Assembly: GCF_000205165.1 (NCBI RefSeq)
Contig: NZ_GL883836.1
Coordinates: 1 to 64,000, forward strand
Length of the DNA: 64,000 nt
Direction of reading: 5' to 3'
DNA from: Paraprevotella xylaniphila YIT 11841
GTDB lineage: Bacteria; Bacteroidota; Bacteroidia; Bacteroidales; Bacteroidaceae
The notes under the pieces were generated by a model, which did no database searches, was not told where the DNA came from, and saw nothing but the letters and a program-made list of their open reading frames with translations. The position numbers and the translations under genes are program-made. Shown piece by piece: positions 1-64,000 of the stretch. The number at the start of each line of letters is the position of its first letter. The first letter of the stretch is position 1.

Positions 1-1
1 G

Positions 2-74
<73 letters not shown>

Positions 75-87
75 AATTTTATGGTTG

Positions 88-170
88 TGGGTGGAGATGG
101 ATTCGAACCACCGAAGGCGTAAGCCAGCAGATTTACAGTCTGCCCCATTTGGCCACTCTGGTATCCACCC
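88..170 (-). tRNA. tRNA-Tyr (anticodon GTA)
   Basis: This is an 83-nt class II tRNA with a long variable arm, as expected for bacterial tRNA-Tyr. The anticodon loop reads CTGTAAA, giving GTA. The acceptor stem is GGGTGGA/TCCACCC with an A discriminator. It lies 13 bases from tRNA-Gly in the same transcript. Confidence 0.95.
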
Positions 171-178
171 GCTCTTGG

Positions 179-252
179 TGACTCCGACAGGATTCAAACC
201 TGTAACCTTCTGATCCGTAGTCAGATGCTCTATTCAGTTGAGCTACGGAGCC
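179..252 (-). tRNA. tRNA-Arg (anticodon ACG)
   Basis: A 74-nt tRNA on the minus strand. The anticodon stem-loop is TCTGA-CTACGGA-TCAGA, giving ACG, which is normally deaminated to ICG. The acceptor stem GGCTCCG/CGGAGTC contains one G-T wobble at the second pair. It is the second gene of the four-tRNA cluster. Confidence 0.95.
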
Positions 253-263
253 GTAAGAGGTGG

Positions 264-338
264 TGGGCGTTGACGGATTCGAACCGCCGACCCTCTGCTT
301 GTAAGGCAGATGCTCTGAACCAACTGAGCTAAACGCCC
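264..338 (-). tRNA. tRNA-Val (anticodon TAC)
   Basis: A 75-nt tRNA on the minus strand. The anticodon stem-loop is TCTGC-CTTACAA-GCAGA, giving TAC. The acceptor stem is GGGCGTT/AACGCCC. It is the promoter-proximal gene of the Val-Arg-Tyr-Gly cluster. Confidence 0.95.
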
Positions 339-403
339 CTCTCTCGCATTGAAAAACATTCAGGTTTTTAAGTTTTGCCTGTGTTGTTTCTCGTTTGCGG
401 TTG

Positions 404-434
404 CAAAGGTACGCACTTTTTTTAATCCGGCAAA
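404..434 (-). promoter_or_regulatory. Bacteroidetes-type promoter of the tRNA cluster
   Basis: On the minus strand a TTTG box (431-434) is followed after 19 bases by TACCTTTG (404-411). This is an exact match to the Bacteroidetes housekeeping pattern TTTG-N19-21-TAnnTTTG. Transcription would start near 397, about 60 bases before tRNA-Val. Nothing else is seen between the cluster and the divergent gene at 637 apart from that gene's own promoter. Confidence 0.8.
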
Positions 435-602
435 CATTTGAGGATTTTTTTTTCGATGTTTTTTTTGCATGTATGCTGTGATGTTTTTTAAGAATCTAAT
501 TCTTATAGGGTTATGAGGATTGTCTTTTTTGTATACAGAAGTGTAGAAAGGACGGTCTTCTACTTTCTTTTAGGGGGACATTCGTTTTTGGAGTATTTTA
601 TA

Positions 603-610
603 TAACTTTG
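603..610 (+). promoter_or_regulatory. -7 box upstream of the DUF5020 gene
   Basis: TAACTTTG matches the TAnnTTTG -7 consensus and ends 26 bases before the ATG at 637. A TTTG at 587-590 is only 12 bases upstream, too close for a normal -33 box, so only the -7 element is supported. Confidence 0.5.
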
Positions 611-636
611 CCGGCGTTTTTTTAAAATCAAAAGTA

Positions 637-1374
637 ATGAAAAAAAAGTTTATTTACGTCGGGGCATTGTGCCTGTGGGGTACAAAAAGCCTTGCCCAAC
701 TCAACGTCCAGTTACATTACGACCTGGGTCATGGGATGTATGGCAACGAGATTTCTTCGCGCCAGCATCTGACAGCAACCGTTGAGAATTTCTCTGCCGA
801 CAAGTGGGGAAGTACCTATTTCTTTATGGATGCTGATTTCGGTGACAATGTTTTGCGTGGAGCCTATGGCGAGTTTTCCCGGGAAATCCAAACTAAGAAA
901 ATGCCGGTGGCATTCCATGTGGAGTACAACGGTGGTTTGAGTTATGGAACCGGAAAGGGAGATGGTTATGCTTTCGGTGATGCCTATCTGGCCGGCGCGG
1001 CTTACAACTGGAATAGCAAAGACTTTGCCAAGGGATTTTCCGTACAGGCCATGTACAAATACTTGGCTAAGAACGGCCCTTATTGTCATAGCTGGCAGTT
1101 GACAGGCGTTTGGCGAAACCGTTTTGCCGGAGGCTTGTGTACGTTCAGCGGTTTTGTCGATTTGTGGTACAATAATACCGTGAACGGGAATCTCATCCTG
1201 ATGTCGGAACCGCAATTTTGGTTTAATCTGGCTGCGTTGAGAAGGGTAAGTGACGATTTCAAGTTGAGTATTGGTACGGAGGTTGAAATCAGTAATAATT
1301 TCGTGTATACGGAAACCGGACAAAACAACCGTTTTTATGCCATACCTACGATTGCATGTAAGTGGGAGTTTTAG
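637..1374 (+). CDS. DUF5020 family outer-membrane protein (Tsx-like)
   Basis: A 245-residue protein with a signal peptide (MKKKF, hydrophobic stretch, cleavage near LAQ at 20-21). The rest is rich in alternating aromatic/polar beta strands and ends in Phe, typical of an outer-membrane barrel. The opening of the mature part (LHYDLGHG), the segment with KWGSTYFFMDADF, and HVEYNGGLSYG match the DUF5020 family, which is related to nucleoside-specific Tsx channels. The substrate is therefore a guess from family resemblance. The gene is monocistronic: it has its own -7 box and converges on uvrB with a shared terminator. Confidence 0.8.
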   Translation: MKKKFIYVGALCLWGTKSLAQLNVQLHYDLGHGMYGNEISSRQHLTATVENFSADKWGSTYFFMDADFGDNVLRGAYGEFSREIQTKKMPVAFHVEYNGGLSYGTGKGDGYAFGDAYLAGAAYNWNSKDFAKGFSVQAMYKYLAKNGPYCHSWQLTGVWRNRFAGGLCTFSGFVDLWYNNTVNGNLILMSEPQFWFNLAALRRVSDDFKLSIGTEVEISNNFVYTETGQNNRFYAIPTIACKWEF

Positions 1375-1426
1375 ACTTTTGGGGCTGAACAGACGTTTCC
1401 GTATGTTGAGGAAGTTTATATAAAAT

Positions 1427-1477
1427 AGGAAAAGGAGGAAGGCATAACCCAAAAGCCCTTCCTCCTTTCCTTTTTTT
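1427..1477. terminator. Bidirectional terminator between DUF5020 gene and uvrB
   Basis: The stem AAGGAGGAAGG pairs with CCTTCCTCCTT around a short loop and is followed by a T run on the plus strand; A-rich sequence precedes it for the other direction. It lies between two convergent genes and can serve both. Confidence 0.8.
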
Positions 1478-1485
1478 CGAGTGCT

Positions 1486-3507
1486 TTATTTTCCTTTCAG
1501 CATCTCTTCCATACGCAGCATTTCGTCCCGATATTGGGCGGCTTCGATGAAGTCTAACTTCTTCGCCGCTTCCTGCATGAGTTTTCGGCTGCGTTCTATG
1601 CTCTTTTCCAATTGGTCGCGCGTCATATATTCCATGATAGGGTCGGCCACTGCCATTTTTTCTTCCGGTTCGATATAAGCACGGGGTTCCGCGTGAGCTT
1701 CCGCATTGGCACTGATAAGGTCGGTCATTTTCCGGCCTTTCTTGATTTGTTGCGGAGTGATGCCATGTTCTTCATTGTATTTAAGCTGCTTTTCGCGCCG
1801 TCGGTTGGTTTCGTCGATGGTTTTCCGCATGCTGTCCGTGATTCGGTCGGCATACATGATGGCCTTGCCATGTACGTTACGGGCTGCCCGTCCTACGGTT
1901 TGTGTGAGCGAGCGATGCGAACGCAAGAAGCCCTCTTTGTCTGCATCCAGGATAGCTACTAAGGAAACTTCCGGAAGATCCAACCCTTCACGGAGTAAAT
2001 TCACACCGACTAGCACATCGAAGCGTCCGGCACGGAGGTCATCCATAATTTGCACACGTTCAAGCGTGTCTACGTCGCTATGGATAAAATTGGTGCGTAT
2101 GTCGTGCTTCATGAAGTAATCGGTGAGTTCTTCCGCCATTCGTTTGGTCAGCGTGGTGACCAAGATTCTCTCGTCTTTCTCGATGCGTTGCTGTATTTCT
2201 TCCATCAGGTCGTCCACTTGGTTCAGGCTTGGACGCACCTCGATGACGGGGTCGAGTAGTCCGGTAGGGCGGATAACCTGCTCCACTACGATACCTTCGC
2301 TCTGTTGCAGTTCATAGTCGGCCGGAGTGGCAGATACATAAATGACCTGTTTGGCCAGTTGTTGGAACTCTTCGAATTTCAAAGGGCGGTTGTCCATGGC
2401 AGCCGGAAGCCGGAAACCGTATTCAACCAAGTTCTTTTTGCGGGCGCGGTCTCCGCCGTACATGGCATTGATTTGCGGTACGGACACGTGGCTCTCGTCG
2501 ATAACAATCAGGAAATCCTCGGGGAAGAAGTCCAACAGGCAATAGGGGCGTGTACCGGCCTCACGCCCGTCGAAATAGCGCGAATAGTTCTCGATGCCGC
2601 TGCAATGCCCCAATTCGCGTATCATTTCCATATCATACGTGACTCGTTCGTATAATCGTTTGGCTTCATACGGCTTTCCTGTCTCTTCGAAGTAACTTAC
2701 TTGTTTGTGCAAGTCGTCTTCTATCTGGTGTATGGCTTTCGCCGTACTTTCTTTTGTGGTCATGAACAAGTTGGCCGGATAGATGCGGTATTCGTCGAAA
2801 CTCCCCAAGCGGAGGCAGCTTACGGGGTCTACCTCTTCTATGGCATCGATTTCATCGTCCCAGAATGTCACGCGCAAGAGATTGTCGGAATAAGCCAAGT
2901 AAATGTCTACTGTATCACCTTTGACCCGGAAGCACCCACGTTCCAGATTCAAGTCGTTTCGGGTGTACAGGCTGTCGACCAAACGTCGGAGGAATACGTT
3001 GCGGTCTAACAATTTGCCTCGTTTTAGTTCTATCACATTGTCATAAAAAGCCGCCGGGTTCCCCATGCCGTAGATACAACTGACGGATGAGACGACCACT
3101 ACGTCTTTCCGTCCGGACAGGAGGGCGGAAGTTGCCGCCAACCGCAACTTGTCTATCTCGTCGTTGATGGCCAAATCCTTTTCTATATAAGTGTCGGTAG
3201 ACGGGATGTAAGCCTCCGGTTGGTAGTAGTCATAATACGACACATAATACTCCACGGCATTGTGCGGGAAAAAGCTTTTGAATTCACCGTATAATTGTGC
3301 GGCAAGTGTTTTATTGTGGCTGAGAATCAGCGTAGGCTTGTTGATGTTCTGGATCACGTTGGCTATCGTGAAGGTTTTACCCGACCCGGTCACGCCCAAC
3401 AGCGTTTGGGCCGGCACGCCCTGCAAGACTCCTTCCGTGAGTTGGGCAATGGCTTCCGGTTGGTCTCCGGTAGGAGAATAATCGGCGGTCAGCTCGAATT
3501 TAGGCAT
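1486..3507 (-). CDS. uvrB: UvrABC system protein B
   Basis: UvrB is the damage-verifying helicase-like subunit of nucleotide excision repair; it is loaded by UvrA and then recruits UvrC. The protein has 673 residues, the usual length. Visible motifs are Walker A GVTGSGKT (38-45), the beta-hairpin YYVSYYDYYQPEAYIP (87-102) that inserts between DNA strands, a DESH Walker B (337-340), the SAT motif YVSATPA near 390, and helicase motifs V and VI near 500-545 (GVNLLREGLDLPEV, QTVGRAARN). A C-terminal UVR domain (about 630-665) binds UvrC. uvrA lies 5 kb away on the other strand, so the two are not an operon. Confidence 0.98.
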   Translation of the reverse strand: MPKFELTADYSPTGDQPEAIAQLTEGVLQGVPAQTLLGVTGSGKTFTIANVIQNINKPTLILSHNKTLAAQLYGEFKSFFPHNAVEYYVSYYDYYQPEAYIPSTDTYIEKDLAINDEIDKLRLAATSALLSGRKDVVVVSSVSCIYGMGNPAAFYDNVIELKRGKLLDRNVFLRRLVDSLYTRNDLNLERGCFRVKGDTVDIYLAYSDNLLRVTFWDDEIDAIEEVDPVSCLRLGSFDEYRIYPANLFMTTKESTAKAIHQIEDDLHKQVSYFEETGKPYEAKRLYERVTYDMEMIRELGHCSGIENYSRYFDGREAGTRPYCLLDFFPEDFLIVIDESHVSVPQINAMYGGDRARKKNLVEYGFRLPAAMDNRPLKFEEFQQLAKQVIYVSATPADYELQQSEGIVVEQVIRPTGLLDPVIEVRPSLNQVDDLMEEIQQRIEKDERILVTTLTKRMAEELTDYFMKHDIRTNFIHSDVDTLERVQIMDDLRAGRFDVLVGVNLLREGLDLPEVSLVAILDADKEGFLRSHRSLTQTVGRAARNVHGKAIMYADRITDSMRKTIDETNRRREKQLKYNEEHGITPQQIKKGRKMTDLISANAEAHAEPRAYIEPEEKMAVADPIMEYMTRDQLEKSIERSRKLMQEAAKKLDFIEAAQYRDEMLRMEEMLKGK

Positions 3508-3542
3508 ATTATGGCTTGGATATTTTAAGTTTCTTCAAGCTA

Positions 3543-3550
3543 CAAAAATA
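3543..3550 (-). promoter_or_regulatory. -7 box for uvrB
   Basis: The minus strand reads TATTTTTG, a match to TAnnTTTG, 35 bases upstream of the uvrB start. No clear TTTG was found 19-21 bases further upstream, so the -33 element is weak. Confidence 0.5.
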
Positions 3551-3610
3551 GGTATTTTATCTCTAAAAAGCCGTTTCATGTGCTTTTTTTGCATTTAAAA
3601 ACTTCCTTTC

Positions 3611-3642
3611 TTTGCAAAATTCGATGCTTTTCCATAATTTTG
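3611..3642 (+). promoter_or_regulatory. Promoter of the bamD-rpoZ-DUF4293 operon
   Basis: TTTG (3611-3614), 20 bases, then TAATTTTG (3635-3642): a perfect Bacteroidetes promoter. The predicted start near 3649 is about 11 bases before the ATG at 3660. That rules out the in-frame TTG at 3612, which lies inside the -33 box. Confidence 0.85.
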
Positions 3643-3659
3643 CAGTTCAATTGTACAAT

Positions 3660-4493
3660 ATGAAACGGATTTTTTTATGGCTGTCGGGAGCGATGTTGTT
3701 GTTGGCCTCGTGTAACCAGTATAACAACGTGATGAAGACTGCAGATTACGATTATAAGTACGAGGCTGCAAAGGAATACTTTGTCAAGGGGCAATATTCC
3801 CGTTCGTCCGTATTGTTGGGGGAGCTTGTCACTTTGATGAAAGGGACTTCGCGTGGGGAAGAATGCCTTTATATGTTGGCGATGTCGGAGTTCTGTGACG
3901 GTAATTTCGATGTGGCGCATTCCTATTTTAAGAAATACTATCAGTCTTATCCTAAGGGAGTTTATGTAGAGTATGCCCGTTTTTATGCGGGGCGTGCCCT
4001 TTATGAAAGCGTGCCGGACACGCGTTTGGACCAGAGTAGTACGATGGCTGCGGTGAAAGAGTTTCAGGATTTTTTAGATTACTATCCCTATACGAGTCTG
4101 AAAGATCGGACACAGGAGATGATTTTTGCTTTGCAAGACAAGATGGTGGAGAAAGAATTTCAGGCCGCTAAGCTATATTACGATTTAGGTTCATATATGT
4201 ATAACTGTTCGTATGGAGGCAGTAACTACGAGGCGTGTATTGTGACGGCTCGTAACGCCTTACTGGATTATCCGTATGCCAGTCCGGAACGTCGCGAGGA
4301 GTTTTCCATTATGATATTGCGTGCCAAGTACCAGTTGGCTTTGCAAAGCGTGGAAGAGAAGCGGTTGGACCGTTATCGTGATACCATAGACGAATATTAC
4401 GGCTTCATGAACGAATATCCCGAATCTAAATACTTAAAAGATGCGCAGCGGATTTTTGCGCAGTCGGAGAAATATGTGAATAAGAAATCTTAA
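3660..4493 (+). CDS. bamD: Outer membrane assembly lipoprotein BamD
   Basis: BamD is the essential lipoprotein of the BAM complex that folds beta-barrel proteins into the outer membrane. The 277-residue product has a lipoprotein signal ending LLASC (lipid Cys18). The rest is helical tetratricopeptide-like repeats, for example YEAAKEYFVKGQYSRSS and CDGNFDVAHSYFKKYYQSYPKG. The start is fixed by the promoter just upstream and by the signal peptide; the longer frame to 3612 would put 16 residues ahead of the leader. It is followed after 34 bases by rpoZ, a gene order common in Bacteroidales. Confidence 0.93.
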   Translation: MKRIFLWLSGAMLLLASCNQYNNVMKTADYDYKYEAAKEYFVKGQYSRSSVLLGELVTLMKGTSRGEECLYMLAMSEFCDGNFDVAHSYFKKYYQSYPKGVYVEYARFYAGRALYESVPDTRLDQSSTMAAVKEFQDFLDYYPYTSLKDRTQEMIFALQDKMVEKEFQAAKLYYDLGSYMYNCSYGGSNYEACIVTARNALLDYPYASPERREEFSIMILRAKYQLALQSVEEKRLDRYRDTIDEYYGFMNEYPESKYLKDAQRIFAQSEKYVNKKS

Positions 4494-4527
4494 GGGTAAA
4501 AGAAACAAGTAAATCAATTATATAATT

Positions 4528-4863
4528 ATGGATTATAAAAAAACAAATGCGCCTACAAACACAGTGACCCGTGACATTATGGATCTGTGTGACGAAACCG
4601 GTAATATCTATGAAAGCGTAGCTATCATTGGCAAGCGTGCGAATCAGATTTCTTTGGACATTAAGAATGAGTTGTCCAAGAAATTGCAGGAGTTCGCCTC
4701 TGTAAGTGACAATTTGGATGAAGTTTTCGAGAACCGCGAACAGATTGAGATTTCCCGTTTTTATGAGAAATTGCCGAAGCCGTCGTTGATTGCCACGCAA
4801 GAATTTGTAGAAGGGAAAATATATTTCCGTAATCCGTTGAAGGAGAAAGATACGATAGAATAA
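4528..4863 (+). CDS. rpoZ: RNA polymerase omega subunit (Rpb6/RpoZ-like)
   Basis: A 111-residue protein of the Bacteroidetes omega/Rpb6 family, which stabilises the beta-prime subunit of RNA polymerase. The core segment NIYESVAIIGKRANQISLDI (residues 27-46) corresponds to the conserved omega helix with the R-A-x-Q-I pattern. The C-terminal part is lineage-specific. It lies between bamD and a DUF4293 gene and is probably co-transcribed from the bamD promoter. Confidence 0.85.
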   Translation: MDYKKTNAPTNTVTRDIMDLCDETGNIYESVAIIGKRANQISLDIKNELSKKLQEFASVSDNLDEVFENREQIEISRFYEKLPKPSLIATQEFVEGKIYFRNPLKEKDTIE

Positions 4864-4897
4864 GCGGATATTTATTTTTATAATATTGTCGAACGGT

Positions 4898-5353
4898 ATG
4901 ATTCAAAGAATCCAGTCTGTCTATCTTTTCTTGGTTGCGGTATGTGCGGTGGTATGCTTGTGCATGCCCGTAGGACATTTTCACCAAGACGGTATCGGGA
5001 TAGCAGATTTCTATAATTTATGGCTTACGATGGCCGACGGGGCGCGAGTATTTGCTCCGTGGGCCATGTTTGTACTGTTGGTTTTGGCAGCGTTCACTTC
5101 GTTTGCAGCCATATTTTTGTTTAAGCGCCGTATGTTTCAGGTGCGCTTGTCCGTGTTCAGCAGCCTTATCTTGGTGGGCTACTATATCGTGTTCGGGGTT
5201 TTCGTTTACGTGTTTAAATTCCGTTATGATGCTGATTTCACCCTTTCTTGGACTGCGGCCTTTCCGGCGGTAGGATTGATATTAGACTATCTGGCTTTCC
5301 GGAACATTATGAAGGACGAATTGATTGTCCGTTCGCTTGACCGTTTGAGATAG
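4898..5353 (+). CDS. DUF4293 family membrane protein
   Basis: A 151-residue integral membrane protein starting MIQRIQSVYLFL, the family's usual beginning. It has four predicted transmembrane helices (about 8-27, 48-70, 80-102 and 110-130). The frame is open back to a TTG at 4886, but the ATG at 4898 fits the family. It is the last gene of the bamD operon and is followed by a terminator. The function of the family is unknown. Confidence 0.8.
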   Translation: MIQRIQSVYLFLVAVCAVVCLCMPVGHFHQDGIGIADFYNLWLTMADGARVFAPWAMFVLLVLAAFTSFAAIFLFKRRMFQVRLSVFSSLILVGYYIVFGVFVYVFKFRYDADFTLSWTAAFPAVGLILDYLAFRNIMKDELIVRSLDRLR

Positions 5354-5372
5354 GGAAAAGAGGGATAAAATA

Positions 5373-5425
5373 AAAAGAAAGTGCGTTGGAATGGATGGCT
5401 TCATTTTAACGCACTTTCTTTTTTT
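5373..5425. terminator. Bidirectional terminator
   Basis: A 13-bp stem, AAGAAAGTGCGTT with AACGCACTTTCTT, is flanked by an A run on one side and a T run on the other. It ends the bamD operon on the plus strand and overlaps the stop of the PorT-like gene on the minus strand. Confidence 0.85.
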
Positions 5426-6146
5426 ACTTTTTGTCTGAAGACCGTCGCGTACGTACAATATCGAATAGGTAACTGGCTTTTACCACGATAGTGCCATTGG
5501 CCGACCGGCCGAACACGTCTTTCTTGCCATTGCCGAATATATCGCTCAATCCGTAGTAGTAACGGCCTTCCAAAAGGAAATGTCCGATTTTGGTATTGAC
5601 CTCAAGACCAGCACCGGCTGTGATGCCATATTCAAATTTGTTTTTTACCGGCATGTCGTATTGTTGGTTCACTTGTCCCGGACGGAGGTTCAGAGTCGAG
5701 TCGTTGAAAAGCCCGCCTTTGTGTCCCTTGTCGCCTAAATAAAAGCCGACTTGTGGACCGGCTACGACATAAAACAAAGCACCTTTTTGTTCGTATCCCC
5801 AACCCATGCGGGCTAACAATGGAATTTGTATGTAGCTGATATCCCGCTTGTAGGTATCGTTGGACGTTTCTATCAATTCTTCCCATCCCAAATTGGTATA
5901 ATTAACCTCCAGTTGGATGGAACACAAACTTTTGAAATACTTTTCGCAGGTATATCTGGCCGTGAAACCAAAAGTCGGTGCCCCTTTGAATTTTTGTTGG
6001 ATGGTAGGGTTGAACATGACTTGGTTCAGCGTGTATCCTGCATTGAAACCGACGGCCAGGTCGTTACGCGGTTCACCGATTTGACCGTACACTTTAGAAG
6101 TCCCGATGCAGCAGGTCGCTATCGCGATGAGGAATGCTTTTCTCAT
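5424..6146 (-). CDS. PorT-family outer-membrane beta-barrel protein
   Basis: A 240-residue protein with a signal peptide (cleavage near VYGQ, 20-22) and repeated amphipathic strands such as LAVGFNAGYTLNQ, PTFGFTARYTCEKYF, SYIQIPLLARMGWG and ALFYVVAGPQVGFYLG. This is the outer-membrane beta-barrel family that includes PorT, a factor in type IX secretion in Porphyromonas. Many Bacteroidales carry paralogues of unknown role, so a secretion function is not claimed. The start ATG overlaps the stop of the LysM gene by four bases (ATGA), so the two are translationally coupled. Confidence 0.75.
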   Translation of the reverse strand: MRKAFLIAIATCCIGTSKVYGQIGEPRNDLAVGFNAGYTLNQVMFNPTIQQKFKGAPTFGFTARYTCEKYFKSLCSIQLEVNYTNLGWEELIETSNDTYKRDISYIQIPLLARMGWGYEQKGALFYVVAGPQVGFYLGDKGHKGGLFNDSTLNLRPGQVNQQYDMPVKNKFEYGITAGAGLEVNTKIGHFLLEGRYYYGLSDIFGNGKKDVFGRSANGTIVVKASYLFDIVRTRRSSDKK

Positions 6147-7894
6147 TTTTTCAGTCGGATTAGTTCAATGCTGTGGGATGGACTGTAGTGGATAAATTCG
6201 ATTTCACGGTTAATAAAGCCGCTCCAATTACTGATGCGTTGGAAGTCGAAACGATGTTGATAAGTAGTCGTGACGATTTGCGAAAGATGTTGGTCGAAAG
6301 CTTCTCCATACGTAGATATGCCTTTCAGGAAATAAATCGCCGTGTCGAAACCCAACATACCGAAACGTGGCCACGACACGAGGGTCGGCGTGTGGAATGC
6401 CTTTTGGTAGGCATTCTCAAATTCGTCGGCGTTGCCGTTCAGCGGATTCCTGAAAAAGGAAGAATAGACGTATGTGTTGAATTGGTAGAAGTTCTCCAAA
6501 TGATTGTTGGCGTACGTCTGCCATTCTGGATACCCTACCAGTTTGATTCTGTATTCGGGGTTCTTTTTAGTGAACTCTTTCAGCTTGGGAAACAGTTGGT
6601 TTAACAGTTTGATACTGGATGAGTTGGGAATGATGACATTGTCTTTGTATTGGGTCATTGCCTCCATCCACTTTATTTCATCGTCGTTAAGTCTCAGGTG
6701 GTTTGCCTTGCTGCCGTTTTGTTGTAACCGTTTCCGTGTTGCATCGACGAATGCAGCTGCGTCTTTGTCGTTTTCAGTGCCTTCCAAGAAAATGACGTTC
6801 TCTTTTCCGAAGAGTTCCGTGGTCAGCCGCGCAGCTTCCGCAAACTGGTATGATTTGGGAGGGTTGATGGCGTAATAATATGGATTTTCATATACATTGT
6901 CGCCAAGGGAAGAAAAAGGTACTACCAACTTGATGTGATGGTGTTGGCAGAATTTGCTGAGAGGTGCAATCTGTTCCGGGTACAAGGGACCGATGATAAA
7001 GTCAAGATGGTTGAGAGGGTGGTTGTTTACGATGGCTTGGATGTCACCCGGGCTTTTACCTGAATCGTAGGCGAAGATATCTACTGACGTTCCGGATCTC
7101 TTCATGTTTTCTACCGCCATCAATACCCCCCTGTAGAATTCAATCATCTTTTCGTTTTCCGGCGTGCCTCCTTTGAAAGGCAATATCACCCCTAAACTGA
7201 TTTTTTTCTGTGGGGCAGACACTGTTTTCTTCCCCATCAATTCTTCATTGGTTGGGATAACTTCTTTCGGCTTTTCCGGTTTAGGAAAAGGGATACAGAC
7301 GAAGTCTCCTTTGCGGAGTTTATAACCAGGCTCGTTCATTTCCGGATTTGCCGCTTTCAATTCGGCTTCCGTCAGATTGAAATTCTGGGCGATGCTGTAC
7401 AAAGTTTCCTTGCGTTTTACCTTGTGCATTTCCCGGCATCCGGATTGTGCTACTCCTTGTGGTTGGGCGGTTTCCTTTGCCGGGGCTATATTCACGGGCA
7501 TGGTGGAAGCCGGGATACGGATGACCATTCCCGCCTTGAAGTTTTCGGCCGTAAGTCCCGGATTGGCTTTGCAAATATCGTCGGCACTTACTTGGTAAGT
7601 TTTAGTCAGTTTGTAAAGTGTTTCTCCGGCTTGAATCGTATGGAAACGTTTTTCTTGCGTGCCGTTTTGCTGTTGCGGGATTGTCAGTGTTCCTCCGGCT
7701 TTGATGCCTGTCGAGGCTGTCGGGTTCAGCTTGAGGATAGATTCGGGAGATACCTGATAAGTGCGGGCTATGGAATATACCGTTTCTCCTTGTTTGATGG
7801 TATGTACAAATGTTTCTGTTTCCTGCGCACGAGCCGTCAGTTGTAAGGAAAACAGGGCGATTATGACATATATAAATCTTTTCCAGTGTGCCAT
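6143..7894 (-). CDS. Triple LysM protein with periplasmic-binding-protein-like domain
   Basis: A 583-residue exported protein. A signal peptide ends near ARAQ (21-24). Three LysM peptidoglycan-binding modules follow at about 29-73, 85-128 and 156-202, each opening with a H-x-I/V-x2-G/K-E-T-x-Y/L-x-I/L pattern. A proline-rich linker leads to a type I periplasmic-binding fold from about 232 (ISLGVILPFKGG, IEFYRGVLMAVENM, HLDFIIGPLYPEQIAP). The layout suggests a ligand sensor or binding protein held on the cell wall. No transporter genes are adjacent. It is first in an operon with the PorT-like gene. The combination is known in Bacteroidetes genomes but its role is not established. Confidence 0.8.
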   Translation of the reverse strand: MAHWKRFIYVIIALFSLQLTARAQETETFVHTIKQGETVYSIARTYQVSPESILKLNPTASTGIKAGGTLTIPQQQNGTQEKRFHTIQAGETLYKLTKTYQVSADDICKANPGLTAENFKAGMVIRIPASTMPVNIAPAKETAQPQGVAQSGCREMHKVKRKETLYSIAQNFNLTEAELKAANPEMNEPGYKLRKGDFVCIPFPKPEKPKEVIPTNEELMGKKTVSAPQKKISLGVILPFKGGTPENEKMIEFYRGVLMAVENMKRSGTSVDIFAYDSGKSPGDIQAIVNNHPLNHLDFIIGPLYPEQIAPLSKFCQHHHIKLVVPFSSLGDNVYENPYYYAINPPKSYQFAEAARLTTELFGKENVIFLEGTENDKDAAAFVDATRKRLQQNGSKANHLRLNDDEIKWMEAMTQYKDNVIIPNSSSIKLLNQLFPKLKEFTKKNPEYRIKLVGYPEWQTYANNHLENFYQFNTYVYSSFFRNPLNGNADEFENAYQKAFHTPTLVSWPRFGMLGFDTAIYFLKGISTYGEAFDQHLSQIVTTTYQHRFDFQRISNWSGFINREIEFIHYSPSHSIELIRLKK

Positions 7895-7917
7895 TTCTTT
7901 TTTTCTGATATTGCGGA

Positions 7918-7949
7918 CAAAATTACATAAAAAAAGTGGTTATGTCAAC
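7918..7949 (-). promoter_or_regulatory. Promoter of the LysM/PorT-like operon
   Basis: On the minus strand GTTG (946-949 of the 7-kb block) is followed after 20 bases by TAATTTTG (7918-7925). Spacing and -7 box fit the Bacteroidetes consensus; the -33 box has one mismatch. It is divergent from the promoter at 7959. Confidence 0.7.
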
Positions 7950-7958
7950 GGGAAACAT

Positions 7959-7966
7959 TATTTTTG
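7959..7966 (+). promoter_or_regulatory. -7 box for the CHU_C-domain gene
   Basis: TATTTTTG matches TAnnTTTG and ends 15 bases before the ATG at 7982. This makes the in-frame TTG at 7964, which lies within the box, an unlikely start. Confidence 0.6.
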
Positions 7967-7981
7967 CACAAATATTCAGGC

Positions 7982-8701
7982 ATGAAAACTATTTTGAAGT
8001 ATTTGTTTTTAGGTTTATTCTGTGCTGTTCCTTTTTCGCTTTCGGCACAAACGGTTTATCCTACGGCCAATCCGGCTGCGCGTTATACGACCGCTACGGG
8101 TGAAGAGTTGGAAGATGCGTCCGAACCCCAGTCGGCTCCGTTAGCGGGGCATTTTACTTCCAATGTGGAAGATTTAGGGGATTATATGGTACGGTATGAG
8201 TGGCGTGTGTATCGCGAAGGGCAGGAGAATGCCCCGATAATAGATCGTTTCGATGAGAATCTGGAGTACACTTTCACCGAAAGCGGTACGTTTTACGTGC
8301 AATTTTATGCCACTTTCGTGCATGGCAACGACACTATCGTGTTCCCCGAAGAGGGAGCGGCAGAACCGTTTGTGGTCTCCATCAGCGAGTCCGTTTTGGA
8401 AATGCCGAACGCTTTCTCTCCCAACGGGGACGGTTACAATGATATATATAAGGTAAAGGAAGGCTATCAGTCCATCGTCAGCTTCAAAGCGGTCATTTTC
8501 AACCGGTGGGGACAAAAATTGTACGCTTGGGATACTTTGGATGGCGGATGGGATGGGAAGTTTCATGGCAAGACCGTCAAAGACGGTGTGTATTTCGTGG
8601 TAGTCAATGCACGTGGAGCCGACGGAAAGGAATATAAGATAAGAAAAGATGTGAATGTGTTGACCGGTTATTCGGGGACGGGCACCAATGGAAATGATTA
8701 A
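7982..8701 (+). CDS. Secreted protein with gliding-motility-type C-terminal (CHU_C) domain
   Basis: A 239-residue protein with a clear signal peptide ending SLSAQ. A middle region (about 30-135) looks like a PKD or Ig-like fold (YMVRYEWRVYREG, FTESGTFYVQFYATF). The C-terminal about 90 residues carry the CHU_C signature MPNAFSPNGDGYNDIY followed by FNRWGQKLYAWD and GVYFVVV. That domain normally acts as a type-B sorting signal for type IX secretion. Whether this genome has that system cannot be judged here. The gene overlaps the proposed uvrA start by 14 bases. Confidence 0.8.
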   Translation: MKTILKYLFLGLFCAVPFSLSAQTVYPTANPAARYTTATGEELEDASEPQSAPLAGHFTSNVEDLGDYMVRYEWRVYREGQENAPIIDRFDENLEYTFTESGTFYVQFYATFVHGNDTIVFPEEGAAEPFVVSISESVLEMPNAFSPNGDGYNDIYKVKEGYQSIVSFKAVIFNRWGQKLYAWDTLDGGWDGKFHGKTVKDGVYFVVVNARGADGKEYKIRKDVNVLTGYSGTGTNGND

Positions 8702-11549
8702 TAGGATGATGGATAACGAAGCAGAAAAAATAGAAGTGTTCGGTGCGCGAGTGCATAATCTGAAGAATGTGGATGTGGAGCTGCCGCGCAACAGTCTGAC
8801 GGTGATTACCGGGTTGAGCGGGAGCGGGAAGTCTTCATTGGCTTTCGATACGATATTCGCCGAAGGGCAGCGTCGCTACATAGAGACATTTTCGGCATAC
8901 GCACGTAACTTTTTGGGTAACTTGGAGCGTCCGGATGTGGACAAGATTACGGGCTTGAGCCCTGTGATTTCCATCGAACAGAAGACGACCAATAAAAATC
9001 CCCGTTCTACCGTAGGGACCACTACCGAAATCTATGATTTCCTGCGTTTGCTGTATGCCCGTGCCGGAGAGGCTTATTCCTATTTGTCGGGCAAGAAGAT
9101 GGTGCGTTACACCGAAGAGCAGGTGATAGATTTGATTATCAGGGATTACGAGAGACGGCGCATCTATCTGTTGGCTCCCGTGGTGCGTAACCGTAAAGGA
9201 CATTACAAAGAACTGTTCGAGACGATACGCCGCAAGGGGTTTTTATATGTGTGCGTGGACGGCGAGATTCGCGAAATATCCCATGGGATGAAGCTCGACC
9301 GTTATAAGAACCACAGCATAGAAATCGTTGTGGATAAGCTTTGCGTACAGCAGAAGGATGACAAACGGTTGCACGCTAGTGTGGCTACGGCCATGCAACA
9401 GGGCGAAGGGCAGCTTATGGTTTATGATGCCGAAACGGAGGCCGTACGTCATTACAGTAAACGTTTGATGTGCCCCGAAACGGGGTTGTCCTACCGTGAC
9501 CCGGCTCCTCATAACTTTTCTTTCAACTCTCCGCAGGGGGCTTGTCCGCGGTGCAAAGGATTGGGCTATGTCAGCCTGATAGACATGGATAAAGTGATTC
9601 CGGACCGTAACCTTTCGGTGTACGAGGGGGCTATCCTGCCTTTGGGGAAGTATAAAAACAGCATGATATTCTGGCAGATAGATGCTTTATTGGAAAAATA
9701 CGACGCTGATGTGAAGACACCGGTCAAGGATTTGCCGGAGGAAGCGTTGAACGAAATATTGAACGGCAGCATGGACCGCGTACGCATCAAGTCTCAGTTG
9801 GTGCACACCTCATCGGATTATTATGTGACCTACGAAGGATTGGTGAAATACATCCAGATGATGCAAGAGAACGAGACTTCGGCTTCGGCACAGAAATGGG
9901 CGGAACAGTTCTCCAAGACGGTGACTTGCCCGGAATGTGGAGGATGCCGTTTGAACAAGGAAGCTTTGCATTTCCGTATGGCAGACAAGAACATTGCGGA
10001 GTTGTCGGCGATGGATATCGGTGAATTGTATGATTGGATGTTGCACGTGGAGGAAAGGCTGACCGACCGGCAGAGAAAGATAGCCCCGGAAATCTTGAAA
10101 GAAATCCGTTCGCGCCTGAAGTTCCTTATGGATGTGGGCTTGGATTATCTGTCCTTGAACCGTTCGTCGGTGTCATTGTCGGGCGGCGAGAGCCAACGTA
10201 TCCGTCTGGCTACGCAGATTGGCTCTCAACTGGTCAATGTCTTGTATATCTTGGACGAACCCAGTATCGGTCTGCACCAACGGGACAACCGCCGCTTGAT
10301 AAACTCGCTGAAGGCTTTGCGTGACACGGGAAACACGGTGGTTGTGGTGGAACATGACGAAGAAATGATGGAGAGTGCAGATTATATCATTGATATGGGA
10401 CCGAAAGCCGGCAGGTTGGGTGGCGAGGTGGTCTTCCAAGGCACGCCGGAAGAGATGTTGAAGCAAGATACGTTGACTTCACGTTATCTGAACCGTACTT
10501 GTTCCATTCAAATCCCCGGGCAGCGCAGGAAGGGCAACGGACACTCTTTGTGGTTGAGGGGCGCACGGGGAAACAACCTGAAAGGTGTGGATGTAGAGTT
10601 TCCTTTGGGTAAGTTGGTTTGCATTACGGGAGTGTCCGGAAGCGGAAAGTCCACGTTGATTAACGATACTTTGCAGCCCATCCTTTCGCAACATTTCTAC
10701 CGTTCATTGCGTGACCCTTTGCCTTACGACAAAGTTGAAGGTTTGGAATTCGTGGACAAGGTGGTCAGTGTGGACCAGTCGCCCATCGGGCGTTTGCCGC
10801 GTTCCAATCCGGCTACCTATACCGGGGTGTTCAACGATATCCGTGCGCTTTTCGTCAGCCTTCCCGAGGCGAAGATACGAGGTTATAAACCGGGACGTTT
10901 CTCTTTCAACGTGAAGGGGGGACGTTGCGAAGCATGCGGTGGAAACGGATATAAGACCATTGAGATGAATTTCCTTCCAGACGTGTACGTTCCGTGCGAG
11001 GTATGTCACGGAAAGCGTTACAACCGTGAGACGCTGGAAGTTCGTTTTAAAGGCAAATCCATAGCCGACGTTTTGGATATGACGATTAACCGTGCAGTGG
11101 AGTTCTTCGAGAATCAGCCGGTGATTCTGAATAAAATCAAAGTTTTGCAGGATGTGGGCTTAGGATACATCAAACTGGGACAGCCCTCTACCACGTTATC
11201 GGGTGGCGAAAGCCAACGCATCAAGTTGGCCACGGAGCTGTCCAAGCGCGACACGGGGCAAACCATATATATATTGGACGAGCCGACCACCGGTTTGCAT
11301 TTTGAAGACATACGCGTGTTGCTCGGCGTGCTGAACCGTCTGGTGGACAAAGGCAACACCGTGATGGTCATCGAGCACAATTTGGATGTCATCAAGTCGG
11401 CAGACTTCCTCATCGATATGGGACCGGACGGCGGCCGTGGTGGCGGCGAGCTTTTGTTCGAGGGTACGCCCGAGGATTTGGTGCGTTATGGGAAAGGTTA
11501 TACAGCCGCATATTTGAAGGAGGTACTTTATGGCAAAGCAAAAGGTTAA
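8688..11549 (+). CDS. uvrA: UvrABC system protein A
   Basis: UvrA is the dimeric ABC ATPase that scans DNA for lesions and delivers UvrB. The 953-residue protein has two ATP-binding cassettes: Walker A GLSGSGKSS (42-50) and GVSGSGKST in the second half. Two LSGGESQR signatures and two LDEPxxGLH Walker B motifs are present. The C-terminal zinc module is intact (CEACGG ... CEVCHG). The first zinc site shows Cys262, Cys286 and Cys289 but Thr at 265, so only three of four cysteines are present. Alternative starts at 8694, 8706 and 8709 are possible; the conserved part begins at IEVFGARVHNL. The gene overlaps the upstream CHU_C gene and the downstream ybaK-like gene. Confidence 0.97.
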   Translation: MEMINRMMDNEAEKIEVFGARVHNLKNVDVELPRNSLTVITGLSGSGKSSLAFDTIFAEGQRRYIETFSAYARNFLGNLERPDVDKITGLSPVISIEQKTTNKNPRSTVGTTTEIYDFLRLLYARAGEAYSYLSGKKMVRYTEEQVIDLIIRDYERRRIYLLAPVVRNRKGHYKELFETIRRKGFLYVCVDGEIREISHGMKLDRYKNHSIEIVVDKLCVQQKDDKRLHASVATAMQQGEGQLMVYDAETEAVRHYSKRLMCPETGLSYRDPAPHNFSFNSPQGACPRCKGLGYVSLIDMDKVIPDRNLSVYEGAILPLGKYKNSMIFWQIDALLEKYDADVKTPVKDLPEEALNEILNGSMDRVRIKSQLVHTSSDYYVTYEGLVKYIQMMQENETSASAQKWAEQFSKTVTCPECGGCRLNKEALHFRMADKNIAELSAMDIGELYDWMLHVEERLTDRQRKIAPEILKEIRSRLKFLMDVGLDYLSLNRSSVSLSGGESQRIRLATQIGSQLVNVLYILDEPSIGLHQRDNRRLINSLKALRDTGNTVVVVEHDEEMMESADYIIDMGPKAGRLGGEVVFQGTPEEMLKQDTLTSRYLNRTCSIQIPGQRRKGNGHSLWLRGARGNNLKGVDVEFPLGKLVCITGVSGSGKSTLINDTLQPILSQHFYRSLRDPLPYDKVEGLEFVDKVVSVDQSPIGRLPRSNPATYTGVFNDIRALFVSLPEAKIRGYKPGRFSFNVKGGRCEACGGNGYKTIEMNFLPDVYVPCEVCHGKRYNRETLEVRFKGKSIADVLDMTINRAVEFFENQPVILNKIKVLQDVGLGYIKLGQPSTTLSGGESQRIKLATELSKRDTGQTIYILDEPTTGLHFEDIRVLLGVLNRLVDKGNTVMVIEHNLDVIKSADFLIDMGPDGGRGGGELLFEGTPEDLVRYGKGYTAAYLKEVLYGKAKG

Positions 11550-12018
11550 CAAGACCAATGTGGCACGCTTGTTGGACAAGGCCAAGGTCGCATACGAATT
11601 GATTCCATACGAGGTGGACGAATCGGATTTGAGTGCCGTGCACGTGGCCGCCCAGTTGGGCGAAGATGTGGAACGGGTGTTCAAGACCATCGTGCTGCAT
11701 GGCGACAAGACCGGTTATTTTGTTTGCGTAGTACCCGGAGAACATGAGATAGACCTGAAAAAAGCGGCCCGTGTGAGCGGCAATAAGAAATGCGAACTGC
11801 TGCCGATGAAGGAACTTTTGCCTACGACCGGTTATATCCGTGGCGGATGTTCCCCGATAGGGATGAAGAAACATTTTCCTACCTACGTACACGGGACGGC
11901 GGCACAGTACGGTTATATTTACGTCAGTGCCGGGCAGCGCGGTTTGCAGGTCAAGTTATCGCCCCGGGATTTGTTGCATGAGGCAAGGGCGGAATATGCC
12001 GATTTGGTTGCGTTGTGA
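11530..12018 (+). CDS. ybaK: YbaK/EbsC-family aminoacyl-tRNA deacylase
   Basis: A 162-residue cytoplasmic protein of the YbaK branch, which hydrolyses mischarged Cys-tRNA(Pro). Features are KTNVARLLDKAKVAYEL at the start, the conserved lysine in VFKTIVL (about 54-60), CVVPGEHEIDLKKAARV, and the glycine-rich GYIRGGCSPIGMKK loop. It overlaps the end of uvrA by 20 bases, indicating co-transcription. Its stop is six bases from the convergent DUF4249 stop, with no visible terminator between them. Confidence 0.88.
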   Translation: MAKQKVNKTNVARLLDKAKVAYELIPYEVDESDLSAVHVAAQLGEDVERVFKTIVLHGDKTGYFVCVVPGEHEIDLKKAARVSGNKKCELLPMKELLPTTGYIRGGCSPIGMKKHFPTYVHGTAAQYGYIYVSAGQRGLQVKLSPRDLLHEARAEYADLVAL

Positions 12019-12024
12019 TTGTAG

Positions 12025-12873
12025 TCAGCGGATGCTCACGGAAAGGGTGCTGGCTCCGTATCCGCACCAATAGCCTTTTCCACCTCGGATATTGGATTCC
12101 AAGTCGTTCGTGTAAGGGAAGAACATGTTGGAAGACAGGTGGTTCAGGTTGGAGTAACTTTTCCAGAATTCGTAAGAGGCTTGGTCTATATGGCAGAGTT
12201 TGACTTGCACCAAGTCACCCTTTTTGAAATAGGCGGATGCGTTCCTGTCGGCTTCCGTATAGACGGAGGTCCCGCAGTACACGTCGGCTGCCACGTGCGT
12301 GGGGATGACTTCATTCGAGAATACTCCCATGAAAGACAAGAGGAAAGCCTTGTCTTTTTCGTGCCTTTTGCTGAACAGTCCGTAGTAGTTCCTTTCGTCG
12401 GGATTGTCTTCAAAAAAAGCTTTTATATAGAATAAGGTGTCGCTTTCGCTGCGGACGACATGCAGGGAGTCCAGTTCGATGGGATGGGGGATGGTCGTGA
12501 CGGCCGTGGCTTTTTGTCCCCGGTACTCGGCAGTCAGCGTGTAGGTTTTTCCGGCCTGTCCGGTCATTTTGAATGTCGTGTACTTATAGGGTGGAAAGAA
12601 GTCATTGTCATATCCTCCGGTCAGCACCACGCTGTCGGTCCCGTCAGAGATGGTTACTTTCCCCCAACGTACGATGTAGTTCTCGATATTCTGCATACCG
12701 GCATCTATGGCATGGGTTTCGCCCAACAAGACCACGGGGTATCCACCGTCCTCAATCCATCCCTCTACGACTAATTGCGTTTGGAGTTCCGCGTCTTCTT
12801 CCTCCATGCAGGCCGTAAGTGTGGCACATGCCATAAGTATCAGGCCGAGTGTGTATATGCAATATGGTTTCAT
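12025..12873 (-). CDS. DUF4249 lipoprotein, partner of a TonB-dependent receptor
   Basis: A 282-residue lipoprotein; the signal ends LTAC with lipid Cys22, followed by MEEED. The mature N-terminus (TQLVVEGWIEDGGYPVVLLG) and GQAGKTYTLTAEYRGQKATA are typical of DUF4249. Such proteins are commonly encoded next to a TonB-dependent receptor, as here: the receptor gene ends three bases upstream. An accessory role at the outer membrane is inferred. The acidic residues after the lipid Cys resemble the surface-export signal of Bacteroidetes lipoproteins. Confidence 0.8.
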   Translation of the reverse strand: MKPYCIYTLGLILMACATLTACMEEEDAELQTQLVVEGWIEDGGYPVVLLGETHAIDAGMQNIENYIVRWGKVTISDGTDSVVLTGGYDNDFFPPYKYTTFKMTGQAGKTYTLTAEYRGQKATAVTTIPHPIELDSLHVVRSESDTLFYIKAFFEDNPDERNYYGLFSKRHEKDKAFLLSFMGVFSNEVIPTHVAADVYCGTSVYTEADRNASAYFKKGDLVQVKLCHIDQASYEFWKSYSNLNHLSSNMFFPYTNDLESNIRGGKGYWCGYGASTLSVSIR

Positions 12874-12876
12874 GGC

Positions 12877-14904
12877 TCAGAATTTTAAAGTATAACCGAT
12901 GGAAGGCAACATGCGGCAAAGGGAATACACATGTTTGTAGCCGAAGTTCTCTTCCTGAAAGCCCAGGAAACTGAACAGTACATTGCGCCGGGCATATAAG
13001 TTGTAAATGGAGAGGTTCAGGCTTTGCTCCCTGTGTCCACGAGGAGAGAAGCGATAGGTCAGGGCGATGTCCATGCGGTGGGTGGACGGCAGGTTGGCGC
13101 CGTTGTACTTTCCGTATTCGCTCACTATGTTGTTGTTGATGACGTACACGCTTTTGGCTTTGGTGTAGGGCGTGCCACTGGCGTATACGAAATCTCCTCC
13201 TAAGCTCCAGTGCCGGTTGAACCGGTAGTTGGCTACTACGGACAAGTCGTGGAGGCGGTCGAAAGTCGAGTTGAACCATTCTGTCGGACTAAGTTCGGGA
13301 AAACGGCGCCGGCTGCTCCCTATGGCATAACTGACCCAACCGGAGAGTTTGCCTCTGTTCTTTTTCAGCATGAGATTCAGACCATAGTTATAGCCTTTCC
13401 CATGTATCATATTGTTTTCTATGTGGTAGACCTGCGTGAAGAAATCCAATATGGAACCTGAATATTCGTGCTGATGGCTCAGCTTCTTATAGTAAACTTC
13501 CGCACTGATTTCCATCATTCCTTTTTGTGACCGGAAATAATAACCTAAGGCGATGGAATGAGCCTGTTGGGGGCATACGGAAGGAGACGAAGAGGTCCAA
13601 TAGTCTACGGGCAACCCACCGTTGGAGACGGACATCTGATGAAGGTATTGATGGTACAGGCCGTAATGTACAGACAAAGTATGGGAGGACGAGGGATGGT
13701 AGTTCAGGGTGATGCGCGGGTCTGGCGAAATGAAGCTGCGGCCATGGCTGTGGTAGGATGACAATCTCAATCCTCCGAGTACCGACCAGGAGGGGTGGAT
13801 GGAAATGTCGGCCTGAAGGTAGGCATTGGCTTCGTGGGCATCTTCGAGGAATTTGGGTGTTTCGTTTTCGATGAACGAACCGGAGACTTCGAACTGCATG
13901 GGACGGAAATGGTAATAGTTGTATTCCACACCTCCGTTCCATTGAAGGTTGCCCCGTGTCCATTCCAAACGGGCGGCGTAACCGGCTTGCGTGATGCCGG
14001 AGGACAGGTTGAGGGATACGGAACTGATGCCCATATCCAACGTGTTGCGGTAGCGGCTGAAGGTGGCGTTTTGTTGGAGGATGAACCGGGATGAATGGTG
14101 TTGCCAGTGCAATGCGGCAGCTGTGTTCTGCCAATTCAGCTTGTTTTCGTCTGCAAAGTCTTCCTGCAACAGGTTCATGCGGTCCTGACCATGATATAAG
14201 CTAAGGCGTATTTTATCATGTGCTCCGGCTTGTTGCACAAAAGTCAGGTTATAGTCTTGCAGGCCATAGCGGAGTTTCATTTCGTCTATTTCCAACAGGT
14301 TGCCATAGAGCAGGTTCAGGTAGCTTCCGCGTCCGGATAAGTAGAGCGTGGAATGCTCACCAACAGGGAGCGTCAGCGTACCTTCGCTCTCCATGAAACT
14401 GACGGTGGCGTCAAGGTGGACTTTATGGGCTATGGAATCGGTAGGATAGAAAGAAACTTCTCCGCCCAAACGGTTGGAGAAAGCGGCATCGTGACGGTTT
14501 TTGACCAATGACATGCCGCGGAAGTGAGAGGCGTTGAATACGGAAAACAGGCCTAACAGGTGGGAAGCGTTGAATATCGGTGTCCCGTCCATGTTCAATA
14601 TGCTTTGGGAAGCCGCACATCCCTGTATGTGGATGCCGGAGGTATAGTCGTTATTGGTGGCTACTCCCGGAAGAAGTTGCAAGCTGCGTAAGGGGTCTGC
14701 ACTGCCCAATACATGAGGCATGTCTGCTAGCGATTCCATGTTCCAATACAGGCGGCCGTTCCGGTCATCCGACAACGTGCGGGGGCTGTAAGCTTTCACC
14801 TCCACTTCTTCCATCCGTTCGCTTTGCAGGCTGTCTGCGAGCGAGGCACGTAGATTTTGGTGGAACCAAACGAGCAGGAACAAAATGCTTATGGTTTTGT
14901 ACAT
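12877..14904 (-). CDS. TonB-dependent outer-membrane receptor
   Basis: A 675-residue receptor with a signal peptide and a short mature N-terminus containing MEEVEVKAYS. A plug domain covers about 40-165 (GSADPLRSLQLLPGVATNNDY, HIQGCAASQSILNMDGTPIF). A beta-barrel follows to the C-terminal Phe. It lacks the carboxypeptidase-regulatory-like domain found in many Bacteroidetes receptors and is much shorter than SusC proteins. The substrate is unknown. It forms a two-gene unit with the DUF4249 lipoprotein. Confidence 0.87.
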   Translation of the reverse strand: MYKTISILFLLVWFHQNLRASLADSLQSERMEEVEVKAYSPRTLSDDRNGRLYWNMESLADMPHVLGSADPLRSLQLLPGVATNNDYTSGIHIQGCAASQSILNMDGTPIFNASHLLGLFSVFNASHFRGMSLVKNRHDAAFSNRLGGEVSFYPTDSIAHKVHLDATVSFMESEGTLTLPVGEHSTLYLSGRGSYLNLLYGNLLEIDEMKLRYGLQDYNLTFVQQAGAHDKIRLSLYHGQDRMNLLQEDFADENKLNWQNTAAALHWQHHSSRFILQQNATFSRYRNTLDMGISSVSLNLSSGITQAGYAARLEWTRGNLQWNGGVEYNYYHFRPMQFEVSGSFIENETPKFLEDAHEANAYLQADISIHPSWSVLGGLRLSSYHSHGRSFISPDPRITLNYHPSSSHTLSVHYGLYHQYLHQMSVSNGGLPVDYWTSSSPSVCPQQAHSIALGYYFRSQKGMMEISAEVYYKKLSHQHEYSGSILDFFTQVYHIENNMIHGKGYNYGLNLMLKKNRGKLSGWVSYAIGSSRRRFPELSPTEWFNSTFDRLHDLSVVANYRFNRHWSLGGDFVYASGTPYTKAKSVYVINNNIVSEYGKYNGANLPSTHRMDIALTYRFSPRGHREQSLNLSIYNLYARRNVLFSFLGFQEENFGYKHVYSLCRMLPSIGYTLKF

Positions 14905-15000
14905 GTTGGTATGCCGGACACACGTGAAAGCAGGCCGACAACGGATTCCGACGAAGTGGAAACGCGAGCCAGCCTGCCATGGTCAAACTAAAAAAGTATA

Positions 15001-16338
15001 TTATAAATTCTCGAAGCGTCCGAACAATTCTTCATACACGGCAATCAGGGATTGGAAACGTGCAACCGTGAAGTACTCTCCAAACGTGTAAGTCGTGCCA
15101 TTCTCGAAGTTCAATACCGGTTCGGCCGACCATTCACCGGAATAATAGTAGCCTCCGGGATATGAATAATCGTAATGGACGGTTTGCCATGTCAGAGGTA
15201 CGGAATAGGTACTGTTCTTGAAGAACATCGCAGCTTGTACGTATTGGTTGGCGGCATCGACAGCCCTTTGTGCCTTTACGCGGGCAGCCTCTTTCAAGCT
15301 TTCCAATGAGCCTACCGTGTCACCTTGGTAGTAATAATAATACCCATCGTAGTCGAAGGCGTCTACCAGTCCGTTGTTGTTGTCGGCAGTGATGTTCAAG
15401 CTTATGTCGTCCATGATGTTGCAACCCAAGATTCCGTTTTTCAAGTTGGCGTTTCCGTCGAAATATCCGGATTCGATCAAATCGATGTCAGCCAAATTAC
15501 GCCCGTTCACGCTGCACGACATGGTAATCAGGCGTTCGTTTCCGCTGTAAAGTTCCGATTTCACGGCCGCCTCGCTGTTATTGTCGAGCAAAGAATGGGT
15601 GACTTTATAACCGGCATTGGTGGCCTCGAACGTTGCATTTGCGGAATATTGTTTGCCGGCATAGTCGCAGGCTTCCGTGTTGACGGTAAGCTGGATCATA
15701 AGCTCTCCATTGAGTTTTATGGTTCCGGTTATGGTAGCCGGAATCTTAATGGTTTCAGAATATACATATCCGGTAGAATCCTTACGTGCGAACTCGAACT
15801 CTTGGCCGCTACCTTTCAGTTCAGCCACACAGTCCTTGCCTTCGTATTTGAACATATAGATGGCCGAATTGTTCATCGAAGCGTCCGAAATCTGATCCCA
15901 TTCTTCCGTGGTCTCGTTCCATTGCCATTTGCCATGGAGCTGGCTGATTTCGTACACGTCGCCGATAGCTCGCTTGGAGGCTAATGCGGCAATATCGTCT
16001 TGTGCGCTAAGGCGCATGGTGCGCATGAGGCTTCTCCAACCGTAATCCGGATGGTTCGGGTAGTCGGGTAGTATGACCTCGTCATCCTCGTTGAAGAACG
16101 TGTTCTCGCAATATTCCAACAGCGAGATGGTCGGTTTGAGGCGTTCCACGTCAATCTTTGCCGCCAATGCCTTGCCCACACGGTCTATCTCTTCTTGTGC
16201 CTGCTCTACGGTCGTGACGGGGACGTTTCCATTTCCACCACCGCCGTCGCCCGGGCCACCGTTGTCATCGTCGCTGCAAGCTGTTGTCATACACAACACC
16301 GCGCCTAAAAATAAAGAATAGAATAGTCTTTTTCTCAT
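15001..16338 (-). CDS. Hypothetical surface lipoprotein with Gly-rich tether
   Basis: I do not recognise the family. The 445-residue product has a lipoprotein signal ending TTAC (Cys21). Next come SDDDNGG and a glycine-rich stretch to about residue 37. SDDD directly after the lipid Cys resembles the lipoprotein export signal described for Bacteroides, so exposure on the cell surface is likely. The body is a mix of helices (40-65) and beta-rich segments (130-330) with a tyrosine-rich stretch near 335-345 and another near 395-405 (YSYPGGYYYSG). It lies 96 bases upstream of the TonB receptor on the same strand; whether they share a transcript is open. Confidence 0.65.
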   Translation of the reverse strand: MRKRLFYSLFLGAVLCMTTACSDDDNGGPGDGGGGNGNVPVTTVEQAQEEIDRVGKALAAKIDVERLKPTISLLEYCENTFFNEDDEVILPDYPNHPDYGWRSLMRTMRLSAQDDIAALASKRAIGDVYEISQLHGKWQWNETTEEWDQISDASMNNSAIYMFKYEGKDCVAELKGSGQEFEFARKDSTGYVYSETIKIPATITGTIKLNGELMIQLTVNTEACDYAGKQYSANATFEATNAGYKVTHSLLDNNSEAAVKSELYSGNERLITMSCSVNGRNLADIDLIESGYFDGNANLKNGILGCNIMDDISLNITADNNNGLVDAFDYDGYYYYYQGDTVGSLESLKEAARVKAQRAVDAANQYVQAAMFFKNSTYSVPLTWQTVHYDYSYPGGYYYSGEWSAEPVLNFENGTTYTFGEYFTVARFQSLIAVYEELFGRFENL

Positions 16339-16437
16339 TGTTTAGTTGGTTTAAGTGGGAAGTTAACGGTTTTTCTCGCATGCGTACGGGAATGCTTCCC
16401 TTCATTTCCTTGTGCATGGATGTGTTAATTTCATTTA

Positions 16438-16445
16438 CAAATATA
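16438..16445 (-). promoter_or_regulatory. -7 box upstream of the 16338 lipoprotein gene
   Basis: The minus strand reads TATATTTG, matching TAnnTTTG. It would give a leader of roughly 95 bases. No clear TTTG at the -33 distance. Confidence 0.4.
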
Positions 16446-16594
16446 GTGGTTTTAATAAAAGGAGAAATGTATTTACTTGAATTTATATTATATTAACATA
16501 TTGGTGCGGCTCTGAAATACACTCTTTGAATTTCTTTTCTTTTACAACGTGGTAAGAGGGTTAGGACATTGGTGCACGGTTCTGCGCCAAACGG

Positions 16595-16682
16595 TTTTTC
16601 AGTCTCAGCCGATTGATTTTTCAATCACAGCCAATCGAATTTTCATTCTGCGGAGATTGATTTTTATTTTGCAAGTAATTGG
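16595..16682. repeat. 22-bp imperfect tandem repeat, 3-4 copies
   Basis: Units start at 16595, 16617 and 16639, each 22 bases long. Each opens with an (A/T)TTTTC tract and ends with a GATTGA or AATCGA sequence; a fourth degenerate unit (16661-16682) keeps only the T tract. The exact 22-base period places T tracts about two helical turns apart. Within the array GATTGA and TCAATC form a small inverted repeat (16611-16626). The array lies about 250 bases upstream of the lipoprotein gene and downstream of the MFS gene's terminator. Confidence 0.6.
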
Positions 16683-16772
16683 AATATAATTGTTTATGAT
16701 GTATGGTTTGTCGAATGGATGGGACTTTTATATCCTATTCTTGAGAGGAATAAAACCGGACAAACAGAAGTG

Positions 16773-16822
16773 AAAAAACAAAAGCCGGTATTTTTCGGCG
16801 AACCTCCAAATACCGGCTTTTT
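16773..16822 (-). terminator. Terminator of the S9 peptidase-MFS operon
   Basis: On the minus strand AAAAAGCCGGTATTT pairs with AAATACCGGCTTTT around a 14-base loop and is followed by TGTTTTTTC. It starts 17 bases after the MFS stop codon. Confidence 0.85.
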
Positions 16823-16838
16823 CCTGTTCCGAAAAGAT

Positions 16839-18209
16839 TTATTTCTTAAGATTGGCCTTTTCCAGTCCGTATCCGTATTTCTTGTCTGCGGATTTGAGAA
16901 AGAATGCCACCAACAAAGAGAGAATGGCTATACCGGTGAAGATACACATCGGGAGGGTATAGTCGTAAAGATTGGTCGTTTTGCCGTTCACTATTTCCTG
17001 CCCCGTGATGCAATAGTTTTCGAGTACGCTGCCGATGAGGGCCGGGATGCCCCATAAACCGATGTTCTGGATGAAGAATATCAGGGCGTATGCCGTACCT
17101 AATTGTTTGACAGGAAATATCTTGGCCACGGAAGGCCACATGGCGGACGGGACGAGGGAGAAGGCGATGCCCAGGATAATCATCAGGATGATGGCTACCC
17201 AAGAGGCGTGAATGAAAGGAATGGCATAGATGGCATGCACGAAAATGAGCATGGCTGCGCCCAACATCATGATGGAGGCCGCTTTGCCGCGCCGGTCTAT
17301 CATTCCGCCGAATACGGGGGTTAGGAAGAGGGCGCCCAAAGCGGGAAGGCCCGCAAAAGTACCGGCGATGTCTTCGGATACGTTGTATTTCGTCACCATC
17401 AATTCGGTGGCGAATTTCTGGAAGGGGAATACGCAAGAATAGAACAGGACACACAAGAGGGCGATGAGCCAGAATCCCGGATTGCTGACTACGGCCACCA
17501 CATCCTTGAAAGAGAATTTTTCATCGTCGCCGCAAGAGGTGTCGATTGTCACCTGGCGGTCGAGCTTGCGGTCCATGAAAGTGAAGCACAGGAAAGAAAC
17601 CAACCCGCCGACGAGCAGGATGGCACCGATGAGCAACGGAGTATCGAGGTGCCAGTTCTTGGCTACGGGGATGGCTACTGCGTATGCCACTTGCGAGCCG
17701 ACGCGGGCCAAGGCGACCTGTACGCCCATGGCCAAAGCCATTTCCTTGCCGTGGAACCATTTGGCGATGATCTTTGTCACCGTTATGCCGGCCACTTCGG
17801 CACCGACACCGAATACGGAATATCCGGCCGAAGCCATGAAAACATCCAGTTTGTAACCGAACAGCATCTCTTCGGTTCCGCCGAAGCGGGTAATGGCAGC
17901 GTATTCGCATATCGTGCCGCCTACCATCAGGATGGTGGACAACATACCAGTGAAGCGGATGCCGAATTTGTCCAAAATCAGTCCGCCCCAGATGAGCATG
18001 AGCAGGAAGACGTTCAGGAAACTGTAGGCTCCCGTGAAGAAGCCGAACTCACCGCTTGTCCAATGCAGTTCGCCTTCGAGCATGCTTTTGAGCGGAGCCA
18101 TGATGTCGTTTACATAGTAAGCGGCCATCATGGTGAAAGCCACAACGAAGAGGGCAGACCAACGTGCCCATGCCTTGTCATTTAATTTTTGATTCGAAGT
18201 TTGGTTCAT
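16839..18209 (-). CDS. MFS transporter, MFSD1-like; possible dipeptide carrier
   Basis: A 456-residue, 12-helix major facilitator protein without a signal peptide. From memory of the human lysosomal dipeptide uniporter MFSD1, several segments line up closely. These are FGVGAEVAG ... KWFHGKEMALAMGVQVALARVGS with MFSD1 FGIGGESLA ... SWFKGKELNLVFGLQLSMARIGS; the VFPF segment in the second half; TPVFGGMIDRRGK; and AMWPSVAKIFPVKQLGTAYALIFFIQNIGL. It follows an S9 peptidase gene by 17 bases in one operon, which fits uptake of dipeptides released by that enzyme. Other anion-type MFS carriers remain possible, since the substrate is inferred only. Confidence 0.75.
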   Translation of the reverse strand: MNQTSNQKLNDKAWARWSALFVVAFTMMAAYYVNDIMAPLKSMLEGELHWTSGEFGFFTGAYSFLNVFLLMLIWGGLILDKFGIRFTGMLSTILMVGGTICEYAAITRFGGTEEMLFGYKLDVFMASAGYSVFGVGAEVAGITVTKIIAKWFHGKEMALAMGVQVALARVGSQVAYAVAIPVAKNWHLDTPLLIGAILLVGGLVSFLCFTFMDRKLDRQVTIDTSCGDDEKFSFKDVVAVVSNPGFWLIALLCVLFYSCVFPFQKFATELMVTKYNVSEDIAGTFAGLPALGALFLTPVFGGMIDRRGKAASIMMLGAAMLIFVHAIYAIPFIHASWVAIILMIILGIAFSLVPSAMWPSVAKIFPVKQLGTAYALIFFIQNIGLWGIPALIGSVLENYCITGQEIVNGKTTNLYDYTLPMCIFTGIAILSLLVAFFLKSADKKYGYGLEKANLKK

Positions 18210-18226
18210 GACGTTTATCGTTTAAT

Positions 18227-20431
18227 TTATTTTTTCAACCAACGGTCCAACCAACGGAAGAAAGTACGCTGCCACAAAATGCCGTTTTGGGGTTTCAACA
18301 CCCAGTGGTTCTCGTCGGGATACAACAGGAGTTCGGCGGGGATACCGCGCATGACGGCGGCACTGAAAGCCGACTGCCCCTGTGAACTGAGGATGCGGTA
18401 GTCTTTCTCGCCGTGGATGCAAAGGATGGGCGTGTCCCAACGGTCTACGTAGAGGTGGGGACTGGTGGTGAAGGGATTCACCTTTTGCTGGTCGTCCACC
18501 TTTTCCGCGTTGTCTGGGTCGGCACTGATGCCCTTACGCCAAGGACCTGCGCCGAGGTCCCAGTTGGGAAACCACATTTCTTCCGTTTCGTAATATTGCT
18601 GTTGCGTGTTGAAAATGCCGTCATGCGCGATGAAGCATTTGAAGCGTTTGTCGTGGTGCCCGGCCAAATAGTACACACTGTATCCTCCGAAGCTGGCACC
18701 CACGCATCCCAATCGTTCTTTGTCCACATACGGCTCTTTGCAGATGTCATCGATGGCGCTCAGGTAGTCTTGCATGCACTGGCCGCTGTAGTCGCCGCTG
18801 ATTTCCTCCAACCACTCCATGCCGAAGCCCGGCAGGCCGCGGCGGTTGGGAGCGATGACAATATAATCGTTGGCAGCCATGATTTGCAGGTTCCAGCGGT
18901 AGCTCCAGAACTGACTGACGGGGCTTTGCGGACCTCCTTCGCAAAACAGGAGCACCGGATATTTTTTGGACGGGTCGAAATGAGGCGGGTAAACCACCCA
19001 ACAGAGTTCCTTCTTGCCGTCAGTGGTAGCGACCCAACGTTCTTTGACTTCACCCATCTTCAGGCGTTCCTGGAAATATCGGTTTTCCCGGGTGAGCTGC
19101 CTGACTTCCGCATTTTTCTTCTTTTTAAAGGAAAGGCTGTAGATGTCGTCCGGCGCACTGATGCTGTGGCGGGTGACGATGAGGTTTTTACCGCATAAGG
19201 CTAGTCCGGCACCATAGTCGAAATCCCCCGTGGTCAGCGGTCTCACTTCGCCTTTGAGGTTGGTGGAGTGTACCATGCTACGTGCCTGCCATACGCCGGT
19301 GAAATAGAACGAGCGGCTGTCGGCTGCCCAACAGAATCCGTCTACTCCGGATTGGAAAGCTTCCGTAACGTAAGTTTTTGCACCCGTCTTCAGGTCCAGG
19401 ACGCACAGTCGGGTACGGTCGCTTTCGTAACCGTTGCGCGCCATGCTGAGCCATGCCACATATTTCCCGTCGGGAGAATAAGCAGGGTTCGTGTCGTAGC
19501 CCACGTTGCAATCCCGTCCCAGATGGTTTATGGCTTGGTGTTCCATGGAACGAGACGGGTCGATTTCAGGCTCTTTATAATCCGCAGGCTTGCATAAGTT
19601 CTCGGTTTGTCCGGTGGCCGTATCGTAGCGGTAGATGTCGCTGTCCGTACTGATAGCGTAGTCCCGGCCTGTCTTTTTGCGACAGGTGTACACGATATGA
19701 CGGCTGTCGGGACTCCAATTGAACTGTTCGCTGCCTCCGAACGGTAACATCGGGCATTCAAACGATTCGCCGTTCAGGAGGTCGATACCGTCACCCGCCC
19801 GTCCGTCGCGGACATCCGCCACGAAAATATGGGGTATGGTGGTCACGTAACGGTCCCAATGTTTGTAGTTGAGGTCGGTGATGACCATACCGCTGGCCTG
19901 TGGCAGGTCGTCGTATTTTTTCTCGATAGAAGTATAAGTGTCTACAGAATGGACGATGATGACTTTTTTCCCGTCGGGGGAAAACTTGTATCCTTCCACG
20001 TCCTTATGGCAGAAACTGACTTGACGGCGTGACGTGCCGTCCAAAGCCATTTCCCATATCTGGCTGCTTCCGCTTTTGCTGCTCAGGAAGGTGATTTTTT
20101 GTCCGTCCGGAGTGAAAGCCGGTTCGCTTTCGTTGTCGGCCGTGGTGGTAAGCAGGGTAGGGTTCGTGCCGTCGGCATCCATCAGGTAAAGAACGGTATG
20201 GCTCTTGTTCTGTTGTACGCTGTAATAGCTGACGGTGTACACAATCTTTTGGGCATCCGGCGAGACAGCGAAGGTCCCGATTCGTCCCATGGCCCATAGT
20301 GCCTCGGGAGTGAGGCGGTCTCCGGTAAGTGTAATCTGGTTTTTCCCGATGATTTGTCCGTCGTTGGCTCCGGATACCGGACTGGCGGATGCCAAGGTAA
20401 GGGCTGCGGTCATAACATGAATGAGATTCAT
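18227..20431 (-). CDS. S9 family peptidase (dipeptidyl/acylaminoacyl-peptidase type)
   Basis: A 734-residue exported serine peptidase of the prolyl-oligopeptidase family. A signal peptide (1-22) is followed by a beta-propeller built of TolB/WD40-like blades (about 45-430) with repeated SPDGK/TPDGQ motifs. An alpha/beta-hydrolase domain then carries the triad Ser580 (GASFGG), Asp677 (HGEKDYR) and His709 (ENHW). Length and order fit the S9C group, which includes DPP5-like enzymes. It probably acts in the periplasm, and the downstream MFS gene suggests that products are imported. The start codon is only 13 bases beyond the yidC terminator. Confidence 0.88.
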   Translation of the reverse strand: MNLIHVMTAALTLASASPVSGANDGQIIGKNQITLTGDRLTPEALWAMGRIGTFAVSPDAQKIVYTVSYYSVQQNKSHTVLYLMDADGTNPTLLTTTADNESEPAFTPDGQKITFLSSKSGSSQIWEMALDGTSRRQVSFCHKDVEGYKFSPDGKKVIIVHSVDTYTSIEKKYDDLPQASGMVITDLNYKHWDRYVTTIPHIFVADVRDGRAGDGIDLLNGESFECPMLPFGGSEQFNWSPDSRHIVYTCRKKTGRDYAISTDSDIYRYDTATGQTENLCKPADYKEPEIDPSRSMEHQAINHLGRDCNVGYDTNPAYSPDGKYVAWLSMARNGYESDRTRLCVLDLKTGAKTYVTEAFQSGVDGFCWAADSRSFYFTGVWQARSMVHSTNLKGEVRPLTTGDFDYGAGLALCGKNLIVTRHSISAPDDIYSLSFKKKKNAEVRQLTRENRYFQERLKMGEVKERWVATTDGKKELCWVVYPPHFDPSKKYPVLLFCEGGPQSPVSQFWSYRWNLQIMAANDYIVIAPNRRGLPGFGMEWLEEISGDYSGQCMQDYLSAIDDICKEPYVDKERLGCVGASFGGYSVYYLAGHHDKRFKCFIAHDGIFNTQQQYYETEEMWFPNWDLGAGPWRKGISADPDNAEKVDDQQKVNPFTTSPHLYVDRWDTPILCIHGEKDYRILSSQGQSAFSAAVMRGIPAELLLYPDENHWVLKPQNGILWQRTFFRWLDRWLKK

Positions 20432-20443
20432 AATAGATGTGAG

Positions 20444-20492
20444 CTAAAAAAATGAATCATTCCGGACGGTTGCGGATAGCCCGGAATGATTC
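20444..20492 (-). terminator. Terminator after yidC
   Basis: On the minus strand a perfect 12-bp stem, GAATCATTCCGG/CCGGAATGATTC, is followed by ATTTTTTTA. It lies between the yidC stop (20507) and the S9 peptidase start (20431). Confidence 0.88.
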
Positions 20493-20506
20493 TTAAGGAT
20501 GTATTA

Positions 20507-22396
20507 TTATTTCTTGTTTTGAGCTTGTTTCTTTTTCTGTTCTTCCAAGATGGCTTGCTGCTGTTTTTGCAGTGCTTCCAACCGTGCGGCCATTCCCGAC
20601 ATCTTTTTGTTAGGGTTGGCTTTATTGGCCTGATAGTTGGCTTCGAGCTTGGCCAACAGCTTCTTGTCATCGGTGGTCTTGCGTAGGAACCACATGATGA
20701 GGATGCTGGTCAGACCGGAAAGGAAATAGTAATAGTTCAATCCCGATGAGTAGTTGTTGAACATGAAGAAGAAAGCTACAGGCATGATGTACATCATGTA
20801 TTGCATGAGCTTCATTTGCTGCGCCTGTTCTCCTGTCATGCTGTTCTGTTGCTGCCGCATGGTAATCCACGTGTTGACGATGTTGGTCAGGCAGAACAAC
20901 AAGCAGAAAATGCTGAGATGGTCTCCGATAAGCCAGATGGACTTGTCCCAACGTATCACGTCATCGTATGCCGAAAGGTCGGAAGCCCAAAGGAAGCTTT
21001 CGCCACGCAATTCGATGGCATTCGGAACGAAGTTGAACAGGGCAATCCAGATAGGCATCTGTAACAGCATCGGCAAGCATCCGCCCATCGGGCTGACCCC
21101 GTACTGGCTATAAAGCTGCATGGTTTCCTGCTGCTTCTTCATGGCGTCTTCCGGTTTCGGATATTTGGCGTTAAGCTCGTCAATCTTCGGTTTCAGCACA
21201 CGCATCTTGGCAGAAGACAAGTAAGACTTGCGTGTGGTGGGGTAGACCAATACTTTCACCAATATTGTGAGCAACAGGAGGACAATCCCCATCGAAAGCC
21301 CCAGACTGCTCAACCAATCGAAAATGTAGATGATGAAGAAACGGTTGATCCACTTGAAGAGCGGCCAACCCAGATAAACAAGGTCTTCCAATTCCAAGTC
21401 TTTGTCACTGGCACTGAGCTTGTTTGTGTGTTGCAACAGATGGTAATTGTTCGGAGCGAACAGCATCTGCATTTGAGTGGGGGTCTTTCCGTTGGGATCG
21501 AAGAACGTTTTCATGTCGGCCTCGTAATCTTTCAGGTAACCGCTGGCTTTTTGCTGCGGCGTGCTGCTGAGGTGGGCTTCCGTGAAATCCTGATGTGCTA
21601 TCAGTACACAACTGAAAAACTGGTTCTTGAAAGCGACCCAGTCCAAGGGCTCTGCAATCTTTTCGGATTCGGCACTGGTTTCACTCAGATAATCCGTTCC
21701 CTCGTTCTTTATTTTATACGTCAGGGAAGAATAACGGCTTTCGAAATCGAAGCCTTTTTCTTGTTGGCGTGCCATTTCATTCCATGCGATGTCCAACGTT
21801 TTCATGGACGGTGCGAAGAAATTGCCCAAGCCGTTGGCCCGGATGGTAAAGTCGACCATGTAGGAATGGGGCAGCAACGTGTAATCGAAATCCAACGTAC
21901 CTCCAGTGGAAGCCTGTAGACGCATGGTGAGGGTCGTGTCGCTGACGTTGATGGGGGTGAAGAAGAAGTCGCCGGAGTTGATGTTCTCCATCTTACCGCC
22001 TAACATGAATTGCATGCGTGCGTCTTTCTCGTCGAACAGTGTCACCGGACCGCCCTGTTGGTTCTTATATTCTTTGAGTTCAACTTTTTGGACGGTGCCC
22101 CCGCGTGTATTGAACGTTAACTTAATCAGTTCGTTTTCCAATACGACATCCTGTGCTTCCCCCCTCCTGTGAGCGTAAAACAATGACGTCGTGTCTAAAG
22201 CTACTTGTGCCTGATGCGCGATTTCTGCCTTTTCTTTGGCTTCTTGCGCCATCTGCGCTTTTTGTTGAGCCACGGTAGCGATAGAGTCCTGTCGGCGTTG
22301 GGCTTCCATTTCCGCTTCGCTCGGGCGACTGAAATAACTGAATCCGATAAGTACTGCCGCAATGAGGATAAATCCTGTAAGCGTGTTTTTGTCCAT
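20507..22396 (-). CDS. yidC: Membrane protein insertase YidC
   Basis: A 629-residue YidC/Oxa1-family insertase for inner-membrane proteins, working alone or with SecYEG. It has an N-terminal anchor helix (about 5-22, after MDKNT), a large periplasmic P1 domain (about 50-350), and a conserved C-terminal membrane core from about 360. The core includes the amphipathic helix with KMRVLKPKIDELNAKY and MGGCLPMLLQMPIWIALFNF. The lysine-rich tail is typical of ribosome contact. It lies eight bases downstream of pyrG and is followed by a strong terminator. Confidence 0.97.
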   Translation of the reverse strand: MDKNTLTGFILIAAVLIGFSYFSRPSEAEMEAQRRQDSIATVAQQKAQMAQEAKEKAEIAHQAQVALDTTSLFYAHRRGEAQDVVLENELIKLTFNTRGGTVQKVELKEYKNQQGGPVTLFDEKDARMQFMLGGKMENINSGDFFFTPINVSDTTLTMRLQASTGGTLDFDYTLLPHSYMVDFTIRANGLGNFFAPSMKTLDIAWNEMARQQEKGFDFESRYSSLTYKIKNEGTDYLSETSAESEKIAEPLDWVAFKNQFFSCVLIAHQDFTEAHLSSTPQQKASGYLKDYEADMKTFFDPNGKTPTQMQMLFAPNNYHLLQHTNKLSASDKDLELEDLVYLGWPLFKWINRFFIIYIFDWLSSLGLSMGIVLLLLTILVKVLVYPTTRKSYLSSAKMRVLKPKIDELNAKYPKPEDAMKKQQETMQLYSQYGVSPMGGCLPMLLQMPIWIALFNFVPNAIELRGESFLWASDLSAYDDVIRWDKSIWLIGDHLSIFCLLFCLTNIVNTWITMRQQQNSMTGEQAQQMKLMQYMMYIMPVAFFFMFNNYSSGLNYYYFLSGLTSILIMWFLRKTTDDKKLLAKLEANYQANKANPNKKMSGMAARLEALQKQQQAILEEQKKKQAQNKK

Positions 22397-22404
22397 ATTC
22401 TTAT

Positions 22405-24036
22405 TTATTTGTCTTTAGATTGCTTTTGGGTGCTCAATGAATTCTCAATGGCTGCCTTTACGAATGAAAGGAACAAGGGATGCGGTTTGAGTACCGTACT
22501 GCTGTATTCCGGATGGAATTGTGTACCGATGTACCATTTCAATGCCGGGATTTCCACAATCTCCACCAAATTGCTGTCGGGGTTGGTGCCTACGCATTGC
22601 ATGCCGGCTTTTTCATACTCCTTAATATATTGGTTGTTGAATTCGTAGCGGTGACGGTGGCGTTCGGAAATCTGCTTTTGTCCGTATGCTTCAAAAGTCT
22701 TACTGCCCTCACGTACATCACATTCGTAGGCTCCCAGACGCATCGTACCTCCCATTTGGGTGATATTTTTCTGTTCTTCCATGATGTCGATGACATTGTG
22801 CGGAGTCTTTTCGTCCATTTCGCGGCTATTGGCATCCACATATCCTAATACGTTACGTGCAAATTCAATAACCATCATTTGCATGCCGAGACAGATGCCG
22901 AATGTCGGAATATCGTGGGTGCGGGTGTATTCGGCGGCAACGATTTTGCCTTCGGTGCCTCGTTGTCCGAATCCGGGACAGATAACTACTCCCGCCATAC
23001 CTTTCAGTTGTTCTGCCACGTTTTCACGGGTCAGTTTTTCGCTATTGACGAAATGCGTCTTGACTTTATAGTCATTGTAGGTTCCGGCATGTGCGAGTGA
23101 TTCTAAAATGCTCTTATATGCGTCTTGCAAATCATATTTGCCAACCAGGGCGATGTGGACAATTTCCGTAGCCTTGTTGCGGCGGTCAAGGAAAGAGCGC
23201 CATGGGCCGAGTTGAGGAGTTTCACCTACCGGCATATTCATCTTGCGTAAAATAATGGCATCGAGCTTCTGGGCTTGCATGCTCAGAGGAACTTCATAGA
23301 TGGACGGCATGTCCAGGCTTTGAATGACGGCTTCTTCGTCCACATTGCAGAAATGAGCCACTTTCTTGCGGATGTCCGCATTCAGTTCATGTTCCGTACG
23401 AAGTACCAAAATGTCCGGTTGTATACCTAAACTTTGCAACTGCTTGACCGATGTTTGGGTCGGCTTGGTCTTCAACTCTTTTGCAGCCGCCAGATAAGGG
23501 ACGTAGGTCAGATGCAGGTTGATGGCATCTTTGCCCAATTCCCAACGTAATTGGCGGATGGCCTCCAGGAAAGGCAGGGATTCGATGTCACCTACTGTTC
23601 CCCCGATTTCGGTAATTACGAAATCAAACTTGTATTTTTTACCCATCAATTTGATGTTCCGTTTGATTTCGTCCGTGATATGAGGTACGACCTGGATGGT
23701 TTTACCCAAATAGTCCCCTCTGCGTTCTTTTTCGATAACGCTTTGGTATATCCGGCCAGTAGTTATATTATTGGCACGGGTCGTCTGGATTCCGGTGAAA
23801 CGTTCGTAATGTCCTAAATCCAAATCCGTTTCCTGACCGTCTACGGTAACATAACATTCGCCGTGTTCGTAGGGATTGAGCGTACCCGGGTCGATGTTGA
23901 TATAGGGGTCGAATTTTTGAATGGTAATGTTGTATCCACGAGCTTGCAACAATTTACCCACAGATGAGGATATAATGCCTTTGCCTAATGATGAGGCTAC
24001 TCCGCCAGTAACGAAGATATACTTTGTTTCTCCCAC
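22405..24036 (-). CDS. pyrG: CTP synthase
   Basis: Converts UTP, ATP and glutamine to CTP. The 543-residue protein starts with the synthetase domain (KYIFVTGGVASSLGKG, 5-20) and contains GECYVTVDGQETDLDLGHYERF. The C-terminal glutamine amidotransferase domain carries nucleophile Cys382 (GICLGMQ), and the His-Glu pair is seen in FHPEYSS. Length is as usual. pyrG is the first gene of an operon with yidC, transcribed from a promoter in the divergent region shared with the DUF3078 gene. Confidence 0.98.
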   Translation of the reverse strand: MGETKYIFVTGGVASSLGKGIISSSVGKLLQARGYNITIQKFDPYINIDPGTLNPYEHGECYVTVDGQETDLDLGHYERFTGIQTTRANNITTGRIYQSVIEKERRGDYLGKTIQVVPHITDEIKRNIKLMGKKYKFDFVITEIGGTVGDIESLPFLEAIRQLRWELGKDAINLHLTYVPYLAAAKELKTKPTQTSVKQLQSLGIQPDILVLRTEHELNADIRKKVAHFCNVDEEAVIQSLDMPSIYEVPLSMQAQKLDAIILRKMNMPVGETPQLGPWRSFLDRRNKATEIVHIALVGKYDLQDAYKSILESLAHAGTYNDYKVKTHFVNSEKLTRENVAEQLKGMAGVVICPGFGQRGTEGKIVAAEYTRTHDIPTFGICLGMQMMVIEFARNVLGYVDANSREMDEKTPHNVIDIMEEQKNITQMGGTMRLGAYECDVREGSKTFEAYGQKQISERHRHRYEFNNQYIKEYEKAGMQCVGTNPDSNLVEIVEIPALKWYIGTQFHPEYSSTVLKPHPLFLSFVKAAIENSLSTQKQSKDK

Positions 24037-24087
24037 AATGTTATAATTTTTGGATTAGAATTCAATTATAATACAACTATTAAGTTG

Positions 24088-24095
24088 CAAAATTA
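24088..24095 (-). promoter_or_regulatory. -7 box for pyrG-yidC
   Basis: The minus strand reads TAATTTTG, an exact TAnnTTTG match, about 50 bases upstream of the pyrG start. The -33 box is not clear. Confidence 0.55.
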
Positions 24096-24140
24096 CAAAA
24101 AAACTTTGAGTTCCGTGGGACTTTTCCTTTAAAAAAGATA

Positions 24141-24148
24141 TATCTTTG
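24141..24148 (+). promoter_or_regulatory. -7 box for the DUF3078 gene
   Basis: TATCTTTG matches TAnnTTTG and ends 21 bases before the ATG at 24170. It is divergent from the pyrG element 45 bases away. Confidence 0.6.
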
Positions 24149-24169
24149 TGTTGACAAAAGGAAACGTGG

Positions 24170-25516
24170 ATGCGAATAAGGTTCTTTTTTATCTTTATAG
24201 TTGGAGGATGTATATGGAGTACGATGGTCGGGGCGCGGATAAAACGTGGGAACATGGTGGACACGTTGGCCATGAATGCCATTGTGGATAAATATACAGC
24301 CATGTTGAACACTCTTGTCATGGTGACGGATAGTCTGCAACCGGATTCAAACGTAAGATATACTCCATATTATTTCCGTTTGTTTGCACCGGGGACACTT
24401 TATAATGCACCCTTAAAGCAGGAGTTCGGCATAACATGGGAACCCTCTCTTCCGGGGCGTGAGAAAGACGTGCCTGCTTTATTGGACGATAAAGATGCGG
24501 GCCAGTTGATATTGGAGGAGGAGAACCGGATGTTGATGTATACATATGTAAATTCTCCTTGGCTGATACGAATCACGGAAAGCGATTTGGTTAAAGCCGG
24601 TGGTTTGCAGAAAGAAGTCTTGCCGGAACTTCCTCCAGTGTCCCATTTGGTGGAAAATGAAATCAATGTGGACTTCACACAAGATGTGGACACCGTGCGT
24701 TTGGCAGTACGTCGTCCGAACTTTTGGAAATTCAAAGGAGATTATTCGTTTCAGTTCACCCAAAATTATTATTCCGAGAATTGGTATCAAGGTGGCGATA
24801 ACAATTATACGATGTTGGCTTTGGCAACCATGGAGGCAAACTTCAATAACAAACAAAAAATACAATGGGACAACAAGCTTGAGATGCGTTTGGGATTCCA
24901 GACTTCAAAAACGGACGAGAAGCATAAACTCAAGACTAATGATGACTTGTTGCGCTTGACCACTAAAATAGGATACAAGGCTACCAAACATTGGTTTTAT
25001 ACCTTGCAGGTCCAGGCATATACTCAGTTTTATCCGAGTTTCAAGGCAAATAGCGATGAGGTCTCTTCCGATTTCCTTTCTCCGTTCAACTTGGTCGTTT
25101 CTTTAGGTATGGATTATAAATTGGAATTGAAACGCTTTAAGGGTTCTGCCAACTTGTCTCCCGTAGCTTATAACTTTCGTTCGGTAGAGCGCAGGTCGTT
25201 ATTCGGTAATTTTGGATTGGAGTCGGGACGAAGCATGTACAATAATTTCGGTCCGAATATTACGGTGAATTATAGTTGGGAAATATGGAAAAACGTCAAG
25301 TGGGATGCCCGTATATATTGGTTCAGCAACTTGGAGCAGACTGATATTGAATGGGAAAACACGTTTACTTTCACGATAAACAGGTTCTTGAACTCCAAAC
25401 TGTTTCTCTATCCTCGTATAGATGACAGTTCGGAGAATTATCGAAATGAGGATAAAAAGTTTTCTTATCTCATGTTCAAAGAATGGTTCAGCTTGGGGGT
25501 CAACTACTCGTTTTAA
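24170..25516 (+). CDS. DUF3078 family outer-membrane-like protein
   Basis: A 448-residue exported protein with a hydrophobic leader (about 1-22). The N-terminal half is helical with the YTPYYFRLFAPGTLY segment. From about 185 a barrel-like series of strands appears (FWKFKGDYSFQFTQNYYSENWYQGGDNNYTM is split across two strands), ending in a C-terminal Phe. The NYYSENWYQGGDNN segment is characteristic of DUF3078. The function is unknown. The gene is alone and converges on engB with only 12 bases between stops and no visible terminator. Confidence 0.82.
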   Translation: MRIRFFFIFIVGGCIWSTMVGARIKRGNMVDTLAMNAIVDKYTAMLNTLVMVTDSLQPDSNVRYTPYYFRLFAPGTLYNAPLKQEFGITWEPSLPGREKDVPALLDDKDAGQLILEEENRMLMYTYVNSPWLIRITESDLVKAGGLQKEVLPELPPVSHLVENEINVDFTQDVDTVRLAVRRPNFWKFKGDYSFQFTQNYYSENWYQGGDNNYTMLALATMEANFNNKQKIQWDNKLEMRLGFQTSKTDEKHKLKTNDDLLRLTTKIGYKATKHWFYTLQVQAYTQFYPSFKANSDEVSSDFLSPFNLVVSLGMDYKLELKRFKGSANLSPVAYNFRSVERRSLFGNFGLESGRSMYNNFGPNITVNYSWEIWKNVKWDARIYWFSNLEQTDIEWENTFTFTINRFLNSKLFLYPRIDDSSENYRNEDKKFSYLMFKEWFSLGVNYSF

Positions 25517-25528
25517 TAGAGCCTTTGC

Positions 25529-26125
25529 CTATAACGACTTGTTAATACTTTCAATATAGTTCAGGAGTTCCGTACGTCCCGTTTTGTTTTCGGATGAGGT
25601 TATGAAATAAGGGGGCAGTTCTTCCCATTGTTCCTTTAAGGTTTTAAGATAAATGTCAATATTGGCTTTGAGTTTAGTCGGCTTGGACTTGTCGGCTTTC
25701 GTAAAAACAATACTGAACGGGATTCCGTTTTCTCCAAGCCATTCAATGAATTCCATGTCTATTTTTTGAGGCTCGTGCCGTGAATCAACGAGTACGAATA
25801 AATTGGTCATCTGTTCTCTGCGCAGTATATAAGAAGAGATGATTTGCTGCAACTTTTCTTGTTCTTTTTTGCTTATTTTGGCATAACCGTATCCTGGAAG
25901 GTCTACCAGATACCATTCTTTGTTGATTAAAAAATGATTGATAAGCAATGTCTTACCCGGTGTGGAAGAGGTCTTTGCCAACTTTTTATTATTGGCCAGC
26001 ATGTTAATCAAACTGGATTTGCCCACATTCGAACGGCCAATGAAAGCGTATTCAGGAGCATGGGTAGAAGGACATTTCCCGACCGAAGAGTTGCTGATGA
26101 CGAATTCTGCTGATTTGATTTCCAT
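25529..26125 (-). CDS. engB: Ribosome biogenesis GTPase YihA/EngB
   Basis: A 198-residue GTPase needed for large-subunit ribosome assembly. G motifs are G1 GRSNVGKS, G3 DLPGYG, G4 TKAD and a G5-like SSENKTG. The start is taken at the ATG of MEIKSAEF. An in-frame TTG nine codons upstream at 26152 overlaps the gene's own -7 promoter box and cannot be transcribed from it. Divergent from recR. Confidence 0.95.
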
Positions 26126-26149
26126 GTCAGTTTGTATTTTTTTTGTTGG

Positions 26150-26157
26150 CAAATATA
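26150..26157 (-). promoter_or_regulatory. -7 box for engB
   Basis: The minus strand reads TATATTTG, matching TAnnTTTG, 24 bases upstream of the engB ATG. It fixes the start choice. Confidence 0.55.
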
Positions 26158-26179
26158 CGCTTTTTATTTGGCTTTTGGT

Positions 26180-26187
26180 TATCTTTG
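26180..26187 (+). promoter_or_regulatory. -7 box for the recR operon
   Basis: TATCTTTG matches TAnnTTTG and lies 26 bases before the recR ATG. A T-rich stretch replaces a clear TTTG at -33. Confidence 0.6.
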
Positions 26188-26213
26188 CACAAATTTATGT
26201 ATTTTGATTGTAG

Positions 26214-26831
26214 ATGAATCAACAATATCCTTCAGTATTATTAGAAAAGGCCGTAAATGAATTTGCGAAGTTGCCGGGGATAGGTTCGAAGACTGCCATG
26301 CGGTTGGTTCTACACCTGTTGAGGCAAGATGTACAGGCAGTTGAGAGTTTCGGACAGTCGTTGATTACGTTGAAGCATGATGTGAAATATTGTTCTATAT
26401 GTCATAATATCTCGGATACGGACGTTTGTGAAATCTGTTCGGATATGCAACGCGACCATTCCACGATATGCGTGGTGGAAAATATTCAGGACGTGATGGC
26501 TATAGAGAATACACATCAGTACAAGGGTGTTTATCATGTGCTTGGCGGAGTGATATCCCCGATGGACGGGGTGGGACCTTCTGACCTTCAGATGCAAACT
26601 CTAGTGGAACGCGTGGAAGACGGGGGGGTACGAGAGGTGATATTGGCTCTTAGTCCGACAATGGAGGGAGATACGACCAATTTTTATATTTACAGAAAAT
26701 TGGAGAATGTAGCTGCACGTATCAGCGTGATTGCACGTGGGGTTGCGCAAAATGATGAACTGCAATATACGGATGAAGTAACGTTGGGACGTTCTATTGT
26801 GAACCGCGTAGTCTTTACGGGACAAATGTAG
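26214..26831 (+). CDS. recR: Recombination protein RecR
   Basis: RecR works with RecO (and RecF) to load RecA on gapped DNA. The 205-residue protein shows the N-terminal helix-hairpin-helix ([17 protein letters not shown]), a four-cysteine zinc finger (CSIC and CEIC at about 58-73), and a Toprim domain starting [16 protein letters not shown]-terminal Walker-B-like segment is also present. It is the first gene of a run with the membrane protein, glycosyltransferase and GNAT genes. Confidence 0.96.
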
Positions 26832-26843
26832 GAGAACAGAGAG

Positions 26844-27344
26844 ATGGAGAATATTATTATGATGGAGAATATTATTATAAAGAAACTCCGGTTGGAGTTT
26901 TGTTTTATTTTTATATGGGCGGCCGTACTTATAGGGCTGTTTGAGTGGGACGTTTGGACTGCCGGATGGGCTGTAGGAAATGAACTGGCAGATTACTATA
27001 TCAATCTGACGGGAATCATCATGGTTATCGTATTGGTGCCTATGGCTCTGAAAATGATGTCGTTTAGAGTGGTGAAATCTTCTTATTCCGTAGGCTCTCC
27101 GCAACGGTCCGGTTTGAAATATAAAAGATGGAGTGAAGTTCGTATGGCTATGTTAGCTGTCACGGGATGGACGAACATCGTATTTTATTATTTGACATTG
27201 GACTCGACCGGTTCTATTTGTGCGCTTATTGCAGCTTTGGCTTTATGTTTTTGTTGGCCTTCCCGTGAAAAGTTTGAGAATGAAACGGGGTTGGAATTGA
27301 ATCATGACGGTGGTGTAAAGACAGAAAACCAAAGAAAGGCATGA
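26844..27344 (+). CDS. Four-helix hypothetical membrane protein
   Basis: A 166-residue protein with about four hydrophobic helices (about 20-38, 54-74, 100-119 and 124-139) and a polar C-terminus. I do not recognise a family. Its first 12 codons contain a tandem 18-base duplication encoding MENII(M/I) twice, so the true start may be the first ATG (26844) or the second copy (26862). It lies 12 bases after recR and overlaps the glycosyltransferase by four bases, so it is part of that operon. Confidence 0.65.
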   Translation: MENIIMMENIIIKKLRLEFCFIFIWAAVLIGLFEWDVWTAGWAVGNELADYYINLTGIIMVIVLVPMALKMMSFRVVKSSYSVGSPQRSGLKYKRWSEVRMAMLAVTGWTNIVFYYLTLDSTGSICALIAALALCFCWPSREKFENETGLELNHDGGVKTENQRKA

Positions 27345-28528
27345 AACTTTCAATCGTAATCGTCAGCTACAATGTGAAGTATTACTTGGAGCAGTGCTTG
27401 TGCTCTGTGGCACGGGCATGCTATGGACTGGATGCTGAAATCTGGGTGGTAGATAATGCTTCTTCCGACGGGTCGGTGGAATATATACGTTCTCGTTTTC
27501 CGGATGTCCATTTTATAGAGAATCAGGAAAATGTAGGTTTTTCCCGTGCGAATAACATGGCTATAAGGCAAGCGACGGGCGATTATATTTTATTGCTTAA
27601 TCCGGATACAGTGGTAGGAGAAAACACATTGTCCGGATGTTTGCAGTTTATGGATGCTCATCCGGAGGCCGGTGCTACGGGGGTCGCTATGTTGAAGGAT
27701 GACGGTGGTTTTGCTTGGGAATCTCGTCGGGGGCTACCTACTCCTTTTACGTCTTTTTGCAAAATGACCGGTTTGTGTGCGTTGTTTCCTCATTCGCGAC
27801 GTTTGGGACGTTATTACATGAGGTATTTGGATAAGAACAAGACCAATCAGATTGATGTCATCTCAGGTGCTTTTTGCATGGTGCGCCGTTCTGCACTTGA
27901 TAAAACCGGACTTTTGGATGAGGACTTTTTCATGTATGGAGAAGATATCGATCTTTCTTATCGTTTGTTGCAATGTGGCTATAAGAATTATTATCAACCA
28001 TTGAGGATCCTGCACTATAAGGGAGAAAGTACGCATAAAAGCTCTTTCCGTTACGTGCATGTTTTTTATAAGGCTATGCTTATCTTTTTTGATAAACATT
28101 ATCGTCGTTCGAATCGTTGGTTGACACCTTTCATCCAATTGGCTGTTATTGTCCGGGGAATCTTGGATTTGTGTATGCACCAGAAAGAGCGTTTGTTCGG
28201 ATGGGCAGGAACAGGACGAGACCGCGAGGCTGACAAATCATATTTGTTTTTGGGACGTCCGGAAGCTGTAGAGTCGTTATGCAGATTGGGGCTTGAAAAC
28301 AACTTGAAAATAGATTTTGTGGTAGCGGATGAATCGAACAAGCCGGACGGCCATCTTGACCCGTCTCTTTCGGTGAAGGCCTATGATTATGTCATATATG
28401 ATACCGGGGCATATAGTTATGAGAAAATGCTATACCTGTTGTCTCTCGGGGCAGGACATACCCGGATACGGATAGCGACTTACTCTATGGATACATCTAA
28501 GTTGATAACGATGAATAACGTATATTAA
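27341..28528 (+). CDS. Family 2 glycosyltransferase
   Basis: A 395-residue GT-A fold glycosyltransferase. The start SIVIVSYNVKYYLEQCL, the nucleotide-binding VVDNASSDGS (about 36-45), VGFSRANNMA and LLLNPDT are diagnostic of the rhamnosyl/galactosyl-type GT2 group. The acceptor-side motif DEDFFMYGEDIDLSYR and the tail with HYKGES are also present. A C-terminal extension (about 300-395) is not typical and resembles a small nucleotide-binding or sensor fold. It is probably cytoplasmic or membrane-associated and acts in surface glycan synthesis; donor and acceptor are unknown. It overlaps the previous gene by four bases. Confidence 0.85.
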   Translation: MKLSIVIVSYNVKYYLEQCLCSVARACYGLDAEIWVVDNASSDGSVEYIRSRFPDVHFIENQENVGFSRANNMAIRQATGDYILLLNPDTVVGENTLSGCLQFMDAHPEAGATGVAMLKDDGGFAWESRRGLPTPFTSFCKMTGLCALFPHSRRLGRYYMRYLDKNKTNQIDVISGAFCMVRRSALDKTGLLDEDFFMYGEDIDLSYRLLQCGYKNYYQPLRILHYKGESTHKSSFRYVHVFYKAMLIFFDKHYRRSNRWLTPFIQLAVIVRGILDLCMHQKERLFGWAGTGRDREADKSYLFLGRPEAVESLCRLGLENNLKIDFVVADESNKPDGHLDPSLSVKAYDYVIYDTGAYSYEKMLYLLSLGAGHTRIRIATYSMDTSKLITMNNVY

Positions 28529-28541
28529 AAAACGAAATACG

Positions 28542-29063
28542 ATGATGTTTGCAGTAGATAATATACGGTTGCGTGCACTTGAACCGGAAGATTTGGAGTG
28601 GTTATATAGTATTGAAAATGATGAAGAGTTGTGGCAATGGGGGAGTTCGAATGTTCCCTATTCCCGTTATTCCTTAAAAACATATATAGCAGAGTCACGC
28701 CACGACATTTATGCCGATGGACAATTGCGTTTGGTTATAGAGACAGAGGATGAGCATTTGGTTTTAGGCTGTGTGGATTTGATGGATTTTTCTCCTCGGC
28801 ATTTACGTGCGGAGATAGGAATCTTGTTATTTCCGGAGTATAGGGGGCGGGGAGTTGCAACCAAGGTATTGGGGATGCTTGTTTCTTATGCTCGCGAACA
28901 TTTGTATATGCACCAACTTTATGCTATAGTTTCCCAAAAGAATATGAAAGCGCAACATTTGTTTGAGAGGTTCGGTTTCAAACGTGTATCTCTGTTAGCG
29001 GATTGGCTAAGGGACAAAGAAGAAGATTACGTATCAGCCTATGTCTATAGTTTCCGGTTGTAG
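28542..29063 (+). CDS. GNAT acetyltransferase, RimJ/RimL type
   Basis: A 173-residue N-acetyltransferase. IRLRALEPEDLEWLYSIEND is the usual N-terminal motif. EIGILLFPEYRGRGVATKVLGML holds the acetyl-CoA loop (split here as R-G-R-G-V-A), and AQHLFERFGFK is the C-terminal family motif. The substrate could be a protein N-terminus, an amine or an antibiotic and is not determined. It is the last gene of the recR run. Confidence 0.85.
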   Translation: MMFAVDNIRLRALEPEDLEWLYSIENDEELWQWGSSNVPYSRYSLKTYIAESRHDIYADGQLRLVIETEDEHLVLGCVDLMDFSPRHLRAEIGILLFPEYRGRGVATKVLGMLVSYAREHLYMHQLYAIVSQKNMKAQHLFERFGFKRVSLLADWLRDKEEDYVSAYVYSFRL

Positions 29064-29130
29064 TTTTCGTTTCGGCAAGAGCTTTAGTTTCAAAAAGTAG
29101 GTTTAGTATTTGAAAAAAGTTCGGAAGCTA

Positions 29131-29162
29131 TTTGGCAAATTGAGATAAAGTTTTTACCTTTG
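29131..29162 (+). promoter_or_regulatory. Promoter of tRNA-Asp
   Basis: TTTG (29131-29134), 20 bases, then TACCTTTG (29155-29162): a perfect match to the Bacteroidetes consensus. The -7 box is the same as in the first tRNA cluster. The start would be near 29169, right at the following hairpin. Confidence 0.85.
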
Positions 29163-29169
29163 CACTCGC

Positions 29170-29189
29170 AATCAGGAAATCGCCTGATT
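29170..29189 (+). other. Hairpin at the 5' end of the tRNA-Asp transcript
   Basis: AATCAGG pairs with CCTGATT around a six-base loop, 11 bases upstream of the mature tRNA and at the predicted transcription start. It may protect or guide processing of the precursor; this is inference. Confidence 0.5.
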
Positions 29190-29200
29190 CCTCTTTTAAA

Positions 29201-29274
29201 GGTGCGTTAGTTCAGTTGGTTAGAATACATGCCTGTCACGCATGGGGTCACGGGTTCGAGTCCCGTACGCACCG
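29201..29274 (+). tRNA. tRNA-Asp (anticodon GTC)
   Basis: A 74-nt tRNA. The acceptor stem is GGTGCGT/ACGCACC with G discriminator, the anticodon loop is CTGTCAC (GTC), and the T-loop is TTCGAGT. It is alone and has its own promoter and terminator. Its 3' side borders an accessory patch. Confidence 0.96.
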
Positions 29275-29286
29275 CAATAATATTTC

Positions 29287-29324
29287 AAAGCCCTTGAAAG
29301 TCAATCACTTTCAAGGGCTTTTTT
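29287..29324 (+). terminator. Terminator of tRNA-Asp
   Basis: An 11-bp stem, GCCCTTGAAAG/CTTTCAAGGGC, is followed directly by TTTTTT, 13 bases after the tRNA. Confidence 0.92.
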
Positions 29325-29340
29325 CTTGAGGTCTCAATCG

Positions 29341-29604
29341 GGAGACCAATCTGATAACAAAATCCAGGACGAGTTCAAGGATATCTATTGGATTTTAATC
29401 CAAGAACACCCGGAACTTACTGCAAGGGGATTTGTCGGTGTGGTTCATGGATGAATACCATAAACTACTTTCAGGGGACGTCCTGATGGGTGGTTAAAGC
29501 AAATCCTTAAATATAAGGAACCGAAAGCCAAAGCTAAGAAACAGGATAAAGATGAAAGCCGGAAGAACCGGGCAGAGGATAATCTGGATAATGTTGGTTG
29601 TTAA
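29341..29604 (+). pseudogene. Decayed coding remnant next to tRNA-Asp
   Basis: One reading frame gives plausible protein sequence (DEFKDIYWILIQEHPEL, then ARGFVGVVHG). It is interrupted by TGA at 29452 and TAA at 29461. In the same frame it resumes with RGRPDGWLKQILKYKEPK and a lysine-rich tail, ending at TAA 29602. No start codon is visible. The protein family is not recognised. Its position just after a tRNA gene suggests the stump of an integrated element, but no direct repeat of the tRNA 3' end was found by eye. Confidence 0.5.
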
Positions 29605-29623
29605 AGACGGCGGGCTGCTTCCA

Positions 29624-30028
29624 TTATTTTACAAACTTGCGCACATTGTATTCTATCAGATATATGGCAATTTTCATCCCCAAATAGATACCGCAGGCAA
29701 GAGGTACGGTAAATGTAATGAAAGGGTTACCTACCGGATAACCAAACAACGCATAAATGACTGAGAGGATAACAAGTGCTTTTTCAAAGTAATAATAAAA
29801 CCATAAGAAAGGTGTCAGACAAAGTTTGTCATGCCATTTATACAACAATAGTCTGTGACTTTTTTTCTGCAAATATGAACCGGATAAGAGTACAATGCAC
29901 ATTAGCGCAATGATTGTTCCACTGAACCATGTGCCTGTAATTGTTTCTGTAAACTGGATTTTCAATATCAGTAACAGGCAGATGGCTATATTGGAGGCTT
30001 CGTTCAATAAATAAATCTTTGTCTGCAT
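29624..30028 (-). CDS. Small hypothetical membrane protein
   Basis: A 134-residue protein with about four hydrophobic helices (about 12-26, 36-50, 72-98 and 100-122) and a basic C-terminus. No family is recognised. The sequence around it is AT-rich and the gene sits in the accessory patch after tRNA-Asp. A convincing promoter was not found. The hydrophobic, protein-like composition over the full length supports a real gene, but moderately. Confidence 0.5.
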   Translation of the reverse strand: MQTKIYLLNEASNIAICLLLILKIQFTETITGTWFSGTIIALMCIVLLSGSYLQKKSHRLLLYKWHDKLCLTPFLWFYYYFEKALVILSVIYALFGYPVGNPFITFTVPLACGIYLGMKIAIYLIEYNVRKFVK

Positions 30029-30310
30029 ATATGTACTACTTAATGTTATGATTCGTTTTAAAAATACGTATGCGGTTAAATTTATAAAGATACAAACTAT
30101 TTCTTATAGAGCCAAAATTCAGAGGCAAAGTCAAGCATGAAGTGCGTTCTTCCCCCAGGAAGTTTGCAAAAGGGTATTCATCCTTTATTCTGTGAAGTGC
30201 TATATAATAGTATGTTAATGTGTGTTTTGAAGGATGAATGATATTTTTTGAAAAACTCAGGGGGAAGGAATACGCGAAAGAGAAGAATAATACAGGGAAG
30301 CCCGTCTTAA
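30029..30310. other. Gene-free AT-rich stretch
   Basis: An open frame crosses this region on the minus strand, but it runs through the terminator of the neighbouring gene and has no protein-like features, so no gene is called. Nothing else is seen. Confidence 0.4.
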
Positions 30311-30353
30311 AATAAAAGAGACCGGACTCAAAAGTATATTTTGAGCCGGTCTC
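30311..30353 (-). terminator. Terminator of the fimbrillin-type lipoprotein gene
   Basis: On the minus strand GAGACCGG-CTCAAAA pairs with TTTTGAG(T)CCGGTCTC with one bulge and is followed by TTTTATTTT. It lies 46 bases after the stop of the gene ending at 30399. Confidence 0.85.
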
Positions 30354-30398
30354 TTCCTCCAGCATCATTCAGGAACATTGAATGAAGTCAGGGACTCC

Positions 30399-31370
30399 TC
30401 AATCCACCATTGGAAATTCAATGGTTTCACTAACTTCGTTCCAGTTTTCGATTGTGAAGTCCCCGGTACTACCCCCAGATAAAATATCTCCTATCACGAT
30501 GTTAAGGGTTAGACGCGTGTTTGCTGATAAAGTTGAATTCAGGTTACGTGACAGCTTGTGTACGCTGCCATCTTTCAACGTGATGAGTAATTCCAACGGA
30601 GGAGTTTCTGAGGATGGGAATACCATTACAGTAGCATTACTCATTTCCGTTCCGTCTTCCGAACGTTTCAGGTCAAATTTAATCGTCTTTGTCATGTCGG
30701 ATGCTTCTGCTGTATAGAAGTTGATTTGGTTTGCGATATTTCCGATACGCACCTGCATGTTTGTAATGTTCGAACTGAAGATACCATTGTTTTTCTTCTT
30801 GACAATGACTTTCATACCGGCGATGACACGTTTAAGCGATGCTTTTAAGTCTTCTTCTCCTACTTTAGCCTCTTTCACAGCATATACGAGGTCATATACA
30901 GGGCGGTAAGTCCCGTCATTGTTGCTCCATAAACTGAAGTAAAGAGAGGATAAGTCTACGCCAATGCTGAAGCCTGGTGTATGGATAGCCGGAGTGTCAT
31001 AAATAGGTTCCTCATATTTAGGAGTACCCCAGTATACCATGTTATATGTATTCATAGGCAAGTGGAGTTCCCGATTATGTTCACCTTCAAGGATATGCCC
31101 GTCTATGATATGGTAGTAGCCATAGAATGGTGTAAGATTGCCATTGACATAGTTTCCGAAATAGGTAGAAGTTCCTGAAATACAGGGGTAAATTTCGATG
31201 ACGCCAGTCAGTGGGCTTTGATTAAGGGATTCATCAGCGACCGTGGCACTGATTCTTGGGGTTATCATCCTGGTTTCATTGAGAATTTTGTTGTGGTCAT
31301 CGGATGAACATGATGCAGCCAGAACAAGGAGGCTTAATGCTCCCATCATAACATAATTTTTCATAACCAT
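30399..31370 (-). CDS. FimB/Mfa2-like fimbrillin-type lipoprotein
   Basis: A 323-residue lipoprotein: the signal ends LAASC (Cys21) and is followed by SSDD, a likely surface-export signal. The segment LKASLKRVIAGMKVIVKKK (about 177-195) and the layout of two beta-sandwich halves are typical of FimB/Mfa2 and related fimbrillin-like proteins that anchor or cap fimbriae. No fimbrial shaft gene is beside it, so it may be an orphan. A second ATG two codons downstream (31364) is an equally good start. Family assignment is by general pattern, not strong motifs. Confidence 0.55.
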   Translation of the reverse strand: MVMKNYVMMGALSLLVLAASCSSDDHNKILNETRMITPRISATVADESLNQSPLTGVIEIYPCISGTSTYFGNYVNGNLTPFYGYYHIIDGHILEGEHNRELHLPMNTYNMVYWGTPKYEEPIYDTPAIHTPGFSIGVDLSSLYFSLWSNNDGTYRPVYDLVYAVKEAKVGEEDLKASLKRVIAGMKVIVKKKNNGIFSSNITNMQVRIGNIANQINFYTAEASDMTKTIKFDLKRSEDGTEMSNATVMVFPSSETPPLELLITLKDGSVHKLSRNLNSTLSANTRLTLNIVIGDILSGGSTGDFTIENWNEVSETIEFPMVD

Positions 31371-31711
31371 GTTTTTTTAGAGTGAATAAATAAAGATTGG
31401 AAACAGAGGAAATTTGGGGATTAGATTTAAATACACTTCATAAAAGAGGAGTATACCAATAGGGCGGTAAAGTGAATTATGGCCTTATGGAAAAATAATC
31501 GGTTGTAAAAAACTTATTTCTTTAATCTTAAGTTGTAAAGATAGGTATTTAAGAGGTATAATCCAAGTTAAAAACAGCCAATCTATATTTCTAAAACATA
31601 ATGGAGCTATTTATACCTTGAGCAAACAGAAGAATTTGCATTCTAATTATATTCTAATTTTGTCTAAGTCCTTTATAATGTTTTTCACCTGTTATTCTGG
31701 TTGGAAGATTC
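31371..31711. other. AT-rich divergent intergenic region
   Basis: About 340 bases between the fimbrillin-type gene and the efflux operon, with long A/T runs. No open gene, tRNA or clear inverted repeat is seen. It must contain the promoter of the minus-strand lipoprotein gene, which I could not place. Confidence 0.4.
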
Positions 31712-31719
31712 TATTTTTG
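31712..31719 (+). promoter_or_regulatory. -7 box of the metal efflux operon
   Basis: TATTTTTG matches TAnnTTTG and ends 20 bases before the ATG at 31740. The transcript would begin after the in-frame TTG at 31701, supporting the ATG as start. No clear -33 box. Confidence 0.6.
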
Positions 31720-31739
31720 CACAAAAATTGAAAAGTAGC

Positions 31740-33002
31740 ATGAAGGGATTACTGATTATCGGCTTGGCTTTTATTGTCTGTGATGCTTTGTATGCCGAGG
31801 AAGGCATGCCGGGGCTTTCGTTGCGGGAAGCGGAAAAGTGCTTTCTGGAACATAATGTGCAGTTGACGGCTCAGAGATATAATGTAGACCGGGCACATGC
31901 ACAGGTGGTGCAAGCCCGTTTGTTCGACAATCCGGTCATTTCGTTGGAGCAGAATGTATATAACCGCTTGAACGGGAAATATTTTGATGTGGGCAAGGAG
32001 GGAGAAGCTGCGATAGAGATAGAGCAGGAGATTCCGATAGCGAGGCAGCGTAGTAAACGTATCAAGTTGGGGGAAATCAACCGTGAAGCGGCCGAATACC
32101 GTTTTGAAGAAGTGTTGCGTACCTTGCGGAGCGAATTGTACCGGAGTTTTGTGGATACGTATTACCAGTCACGTTCCATCAGGGTGTACGATCGTGAAAT
32201 AACTTCGGTAGGCAAGCTCTTGCAAGCGGTAAGGGAGCAGGAGGGAAAAGGAAACATGTCCCGGATGGAAGTGTCGCGCCTGGAACTGTTTCTTTTGTCT
32301 TTGCGGAAAGAACGGCAGGACGCAGAACAGAAATTGGTGGAGATGAGAGGGCGGTTGAATTTGTTGTTGGGTGCTCCGGTCGGACAAGACCGGGAACTGG
32401 TATTGGACGAGAGCATATTGGAAAAGGTAGACCTGTCCGCTGTTTCGTTTACCGATTTGGGCACGATGTTGGATTCGCGTCCGGATGTGCGTGCGGCCCG
32501 TGCCGGAGTGCGTGCGGCAGAAGCGAATGTGAAATTGCAACGGGCGATGGCAGCTCCCGAGTTTTCGGTGAGAGGGATGTACGACCGTGCCGGAAATTTC
32601 ATCAACGACTATTTTGCCATTGGTGTCACATGCTCCGTGCCGATTTTCAACCGTAACCAAGGAGAAATCAAATCGGCCAAACTGGAATTACTTCAACAAG
32701 GCAAAGAGGAGGAGTATGCTGTGGATAAGGCGGAAATGGAACTTTATTCGGCCTGCCATCAATTACGGAAGGCCGTAGAGCTTTACCGGGCATTCGACGG
32801 CCGCATGGAACAGGATTTCGAGCAACTCATGGAGGGCGTCAACGAAAACTTTTACGAGCGCAACATCAATATGTTGGAATTTATCGATTATTATCAGAGT
32901 TATAAAGAAGCTTGCCTGCAATGCTATGCGTTGCGGCGGGATGTGTTCGGGGCAATGGAGAACCTGAACACGGTTGTAGGACGTACGATATTTAAACTTT
33001 GA
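31740..33002 (+). CDS. TolC-family outer-membrane channel (CzcC-like)
   Basis: A 420-residue outer-membrane efflux protein with a signal peptide ending near YAEE. Two repeated halves of long coiled helices are seen (LREAEKCFLEHNVQLTAQRY; ARAGVRAAEANVKLQRAM), with the family motif around ISLEQNVYN. Together with the adaptor and RND pump that follow it would span the envelope. Its stop precedes the adaptor ATG by five bases. Confidence 0.88.
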   Translation: MKGLLIIGLAFIVCDALYAEEGMPGLSLREAEKCFLEHNVQLTAQRYNVDRAHAQVVQARLFDNPVISLEQNVYNRLNGKYFDVGKEGEAAIEIEQEIPIARQRSKRIKLGEINREAAEYRFEEVLRTLRSELYRSFVDTYYQSRSIRVYDREITSVGKLLQAVREQEGKGNMSRMEVSRLELFLLSLRKERQDAEQKLVEMRGRLNLLLGAPVGQDRELVLDESILEKVDLSAVSFTDLGTMLDSRPDVRAARAGVRAAEANVKLQRAMAAPEFSVRGMYDRAGNFINDYFAIGVTCSVPIFNRNQGEIKSAKLELLQQGKEEEYAVDKAEMELYSACHQLRKAVELYRAFDGRMEQDFEQLMEGVNENFYERNINMLEFIDYYQSYKEACLQCYALRRDVFGAMENLNTVVGRTIFKL

Positions 33003-33007
33003 AAAGC

Positions 33008-34096
33008 ATGAACCGTATATTTTTTCTTATAAGTTTAGGAGTGTTGGCAGGGGCTTGTTCCCGTTCTACACAGGTGGCCGGTACGGAGGAGCCGGGAATA
33101 TTCCTTACAGACAGTTTGAAACGTGTGGTGTCTGTCGATACGGTCCGTTGCCGGCCGGTGGCGGATGAATTGACGTTGACCGGCCGGGTGGCTTTCAATC
33201 CGGAAAAGGTGGCGCAGGTTTATCCTATATTCGGAGGGACGGTCGTGGAAGTACGGGCCGAAATCGGGGATTACGTGCGCCGGGGAGACGTGTTGGCCGT
33301 CATCCGTAGCGGCGAAGTGGCCGAGTATGAGAAACAACGCAAAGAAGCGCAACACCGGTTGGCTCTTGCCCGCCGCAACCTGCATTCCGTGCAGGATATG
33401 GAGGCATCCGGAATGGCTTCTGAAAAGGATGTCATGCAAGCCCGCAAGGAAGTGGGCGAGGCCGAAGCCGAGGCTGAGAGGTTGGCTGAAGTCTTTTCGA
33501 TTTACCATGTGTCGGGCGGGGCCAATTATCAGGTCAAGGCTCCGCTTTCCGGGTTCGTGGTGGAGAAGCATGTCAATCCCGAAGAACAGTTACGCTCGGA
33601 CGACGGTGAAGAAATGTTCACGATTTCCGGATTGGAAAACGTATGGGTGATGGCAGACGTATATGAAAGCGACATCAGTAAGGTAGGCGAAGGCGATTCG
33701 GTGCGTATCACCACGTTGGCCTATCCGGAGGATGTCATTGCCGGGAAGATAGACAAGGTATATAATATGTTGGACGAGGATAGTAGGACCATGAGCGTGA
33801 GGGTGAGGTTGGACAATCGCGATTATAAGCTGAAGCCGGGCATGTTTACCCAGGTCCGCGTCTGCGGACGGGGGACGGGCAAGGAACGGCTGTGTGTCCC
33901 TTCGCAAGCCTTGGTCTTCGAGAATGGCCGCTATTATGTGGTTACGGTGGCATCGGACGACCGTTTGGCGGTGAAAGAAGTGGAGGTGTACCTGCACTCG
34001 GATGAGGTCTGCTACCTATTCTCTGGGTTGACGGCGGGCGAGCGCGTCCTGAACCGTAACGTGTTGTTGGTTTATAATGCATTGAATGCAGGCTAG
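33008..34096 (+). CDS. RND efflux periplasmic adaptor (CzcB-like)
   Basis: A 362-residue membrane-fusion lipoprotein with lipid Cys17 (LAGAC). A biotinyl-lipoyl-like segment appears at AQVYPIFGGTVVEVRAEIGD, then a coiled-coil hairpin (about 105-155) and a second lipoyl half (APLSGFVVEKHVNPEEQL). Beta-barrel and membrane-proximal domains follow (VWVMADVYESDISKVGEGD; LKPGMFTQVRV). The ATG at 33008 is preferred over a TTG three codons upstream that overlaps the previous stop. It lacks an obvious Met- or His-rich N-terminal metal site. Confidence 0.88.
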   Translation: MNRIFFLISLGVLAGACSRSTQVAGTEEPGIFLTDSLKRVVSVDTVRCRPVADELTLTGRVAFNPEKVAQVYPIFGGTVVEVRAEIGDYVRRGDVLAVIRSGEVAEYEKQRKEAQHRLALARRNLHSVQDMEASGMASEKDVMQARKEVGEAEAEAERLAEVFSIYHVSGGANYQVKAPLSGFVVEKHVNPEEQLRSDDGEEMFTISGLENVWVMADVYESDISKVGEGDSVRITTLAYPEDVIAGKIDKVYNMLDEDSRTMSVRVRLDNRDYKLKPGMFTQVRVCGRGTGKERLCVPSQALVFENGRYYVVTVASDDRLAVKEVEVYLHSDEVCYLFSGLTAGERVLNRNVLLVYNALNAG

Positions 34097-34111
34097 TCGG
34101 GAGGAAGGAGT

Positions 34112-37100
34112 ATGTACAAGTTCATAGATAACATCGTGGCTTTTTCGCTGAAGAACAAGTTCTTCATATTTTTCTGTACCGCCGTGGCTGTGATAGCGGG
34201 GATTGTGTCATTCAAGCATACCCCTATCGATGCGTTCCCGGACGTGACCAGTACCAAGGTGACGGTGATTACCCAATGGCCGGGGCGAAGTGCCGAAGAA
34301 GTGGAGAAGTTCATCACGATACCTATCGAAATCGCCATGAATTCGGTACAAAATAAAACGGATATACGTTCCACCACGCTTTTCGGACTTTCGGTTCTCC
34401 ATGTGATGTTTGAAGATGACGTAGATGATTTCGTGGCGCGCCAACAAGTGTATAACCTGTTGAATGATGCAGACTTGCCGGACGGGGTGACACCGGAGGT
34501 ACAACCGCTTTACGGTCCGACGGGGGAGATATTCCGCTATACGTTGCGCAGCGAGAAGCGGGACGTGCGCGAATTGAAGACTTTGCAGGATTGGGTGATA
34601 GAGCGTAACTTGCGGGCCGTCTCCGGTGTGGCGGACATCGTGAGTTTCGGTGGCGAGGTGAAAACATTCGAAGTAAGCGTCAATCCCCATCAACTGAAAA
34701 ACTACGGGATTACGTCTTTGGAGCTGTTTCAGGCGATAGCCAATAGCAATATCAATGTGGGTGGCGATGTCATTACGAAAAGTTCGCAAGCGTATGTCGT
34801 GCGGGGTATCGGGTTGATTAACGACATGGAAGAACTGCGTAACATCGTGGTGAAAAATATCCACGGCATCCCCGTGTTGGTCAGGCATCTGGCCGAGGTA
34901 CACGAGGCATGCCTGCCCCGTTTGGGGCAAGTGGGGCGTATGGCCGAAGACGATGTCGTGCAGGGGATCGTCATCATGCGTAAAGGCGAAAATCCGGCCG
35001 AAGTAATCGACGCACTGAAAGCCAAGATAGATCATATTAACAAGGAGGTCTTGCCGGAAGACGTGCAGATCGTGACGTTCTACGACCGGGAAAACTTGGT
35101 GAATCTTGCCGTCCATACCGTGTCGCGCAATCTGGTGGAAGGCATCTTGTTGGTGACATTCATCGTGTTGATATTCATGGCCGATTGGCGTACGACGGTG
35201 GTAGTGGCCGTGGTGATACCTTTAGCCCTGCTGTTTGCTTTTATTTGTTTGCGGCTCATGGGCATGTCGGCCAACTTGCTCTCCATGGGAGCCATAGACT
35301 TCGGTATTATTATCGATGGGGCGGTCGTCATGGTGGAAGGGATATTCGTGGCACTCGACCGGAAAGCCAAAGAAGTGGGGATGCCTGCTTTCAACTTGAT
35401 GTCGAAAATGGGGCTTATCCGGCAGACGGCCAAAGAGAAAGCCCGCGCCGTGTTTTTCTCCAAACTCATTATTATCACTGCGCTGATACCCATCTTCTCC
35501 TTCCAGAAAGTGGAAGGGAAGATGTTCTCCCCGTTGGCATACACCTTGGGATTCGCTTTGTTGGGAGCTTTGTTGTTCACGTTGACCTTGGTTCCGGTCA
35601 TGTCGTCCATGTTGCTGAAACGGAACGTGCGCGAGAAGAACAACTTCTTTGTGCGTTTCATCAACGGGAAATCCGTGGCCTTCTTCGATAAATGCCATGC
35701 CAGTCGTAAAATGTCCGTCGGCATTGCCGGTATCGTGGCCGTGGGCGGTCTGTGGATGTTTACTTTGTTGGGGACGGAATTCCTGCCCCAGTTGAATGAA
35801 GGATCCATTTATATCCGTGCCACTCTGCCACAGAGCATTTCGCTGAACGAGTCGGTACAACTGGCCAACAAGATGCGGGCCAGACTGGCCGCTTATCCCG
35901 AAGTGAAACAGGTGCTTTCCCAAACCGGGCGGCCGAACGACGGTACGGATGCGACGGGATTCTATAATATCGAATTCCACGTGGACATTTATCCCGAAAA
36001 AGAGTGGGAGAGCGGATTGGACAAGATGCAACTAATCGAGAAGATGCAGGAAGACCTTTCGATGTATCCGGGCATAGACTTCAATTTCTCCCAACCCATT
36101 ACGGATAATGTGGAAGAGGCGGCTTCGGGGGTGAAAGGTTCCATTGCCGTGAAGGTATTCGGGAAGGATTTGTACCGTTCGGAAAAGATTGCCATGGAAA
36201 TCGACAAGATTCTCGGTACGGTCGAAGGGATTGAGGACTTGGGAGTGATTCGGAATATCGGGCAACCGGAGTTGCGTATAGAATTGGACGAGGGACGTTT
36301 GGCACGTTACGGGGTATCCAAAGAGGATGTGCAGGCCATTATCGAAATGGCCATCGGCGGAAAGTCGGCTTCGTTGTTGTACGAAGATGAACGCAAGTTT
36401 AACATCATGGTACGTTATAAACCGGAATTCAGGCAGGACGAGGAAGAAATCGGGAAAATACTCGTGCCGACAATGGATGGGACGATGATACCCATCAAGG
36501 AATTGGCGGAAATAAGGACCATTACCGGCCCGTTGTTGATTTTCCGCGACAATCATGCACGCTTTTGTGCCGTGAAGTTCTCGGTGCGTGGCCGGGATAT
36601 GGGAACGGCTGTGGCCGAAGCACAGGAGAAGGTGAATGCCTCCGTCCGTTTGCCAGAGGGGTACAGTTTGAAATGGACCGGGGATTTCGAGAACCAACAG
36701 CGAGCCACGAAACGTTTGTCGCAAGTGGTCCCGGTAAGTATCGCCATCATTTTCGTCATCTTGTTCATTTTGTTCTCCAATGCTCGGGATGCCGGTCTGG
36801 TACTGTTGAATGTACCTTTTGCAGCTGCAGGAGGTATTGTGGCATTGTGGGCTACTGGGTTTAACTTTTCGATTTCGGCCGGTATCGGTTTCATCGCCTT
36901 GTTCGGTATCTGTATCCAGAACGGCGTGATTATGATTTCGGATATCAAGCATAACCTGAAAGAACGGTTGGCATTATCGTGTGCCGTGAAAGAAAGTGTG
37001 CGTTCCCGTGTCCGTCCGGTGGTCATGACGGCTGCGATGGCCGCCATCGGTCTGATGCCGGCAGCCGTAAGCCATGGCATCGGTTCGGAGTCGCAACGCC

Positions 37101-37237
37101 CGTTGGCCATAGTCATCATTGGAGGTCTGGTGGGAGCTACTTTCTTTGCCCTGTTCGTATTTCCTTTGATTGTAGAGTTTGTCTATGGTAAAATGTTGTA
37201 TGATAAGAACGGAAATCTGAAGCAAAGGAGTTTGTGA
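34112..37237 (+). CDS. Heavy-metal RND efflux pump, CzcA type
   Basis: A 1041-residue proton-driven exporter with 12 helices and two large periplasmic loops. The fourth-helix motif AIDFGIIIDGAVVMVEG places acidic residues at Asp396, Asp402 and Glu409. This is the arrangement of CzcA-type divalent cation exporters; CusA-type Cu/Ag pumps lack it. Zn, Co, Cd or Ni are thus likelier substrates than Cu/Ag, an inference from the motif. It is the third gene of a CBA operon and is followed at once by a two-component system. Confidence 0.93.
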   Translation: MYKFIDNIVAFSLKNKFFIFFCTAVAVIAGIVSFKHTPIDAFPDVTSTKVTVITQWPGRSAEEVEKFITIPIEIAMNSVQNKTDIRSTTLFGLSVLHVMFEDDVDDFVARQQVYNLLNDADLPDGVTPEVQPLYGPTGEIFRYTLRSEKRDVRELKTLQDWVIERNLRAVSGVADIVSFGGEVKTFEVSVNPHQLKNYGITSLELFQAIANSNINVGGDVITKSSQAYVVRGIGLINDMEELRNIVVKNIHGIPVLVRHLAEVHEACLPRLGQVGRMAEDDVVQGIVIMRKGENPAEVIDALKAKIDHINKEVLPEDVQIVTFYDRENLVNLAVHTVSRNLVEGILLVTFIVLIFMADWRTTVVVAVVIPLALLFAFICLRLMGMSANLLSMGAIDFGIIIDGAVVMVEGIFVALDRKAKEVGMPAFNLMSKMGLIRQTAKEKARAVFFSKLIIITALIPIFSFQKVEGKMFSPLAYTLGFALLGALLFTLTLVPVMSSMLLKRNVREKNNFFVRFINGKSVAFFDKCHASRKMSVGIAGIVAVGGLWMFTLLGTEFLPQLNEGSIYIRATLPQSISLNESVQLANKMRARLAAYPEVKQVLSQTGRPNDGTDATGFYNIEFHVDIYPEKEWESGLDKMQLIEKMQEDLSMYPGIDFNFSQPITDNVEEAASGVKGSIAVKVFGKDLYRSEKIAMEIDKILGTVEGIEDLGVIRNIGQPELRIELDEGRLARYGVSKEDVQAIIEMAIGGKSASLLYEDERKFNIMVRYKPEFRQDEEEIGKILVPTMDGTMIPIKELAEIRTITGPLLIFRDNHARFCAVKFSVRGRDMGTAVAEAQEKVNASVRLPEGYSLKWTGDFENQQRATKRLSQVVPVSIAIIFVILFILFSNARDAGLVLLNVPFAAAGGIVALWATGFNFSISAGIGFIALFGICIQNGVIMISDIKHNLKERLALSCAVKESVRSRVRPVVMTAAMAAIGLMPAAVSHGIGSESQRPLAIVIIGGLVGATFFALFVFPLIVEFVYGKMLYDKNGNLKQRSL

Positions 37238-37258
37238 CATGCAAAATCCGTATATTTG
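37231..37258 (+). promoter_or_regulatory. Possible internal promoter for the two-component genes
   Basis: TATATTTG (37251-37258) is an exact -7 match. TTTG at 37231-37234 overlaps the pump's stop codon, but the 16-base spacing is shorter than the usual 19-21. It could give the regulator pair expression independent of the pump. Confidence 0.45.
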
Positions 37259-37271
37259 CAGATGAAATCCC

Positions 37272-37964
37272 ATGGATGCGAAGATTATGGCAAAAATACT
37301 ATTGGCGGAAGACGAACAGAACATCGCTTCGTTCATCAGGCGGGGCTTGCAGGAGTTCGGGCATGAAGTACAAGTGGCACACGACGGAGGCACGGCATGG
37401 GCTATGTTACAGGAAGGAGTTTTCGATTTGCTTGTGTTGGATGTCATTATGCCGAAGATGGACGGGCTTGAGGTTTGTCGGCAGTTCCGTTTGAAGGAAG
37501 GATACCATACACCGGTCATCATGCTGACGGCGTTGGGCACGACCGAGGATATCGTAAAGGGGTTGGATGCCGGGGCGGACGACTATCTGGTGAAACCGTT
37601 CAGTTTCCAAGAACTGGAAGCACGTATCAAGGCTTTGTTGAGGCGGGGAAAAGAACGTCCGGACAGGCAACTTTGGTGCCACGACCTCGTGTTGGATTGC
37701 GACACCCGTCGTGCACGGCGCGGGGATACGGTGATAGAACTGACTGTCAAGGAATACCGCCTGTTGGAATACTTCATGACCCATCAAGGGGTGGCGCTTT
37801 CTCGCCTGACACTCTTGAAAGACGTGTGGGACAAGAATTTCGATACGAATACCAATGTGGTGGACGTTTATGTGAACTATCTCCGGAACAAGATAGACCG
37901 TGAATTTGAGGTCAAGCTTATCCGCACGATTGTCGGAATGGGATATATCATGGGGGTACAGTAA
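37272..37964 (+). CDS. OmpR/PhoB-type response regulator
   Basis: A 230-residue regulator. The receiver domain has the acidic pair in LLAEDEQ, phospho-acceptor Asp57 (LVLDVIMP), and Lys in LVKPFSF. A winged-helix DNA-binding domain follows (TVKEYRLLEYFMTHQG; VDVYVNYLRNKID; RTIVGMGYIMG). The start may also be the ATG at 37287 (MAKILLAEDE). It is coupled to the sensor kinase and most likely controls the efflux operon just upstream. Confidence 0.92.
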   Translation: MDAKIMAKILLAEDEQNIASFIRRGLQEFGHEVQVAHDGGTAWAMLQEGVFDLLVLDVIMPKMDGLEVCRQFRLKEGYHTPVIMLTALGTTEDIVKGLDAGADDYLVKPFSFQELEARIKALLRRGKERPDRQLWCHDLVLDCDTRRARRGDTVIELTVKEYRLLEYFMTHQGVALSRLTLLKDVWDKNFDTNTNVVDVYVNYLRNKIDREFEVKLIRTIVGMGYIMGVQ

Positions 37965-37982
37965 AGCCAGGAAGGAAGAAGG

Positions 37983-39326
37983 ATGAAGATCGGGTCGAAG
38001 ATAGCTTTGTTTTATACCGTAATAACCGTCGGTGCCATTGCGCTGATTGTATTGGTGTTCTATTTCTTTACATTGAGATATATAAATAAGGTGTATGATT
38101 CGTATCTTTCGGAAAAGGCTTATCTGACGGCTCAAAAGTATTGGGAAAAGGATGAGGTGGACGAATCCCGTTACCGGGAAATACAGCAGAAGTATGACGA
38201 ACTCTTGCCCCAGGCTTATAAAATCTTGCTGAATGCCGACAGTGTGACGGCCGTGGCAGACACCTTGGCGAAGTACCTCGACCGCCACCAACAGGCCCGG
38301 CTTTTCAAAAATGAACCGGTTACGTTCGTTTATGGGCATTTGCGGGGCGCGGCTCTTTATTATCCGGACAATGAAGGAAACTTTGTCGTTCTGGTGATGG
38401 CTTCCAACCATTATGGGCAGGACATACAGAAACATATATTGATGTTGGCGTTTCTCTTGTTGGCGGTGAGTTGCGGCTTGGTCTTCCTCATCGGGAAGCT
38501 GTATGCCAACCGGATTCTCCTTCCTTTGCAGCATTTACTGAAGGATTTGAAGCGCATACGTATCAACAATCTGGATGTCCGGTTAGAGACCTTCGGGAAT
38601 AAAGATGAATGGGATGAACTCATTCGTGCGTTGAATGAGATGTTGGATCACCTGGACGCGGCTTTTCAGGCCGAGAAGGCTTTTATCAGCAATGCTTCGC
38701 ATGAATTGAACAATCCGTTGACGGCAATTCAGGGCGAATGTGAAATCTGTTTGCTGAAACGACGTTCGACTAAGGAATACGAAGAGGCTTTGCAGCGCAT
38801 CGCGGATGAAAGCCGACGTATCAGTATGCTGATAAAACATTTGCTGTTTCTTTCGCGGCATGACGAGGATATTCTGTGCCGGGGGGCAGAGAGGGTTGAA
38901 TTGGCTGTTTTGTTGCAGGACTTGTGCCGGCAGTATGGACGGGTTCGGTTTGATGTTACGGGAATAGGTGCAGGGAGCGAACTGCGGGCCGATTCTCATC
39001 TCCTTCGAGTGGCTTTCCGGAACATTATAGATAATGCTTGCAAATATTCCCAGGAGGATGTGGAGGTCCGGATGGCACGTATGGAGGACGAGGTGAAGGT
39101 GGAAGTTCTGGACCATGGTATCGGTATACCGGAAGATGACATCAGATATATTTTTAATTCGTTTTATCGTGCCGGTAATGTTCGTGAATACCATGGACAG
39201 GGCATCGGACTGAGCTTGTCGATGCGGATTCTGAAGGTATACGGTGGCCGGATTTCCGTTGATTCGTGCCAAGGACAGTATACGAAGGTGACGGTAATTT
39301 TTAAGGTTTCGACAAAAACGAAGTAG
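37983..39326 (+). CDS. Sensor histidine kinase
   Basis: A 447-residue membrane kinase. One helix lies at about 8-31, a periplasmic sensor at about 32-150, and a second helix at 152-172. HAMP follows, then the H-box FISNASHELNNPLTAI (His240), N-box FRNIIDNACKYS, G1 DHGIGIPEDD and G2 GQGIGLSLS. The sensor loop has no Met- or His-rich motif visible, so the signal is not evident. It is the last gene of the metal efflux region and is followed by a hairpin terminator. Confidence 0.92.
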   Translation: MKIGSKIALFYTVITVGAIALIVLVFYFFTLRYINKVYDSYLSEKAYLTAQKYWEKDEVDESRYREIQQKYDELLPQAYKILLNADSVTAVADTLAKYLDRHQQARLFKNEPVTFVYGHLRGAALYYPDNEGNFVVLVMASNHYGQDIQKHILMLAFLLLAVSCGLVFLIGKLYANRILLPLQHLLKDLKRIRINNLDVRLETFGNKDEWDELIRALNEMLDHLDAAFQAEKAFISNASHELNNPLTAIQGECEICLLKRRSTKEYEEALQRIADESRRISMLIKHLLFLSRHDEDILCRGAERVELAVLLQDLCRQYGRVRFDVTGIGAGSELRADSHLLRVAFRNIIDNACKYSQEDVEVRMARMEDEVKVEVLDHGIGIPEDDIRYIFNSFYRAGNVREYHGQGIGLSLSMRILKVYGGRISVDSCQGQYTKVTVIFKVSTKTK

Positions 39327-39378
39327 GCCTCGTATCCGGAGGGGCCGTCACTGTTTTCTTGAATGTTTCTTCCAAAAA

Positions 39379-39408
39379 CGCAAAAAAGGCCTGTTTTTTG
39401 CAGTTTTT
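39379..39408 (+). terminator. Terminator after the sensor kinase
   Basis: GCAAAAAA pairs with TTTTTTGC around a six-base loop, followed by AGTTTTTTCC. The stem is AT-rich, so efficiency is uncertain. Confidence 0.55.
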
Positions 39409-39534
39409 TCCCGATAATGTTTCATTTTAAAAAGTATAGATTACATAACCGAAAATGAATCTCGGGTAAAATTTGTTACTTTGCAGCGTGGTGAAGTGAT
39501 GAAAAACTGTTTTGTAATATAATAAAGGAACATT

Positions 39535-41058
39535 ATGGATAAAATTTTAGGGAAAGTGCCGATAGGCGAGAAGATTGGTTATTCGTTGGGAGATGCCGCA
39601 GCCAATCTTGTTTTTCAGATGATGATGATTTATCAGTTGAAGTTCTACACCGACGTGTTCGGACTTGAAGGGGCGATAGCTGGTACCGTGCTTCTGATTG
39701 CGCGGATAGTGGATGCCTTTGTCGATCCGGCTGCCGGCATCTTGTCGGACAAGACACAAACGAAGTGGGGGAAGTTCCGGCCTTGGGTCATTTGGACCGC
39801 TCTCCCGTTCATGGTCTTTTATGTGTTGGCTTTCTACAATCCGGGGATTGAAAATAAGACCTTGGTCGCCGTGTATGCCGGTATTTCGTATGTGTTGCTC
39901 ATGTCTCTCTATTCTTTTAATAATACGCCTTATAGTTCGTTGGGTGGTGTGATGACGGGGGATATGAAGGAGCGTACGAGCATTACTTCTATTCGTTTCG
40001 TAGCTGCCACCGTAGCCCAGTTTGTGGTGCAAGGGCTTACGCTTCCTTTGGTACATAAATTCGGTCGTGGCTCGGGGGTGGACGATGCACAAGGATGGCT
40101 TTCTACCATTACGATTTTTGCGGTGGTGGGATTTATCTTTCTGGTCGTGGCCGGTTTTTCGGCTAAGGAACGTATTGCTCCACCTGCATCCCAGAAAATG
40201 GATGTCAAGAATGACATTAAGGGATTGTTTGCCGATGTGTCATGGCGCTCCATGTTTATTCTGACGTTGTTCGTGTTCATCACTTTGGCCATGTGGGGAT
40301 CTGCCATGTGCTATTATTTCCAACATTATGTTGACCCGCAGGCGTTGGGGGCTTTTCTTGACAGGCTTGGATTGGTGAAAGAAGAAGGTGCCGCGTTGGG
40401 AGCAGGGATGCAGATTTTGGATTCTTTCAGCTTGTTGGCTACTCGGGGGGCAGACGGTAGCATTCCCTCAGCAGAGTCTTATTCCATCGGGCTTTCCGTA
40501 TTCAATATGGCCGGTGCACTCGTGCAGTTGATAGGAGTGATTACGCTTTCCGAGTTCCTGGCGAACCGTTACGGCAAGAAGTCTACGTTTATTGTATGTT
40601 TAGGACTGACGGCCTTGTTTACGGCGGCTTTCATGCTTCCGGACAAGGATGATGTGGGGCTGATTTTTACCTTGGGTATTTTAAAGAGTTTGGCGTATGC
40701 GCCTACGGTACCATTGCTTTGGGCCATGATTGCCGATGTGGCCGACCACATGGAATATGTGAGCCATCGAAGGGCCACAGGGCTTTGTTTTTCCGGGGTG
40801 GTGTTCGCATTAAAAGCCGGGTTGGGCGTGGGAGGAGCCGTGGCCGGTTTGATCCTCTCTGTATTTGGTTATGTAAACGATGCTGCTGCCTCCCAATCGG
40901 CAGACTCGTTGTTCGGTATCCGGATGGCCTCAAGTATAGTGCCCGGTTTGTGTTTCGGTGTGGGAGTGGTGGCTCTTTTCTTCTACCCTATATCCAAGAC
41001 GCTGAACGAAAAGATGCAGGCTGAATTGGCACGGAGAAGGACGAATGATGGTAAATGA
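39535..41058 (+). CDS. GPH-family glycoside:cation symporter
   Basis: A 507-residue, about 12-helix carrier of the glycoside-pentoside-hexuronide family. The N-terminal part is diagnostic (EKIGYSLGDAAANLVFQMM, ARIVDAFVDPAAGILSDKT, KWGKFRPWVIW), and DVADHMEY occurs in the second half. It is the first gene of a xylan-processing run, so xylo-oligosaccharides or aldouronic acids are the likely cargo (inference from context). The hydrophobic segments are interrupted by a loop near 280-320 that is longer than in the E. coli homologues. No clean promoter match was found upstream. Confidence 0.9.
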   Translation: MDKILGKVPIGEKIGYSLGDAAANLVFQMMMIYQLKFYTDVFGLEGAIAGTVLLIARIVDAFVDPAAGILSDKTQTKWGKFRPWVIWTALPFMVFYVLAFYNPGIENKTLVAVYAGISYVLLMSLYSFNNTPYSSLGGVMTGDMKERTSITSIRFVAATVAQFVVQGLTLPLVHKFGRGSGVDDAQGWLSTITIFAVVGFIFLVVAGFSAKERIAPPASQKMDVKNDIKGLFADVSWRSMFILTLFVFITLAMWGSAMCYYFQHYVDPQALGAFLDRLGLVKEEGAALGAGMQILDSFSLLATRGADGSIPSAESYSIGLSVFNMAGALVQLIGVITLSEFLANRYGKKSTFIVCLGLTALFTAAFMLPDKDDVGLIFTLGILKSLAYAPTVPLLWAMIADVADHMEYVSHRRATGLCFSGVVFALKAGLGVGGAVAGLILSVFGYVNDAAASQSADSLFGIRMASSIVPGLCFGVGVVALFFYPISKTLNEKMQAELARRRTNDGK

Positions 41059-41088
41059 CGTTTTATTAATTTTTTAAATAGGTCTATT

Positions 41089-42207
41089 ATGAAACGAAGT
41101 GTTTTTTTACTGGCAGCGGTAATGGCGACCATTGGGGTTTTTAGTCAGAAAGCTACTACCATGCGAGAAGCTTTTGCAGACAAGTTTCTTATCGGAACAG
41201 CCTTGAATACGCGGCAGGTGGTGAGCCGTGATAAGGCTTTGCAGGCTTTGATTAAGGATAATTTCAGTGCCGTGGTGGCAGAAAACTGCATGAAAGCCGA
41301 AGTGCTGCAGCCGCAAGAAGGTGTCTTTAACTTTAAGGACGGGGATCGTTTGTGCGATTTGGCGGAAAAAAATGGGCAGGTGATTACTGGCCACTGCTTG
41401 ATATGGCATTCTCAAGCCCCCCGGTGGTTTTTCAAGGACAAAGACGGTAAGACTGTGAGTCGTGAGGTTCTTGTACAGCGGATGAAAGACCATATATATA
41501 AGGTAGTGAGGCATTACAAAGGACGTGTCAAAGGTTGGGATGTGGTCAACGAGGCCGTTGAAGGCAACGGTGAACTACGTAAGTCGCCTTTCTACAAGAT
41601 TATCGGGCCGGACTTTATCCGTTTGGCTTTCCAGTTTGCCCATGAGGCAGATCCTGATGTGGAGCTTTATTACAATGATTATGGGATGGATTCACCTCGT
41701 AAACGAGAGGCTGTGGTACGTATGGTCAAAGACTTGAAAACTCATGGTTGCCGTATAGATGCAGTGGGGATGCAGTCACATGTGGCATTTAACACCTCTC
41801 TTGGTGAATATGAAAAAAGCATGGAGGCTTTTATCAATGCCGGGGTCAAGGTCTTGGTGACAGAATTGGACCTTAGTGTATTGCCTTGGCCGAAAGGGAA
41901 CTATGGTGCCGCTATTGAGACAAATTTTGATTATAAGAGAGAAATGGATCCTTATACTGATGGGTTGCCTGCGGAGAAAGCGAAAGAATTGGATGATTTT
42001 TATATAAAGCTTTTCGATATATATTTACGCCACAGCAAGGACATCGGAAGAGTAACGTTCTGGGGAGTGACTGACGGGGATTCTTGGAAGAATAATTTTC
42101 CAGTGCATGGCCGTACGGATTATCCTTTGGCTTTCGGTCGTGACATGAAGCCCAAACCCTTTGTGCGTACCATTATTGAGATGGCACAGTCGGGGAAGTA
42201 TGATTGA
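41089..42207 (+). CDS. GH10 endo-beta-1,4-xylanase
   Basis: A 372-residue secreted xylanase made of a signal peptide (about 1-19) and a single GH10 barrel. Catalytic residues are the acid/base Glu155 in WDVVNEAV and the nucleophile Glu259 in LVTELDLSV. HCLIWHSQAPRWFF, YYNDYG and FWGVTDGDSW are conserved substrate-site motifs. There is no lipobox, so it is likely periplasmic or released. No carbohydrate-binding module is attached. It lies 30 bases after the symporter and before the GH43 gene. Confidence 0.96.
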   Translation: MKRSVFLLAAVMATIGVFSQKATTMREAFADKFLIGTALNTRQVVSRDKALQALIKDNFSAVVAENCMKAEVLQPQEGVFNFKDGDRLCDLAEKNGQVITGHCLIWHSQAPRWFFKDKDGKTVSREVLVQRMKDHIYKVVRHYKGRVKGWDVVNEAVEGNGELRKSPFYKIIGPDFIRLAFQFAHEADPDVELYYNDYGMDSPRKREAVVRMVKDLKTHGCRIDAVGMQSHVAFNTSLGEYEKSMEAFINAGVKVLVTELDLSVLPWPKGNYGAAIETNFDYKREMDPYTDGLPAEKAKELDDFYIKLFDIYLRHSKDIGRVTFWGVTDGDSWKNNFPVHGRTDYPLAFGRDMKPKPFVRTIIEMAQSGKYD

Positions 42208-42279
42208 TGAGGTGATTTTAGGAACAAGTAGATTGTATATAATATAATAAGGTGTAACCATTCATTAAATATTTGTATC

Positions 42280-43251
42280 ATGAAGAAAAGATATTTGATA
42301 CCGGGCGATTATATGGCAGACCCGTCGGTACATGTGTTTGAAGGCAAAGTGTATATTTACCCCTCCCACGATTGGGAAAGTGGCATACCCGAGGACGATT
42401 GGGGGGCGCATTTCGACATGCGCGACTATCATGTATTCTCGTTGGAAGATGTGATGGAAGGAGATGTGACAGACTATGGTATGGTTCTTGACAAGACGGA
42501 CGTACCTTGGGTGAAGCGTCAAATGTGGGATTGCGACTGTTGCGAAAAGGATGGGAAGTATTATCTTTATTTCCCTGCCAAAGACCATACGGATATCTTC
42601 CGTTTGGGCGTGGCTGTCAGCGACACGCCTTACGGGCCCTTTGTACCGGAGCCGGATCCCATCAGGGGAAGTTATTCCATAGATCCGGCCGTATTCAAGG
42701 ATGATGACGGTCAGGTGTATGTTTATTTTGGGGGACTGATGGGCGGTCAGCTTCAGCGTTATAAGGATAATAGTGCTTTGGAATGTGCGGAGTTTCCGGC
42801 TGATGGTGAACCGGCCATACCTTCCCGTGTGGCACGTCTGGCGGAAGACATGAAACAGTTTGCCGAAGAGCCGCGTCCCGTGGTCATTTTGGATGAGGAC
42901 GGAAAACCTCTGAAAGCAGGCGACCATGACCGCCGTTTCTTCGAAGCTTCATGGATGCATAAATACAACGGGAAGTACTATTTCTCTTATTCCACAGGAG
43001 ATACGCATCTTTTGTGTTATGCCATCGGTGATAACCCATACGGTCCGTTTGTTTACCAGGGGGTAATTCTTACTCCGGTTGTAGGATGGACTACCCATCA
43101 CTGTATCGTGGAGTACAAAGGAAAGTGGTATTTGTTCCATCATGATTCGATGCCGTCGGGAGGGCGTACGTGGTTGCGTAGCCTGAAAGTCTGTGAATTG
43201 CGTTATGACGCAGATGGAAAAATCGAGATGATAGAAGGAATGGATGATTAA
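42280..43251 (+). CDS. GH43 family glycosidase (beta-xylosidase/arabinofuranosidase)
   Basis: A 323-residue five-bladed propeller glycosidase. The catalytic triad is Asp14 (MADPSVHVF), Asp135 (YSIDPAVF) and Glu222 (FFEASW). There is no signal peptide, so it should act in the cytoplasm on imported oligosaccharides. The family does xylosidase or arabinofuranosidase work and the sequence alone does not decide which. Its last eight bases overlap the proposed start of the GH67 gene. Confidence 0.93.
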   Translation: MKKRYLIPGDYMADPSVHVFEGKVYIYPSHDWESGIPEDDWGAHFDMRDYHVFSLEDVMEGDVTDYGMVLDKTDVPWVKRQMWDCDCCEKDGKYYLYFPAKDHTDIFRLGVAVSDTPYGPFVPEPDPIRGSYSIDPAVFKDDDGQVYVYFGGLMGGQLQRYKDNSALECAEFPADGEPAIPSRVARLAEDMKQFAEEPRPVVILDEDGKPLKAGDHDRRFFEASWMHKYNGKYYFSYSTGDTHLLCYAIGDNPYGPFVYQGVILTPVVGWTTHHCIVEYKGKWYLFHHDSMPSGGRTWLRSLKVCELRYDADGKIEMIEGMDD

Positions 43252-45319
43252 CGGTTTGGGCAGGATGAAAAACTGGTTGTGGATTATAGGCTTGTTTTTC
43301 GTGCTTTCGCTCCATGCAGAGGATGGCCATCGGCTATGGCTCCGCATGGAGCGAAATGCGCTACCGGCTGATGTCAGTCTGTCGGAAAGTACGGAACGGA
43401 CGGCAACTTTGGATATTGCGTCTCGTGAATTGAAAGACTTTTGGAAAGGGGAGGGGCGTGTGCTTCTTCGTGTCTCTAAGGATGGGGTTATGAGGGATGG
43501 TTTTACGATTTGCAGGAAAGGTCTGGACGTGGAGCTTTCTTCGGCATCCGACAACGGCGTGCTTTATGCCGCCTATGATTTGTTGCGTAGACAGCAGGCC
43601 GGAGATTTACTGTCGGATGGTGTGGCTGTGACAGAAAGACCTTCTTACGACATTCGCATCCTGAACCATTGGGACAATCCCGATGGGACGGTAGAGAGAG
43701 GTTACGCAGGACGTTCGATATGGAAGTGGGACGAGCTGCCCGAAACGGTTTCCCCATTGTACGAGGAATATGCTCGTGCCAATGCTTCTGTCGGCATTAA
43801 CGCCGTGGTGCTCAATAATGTGAACGCCAAACCTCAGATGCTTTCCACCGGAATGCTTCGTAAAGTAGCGGTTATTGCCGAAGTGCTGCGCCCGTATGGC
43901 ATAAGGACTTATTTGTCGGTGAACTTTGCTTCCCCGAAAGCCCTTGGGGAACTGTCTACGGCCGACCCGTTGGACGAGGATGTACAACGGTGGTGGGAGA
44001 AGAAGGCTAAAGAAATCTACCGTCTGATTCCCGATTTCGGCGGTTTTTTGGTCAAGGCGAACAGTGAAGGGGAACCCGGCCCACAAGATTACGGGCGGAC
44101 GCATGCCGATGGGGCCAATATGTTGGCCGACGTGCTCGCTCCCTATGGGGGATTGGTGATGTGGCGGGCATTTGTCTATCAGGCGGAAAGTTCCGACCGG
44201 GCATGCCAGGCATACGAGGAGTTTATGCCTTTCGATGGGCAATTCCGTGATAACGTGATTGTACAGGTGAAAAACGGGCCGATAGACTTTCAACCCCGTG
44301 AACCTTTCAGCCCCTTGTTCGGTGCCATGCAACACACACAGGTTATGCCGGAGTTTCAAATAACCCAGGAGTATTTGGGGCAGTCCATTCATACGGTATT
44401 TTTGGCAACGATGTGGAAAGATTGTTTGGATGCCGAAACTTATCGGGTTGGGGGAGGAACTGTAGCAGATGTCACACAGCATCGGGGCGGCATTCATTCC
44501 CGGTCGGCCGTGGCGGGAGTGGCCAACATCGGGGATGTGGTCAATTGGACCGGAAACGACATGGCACAGGCTAATTGGTATGCTTTCGGTCGTTTGTGTT
44601 GGAATACCGAACTGTCGGCGGAACAGATTGCCGAAGAGTTTCTGAAGCAGACTTTCTCAACTGATGAACATTTCATCGAACCGGTGCGCCAGTTGCTTTT
44701 ACGTTCATGGGATACGGCGGTTAGCTATATGATGCCGTTGGGGTTGCACCATATATTTGCTTTCGGGCATCATTACGGACCTGAGCCATGGTGTGCTCCT
44801 CCTGATACACGCCCGGATTGGTTGCCGAAGTATTACCACCGGGCCGATACGGTAGGAGTTGGTTTCGATCGCACGGTACGGGGGTCGAAGGCCGTTTTGC
44901 AATACCATGAACCGTTGGCTACGCTTTACGGAGATTTGGAAACATGTCCGGAAGAATATCTTTTATGGTTTCATCACGTGCCTTGGGAGTATGTGATGCG
45001 GAACGGTTTGACTTTGTGGGATAACCTCTGTTACATTTATAACAGCGGAGTCGAAGATGCCCGGGAGTTTGTGGATTTGTGGCAGAAAGTTCAACCGTAT
45101 GTCGACACGGAGCGTTACGAAGCCATACAGATGCGATTCGAGCGGCAAGCACTTGATGCGGAATGGTGGCGGGATGCTTGCCTGCTTTATTTCCAACAGT
45201 ATTCCCGTCGGTCGATTCCGGCCGATTGTCCTCCTCCGGTACATGATTTGGAGGAATTGATGGAATTCAGGTTACATTTGGACAATTATACGGCAGCTGA
45301 TATGGATAAATTACCATAA
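43244..45319 (+). CDS. GH67 alpha-glucuronidase
   Basis: Removes (4-O-methyl)glucuronic acid from the non-reducing end of aldouronic acids. Numbering from the first ATG gives 691 residues. Catalytic residues by analogy to the Cellvibrio enzyme are Glu274 (ANSEGEPGP, acid), Asp348 (NGPIDFQ) and Glu376 (ITQEYLG). A hydrophobic leader (MKNWLWIIGLFFVLSLHAED) follows the ATG at 43265, which is the likelier start and makes the enzyme exported. It is the last gene of the xylan run. Confidence 0.95.
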   Translation: MINGLGRMKNWLWIIGLFFVLSLHAEDGHRLWLRMERNALPADVSLSESTERTATLDIASRELKDFWKGEGRVLLRVSKDGVMRDGFTICRKGLDVELSSASDNGVLYAAYDLLRRQQAGDLLSDGVAVTERPSYDIRILNHWDNPDGTVERGYAGRSIWKWDELPETVSPLYEEYARANASVGINAVVLNNVNAKPQMLSTGMLRKVAVIAEVLRPYGIRTYLSVNFASPKALGELSTADPLDEDVQRWWEKKAKEIYRLIPDFGGFLVKANSEGEPGPQDYGRTHADGANMLADVLAPYGGLVMWRAFVYQAESSDRACQAYEEFMPFDGQFRDNVIVQVKNGPIDFQPREPFSPLFGAMQHTQVMPEFQITQEYLGQSIHTVFLATMWKDCLDAETYRVGGGTVADVTQHRGGIHSRSAVAGVANIGDVVNWTGNDMAQANWYAFGRLCWNTELSAEQIAEEFLKQTFSTDEHFIEPVRQLLLRSWDTAVSYMMPLGLHHIFAFGHHYGPEPWCAPPDTRPDWLPKYYHRADTVGVGFDRTVRGSKAVLQYHEPLATLYGDLETCPEEYLLWFHHVPWEYVMRNGLTLWDNLCYIYNSGVEDAREFVDLWQKVQPYVDTERYEAIQMRFERQALDAEWWRDACLLYFQQYSRRSIPADCPPPVHDLEELMEFRLHLDNYTAADMDKLP

Positions 45320-45329
45320 TTCATAGGAA

Positions 45330-45359
45330 ATGTTACAAAGAACATAGAGAATGTAACAT
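45330..45359. promoter_or_regulatory. Inverted repeat ATGTTACA...TGTAACAT
   Basis: A perfect 8-base inverted repeat with a 14-base spacer directly after GH67. The half-site extends to ATGTTACAAA, which recurs at 61764 in the other long gap of the SusCD cluster. It could be an operator or a weak hairpin; no T run follows. Confidence 0.4.
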
Positions 45360-45383
45360 GAGGGCATTAATGCTTTTTTGAGT

Positions 45384-45430
45384 TACAAAAGCGGGAAAGA
45401 CCTATCCAACGGGCTTTTTCGCTTTTTTTG
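45384..45430 (+). terminator. Terminator between the xylan module and the FAS1/SusCD cluster
   Basis: AAAAGCGGGAAAG pairs with CTTTTTCGCTTTT with one mismatch zone and is followed by TTTT. It separates the GH67 gene from the next operon. Confidence 0.7.
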
Positions 45431-45567
45431 TAGGTATGTAACAAAATAAAAGGAATATGATACATGAGCGAAAATGACTTTCAGTTTTATGCTGTAATTT
45501 AGCACCCGATAACGAGAGTTTCGATTTATTTTTAAATGAAGTAATAACACTAATAAAATAATCTAAT

Positions 45568-48126
45568 ATGAGTGCAAGGAAAAACAGAAGAAGATTCGCT
45601 CCTTTTTGGGCTGGCTTGGCATGCTGTGCCTTGGGTTGTGTCTACTCCTGCAATGATGGCTACGATTTGATAGATGAAGATCCGGCGTGGCTAGGCAGTA
45701 GTATTTACGACTATTTGAAGTCGAATGGGAATTACACCAATGTAGTGAGAATGATTGACGACCTTGGTTATACTGAGGTTCTTGCCCGTACGGGTAGCAA
45801 AACTCTCTTCGTGGCTGATGATGATGCCTACGCACGTTTCTATAATAGTGGAAAATGGGGCGTGAGAAGTTACGAGGAGTTATCCATGGCGCAAAAGAAG
45901 CAGTTGCTTTATGGCTCAATGATTAACAATGCTTGCCAGGTAGCTTATTTGTCCAGTTCCACAGGCCCGACAGAGGGAGACTGTATGCGCCGTTTGACTT
46001 CGGCATCGGCATACGACACTGTTCCCGTACTTCGGCCGATTGATATGCCGGATACAAAGTATTGGGCATATTACAAAAATTCAGGTAAGACTATCCCTTG
46101 TTTGGCAGATATGACCACGGCGCCTATGATCCATTTCATTGAGGCTTATTTGCAGAACCGTCGTATTTCCAATGACGATTGTAATTTCCTCTTTAATTAC
46201 GCCACGGAGCGTAAGCCGGGTGATGCCAATGTGAATGGAGTGATGATGGTAGAGCAAAACATTCGTTGTTCTAATGGCTTTGTACATAAGATGGGAGATG
46301 TGATGACCCCGCTTCCTAATTTGGCTAATGTCATTGCGGGGATGCCACGCGCACAACAATTTTCAAAGATGTTGGATCGTTTTTCAGCACCTTATTATGA
46401 TGAATCGTTGACGCAGGAGTATAACCGTTTGTATGGCACCAGTTATGATTCCGTTTTTCAGAAACGTTATTTTTCAGAGCGTTCACAAAAAGGACAACCT
46501 TTGAATTTGACACAGAAGGAAGAACCGGTGGAGGCGATGCTGAAATTCGACCCGGGTTGGAATGAATATTATTCCGAGTTGAATGCCAGTGTCTCTACGG
46601 ATGTCCTTTTGCAACAAGACATGGCTGTCATGCTTGTGCCAACCGACGCCGCACTTACGGATTATTGGGAGAATGGTGCCGGAAAAGTATTGAAAGATAG
46701 GTATGGGACTTGGGAAAATGTGCCAGACAAGGTGCTTTCGAAGCTATTGAACGTAAACATGCTTAATTCTTTTTCCAATTCTGTTCCCAGTAAATTCAGC
46801 ACAGTGTTGAATGATGCGAATGATGAACTGAAGATTAAAAAGGAAGATGTGGATAGCGTGTTCTTCGCTTGTAACGGGGCTGTTTATTTGACGAATAAAG
46901 TGTTTAGTCCGGTAGCCTATATATCCGTGTCGTTTCCGGCCTTAGTCAATGAAACTATGAATATCATCAATTGGGCTATTGAACAGTATGATTATGATGT
47001 ATATCTGAATTCGCAAAATTCTACTTATAGCTTCTTCATTCCGACGAATCAAGGACTGCTGACTTATGTCGATCCATGTTCTTTTGGCAAGAATCAGACT
47101 CAGGTCTATGAGTTTCATTATGATGAGAAGGCCCAGACGGAAGCAGAGAAAGTACGGGCTTTTATCTTTAACTATGACGTGGAGTCTGGGATAAGGCTTG
47201 ATTCGATAGGTGAAGCTTCGACGACTCAGATACGTGACCGTTTGACGGATATTTTGGAAACACATATTGTGGTTGGTAATGTGGAAAGCGGGGAAAAGTA
47301 TTATAGAACAAAAGACGGAGGTACGATTTTTGTAGAAAATGCAGGAAAGCCTAATATGACCGTTGCCGGAGGATGGCAGGTGGAACATGGTGAAAAGTTG
47401 CCTGTTGCACAAATTTATAAGGAAGAAAACGGTAAGGCTTATATATTGGAGGGCTCGCTTATACAGACCGCCCAGAAATCTGTTCCCGATTTACTGAAAG
47501 AACATGATGAGTTTTCGAAATTTTACGAATTGTTGGAAGGTTCCTCTATCATGTCAAATGTTATTTCGACAGGAAGTGGTGCAGATGCACCGTCTTATGC
47601 TTGTCCAAGTCCGAGTATTACATTATTTAATACGTTCCATTATACGGTATATGTACCGACTAACGAGTCCATACAAGCTTTACACGATGAAGGAAAGTTG
47701 CCGACTTGGGATGAGGTGGAAGCTGAACAGGACGAGGATGAAAAAGAAAGGATGACGGAGCAAATAGAGAAATTCCTCAAATACCATATTCAGGACAACT
47801 CGTTATATATCGGACAGGGAAAGATTGCCGAAGCTGACTATGAAACCTCAGCTTATGAAATCAATGGGGCGGATAACACCATTTCTTATTGTCGTTTGAC
47901 AGTGGAGGGTGATGACAGTCATCTGACAGTAAAGGATGCGGCAGGGAACAAGCGCAACGTGTTGAAAAATGGCGGCCTTTACAACTTGATGGCACGTGAA
48001 TACCAGTATAATACTGCAGACGTGGCCTCAGCTTCGGAGATTTATACGACTTCTTACGCTGTGGTGCATCAAATAGATGGACCGTTAATGTGGGAAAAGG
48101 ATGCTGAAACGGGGAATATGGAATAA
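45568..48126 (+). CDS. Large fasciclin-domain (FAS1) lipoprotein
   Basis: An 852-residue lipoprotein (leader ending VYSC, Cys28, followed by NDGYDLIDED). I see about four FAS1-like modules with the typical sequence 'short helix, then T/V-FxPTD-like'. They begin near 43 (SIYDYLKSNG ... TLFVADDDAYARF), 320 (AVMLVPTDAALTDYW), 460 (NSTYSFFIPTNQGLLTYV) and 640 (YTVYVPTNESIQAL). FAS1 modules usually mediate adhesion or ligand binding. It is the first gene of the FAS1-SusC-SusD cluster, suggesting a surface partner of the transporter. Confidence 0.82.
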   Translation: MSARKNRRRFAPFWAGLACCALGCVYSCNDGYDLIDEDPAWLGSSIYDYLKSNGNYTNVVRMIDDLGYTEVLARTGSKTLFVADDDAYARFYNSGKWGVRSYEELSMAQKKQLLYGSMINNACQVAYLSSSTGPTEGDCMRRLTSASAYDTVPVLRPIDMPDTKYWAYYKNSGKTIPCLADMTTAPMIHFIEAYLQNRRISNDDCNFLFNYATERKPGDANVNGVMMVEQNIRCSNGFVHKMGDVMTPLPNLANVIAGMPRAQQFSKMLDRFSAPYYDESLTQEYNRLYGTSYDSVFQKRYFSERSQKGQPLNLTQKEEPVEAMLKFDPGWNEYYSELNASVSTDVLLQQDMAVMLVPTDAALTDYWENGAGKVLKDRYGTWENVPDKVLSKLLNVNMLNSFSNSVPSKFSTVLNDANDELKIKKEDVDSVFFACNGAVYLTNKVFSPVAYISVSFPALVNETMNIINWAIEQYDYDVYLNSQNSTYSFFIPTNQGLLTYVDPCSFGKNQTQVYEFHYDEKAQTEAEKVRAFIFNYDVESGIRLDSIGEASTTQIRDRLTDILETHIVVGNVESGEKYYRTKDGGTIFVENAGKPNMTVAGGWQVEHGEKLPVAQIYKEENGKAYILEGSLIQTAQKSVPDLLKEHDEFSKFYELLEGSSIMSNVISTGSGADAPSYACPSPSITLFNTFHYTVYVPTNESIQALHDEGKLPTWDEVEAEQDEDEKERMTEQIEKFLKYHIQDNSLYIGQGKIAEADYETSAYEINGADNTISYCRLTVEGDDSHLTVKDAAGNKRNVLKNGGLYNLMAREYQYNTADVASASEIYTTSYAVVHQIDGPLMWEKDAETGNME

Positions 48127-48155
48127 AATGTCAAACCAAATAATACTATAAATGA

Positions 48156-51100
48156 ATGAAAACCCTATATCGACATATTATGTTAGGTGCGTTTGTCGCT
48201 TTGCCTTTGATGGGTTTTGCGCAAGCACCCGGGACGATGATTAGTGGTACCGTCTCTGACGATATTGAACCATTGATGATGGTGAATGTGGTCGAAGTAG
48301 ACGAGGCAAACCGTATCGTGGCTCATGGTGTAACGGACATCAATGGAAACTTTTCTTTCCGCATTGTGGATCCGAAGCACCGTCTGAAGATTTCGTACGT
48401 AGGCTATGCCACACAACTTATCCCTATTAAAGGGACACGTTACAATATAAAGTTGAAGAGCAACCTGCAATTAAAAGAAGTGGTTGTGAAACAGAAACGT
48501 GTAATACAATCCAGTGGTTTGGCCATACCGGAACGTGAAGTGTCGGTGGCTCATCAAACTATTGATGCTAAAGAATTTGAAGGATTGAGCCTGACGAGCA
48601 TCGACGAGGCTTTGCAAGGTCGTGTGGCTGGTTTGGATATCGTGTTCAATTCCGGTGACTTGGGGGCCGGTACGACCATGCGTTTGCGTGGAGTCAGTTC
48701 TATCAACGGTAATACCCAACCTTTGGTGGTAGTAGATGGTAATGTGTTTGAAAGCGATTACTTGTCCGGTTTTGATTTCGCTTCGGCCACTGAGGAACAG
48801 TATTCTGAGCTGTTGAATGTCAATCCGGATGACATCGCCAGTATTACGGTGTTGAAAGATGCCGCAGGTACGGCCATTTATGGTTCGCAGGGAGCAAATG
48901 GTGTGATTGAAATTAAGACAAAGCGTGGGGTCAGGGGGAAGACGAAAGTGACTTATTCCTATGCGGCTACGATGACTTACCAACCCAAAGGCATGCGCAT
49001 GCTGAATGGTGACCAATACACCATGTTGATGAAAGAAGCATATTATAATCCGGAATTAAGTGATGCCGCGTCCGACATTCCGGAGTTTAATTACGATCCG
49101 TCGTTTGCAGAGTATGAACATTACAACAACAATACGGACTGGGTGGATGCGGTGACCAAGGTGGGTTGGTTGCAAAAGCATTATGTGACGCTTTCCGGTG
49201 GAGGAGAGAAGGCTGCGTTCCGTATCTCTGCCGGTTACGACCACCAGACCGGTACGGTCATTGCCCAGGAGCTTGACCGTTTCACGACTCGTGTGGCCTT
49301 GGATTATTTTGTGAGCGACCGCATCAAGATTGTGACGAACTTTAACCTGACGTATCAGGATAACCAGAAAAACTATAGTGATTTGTTGAATATTGCTTAC
49401 CGCAAAATGCCGAACATGTCTATTTACGAGCAGGATGCTTATGGTAACAATACCCCAAATTACTACCACATGTTGCCGACAGCTTCTTCCACGTTCCGTC
49501 AGAATGGCGACCAATACAGTTTGGTGAATCCCGTGGCTTTGGCATACGAGGCCACGAATGAAGAGACATTGTATAGGATGCAGCCCGAGTTCCAATTGCA
49601 CTATAACCTTTTGGGGTTGGATGATTCCAAAATGCAATTAAAGTACGAAGGCAAAGTGCTGTTCAATATAGAGAATAGGTATACCGACAAGTTCTATCCT
49701 TCCAGTTTGGTAACGGCCGGGTGGACGGACAAGAATAACAACAAGGCTTCATCGGAAGCGCATAAGGGAAGGGCTATCACGACGACACATCGTTTGACGT
49801 TTATTCCGCACATTATGAATGCCGACCATTCTTTCATGGCGATGGCGCAGTTCCAGTTGATAGACGGTGATTCCAAACAGCAGTCTAATTCTGTGTATAA
49901 CCTTCCAACAGGGAGCATACAGTCTCCTACGGCCGATGGCTTGATTTCTGGAATGTCTACTGGGGCAGGCCAATGGAGGAGCATTTACATGACATTCTCA
50001 GCTCATTATGCCTTTAAGAGCCGTTATATTGCGGATTTCTCTGTCCGTCGTGACGGTACGACCAAGTTTGGTGACAACAAGCGTTGGGGTACTTTCCCTG
50101 CCTTGTCGTTCCGTTGGAATGTAGTGGACGAACCATGGATGAAAGGGACACAAAAATGGTTGTCCATGCTTTCTGTCCGTCCGGGTTGGGGGCGTGTAGG
50201 AAGCCAACCGGGGGCTGAATATCTCTTTTTCTCGAAGTATACGGCGACGGATTCCTATAACGGGGCCAATTCCATATATCCGAGCAATATCCGGTTGAGT
50301 AATTTGCAATGGGAAGAGAAGGAAACATGGAACGTGGGTTTCGACCTAGGACTGTTCGATAATAGGGTTACGGCTGATTTCAATATCTATACCCAAATGA
50401 CATCCAAACTTTTGATGACTAATGTGAACATTCCTTCTTCTTCCGGTTTCCCGTCTCTTTCTTGGACCAATGTCGGGAAAATGCGCAATAACGGTTGGGA
50501 ATTCAATATCAATGGTACGGACGTGGTCAAAGTCGGTAAGTTCAGGTTGGGTTTCAATGTGACGTTTGCCAATAACAAAAATGAAATCGTGGAAATGGAA
50601 CCCACGGCATTGGCTAACCTTAATAAGGACTTCGACAATAATAATGGCTCATACCTGACCCGTGTCCAACTTAATAACCCGTTCGGTGCCATATATGGTT
50701 TCCGTTATAAGGGCGTATACCAATATTCCGATTATTCGGAGGTTGAGGTGCCGGGTGTGAGTGGACCGAATGCTCCTGTGGCTCGTGACGAGAACGGTAA
50801 TGTGATTCGCGATAAGGCCGGGTTCACCATTCCGATGGTATTCGGGTATGACAAGACAACGAATACTGAACTGTATGAGTTCCAAGGTGGAGATGCCATT
50901 TACGAGGATATTAACCATGATGGGAATATCAATGAGTTGGATATCGTTTACTTGGGTTCTTCTTTGCCTAAGATTACCGGTGGTTGGGGACTGAAGCTTT
51001 CTTATGGCCGTTGGTCGCTCAATGCGCAGTTTAATTTCCGTGCGGGGAACAAAGTTGTAAATCGTGCCAGGATGGATGCAGAGTCCATGCATAATAACAA

Positions 51101-51455
51101 TAATCAGGCCGCCTCAGTCAATTGGCGTTGGCGTACGGAGGGACAGTTGGCGGAGATTCCCCGTGCCTTGTATAACAAGGGCTTCAATTATTTGGGAAGC
51201 GACCGTTTTGTGGAGGATGCGTCTTTCATGCGTCTCAACTATCTTTCTTTGGGTTACTCTCTTGACCCCAAGTTGTTGAGGAGAATAGGTGTGACTTCGT
51301 TGAGCATCAATTTGAATGCCAGCAATCTGTTTTGTCTGACCAATTACTCCGGTGCGGATCCCGAGATCGGGTATGGCGGTATGGGTGTGGCCACGGATGG
51401 AGCCAAGACACCGCGTTCGCGGCAGTTCACGGCACGTGTGCAGATAGGTTTCTAA
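48156..51455 (+). CDS. SusC-like TonB-dependent outer-membrane transporter (first copy)
   Basis: A 1099-residue TonB-linked transporter. A signal peptide (1-22) is followed by a carboxypeptidase-regulatory-like domain (about 28-105, with ISYVGYATQLIPI). A plug comes next (about 130-255: GRVAGLDIVFNSGDLGAG, TMRLRGVSSINGNTQPLVVVDG, ITVLKDAAGTAIYGSQGANG), then a barrel of about 22 strands ending in Phe. Its SusD partner follows 19 bases later. The pair imports an oligomer selected by SusD; the substrate is not evident. Confidence 0.95.
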   Translation: MKTLYRHIMLGAFVALPLMGFAQAPGTMISGTVSDDIEPLMMVNVVEVDEANRIVAHGVTDINGNFSFRIVDPKHRLKISYVGYATQLIPIKGTRYNIKLKSNLQLKEVVVKQKRVIQSSGLAIPEREVSVAHQTIDAKEFEGLSLTSIDEALQGRVAGLDIVFNSGDLGAGTTMRLRGVSSINGNTQPLVVVDGNVFESDYLSGFDFASATEEQYSELLNVNPDDIASITVLKDAAGTAIYGSQGANGVIEIKTKRGVRGKTKVTYSYAATMTYQPKGMRMLNGDQYTMLMKEAYYNPELSDAASDIPEFNYDPSFAEYEHYNNNTDWVDAVTKVGWLQKHYVTLSGGGEKAAFRISAGYDHQTGTVIAQELDRFTTRVALDYFVSDRIKIVTNFNLTYQDNQKNYSDLLNIAYRKMPNMSIYEQDAYGNNTPNYYHMLPTASSTFRQNGDQYSLVNPVALAYEATNEETLYRMQPEFQLHYNLLGLDDSKMQLKYEGKVLFNIENRYTDKFYPSSLVTAGWTDKNNNKASSEAHKGRAITTTHRLTFIPHIMNADHSFMAMAQFQLIDGDSKQQSNSVYNLPTGSIQSPTADGLISGMSTGAGQWRSIYMTFSAHYAFKSRYIADFSVRRDGTTKFGDNKRWGTFPALSFRWNVVDEPWMKGTQKWLSMLSVRPGWGRVGSQPGAEYLFFSKYTATDSYNGANSIYPSNIRLSNLQWEEKETWNVGFDLGLFDNRVTADFNIYTQMTSKLLMTNVNIPSSSGFPSLSWTNVGKMRNNGWEFNINGTDVVKVGKFRLGFNVTFANNKNEIVEMEPTALANLNKDFDNNNGSYLTRVQLNNPFGAIYGFRYKGVYQYSDYSEVEVPGVSGPNAPVARDENGNVIRDKAGFTIPMVFGYDKTTNTELYEFQGGDAIYEDINHDGNINELDIVYLGSSLPKITGGWGLKLSYGRWSLNAQFNFRAGNKVVNRARMDAESMHNNNNQAASVNWRWRTEGQLAEIPRALYNKGFNYLGSDRFVEDASFMRLNYLSLGYSLDPKLLRRIGVTSLSINLNASNLFCLTNYSGADPEIGYGGMGVATDGAKTPRSRQFTARVQIGF

Positions 51456-51474
51456 TATTTAAAATGTTTACGTT

Positions 51475-53190
51475 ATGAAATTCTATATAAACAAACAATT
51501 TACAAAGTTGTTCTCTGCGGCTTTATTGGCCTCTTCGCTGACGGCTTGCGATGATTTCCTGAGCATTGTTCCTCTTAATGAAGTGGTGTTGGAGAACTAT
51601 TGGACGGAAGAAGCCGATGTGACCAGTGTGGTGAATTCTTGTTATGCGCAGTTGGAGTCGGGTGATTGTCTGAAACGGATGTTGGTATGGGGCGAGTTGC
51701 GTTCCGACAATTTGACCACGGGGGCAGGTGCTCCTCAAGACATCCTTCGTATAGCTGAAGAAAATTTGTTGGAAACGAATGGTTATGCAAAGTGGGAATC
51801 GTTTTACCAGTGCATTAACCGTTGTAATACGGTAATCCATTATGCTCCACAGGTGCAAGAAAAGGATCCGAATTACACGGAAGCTGAGATGAAGGCTAAT
51901 ATTGCGGAAGTTACGGCCATACGCAGCTTGTGTTATTTTTATTTGATTCGTACGTTCCGTAATGTCCCGTTGGTGACCGAACCATCTATTGACGATTCGA
52001 AGAACTACCGGATTCCGGCTTCCAGTTTCGATGAAGTGTTGGCCCATATCATTGCTGACCTGGAAGCCGTGAAGAATGATGCGATACGGATTTATGGTGA
52101 ATATAGTGATGATAACATAAACCGTATCACCCGTTATGCCATATATGCCATGTTGGCGGATATGTATTTGTGGCAGGGGGATTACCAACGTTGCATAGAC
52201 TATTGTGATTTGATTATTGATTACAAGAAAGGTCAGTATGATGATTTGCTTCAGGAGTATTCTTCTTTTGTAAGTAATGTTGAGCTTTATGGTGACTTCC
52301 CTTTAATTTCAGAGGCTCCTAATGGTTCCTCTTATGCAGGTACGTCATTCTCGGAAATTTTTGGGAAGGGGAATTCCTTTGAAAGTATTTTCGAATTGAT
52401 TTTTGTTGATAAGGAAACACGCGAGAATCTTTTGACGAAAGATTTGTTTGGAGCATACAATAGTTCTAACGTGGGGCAACTTGCAGCGTGCCCGTATTTG
52501 AATGCCCAAGTGGCGGAAGGTACAAACTCCTATTTTAAGCGGACGGACTGCCGGGCTTTTGAGAACATGTCCGGAGAATCCACGGTGAGCATTCGCAAAT
52601 ATGTGGTCGAAGGGGCTGAATTCCGTACGAATACGACGACCGGAACGGCACCTACGGTGACTGAATATATCCGTACGGCTAATGTGGCAAACTGGATTGT
52701 GTATAGGCTTACGGACGTGATGCTGATGAAGGCGGAAGCAGAAGTCCAGCTTGCAGGCAATGTGGCAGATGGTTCCACGTTGACACCGGAACAGGAAGCG
52801 CGTTACCGGTCAGCATTTTCCTGTGTGTCTGCCGTATGGAAGCGGGCCAATAATAAGCGTGTTGCGACTACGGACACGTTGGTTTTTGAGGATTATGGCA
52901 CGTCGCGCTTGGGCATGGAGAATCTTGTGTTGGAGGAGCGTCAGCGTGAATTGATGTTCGAAGGCAAGCGGTGGTTTGATTTGGTGCGCCTTTGCCGCCG
53001 TGAAGGTTCCAACACCCGCATGTTGGATAAGGTTATGCAGAAGTTCAGCGAGAACACGGCTGCGCTCCGTATCCGTCTTTCCGCAGAAGATGCCCTTTAT
53101 TACCCGTACCATGAAAATGAATTGAAGGCCAATCCTTATTTGGTACAGAATCCGGCTTATAAGAATGATAATATAAACACAACTGAATAA
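51475..53190 (+). CDS. SusD-like substrate-binding lipoprotein (first copy)
   Basis: A 571-residue RagB/SusD-family lipoprotein with Cys25 (SLTACDDFLS). The N-terminal helical repeats include ENYWTEEADVTSVVNSCYAQL and AEVTAIRSLCYFYLIRTFRNVPLVTEPS. The C-terminal part carries the family motif VLEERQRELMFEGKRWFDLVRL (split around E-R-Q-R-E-L). It caps the preceding SusC. The next gene starts five bases after its stop. Confidence 0.95.
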   Translation: MKFYINKQFTKLFSAALLASSLTACDDFLSIVPLNEVVLENYWTEEADVTSVVNSCYAQLESGDCLKRMLVWGELRSDNLTTGAGAPQDILRIAEENLLETNGYAKWESFYQCINRCNTVIHYAPQVQEKDPNYTEAEMKANIAEVTAIRSLCYFYLIRTFRNVPLVTEPSIDDSKNYRIPASSFDEVLAHIIADLEAVKNDAIRIYGEYSDDNINRITRYAIYAMLADMYLWQGDYQRCIDYCDLIIDYKKGQYDDLLQEYSSFVSNVELYGDFPLISEAPNGSSYAGTSFSEIFGKGNSFESIFELIFVDKETRENLLTKDLFGAYNSSNVGQLAACPYLNAQVAEGTNSYFKRTDCRAFENMSGESTVSIRKYVVEGAEFRTNTTTGTAPTVTEYIRTANVANWIVYRLTDVMLMKAEAEVQLAGNVADGSTLTPEQEARYRSAFSCVSAVWKRANNKRVATTDTLVFEDYGTSRLGMENLVLEERQRELMFEGKRWFDLVRLCRREGSNTRMLDKVMQKFSENTAALRIRLSAEDALYYPYHENELKANPYLVQNPAYKNDNINTTE

Positions 53191-53195
53191 GAATT

Positions 53196-55124
53196 ATGAA
53201 AAAGATAGATAAAATATTGATACGGTTCGTGTTGGCATTTTGCGCCATTCCGGCTTTTACGGTTTCTTGTTCCGATGAACCTTTGCCAGAGAACTATTAT
53301 ACGTTTACGGGAGAGATGGTGACTGACTATCTTCAGAACCGTTCCGGTGAATTCAGCGACTTCATAGCCATTCTCCAACGTTCTGGTATGTATGGCATGA
53401 TGGCAGCCTACGGGAGCTATACTTGTTTGGCTCCGAATAATAAGGCCGTGGAGCGATATCTTCATGAATTGGGTATTCAAAGTGTGGACCAACTTACAAA
53501 GGAACAATGTGATACCTTGTCATGGAACCATATTATCAACCAAGCCTATTTCACTACGGACTTGATAGACGGGAATATTCCGACGGCAAACATGAATGAA
53601 CGCTATCTGACGTTTTCTTGTGATTCGGATGCCTTGAACAACAATAATGTGATTTATTACATCAACAAGAGTGCGCGTTTGGTTGTACGGGACGATTCTG
53701 TGGAAAATGGTGTGGTGCATACGCTTGACCGCGTAATCGTGCCGCAGTCGTTTCTGTTGCCGGATTTGTTGGCGGAAGATTCCACTATCTCCATTTTCAA
53801 TGAAGCACTTGTGTTGACGGGGTTGTGTGATTCGTTGAAGCAGTATATCGACCCTACTTATTTCTGTAGTGAAGATTCTGTGAACCAGGATATAATCATC
53901 CATACCGGAGGTTCGCAATATGCTATGCGTTATGTCGGTACGCGGATGAAGCGTTATACGGCATTCGTGGAGACTGACGAAGTCTATGCAGCCAACGGAA
54001 TACACGATTTGGATGATTTGAAAGCACATGCCAAGCAGGTGTATGACCAAATGTTTCCTAAAGATGCAGGATTGTATGACGACGATTGGACGAACCGTAA
54101 GAATCCCTTGAACCGCTTCATTTCTTACCATTTGTTGCCATATTACGGGGCTTATAACGATTGGACCGTGTCGGGTGACATCAAAAATATATGCGCCAAG
54201 ACGGATTTGATTGATTGCACAGACTGGTATGCCACGATGTTGAAAGGTACTATCATGAAGATGAGCACACCGTCCGACGGGCTTTTTATCAACCGTAAGG
54301 GAGTAGGGCCACGTTATACGGTTCGGGGTACGAAGGTGTTTTCTCCTTCTGAGATAGGGGAGGTGGACCAACAGGCTTTGAATGGTATCTACCATTATAT
54401 CGATCAGGTTTTGGATTATAATTTGGAGACACGCGACGTGGTTTTCAATGACCGAATCCGTGTTATGGCAGCCACGCTTTCTCCCGAGTTTATGAATTGC
54501 GGGGCGCGTGGAAATACGGAACGTGCCACAGGATTTAAGATGGTCGAAGGTTGGGATTTCCATGGCAAGACCCCGACCATGACTTTACGTAAGCGTGACG
54601 TATGGATGGTGACTTATGCGGATTGTATCGACATGGTGGGGCAATTCGACGTGACGTTCAAGTTGCTTCCGGTACCCAAAGAGGGAACTTATGAGGTGCG
54701 TTTTGCCTATGGTTGGGGTGATATGCGTGGAAAGGTACAGGTATATTTTGGTACGGATCCGGATGGCTTGTTACCAATGGGATTGCCCATCGACTTTACA
54801 CTTTGGCCTATCGATCCCTTGATTGGATGGGTGGCAGACACTCCGGGCGACGAGGAAGGTAATCGTGCCATCGACAAGGCTATGCGCAACCGTGGTTACA
54901 TGAAAGATATGGATTCTTGGGCGCAAGGCGGAGCCAACATCCTGAGGGCACAGCCGATGAAATTACGTAAGATTTTGACTACGGAGAATATGAGTCCGGA
55001 AAAGGATTACTACATACGGATTAAATTGGTAGTGGATAACCCGCAGGCCGAGTTGCCTATCAATTATTTCGAGATTGTGCCGAAGAGCATCTATGCCGGG
55101 GTGGAAGCCGAGGACACCCATTAA
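53196..55124 (+). CDS. Fasciclin-domain lipoprotein with C-terminal beta-sandwich
   Basis: A 642-residue lipoprotein (Cys25, FTVSCSDEP). Two FAS1-like modules are seen (about 40-190 with SYTCLAPNNKAVERYLHELG and HTLDRVIVP; then from about 195). The last about 180 residues form a beta-rich domain (DVTFKLLPVPKEGTYEVRF, GKVQVYFGTDP) resembling a carbohydrate-binding sandwich, as judged by pattern only. It sits between SusD and a second FAS1 gene in the same run, and a role in capturing or presenting substrate is inferred. Confidence 0.78.
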   Translation: MKKIDKILIRFVLAFCAIPAFTVSCSDEPLPENYYTFTGEMVTDYLQNRSGEFSDFIAILQRSGMYGMMAAYGSYTCLAPNNKAVERYLHELGIQSVDQLTKEQCDTLSWNHIINQAYFTTDLIDGNIPTANMNERYLTFSCDSDALNNNNVIYYINKSARLVVRDDSVENGVVHTLDRVIVPQSFLLPDLLAEDSTISIFNEALVLTGLCDSLKQYIDPTYFCSEDSVNQDIIIHTGGSQYAMRYVGTRMKRYTAFVETDEVYAANGIHDLDDLKAHAKQVYDQMFPKDAGLYDDDWTNRKNPLNRFISYHLLPYYGAYNDWTVSGDIKNICAKTDLIDCTDWYATMLKGTIMKMSTPSDGLFINRKGVGPRYTVRGTKVFSPSEIGEVDQQALNGIYHYIDQVLDYNLETRDVVFNDRIRVMAATLSPEFMNCGARGNTERATGFKMVEGWDFHGKTPTMTLRKRDVWMVTYADCIDMVGQFDVTFKLLPVPKEGTYEVRFAYGWGDMRGKVQVYFGTDPDGLLPMGLPIDFTLWPIDPLIGWVADTPGDEEGNRAIDKAMRNRGYMKDMDSWAQGGANILRAQPMKLRKILTTENMSPEKDYYIRIKLVVDNPQAELPINYFEIVPKSIYAGVEAEDTH

Positions 55125-55161
55125 TGTGAGGTGATATAGGGTAAATATAAAAAACAGGTAT

Positions 55162-56769
55162 ATGAAAACAAATAATAAAATACAGAACTTTGCGGTAGCG
55201 GCAATGGCCTTGGCGGCTGTGGCGTGTACCGATACGTGGGACGAGCATTATGGTAATGAAAGCCGCCCTGTGTCCGACAAGTCCCTTCTTCAAGTGATGG
55301 AAGAACAGGGGGATTTGGGTGATTTTCTCAAGGTGCTTCGCGCCACGCATGTGTTTAGCAATAATAAGCCGACAAAAGTGACGTACGCAGATTTGTTGGC
55401 CAGCGACCAGACTTTTACTGTTTGGGCTCCCAAAGACGGGCAATTTAATGTGGACTCTTTGTTGGCGGAATGCCAGACTGTGTCGGGCGATTCCATGTGC
55501 GGGCAGCACTTTGTGCAGAATCATATTGCGCATTTCATAACTAACAGCACGGACGAAAAGCAGGTCCTTATGCTCAATAACAAATACCTTGATGCAGTTC
55601 CGGGTTCTTTCCAAGGTGTGTCGTATGCTTCGGGGAGAGTTAATGGAGCAGCGAAGAACGGAGTCTTGCACGTGCTTTCAGGTGGAGTCCCCTACTTATA
55701 TAATATATATGAGGCTTTGACCACTTTGTCGGGATATGTCGGTGTTGGTTCTTTCTTCAAAGGTTATGAGAAATTGGAGTTGGATGAAAATGCCAGTATA
55801 CAAAGCGGTATTATAGATGGTAACATCGTCTATTCCGATTCTGTGATGAATATTACTAACATATTGTTTGGCTGGTTTGACCGCATAAACGAGGAAGACA
55901 GTAGTTTTATTATGTTGGTACCCGAAAATCGGGTGTGGGATAAGGTTTACAACGAGGCACTGTCTTATTTCAATTACGGCAGCGTGAATCAGGCGGATTC
56001 TTTGCAGCGTTTGTATGCCCATCAGGCCGTTATCCGGGATTTGGTGTATAACCGCAAATATGGTTGCGCGCACATGGAAGATTCCGTATGTTCCATTGCA
56101 TATAGCAAGTATGACGAGGAGCGGAGGCATGTCTACTATAATCCGTTGGCTTCCGGGGGTATCTTTTCTTCCGATTTCGTGCGTGACACGATGGCTTGCA
56201 GCAACGGGGCAATCTATAACTTGCATGAATGGCCGTTCAAGCCAGAAGACATATATTTCTATCCGGTGAAGACCGAAGCCGAGTATGAAAGCATGATGAC
56301 GGACTACAAGGATTGCACCTATGCGTCACGTTTTTCTGCCGCAGACAGTATTTCCGATGGGTATCTGGTGATTTCTCCCCGTACGAATTCATCCAATTGG
56401 ACTATGGAATTCCAGATTCCCTCTGTGCTGTCAGGAACGTATGACATTTGCGCGGTCGTGTTGCCTCGTACTGTATATAATGCCACCGACCGTAATTTCC
56501 GCCCATGTAAATTCAAGGCTTCCATTGGTTACGAGACGGTAGACGGCATAGAGCAAAGCTTCGATTTTGAGGACGAGGTGAAAAACGACCCATATCGGGT
56601 GGATACGGTGAAGATTGGTACGTTCACCATTCCCGTATGTAGTTACGGCCAGCCTAATGCCAAAGTGCATTTGACATTGGAATGCAGTATCAGCCGCATG
56701 GAGTCCGGACGGTATAACCGCGAGATGTATCTTGATTGTTTATATTTCAAACCCAATAGAGAAGAATAG
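55162..56769 (+). CDS. Fasciclin-domain lipoprotein with C-terminal beta-sandwich (second)
   Basis: A 535-residue lipoprotein (Cys22, VACTDTWDEHYG, a start common to Bacteroidetes FAS1 proteins). The first FAS1 module covers about 38-180 (TFTVWAPKDGQFNVDSLLAE; VLHVLSGGVPYLYN) and a second about 185-370. The C-terminal about 140 residues look like a jelly-roll domain (WTMEFQIPSVLSGTYDICAV; MYLDCLYFKPN). It has the same overall plan as the preceding gene product and may be a paralogue. SusC of the second pair starts four bases after its stop. Confidence 0.78.
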   Translation: MKTNNKIQNFAVAAMALAAVACTDTWDEHYGNESRPVSDKSLLQVMEEQGDLGDFLKVLRATHVFSNNKPTKVTYADLLASDQTFTVWAPKDGQFNVDSLLAECQTVSGDSMCGQHFVQNHIAHFITNSTDEKQVLMLNNKYLDAVPGSFQGVSYASGRVNGAAKNGVLHVLSGGVPYLYNIYEALTTLSGYVGVGSFFKGYEKLELDENASIQSGIIDGNIVYSDSVMNITNILFGWFDRINEEDSSFIMLVPENRVWDKVYNEALSYFNYGSVNQADSLQRLYAHQAVIRDLVYNRKYGCAHMEDSVCSIAYSKYDEERRHVYYNPLASGGIFSSDFVRDTMACSNGAIYNLHEWPFKPEDIYFYPVKTEAEYESMMTDYKDCTYASRFSAADSISDGYLVISPRTNSSNWTMEFQIPSVLSGTYDICAVVLPRTVYNATDRNFRPCKFKASIGYETVDGIEQSFDFEDEVKNDPYRVDTVKIGTFTIPVCSYGQPNAKVHLTLECSISRMESGRYNREMYLDCLYFKPNREE

Positions 56770-56773
56770 TGCC

Positions 56774-59700
56774 ATGAAACATATTTTATCAACATTTTGC
56801 CTGATGGCCGCCGTGGCAGCTCCGGTGGCGGCTCAAGAGGTGGATCAGGAATCTGCCCAGGCTACGGTACGGGATTCTGCAAAGATGGTAAAACCCATGT
56901 TGCCGGAAGTTCCGATGCGCGAAATTAAAGGACGTGTCTATGATAATGCCACTAAGCAGCCGGCAGCCGGTATCAGTGTCTCTGCTTTCAATGACGCACG
57001 TTATGCGGCTATGACCGACGAGAAGGGGGATTATGTAATCCAAGTTCCGGAATATGTTACTTCCTTGTGGATGCGCGGAGACGGTTACAACTCCCTTCAA
57101 GTACCGCTCGGCAAAGGGAATGGTTCGGTGGATGCCTATATTTTCAGCGATGCCTTCAATCCGGTCTATACGGCTTCAGGGGCAGCTACGAGTGAAAGGA
57201 CGGTAGCTGTGGATTATAACACGAATGAAATCAGTATTGACGGTCAGATTCAGAACAAGTTGGGTGCCGATATACATACCATTACGCGTAGTGGTGTGCC
57301 GGGCATGGGCGTGGCCATGTTCATGAACGGCCTGAACTCGCTCAATACGAACGCGCAGCCGTTGGTTGTCATTGACGGGGTCATCACTGATATGAGGCTT
57401 TCGGCTCCTTCCGTCCATGACGGTTTCTTCAACAACCTCCTTGCGAATATCATGGTGGAGGATATTGAGAAAATCAGTGTTTTGAAGAACGGGACGGCTA
57501 TTTATGGTGCGAAAGGTGCGAATGGGGTGATTCTCATCGAAACTAAGCGTAATAAGAGCATGGCCACGAAAATCGATGTTTCTATCGGTGGAAGCTATGA
57601 ATTATTGCCCAAGTCGATGGATATGATGGATGGGGAACAGTATCGTATCTACGCTTCCGAACTGATTGGAACGACGGGTACGACCAATAACAGTTTCAAG
57701 TTTTTGCAGACGAATCCGAATTACTACTACTATGATGTGTATCATAACAATACGGACTGGCAGAAACATGTGTACGAGGAAGCCTTCACCCAGAACTATA
57801 GCATCAACGTGCAGGGTGGGGATGACGTGGCCAACTATAATCTGTCGGTAGGGTATGCTGCGGCTGATGCCACGCTGAAGAACAATTCTTTTTCGCGTTT
57901 CAATCTGCGTCTGAACTCTGACATCGTGTTGGCGAAAAACCTCACAGTACGTTTCGATGCAGCTTATAGCGATGTGACGCGCGACATGCGTGATGACGGG
58001 GCACCGGCCACATTGGATGACGGCGTGATTTCTTCACCGGGGTTTCTGAGCCTGATCAAGTCGCCTTTCCTCAGTCCGTATGCGTTTGACACGAATGGGA
58101 ACATTTCTTCTTATTTGGCCGATGCGGATGATTACCTTTTCGATGTGTTGAGGACCAAACCTTATTTGAATTCGTTGGCCAACCCTCTGTTCATTTTGGA
58201 AAACGGAGACGGTGACAACAAAAATTATTTCGGTAACCGTCTTATCACATTAGCCGTGACTCCGAAATGGAATATCAACCGCTATTGGAGCATTTCAGAG
58301 CATTTCGCATTCCAATTGGTGAATACGGACGAGAATGCCTATTTGCCGATGAACGGGGTGCCCGATTTTGACGTGAAAGGAGTGGGCGAGGCCTTGCAGA
58401 ACCGTGCTTCTGCCTTGGCCGCACGTGAAACGGTCATCATGAGCGACTCTTACTTCGATTATGCCCGCCGTTTCAAGGCGCACTGGCTCGGTTTGCACGG
58501 AGGCTTGCGTTACCAACGTACGAGTTACCAGCTGAATTCCCAAGTGGGGTACAATAGCGGTAACGACAAGACCCCTAACATGTCGGATGGTTTGCTCTAC
58601 AAATCTACGGACGGTACGGAAGAAGAAGTGGTGGACATGACTTATTACCTTTCGGCCGATTACAACTGGCGTGAGCGCTACTATGTTTCGGCAGCGCTCA
58701 GTATGGCAGGTAGCTCCAAGTTCGGAGTGGATGCTGCCGACGGGGTGAAGGTCGGCAATTATGCTTGGGGATTCTTCCCGTCAGTGCAGGCAGCGTGGGT
58801 GTTGACCAATGAGTCGTGGATGCCCCGTACTCGTGCCCTGAATTATTTGCGGCTGAATGTGGGTTTCGACCTTGTGGGTAACGACGACCTTGAAAGCCAG
58901 GCATCGCGTACGTATTTTGTGGGACAGAAGATGTGGAATACGTCGACAGGCTTGTCTATGGCCAACATCGGTAACACGCAATTGCAATGGGAGACTACGG
59001 CACGTTGGACGGCAGGTTTGGATTTGTCCCTTTTGGATAACCGTTTGGGCGTGAACTTCAATTATTTCTATGGTAAGACATCCAATTTGCTTAGCTTGAG
59101 CGCGTTGTCGTATGTCAGCGGTTTGAAGACCAATTGGAAGAACAGCGGTGAGATGAAGAACCAAGGTTTCGACGTGAGCCTGTCTGCCAGGGTCATCGAT
59201 TTGAAAGACTGGAAGTGGAGTTTGGGAGCCAGTGCAGGACATTATAAGAACGAGCTGACTTCCTTGCCGAATGGTTCGTTTATTACGGAACTTTACGGAG
59301 GCAATGTGCTTTCACGGGTAGGTACGGCTGCCGGAGTGTTCTATGGGTACAAGACGGACGGAGTCTTTGCCACAACGGAAGAGGCTGATGCCGCAGCTTT
59401 GTATCAGGTCAACGCGACTGGGGCGAAGACCTACTTCCACGCAGGTGATATGAAGTTCGTCGATAAGGATGGCAACCACGAGATTAACGAAAAAGACATG
59501 CAGGTTATCGGTGACCCCAATCCCGACCTTTACGGGAATATTTTCACTAACGTGCGTTGGAAGAACCTTTCGTTGGACGTTGTCTTTAACTATTCTTTGG
59601 GTAATGACGTGTATAATTACCAACGCCGTTTATTGGAAGGCGGATCGCGTTTCCATAACCAGACTACCGCCATGTTGTCCCGTTGGACACATGAAGGCCA

Positions 59701-60010
59701 AAACACGGATATCCCCCGTACCTATTATTTGGACGCACCGGGCAACAGTCGTTTCTCCGACCGTTGGATTGAGGATGGTTCCTACCTTCGTCTGAAGAAT
59801 GTCACCTTGAGTTATTACTTTCCCATCCGTACGACCTATTTGCAGGGTATTACGGTGTGGGGAGCTGCCAACAACCTGTTAACCTTCACGAAGTATTTGG
59901 GTGCTGACCCTGAATTCAGTTCAAGTAACAGTGTGTTGTCGGCAGGGATAGACCGCGGTCTGTTGGCTCAAGGACGTAATTTCTCATTAGGTGTAAAGAT
60001 TAACTTGTAA
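56774..60010 (+). CDS. SusC-like TonB-dependent outer-membrane transporter (second copy)
   Basis: A 1078-residue transporter from the ATG of MKHILSTF; an upstream in-frame TTG at 56732 lies inside the previous gene and is rejected. A signal peptide ends AAQ. A short charged linker precedes the regulatory-like domain (EIKGRVYDNATKQPAAGISV), then a plug (QPLVVIDGVITD, ISVLKNGTAIYGAKGANGVI) and a barrel. It is clearly different in sequence from the first SusC, so the two pairs probably handle different ligands or chain lengths. Confidence 0.95.
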   Translation: MKHILSTFCLMAAVAAPVAAQEVDQESAQATVRDSAKMVKPMLPEVPMREIKGRVYDNATKQPAAGISVSAFNDARYAAMTDEKGDYVIQVPEYVTSLWMRGDGYNSLQVPLGKGNGSVDAYIFSDAFNPVYTASGAATSERTVAVDYNTNEISIDGQIQNKLGADIHTITRSGVPGMGVAMFMNGLNSLNTNAQPLVVIDGVITDMRLSAPSVHDGFFNNLLANIMVEDIEKISVLKNGTAIYGAKGANGVILIETKRNKSMATKIDVSIGGSYELLPKSMDMMDGEQYRIYASELIGTTGTTNNSFKFLQTNPNYYYYDVYHNNTDWQKHVYEEAFTQNYSINVQGGDDVANYNLSVGYAAADATLKNNSFSRFNLRLNSDIVLAKNLTVRFDAAYSDVTRDMRDDGAPATLDDGVISSPGFLSLIKSPFLSPYAFDTNGNISSYLADADDYLFDVLRTKPYLNSLANPLFILENGDGDNKNYFGNRLITLAVTPKWNINRYWSISEHFAFQLVNTDENAYLPMNGVPDFDVKGVGEALQNRASALAARETVIMSDSYFDYARRFKAHWLGLHGGLRYQRTSYQLNSQVGYNSGNDKTPNMSDGLLYKSTDGTEEEVVDMTYYLSADYNWRERYYVSAALSMAGSSKFGVDAADGVKVGNYAWGFFPSVQAAWVLTNESWMPRTRALNYLRLNVGFDLVGNDDLESQASRTYFVGQKMWNTSTGLSMANIGNTQLQWETTARWTAGLDLSLLDNRLGVNFNYFYGKTSNLLSLSALSYVSGLKTNWKNSGEMKNQGFDVSLSARVIDLKDWKWSLGASAGHYKNELTSLPNGSFITELYGGNVLSRVGTAAGVFYGYKTDGVFATTEEADAAALYQVNATGAKTYFHAGDMKFVDKDGNHEINEKDMQVIGDPNPDLYGNIFTNVRWKNLSLDVVFNYSLGNDVYNYQRRLLEGGSRFHNQTTAMLSRWTHEGQNTDIPRTYYLDAPGNSRFSDRWIEDGSYLRLKNVTLSYYFPIRTTYLQGITVWGAANNLLTFTKYLGADPEFSSSNSVLSAGIDRGLLAQGRNFSLGVKINL

Positions 60011-60029
60011 CATTCAATTGAAACGAATC

Positions 60030-61727
60030 ATGAAAAAGAACAAGATATTTTCTATGGCATTGGCGTTGGCTTTTGGAGCCGGTGCTGCCATTACTTCCTG
60101 TGTGGATACGGATTCAAGTTTGGTGGATTTCGGTCCCCAACTGAATTCGCCCAACGATACTGTGTATTCTTTGTTAGGCATTATGAACAAGATGCAAGTG
60201 GTGGCCGACCGTACGATTATTCTCGGAGAAATGATGGGAGAACTTTCTTCCGCGACGGAAACGGCCACGACCGACTTGAAGGAACTGGCAAGCTTCACGG
60301 CAACGGCAGGCAACCGATACAATGCACCGGAGGATTATTATGCCGTCATTCAGAACTGTAATTATTATATAGCCCATGCCGATACGGCACTTTCCTTGCG
60401 TGGTGAGAAAGTGTTCATCCGGGAGTATGCCGCAGTGAAAGCTTTCCGTGCATGGACTTATTTGCAGTTGGCCATTTATTATGGCAGGGTGCCTTTCTTT
60501 ACGGAACCGTTGATGACGGAGGCAGAGGCGGACCCTTCACGTTATCCGTTTTATGATGTGAAGCAGATTTGCGAATACTTCATTCCGGATTTGGCTCCTT
60601 ATGTGGAAACAGATTATCCCTTGACCGGTAATCATAGTAACATTTTCATCCCTGTGCGTGCCTTGTTGGGCGACCTTTGCCTTTGGGCCGGGCGTTACCG
60701 TGAGGCTGCACAATACTACCATGATTACCTGACGAATTTCGACAACCCTTTGGCACCGGGCGGCAATTTGGAATGCCGTTGGGGAAATTACGAATTCAAG
60801 AGTCATACCACTTCTTTTTCATCTATTGTTGATTTGGTGGACATTCAGATGGAAGCCAGTGAATACGACGGGGTTGTGAGCCGGTTGGGGGATATCCTTA
60901 ATTCTACCGAGAATAACCGGTATTACTTCGAGATGACTTCTTCGCAGGCGTTGTTGGAACTGTCGCAGGCGCAGCGTTACGTGATGGTCTATACGGATCC
61001 GACCACGAATTTACGGGATACGATTTCTCCGGGAGAGAACACGGTCTATAGTGACAGCCGTGAGTTGGGAGATTTGCGTTTGTGTTCAAATGTCAGGGTG
61101 TCGCACATGTCGAGCCGTGACGATTATTCCGAAGACTATCAGACGTTGGTACGTTTCAGTTTGTCTTCTACTGAGTCTTCTTTTTTGCTGTACGTTCCTC
61201 TCTACCGTCTTTCATCCGTCTACTTGCGTATGGCCGAGGCTTACAACCGTGCAGGCTTGCCCGAGTCGGCTTTTGCCGTTCTGAAGTATGGGTTGAGCAA
61301 CGGTACCGTGTCTAAGTATATCAATGCCGGAGAGCGTGGGCGTGCGGGCAATCTGCTGACATGGAGCCAGTACAATTTCATTACGCAGGACATGTCGTCC
61401 ACCTCTACGACGACAGTGAATACGGAGGGAATCCATTCTTATGGTTGTGGCGAGTCTTATGCCGACACGCTTTATGTCATTCCCGAAGGATTGGCCACTC
61501 GTGAAGATTCCATTCTCTTTGTGGAAGATTTGATTTGTGATGAGATGGCTTTGGAGCAGAGTTTCCTTGGAGTGCGCTTCGGAGACTTGCAACGTATCGC
61601 ACTTCGGCGCGGCGACACGGACTTTTTAGCTCGTAAAGTAGCCGGGCGCGATGGAAAAGACAGTTTCAATGCGGAACTTTATAGCCGCTTGTCCGATAGG
61701 AATAATTGGTATTTGCCATTGGAGTGA
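60030..61727 (+). CDS. SusD-like substrate-binding lipoprotein (second copy)
   Basis: A 565-residue lipoprotein of the SusD/RagB family, start at the ATG of MKKNKIF with lipid Cys24 (ITSCVDTDS). Helical repeats include FIREYAAVKAFRAWTYLQLAIYYGRVPFF. The C-terminal family motif is less standard (LICDEMALEQSFLGVRFGDLQRIALRRGD). It partners the second SusC 19 bases upstream. A 170-base gap with a hairpin follows. Confidence 0.9.
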   Translation: MKKNKIFSMALALAFGAGAAITSCVDTDSSLVDFGPQLNSPNDTVYSLLGIMNKMQVVADRTIILGEMMGELSSATETATTDLKELASFTATAGNRYNAPEDYYAVIQNCNYYIAHADTALSLRGEKVFIREYAAVKAFRAWTYLQLAIYYGRVPFFTEPLMTEAEADPSRYPFYDVKQICEYFIPDLAPYVETDYPLTGNHSNIFIPVRALLGDLCLWAGRYREAAQYYHDYLTNFDNPLAPGGNLECRWGNYEFKSHTTSFSSIVDLVDIQMEASEYDGVVSRLGDILNSTENNRYYFEMTSSQALLELSQAQRYVMVYTDPTTNLRDTISPGENTVYSDSRELGDLRLCSNVRVSHMSSRDDYSEDYQTLVRFSLSSTESSFLLYVPLYRLSSVYLRMAEAYNRAGLPESAFAVLKYGLSNGTVSKYINAGERGRAGNLLTWSQYNFITQDMSSTSTTTVNTEGIHSYGCGESYADTLYVIPEGLATREDSILFVEDLICDEMALEQSFLGVRFGDLQRIALRRGDTDFLARKVAGRDGKDSFNAELYSRLSDRNNWYLPLE

Positions 61728-61763
61728 ATCTGTAATACTATGTAAATCAGTGTAAACTGGAGG

Positions 61764-61792
61764 ATGTTACAAATCCTAAAGTATATGATACA
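61764..61792. promoter_or_regulatory. Motif pair ATGTTACAAA / ATATGATACA
   Basis: ATGTTACAAA (61764-61773) and ATATGATACA (61783-61792) recur from the region before the FAS1 cluster (45330-45339 and 45455-45464). Spacing between the two motifs differs between the sites. The function is unknown; regulator binding is inference. Confidence 0.35.
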
Positions 61793-61805
61793 AAATATTT
61801 TGGAA

Positions 61806-61843
61806 AAGATTCCGGTAAAGGCTAATTTAGCCGCCGGAATCTT
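61806..61843. other. Stable hairpin between SusD and the last gene
   Basis: AAGATTCCGG pairs perfectly with CCGGAATCTT, with a second inner stem GGCT/AGCC. On the plus strand an A run rather than a T run follows, so it is not a standard terminator for the SusD gene. It may be a processing or stability element within the operon. Confidence 0.6.
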
Positions 61844-61897
61844 AAAAACGAAAAAAGTAGAGTTATATAAATTAGTATTAATCTTAAATTGAAGTTT

Positions 61898-64000
61898 ATG
61901 AGGAAGAAAAACTTTTTGATGTTGCTCGGCCTTGCCGGATTCGGCTTGACAGCCCAGGCGCAAGTCGTTGCAACGTTAGGTTTCGAGGATGGTGACCAGT
62001 TCTACCATCACAAGGACTCCACGCAATTTGCGGACTTCTACGGTGACCACATCAACCTCCAACCCGGGGATGTGTGGAATGAGAAGTGTGAAGAGACTTA
62101 TTCAGGCAAGTATGCCTTGGAGGCGAACAACTCCAATACGGTACAGGGTTCCCAATGGCATCGTGGTTTGAAGTTGCGTTATTTGCCCATTGAGGAAGGC
62201 AAATCCTACCGTGTGTCGTTTTGGGTGAAGGCCGACCAGACCTTTACGATGGCTGACGGGGGCGACCCGATAAATACGGCCATCAAATCGAGCCTGTCCA
62301 TTGGAAGGGAACACCTTGAGGCTCCCTTGATGTCGCAGAGCGGTGCGCAGTATTATTACGATTGGAGGGATGGCATCATGACGGGCGATTGGCGGCGTTT
62401 GTCGTTCGTGGCTTACAACTCCGGAAAGACCGTGCAGGACAAGTTCTTCGACCAGTTCGATGATAACATCAAAGACATCATCGTGAATGACCCCGAAGAC
62501 CCTTCGAAGAACGACACGATTTGGTGGAAGGGTGATGATACGTCGTTCCCTGACACGTATTTCCTGACCATCAATATGTACAATCCTGGCCGTTATCTTT
62601 TGGATGACATTAAGATTGAAGAAGCCACGATGGCAGGCTGTACGTATAATTATGATGCCATCAAGGTGGACTTCGGTTATCCTACGAATGCCGCCCAGTT
62701 GGCTTCTGCCAACACTGACCCGATCGGGGTGCATCTGTTGCCCAATTCGTATGTGAATGTGACGAACGGCGAGGAAGAGATGGAAGTGGCTTCAGTGGAA
62801 CTGAAGAAGGATGGTTACATGTATATTTTCATGGCGAATGAAATCGCCGAGGATGAGAGTGCCAATATCAAAGTCAGCTTCACGCCCGATGCGGATTGCC
62901 CGCTCATCTATACCACCGACCAACGTCCGAGCATGGATGTGACGAGCGAGATGAAAGTGCTCCCATTCACGAGCGAAGCCATTTACTATGATGAGACCAT
63001 CGAAGAAATGTCCTATCTGATGGACGGCCCGGTATACTTGTCATCAGTGCCGGAAGACCACAGCTTTGAGTTGGATCCGTCTTCATTCAATGAAGTGCGT
63101 GTGACTTACGACCGTGACGTGGCTTTGGACATCGCGTCTGTCCAATTGATGCAGAACGGCGTGCAAGTAGCCGATTTGTATGAATCAACCGTGGTGTCCG
63201 AGGAGGATCCGAAAACTGTGGTAGTATCGGTCGGCACGTTGGAGAATGGCGAATACCAGTTGGTGGTGACCAATGTGACCAATGCGTTGAGCGGTTTTGA
63301 GGCATTGCAGCCACAGACCATTAACTTCTCCGTAGGGCCGGATCAGAGCACGGGAACAACGGAACTCGTTTATTCTGCTGCTAAAGACTTTGCCACGTAT
63401 GCCAACGGTACTTTCCCGAAAGGTTGGTTGTCGAACGACAATGGAACCATCCACCAGTATGGTGTGACAGAAAGCGGTGAAGTTTGGAATTATAACTGGG
63501 GTGGTAACATTGGCGGTGGTGGATGCCGTTTGCAGGGTCCTTATACCGGTGATTTCAACGGTATGGCTCTTTATTGGCGTGCTACCGGCGGTACGGTGGG
63601 TACGGCCACTTATGGCGAACAGGTAAAAGACTATGTGATGCCCGACGGCACTTTGGATCCGGAAATGGATCCGGGAGTAGCGCTTCGCCTGACACCGCGC
63701 AAATATCAGCTTTCATTCCGCATGGCTGCGTGGAAGGCATTTGGAGACGGAACGTTGCCTAAATTCAATTTCTCGCTTGAAAAGATTGATTTGAAGAATC
63801 CTGATACAGGCGGTGAGGTGGTTGCCCATTTCAGCGGGCTTGAAGCCAAACCGAGCGTAAATGGTGGTCAAAATATGCCGGTGACGGGCACGTCTGTTAC
63901 CACTACGGAATTTACAGTAAACGAAGAGGGCTATTATATGTTGAAGTTCTCTTGCCAAAGTGGAGGAGGTTTCGAAGAATTCCTTTTGGGGGCCGTGGAA
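61898..64000 (+). CDS. Secreted multidomain protein, 3' end outside the window
   Basis: An open frame from ATG 61898 continues without stop to the right edge (701 codons so far). A signal peptide ends TAQAQ (about 1-22) and there is no lipobox. A jelly-roll-like domain covers about 25-250 (GKYALEANNS, YRVSFWVKADQT, LLDDIKIEEA), similar in pattern to carbohydrate-binding modules. Two Ig-like regions follow: about 255-390 with VKVSF-type strands, and about 390-485. Another beta-rich region has repeated Gly/Trp (WNYNWGGNIGGGG). I do not recognise a catalytic domain in the visible part. Its position right after SusC/SusD suggests a surface glycan-binding protein or an enzyme whose catalytic part lies beyond the edge. 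Confidence 0.7.
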   Translation, partial: MRKKNFLMLLGLAGFGLTAQAQVVATLGFEDGDQFYHHKDSTQFADFYGDHINLQPGDVWNEKCEETYSGKYALEANNSNTVQGSQWHRGLKLRYLPIEEGKSYRVSFWVKADQTFTMADGGDPINTAIKSSLSIGREHLEAPLMSQSGAQYYYDWRDGIMTGDWRRLSFVAYNSGKTVQDKFFDQFDDNIKDIIVNDPEDPSKNDTIWWKGDDTSFPDTYFLTINMYNPGRYLLDDIKIEEATMAGCTYNYDAIKVDFGYPTNAAQLASANTDPIGVHLLPNSYVNVTNGEEEMEVASVELKKDGYMYIFMANEIAEDESANIKVSFTPDADCPLIYTTDQRPSMDVTSEMKVLPFTSEAIYYDETIEEMSYLMDGPVYLSSVPEDHSFELDPSSFNEVRVTYDRDVALDIASVQLMQNGVQVADLYESTVVSEEDPKTVVVSVGTLENGEYQLVVTNVTNALSGFEALQPQTINFSVGPDQSTGTTELVYSAAKDFATYANGTFPKGWLSNDNGTIHQYGVTESGEVWNYNWGGNIGGGGCRLQGPYTGDFNGMALYWRATGGTVGTATYGEQVKDYVMPDGTLDPEMDPGVALRLTPRKYQLSFRMAAWKAFGDGTLPKFNFSLEKIDLKNPDTGGEVVAHFSGLEAKPSVNGGQNMPVTGTSVTTTEFTVNEEGYYMLKFSCQSGGGFEEFLLGAVE

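Follow-up and report, generated by a model that had tools for sequence, protein, structure and literature searches.

The Xus system (xusA-xusB-xusC-xusD-xusE-xyn10C) of Prevotella bryantii and Bacteroides serves xylan utilization (PMC7848910, PMC8002723). In Bacteroides thetaiotaomicron, BT4164-BT4169 are listed as SusC/RagA, DUF5108 protein, hypothetical proteins and TonB-dependent receptor (PMC10434189), and a 'FAS1 domain protein' appears in a figure legend on Gramella PULs (PMC4891872), where the FAS1 gene is drawn within a PUL and the arrangement is not analysed. The trypsin-binding locus of Paraprevotella (PMC9477747) was considered and set aside: in the part of that publication that was available, it is named 00502-00509 and fasciclin is not mentioned. 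For the seven-gene unit reported here, we found no description in the open literature.

The unit lies in a 64,000-nucleotide stretch of Paraprevotella xylaniphila YIT 11841 (the window), where seven genes on the forward strand (45568-61727) follow one another in the order FASa-SusC1-SusD1-FASb-FASc-SusC2-SusD2, separated by 29, 19, 5, 37, 4 and 7 bases (taking ATG 56774, the likely start, for SusC2, whose ORF begins at TTG 56732; Table 1). The FAS1/SusC/SusD order and the gaps of 4-37 bases that an earlier note on this DNA had described were thus recovered, with all seven ORFs in place on one strand. The same note had held that there is no hydrolase in the run. This is correct for the seven genes themselves but not for their surroundings, where the GH10, GH43 and GH67 genes end 248 bases upstream; with xylan enzyme genes on both sides of the cassette, a system without accompanying enzymes is not supported.

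Table 1. Features of the cassette and its surroundings (window positions).
Feature	Position	Strand	Evidence
Inner-membrane sugar transporter (MFS_2) of the upstream xylan operon	39535..41058	+	Pfam MFS_2, 270 bits
GH10 endo-xylanase	41089..42207	+	Pfam Glyco_hydro_10, E 2e-94
GH43 enzyme	42280..43251	+	Pfam
GH67 alpha-glucuronidase	43244..45319	+	Pfam GH67M and GH67C
Terminator-like hairpin with T-tail, between GH67 and cassette	45387..45426	+	Fold -17.2 kcal/mol, z -3.85
FASa lipoprotein, four FAS1 modules	45568..48126	+	Pfam Fasciclin, AF2 model, TGFBIp/periostin matches
SusC1 TonB-dependent transporter	48156..51455	+	TIGR04056 705 bits, SusC1 clade
SusD1 lipoprotein	51475..53190	+	SusD_RagB 90 bits, PDB SusD homologues
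FASb lipoprotein, two FAS1 and C-terminal domain	53196..55124	+	Pfam Fasciclin 75 bits, hhalign (domain 2), DUF5108 in homologues
FASb C-terminal domain	54438-55121	+	Occupies position of Pfam DUF5108 in homologues
FASc lipoprotein, two FAS1 and CBM-like beta-sandwich	55162..56769	+	AF2 pLDDT 76, structural matches
CBM-like domain of FASc (residues 366-533)	56257..56760	+	VIA-align matches
SusC2 TonB-dependent transporter	56774..60010	+	TIGR04056 557 bits, SusC2 clade
SusD2, divergent SusD-like lipoprotein	60018..61727	+	Weak SusD_RagB 18.9 bits, place after SusC2
Large secreted protein with CBM4_9	61889..64000, runs on to contig position 65476	+	Pfam CBM_4_9, 26.4 bits

Like Xus, the cassette sets two SusC/SusD pairs in tandem within a xylan locus, a likeness of arrangement. 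Unlike in Xus, FASb and FASc lie between the two pairs, and XusE is replaced by three FAS1 lipoproteins. The SusCD pairs are not followed by xusE and a CBM-interrupted xyn10C, which mark Xus; a CBM-interrupted Xyn10C is absent anywhere in this genome, and the next gene encodes a CBM4_9 protein without GH10.

Both SusC proteins scored above the TIGR04056 cut-off (368 bits), and in trees SusC1 and SusC2 each formed one clade (support 100 for each), set apart from 12 other SusC. The SusD_RagB match of SusD1 was strong, whereas SusD2 is very divergent and its match fell below the Pfam cut-off; SusD2 was assigned because of its position and its homologues, a SusD2 gene following SusC2 in every homologous cassette whose available stretch extends that far.

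The three remaining genes encode fasciclin lipoproteins, as the earlier note had proposed, and their FAS1 folds are real, being found by Pfam in FASa and FASb and by AF2 and VIA-align in FASc. FASa has a Pfam Fasciclin match (57 bits, residues 649-796), and its AF2 model (mean pLDDT 63.6) folds into four FAS1 modules, at roughly residues 44-250, 325-450, 451-635 and 636-845, of which only the last two are confident, the N-terminal half being of low confidence. Its best structural matches were TGFBIp, periostin and fission yeast Fsc1, which likewise have four or five tandem FAS1 domains but are eukaryotic proteins of adhesion and matrix, secreted or at the surface, and lack SusCD partners. In FASb, a second FAS1 domain was detected by hhalign (97.5%) in addition to the Pfam match. 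FASc had no Pfam match; its AF2 model comprises FAS1 domains at 38-176 and 177-358, with a VIA-align Z of 14 to FAS1-4 of TGFBIp, and a beta-sandwich at 366-533. The total is about eight FAS1 domains across the three proteins. A lipobox-like Cys is present in nearly all homologues of FASa, FASb, FASc, SusD1 and SusD2, with an acidic residue at most 4 positions after it in 72-82%, and the three FAS1 proteins are probably displayed at the cell surface.

The C-terminal domains (tips) differ in what could be recognized. For the FASc tip, VIA-align gave Z scores of 15.6 to the C-terminal module of xanthan lyase (6f2p), 13.8 to MiXBM (7ehg), 12.1 to CBM35 (4qb2), 11.6 to CBM22 (4xup) and 11.4 to CBM4-2 (2y6j), with CBM6 also matched and an overall range of 11-15.6 for CBM-type matches. 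The modelled tip is a beta-sandwich of CBM type, the likeness being one of shared fold only, and on this model no other part shows a fold that points to carbohydrate binding. For the C-terminal domain of this FASb, PDB and Pfam searches gave no significant match (best, MiXBM, E 0.028). DUF5108 (PF17133) is absent above cut-off from this FASb and from the whole genome, and is present at the same place in Bacteroides-type FASb. The statement of the earlier note that two of the lipoproteins end in a beta-sandwich was confirmed for one of the two, FASc, by its model. Profile comparison of the FASb and FASc tips gave no match, and a common origin is not claimed.

The surroundings are rich in enzymes of a single substrate. 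Downstream of the cassette are the CBM4/9 protein, a hybrid two-component regulator, GH115, an esterase and three GH43. Together with the upstream genes, this combination of CAZymes for one substrate, SusCD pairs and a dedicated regulator makes the region a locus for glucurono(arabino)xylan utilization. Because xylan enzymes flank the cassette, this copy most probably has glucurono(arabino)xylan, or oligosaccharides derived from it, as its ligand. The upstream GH10 (372 aa, uninterrupted) is the sole GH10 found in a search of the genome and bears a plain Sec signal without a lipobox; no surface endo-xylanase was identified. The hairpin between GH67 and the cassette, which a consensus terminator scanner did not report, suggests that the upstream enzymes form a separate transcript. 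The end of the CBM4_9 protein resembles a T9SS tail by eye, but a search of its C-terminal part against NCBIfam did not recover one.

The cassette is not confined to this locus. The genome carries seven paralogous copies, which contain 14 of its 23 SusC transporters and adjoin differing enzyme sets. The gene order was kept in 27 of 27 close loci (once truncation at contig ends and overlap of FASc ORFs are taken into account), in most of the distant Bacteroidales loci examined, in 6 of 6 Bacteroides-like loci and in 8 of 8 loci from Bacteroidia outside the order Bacteroidales. With seven copies in one genome and an unchanged gene order in further orders of the class, the arrangement goes far past anything expected by chance; the conserved linkage that the earlier note expected is borne out, and an order unique to this genome is refuted. 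Divergence was correlated for all gene pairs (r 0.72-0.92 over 18-23 divergent cassettes, r 0.86-0.98 within this genome). The cassette is an old, co-inherited seven-gene unit recurring across the class. Bacteroides-like genomes have exactly these seven genes, with a FASb composed of FAS1 and DUF5108, and, judged by gene names and order alone, BT4164-BT4169 would match the cassette in reverse. The context of BT4164-BT4169 is presumably rhamnogalacturonan-I, as opposed to xylan for the present copy.

We consider it fairly probable that the seven genes form one co-inherited SusCD-type outer-membrane glycan-import module, in which FAS1 lipoproteins replace surface glycan-binding proteins and hold the glycan with their tips, the substrate here being glucurono(arabino)xylan. 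SusC1/SusD1 and SusC2/SusD2 would be two different TonB-dependent lidded transporters, and FASa, FASb and FASc would stand in for the surface glycan-binding proteins found in other such systems. Their FAS1 modules most likely form stiff spacers and sites for protein docking around both transporters, and the C-terminal domains, of which that of FASc is CBM-like, most likely keep polysaccharide close to them. Surface-held glucurono(arabino)xylan chains would be cut, the oligosaccharides imported via SusC1 and SusC2, and breakdown completed inside by GH10, GH43, GH67 and GH115, with the hybrid two-component regulator in control. We infer complex formation, the division of roles between FAS1 and tip domains, and the ligand; a surface capture complex feeding two transporters, as suggested earlier, fits the anatomy. 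SusE/SusF-type and other PUL surface glycan-binding proteins are likewise SusCD-adjacent lipoproteins with N-terminal spacers and a C-terminal binding-type domain, but here the spacers are FAS1 and three proteins accompany two transporter pairs.

The earlier note had suggested instead that the FAS1 domains themselves bind the glycan, which would make the beta-sandwich tips accessory. The number of FAS1 domains in the three lipoproteins, the match of FASa to the FAS1 domain of the hyaluronan receptor stabilin-2 and the varied ligands bound by FAS1 domains in other organisms (PMC6032426) agree with this. However, the same FAS1 architecture stands beside xylan, pectin/uronate and other enzyme sets, which a general scaffold fits better, and the sole carbohydrate-binding fold found is the FASc tip; we regard this reading as unlikely, the CBM-like tip being the better candidate for glycan binding. 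A domain-divergence test nevertheless did not mark out the CBM-like domain as the part that sets specificity (paralogue/orthologue ratio 0.45 (0.36-0.53) for this domain vs. 0.50 for FASc FAS1).

Less probable still is that the cassette imports another substrate than the glycan of its neighbours (e.g., a glycopeptide or cell-wall glycoprotein fragment) and lies near xylan genes incidentally. In many rumen genomes the cassette adjoins housekeeping genes (dnaG, ATP synthase, cstA) and not enzymes, and the present copy is probably transcribed separately from the upstream enzymes, as this would predict. Yet GH67/GH43 recur beside cassettes in related genomes, GH115 adjoins the cassette here and in another order of the class, pectate-lyase-like genes adjoin it in Bacteroides-like genera (two loci follow such a gene), and several copies have a hybrid two-component regulator. 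Uronic-acid glycans as the common target of all copies (GH115, GH67, GH88 and alginate-lyase-like genes) are only a lead, as GH2, GH95 and housekeeping genes are neighbours too. In animals and fungi FAS1 domains act in cell adhesion, and the folds closest to those found here belong to TGFBIp, periostin and Fsc1, but lipoproteins for adhesion or biofilm formation, merely co-operonic with the transporters, are very improbable given the fixed interleaved order with two SusCD pairs across great divergence and the correlated evolution of FAS1 and transporter genes, which points to joint work.

Returning to the glycan-import module, we propose, more tentatively, that it is an ancient seven-subunit machine of several Bacteroidia orders, in which three FAS1 lipoproteins yoke two non-equivalent SusCD transporters into one complex that is re-used for different polysaccharides via changed tips and neighbouring enzymes. 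One cassette type accounts for most of the SusC of this gut bacterium. If the FAS1 lipoproteins are glycan-capture subunits, this would give a function to many genes labelled 'fasciclin' or 'hypothetical' in Bacteroidia of the gut, the rumen and elsewhere. The two SusCD lineages, which have stayed together through great divergence, would also make the question of why some loci retain tandem SusCD pairs directly testable.

All seven genes of the run FASa-SusC1-SusD1-FASb-FASc-SusC2-SusD2 (the cassette), as read in the earlier note, are present as ORFs at the coordinates claimed, with operon-like spacing. Both SusC genes encode complete SusC/RagA proteins; SusD1 is readily recognised as a SusD, and SusD2 is a highly divergent one. 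The claim that the three remaining lipoproteins are built from FAS1 modules held: Pfam matched Fasciclin in FASa and FASb, a Pfam search of FASc gave no match, and an AlphaFold2 model of FASc (23 homologues, mean pLDDT 76) contains two FAS1 domains followed by a C-terminal beta-sandwich. In VIA-align comparisons with this predicted model, residues 39-176 resemble the TGFBIp domain FAS1-4 (Z = 14.3), and the segment 367-533 resembles carbohydrate-binding modules (Z = 15.6 for the xanthan lyase C-terminal module, 13.8 for MiXBM, 12.1 for CBM35 with glucuronic acid, 11.6 for CBM22, and 11.4 for CBM4-2). The FASa model (pLDDT 63.6; first half poorly modelled) reads as four FAS1 modules and is matched along its length by TGFBIp, periostin and Fsc1. 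The second domain of FASb is FAS1 by profile (hhalign 97.5%), and DUF5108 (Pfam) occupies the position of its C-terminal domain in Bacteroides-type homologues. Most FAS1 proteins and SusDs carry a lipobox-like Cys, usually with an acidic residue nearby, a feature that favours surface export in Bacteroidetes.

The search for the same gene order elsewhere, suggested in the earlier note, found it unchanged in 27 loci of related Prevotellaceae and Bacteroidaceae as far as the contigs extend (FASc genes dropped by ORF choice were regained by tblastn), in 12 of 19 distant Bacteroidales loci over the stretch fetched, and in full in 6/6 loci of Bacteroides-like genera and 8/8 loci from other orders of the class. 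In the remaining distant loci FASb is absent or moved, FASc is absent, or the differences are larger. At family level, at least 140 of 201 genomes have a relative of FASa; at order level at least 16 of 295 do (10 of the 16 full-length), and in a phylum-wide sample at least 8 of 395, this genome included. These counts are lower bounds because few candidates were scored per genome.

The genome holds seven cassettes, two on contig C33 and one each on C32 (the window), C87, C13, C20 and C65, the last in shuffled order with a second FASb; 14 of the 23 full SusC proteins belong to them. Distances correlate for all 21 gene pairs (r = 0.72-0.92, p = 0.001, 18-23 divergent cassettes) and within this genome alone (r = 0.86-0.98). 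Species history cannot produce the latter correlation; the cassettes were duplicated or gained as whole units. The 34 SusC1 rows fall into one clade and the 31 SusC2 rows into another (support 100 for both), separate from 12 other SusC; their sister relation has a support of only 84 to 96, with a small outgroup. The C24 group is a second, unrelated FAS1-SusCD arrangement.

Locations of features within and outside the window
Feature	Location
Cassette (+)	window 45568-61727
Mfa2-type fimbrial anchor gene, then RND efflux operon (OEP, HlyD, AcrB) with response regulator and histidine kinase	window 30399-39326
CBM4_9 and beta-helix proteins directly 3' of cassette	window 61889-64000, continuing L063 1-3539
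Two closely related C33 cassettes, each followed by mutually similar FG-GAP repeat proteins	L052 2-4312; L053 1-3574
C24: 268-aa single-FAS1 lipoprotein after a different SusC/SusD pair, M60-like peptidase downstream	L059 8805-14373
Six orphan FASb-like proteins of roughly 723-751 aa that lack SusCD partners (C7 carries a tandem of three; some stand next to GH31 or GH2 genes)	L057 6354-13321; L060 2976-5228; L061 10093-12279; L062 9342-11516
GH115 alpha-glucuronidase gene adjoining a cassette in another order, like the window's locus	L130 16738-19743

Cassette neighbours vary among the copies: the C87 copy has GH43-CBM6 and GH5-GH43 beside it, the C65 copy has alginate-lyase-like, GH28 and GH30 neighbours, and FG-GAP proteins accompany the copies on C33. 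The genome belongs to a Paraprevotella closely related to P. clara (FASb 94% identical), and the window's copy lies in a glucurono(arabino)xylan locus, with MFS, GH10 (the sole one in the genome), GH43 and GH67 genes on its 5' side and a CBM4_9 protein, a beta-helix protein, a hybrid two-component regulator, GH115, an esterase and three GH43 on its 3' side. A terminator-like hairpin separates GH67 from FASa, and the cassette is therefore probably transcribed on its own. The CBM4_9 and beta-helix proteins may be T9SS cargo, since a borderline T9SS sorting tail is present in the beta-helix protein. GH115, together with the GH67, GH88 and alginate-lyase-like genes beside other cassettes, may point to glycans that carry uronic acids.

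The cassette resembles the xylan utilization system (Xus) of Prevotella bryantii and Bacteroides in its tandem SusCD for xylan, which probably work alike, but is not classed as Xus because it lacks XusE and Xyn10C. We take BT4164-BT4169 to be part of the rhamnogalacturonan-I locus of B. thetaiotaomicron. PMC10434189 annotates these genes as SusC, DUF5108, hypothetical proteins and TonB-dependent receptor, and under iron limitation it gives them fold changes between -6.3 and -3.3. This gene list, with the Bacteroides-like loci that hold both cassette and DUF5108, makes them very probably the same cassette type, so that at least one member probably lies within an already studied locus. In the open literature, we found no description of the FAS1-SusCD arrangement itself.

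From sequences and models, the cassette is best read as a SusCD import module in which FAS1 lipoproteins, in complex with the transporters, would serve as surface glycan-binding proteins. Their FAS1 domains would act as spacer and docking unit, and the C-terminal tips of FASb and FASc are the candidate glycan-binding part; comparing tip and FAS1 divergence between substrates did not single out the tip as faster. The substrate of each cassette copy would be set by the enzymes adjoining it.
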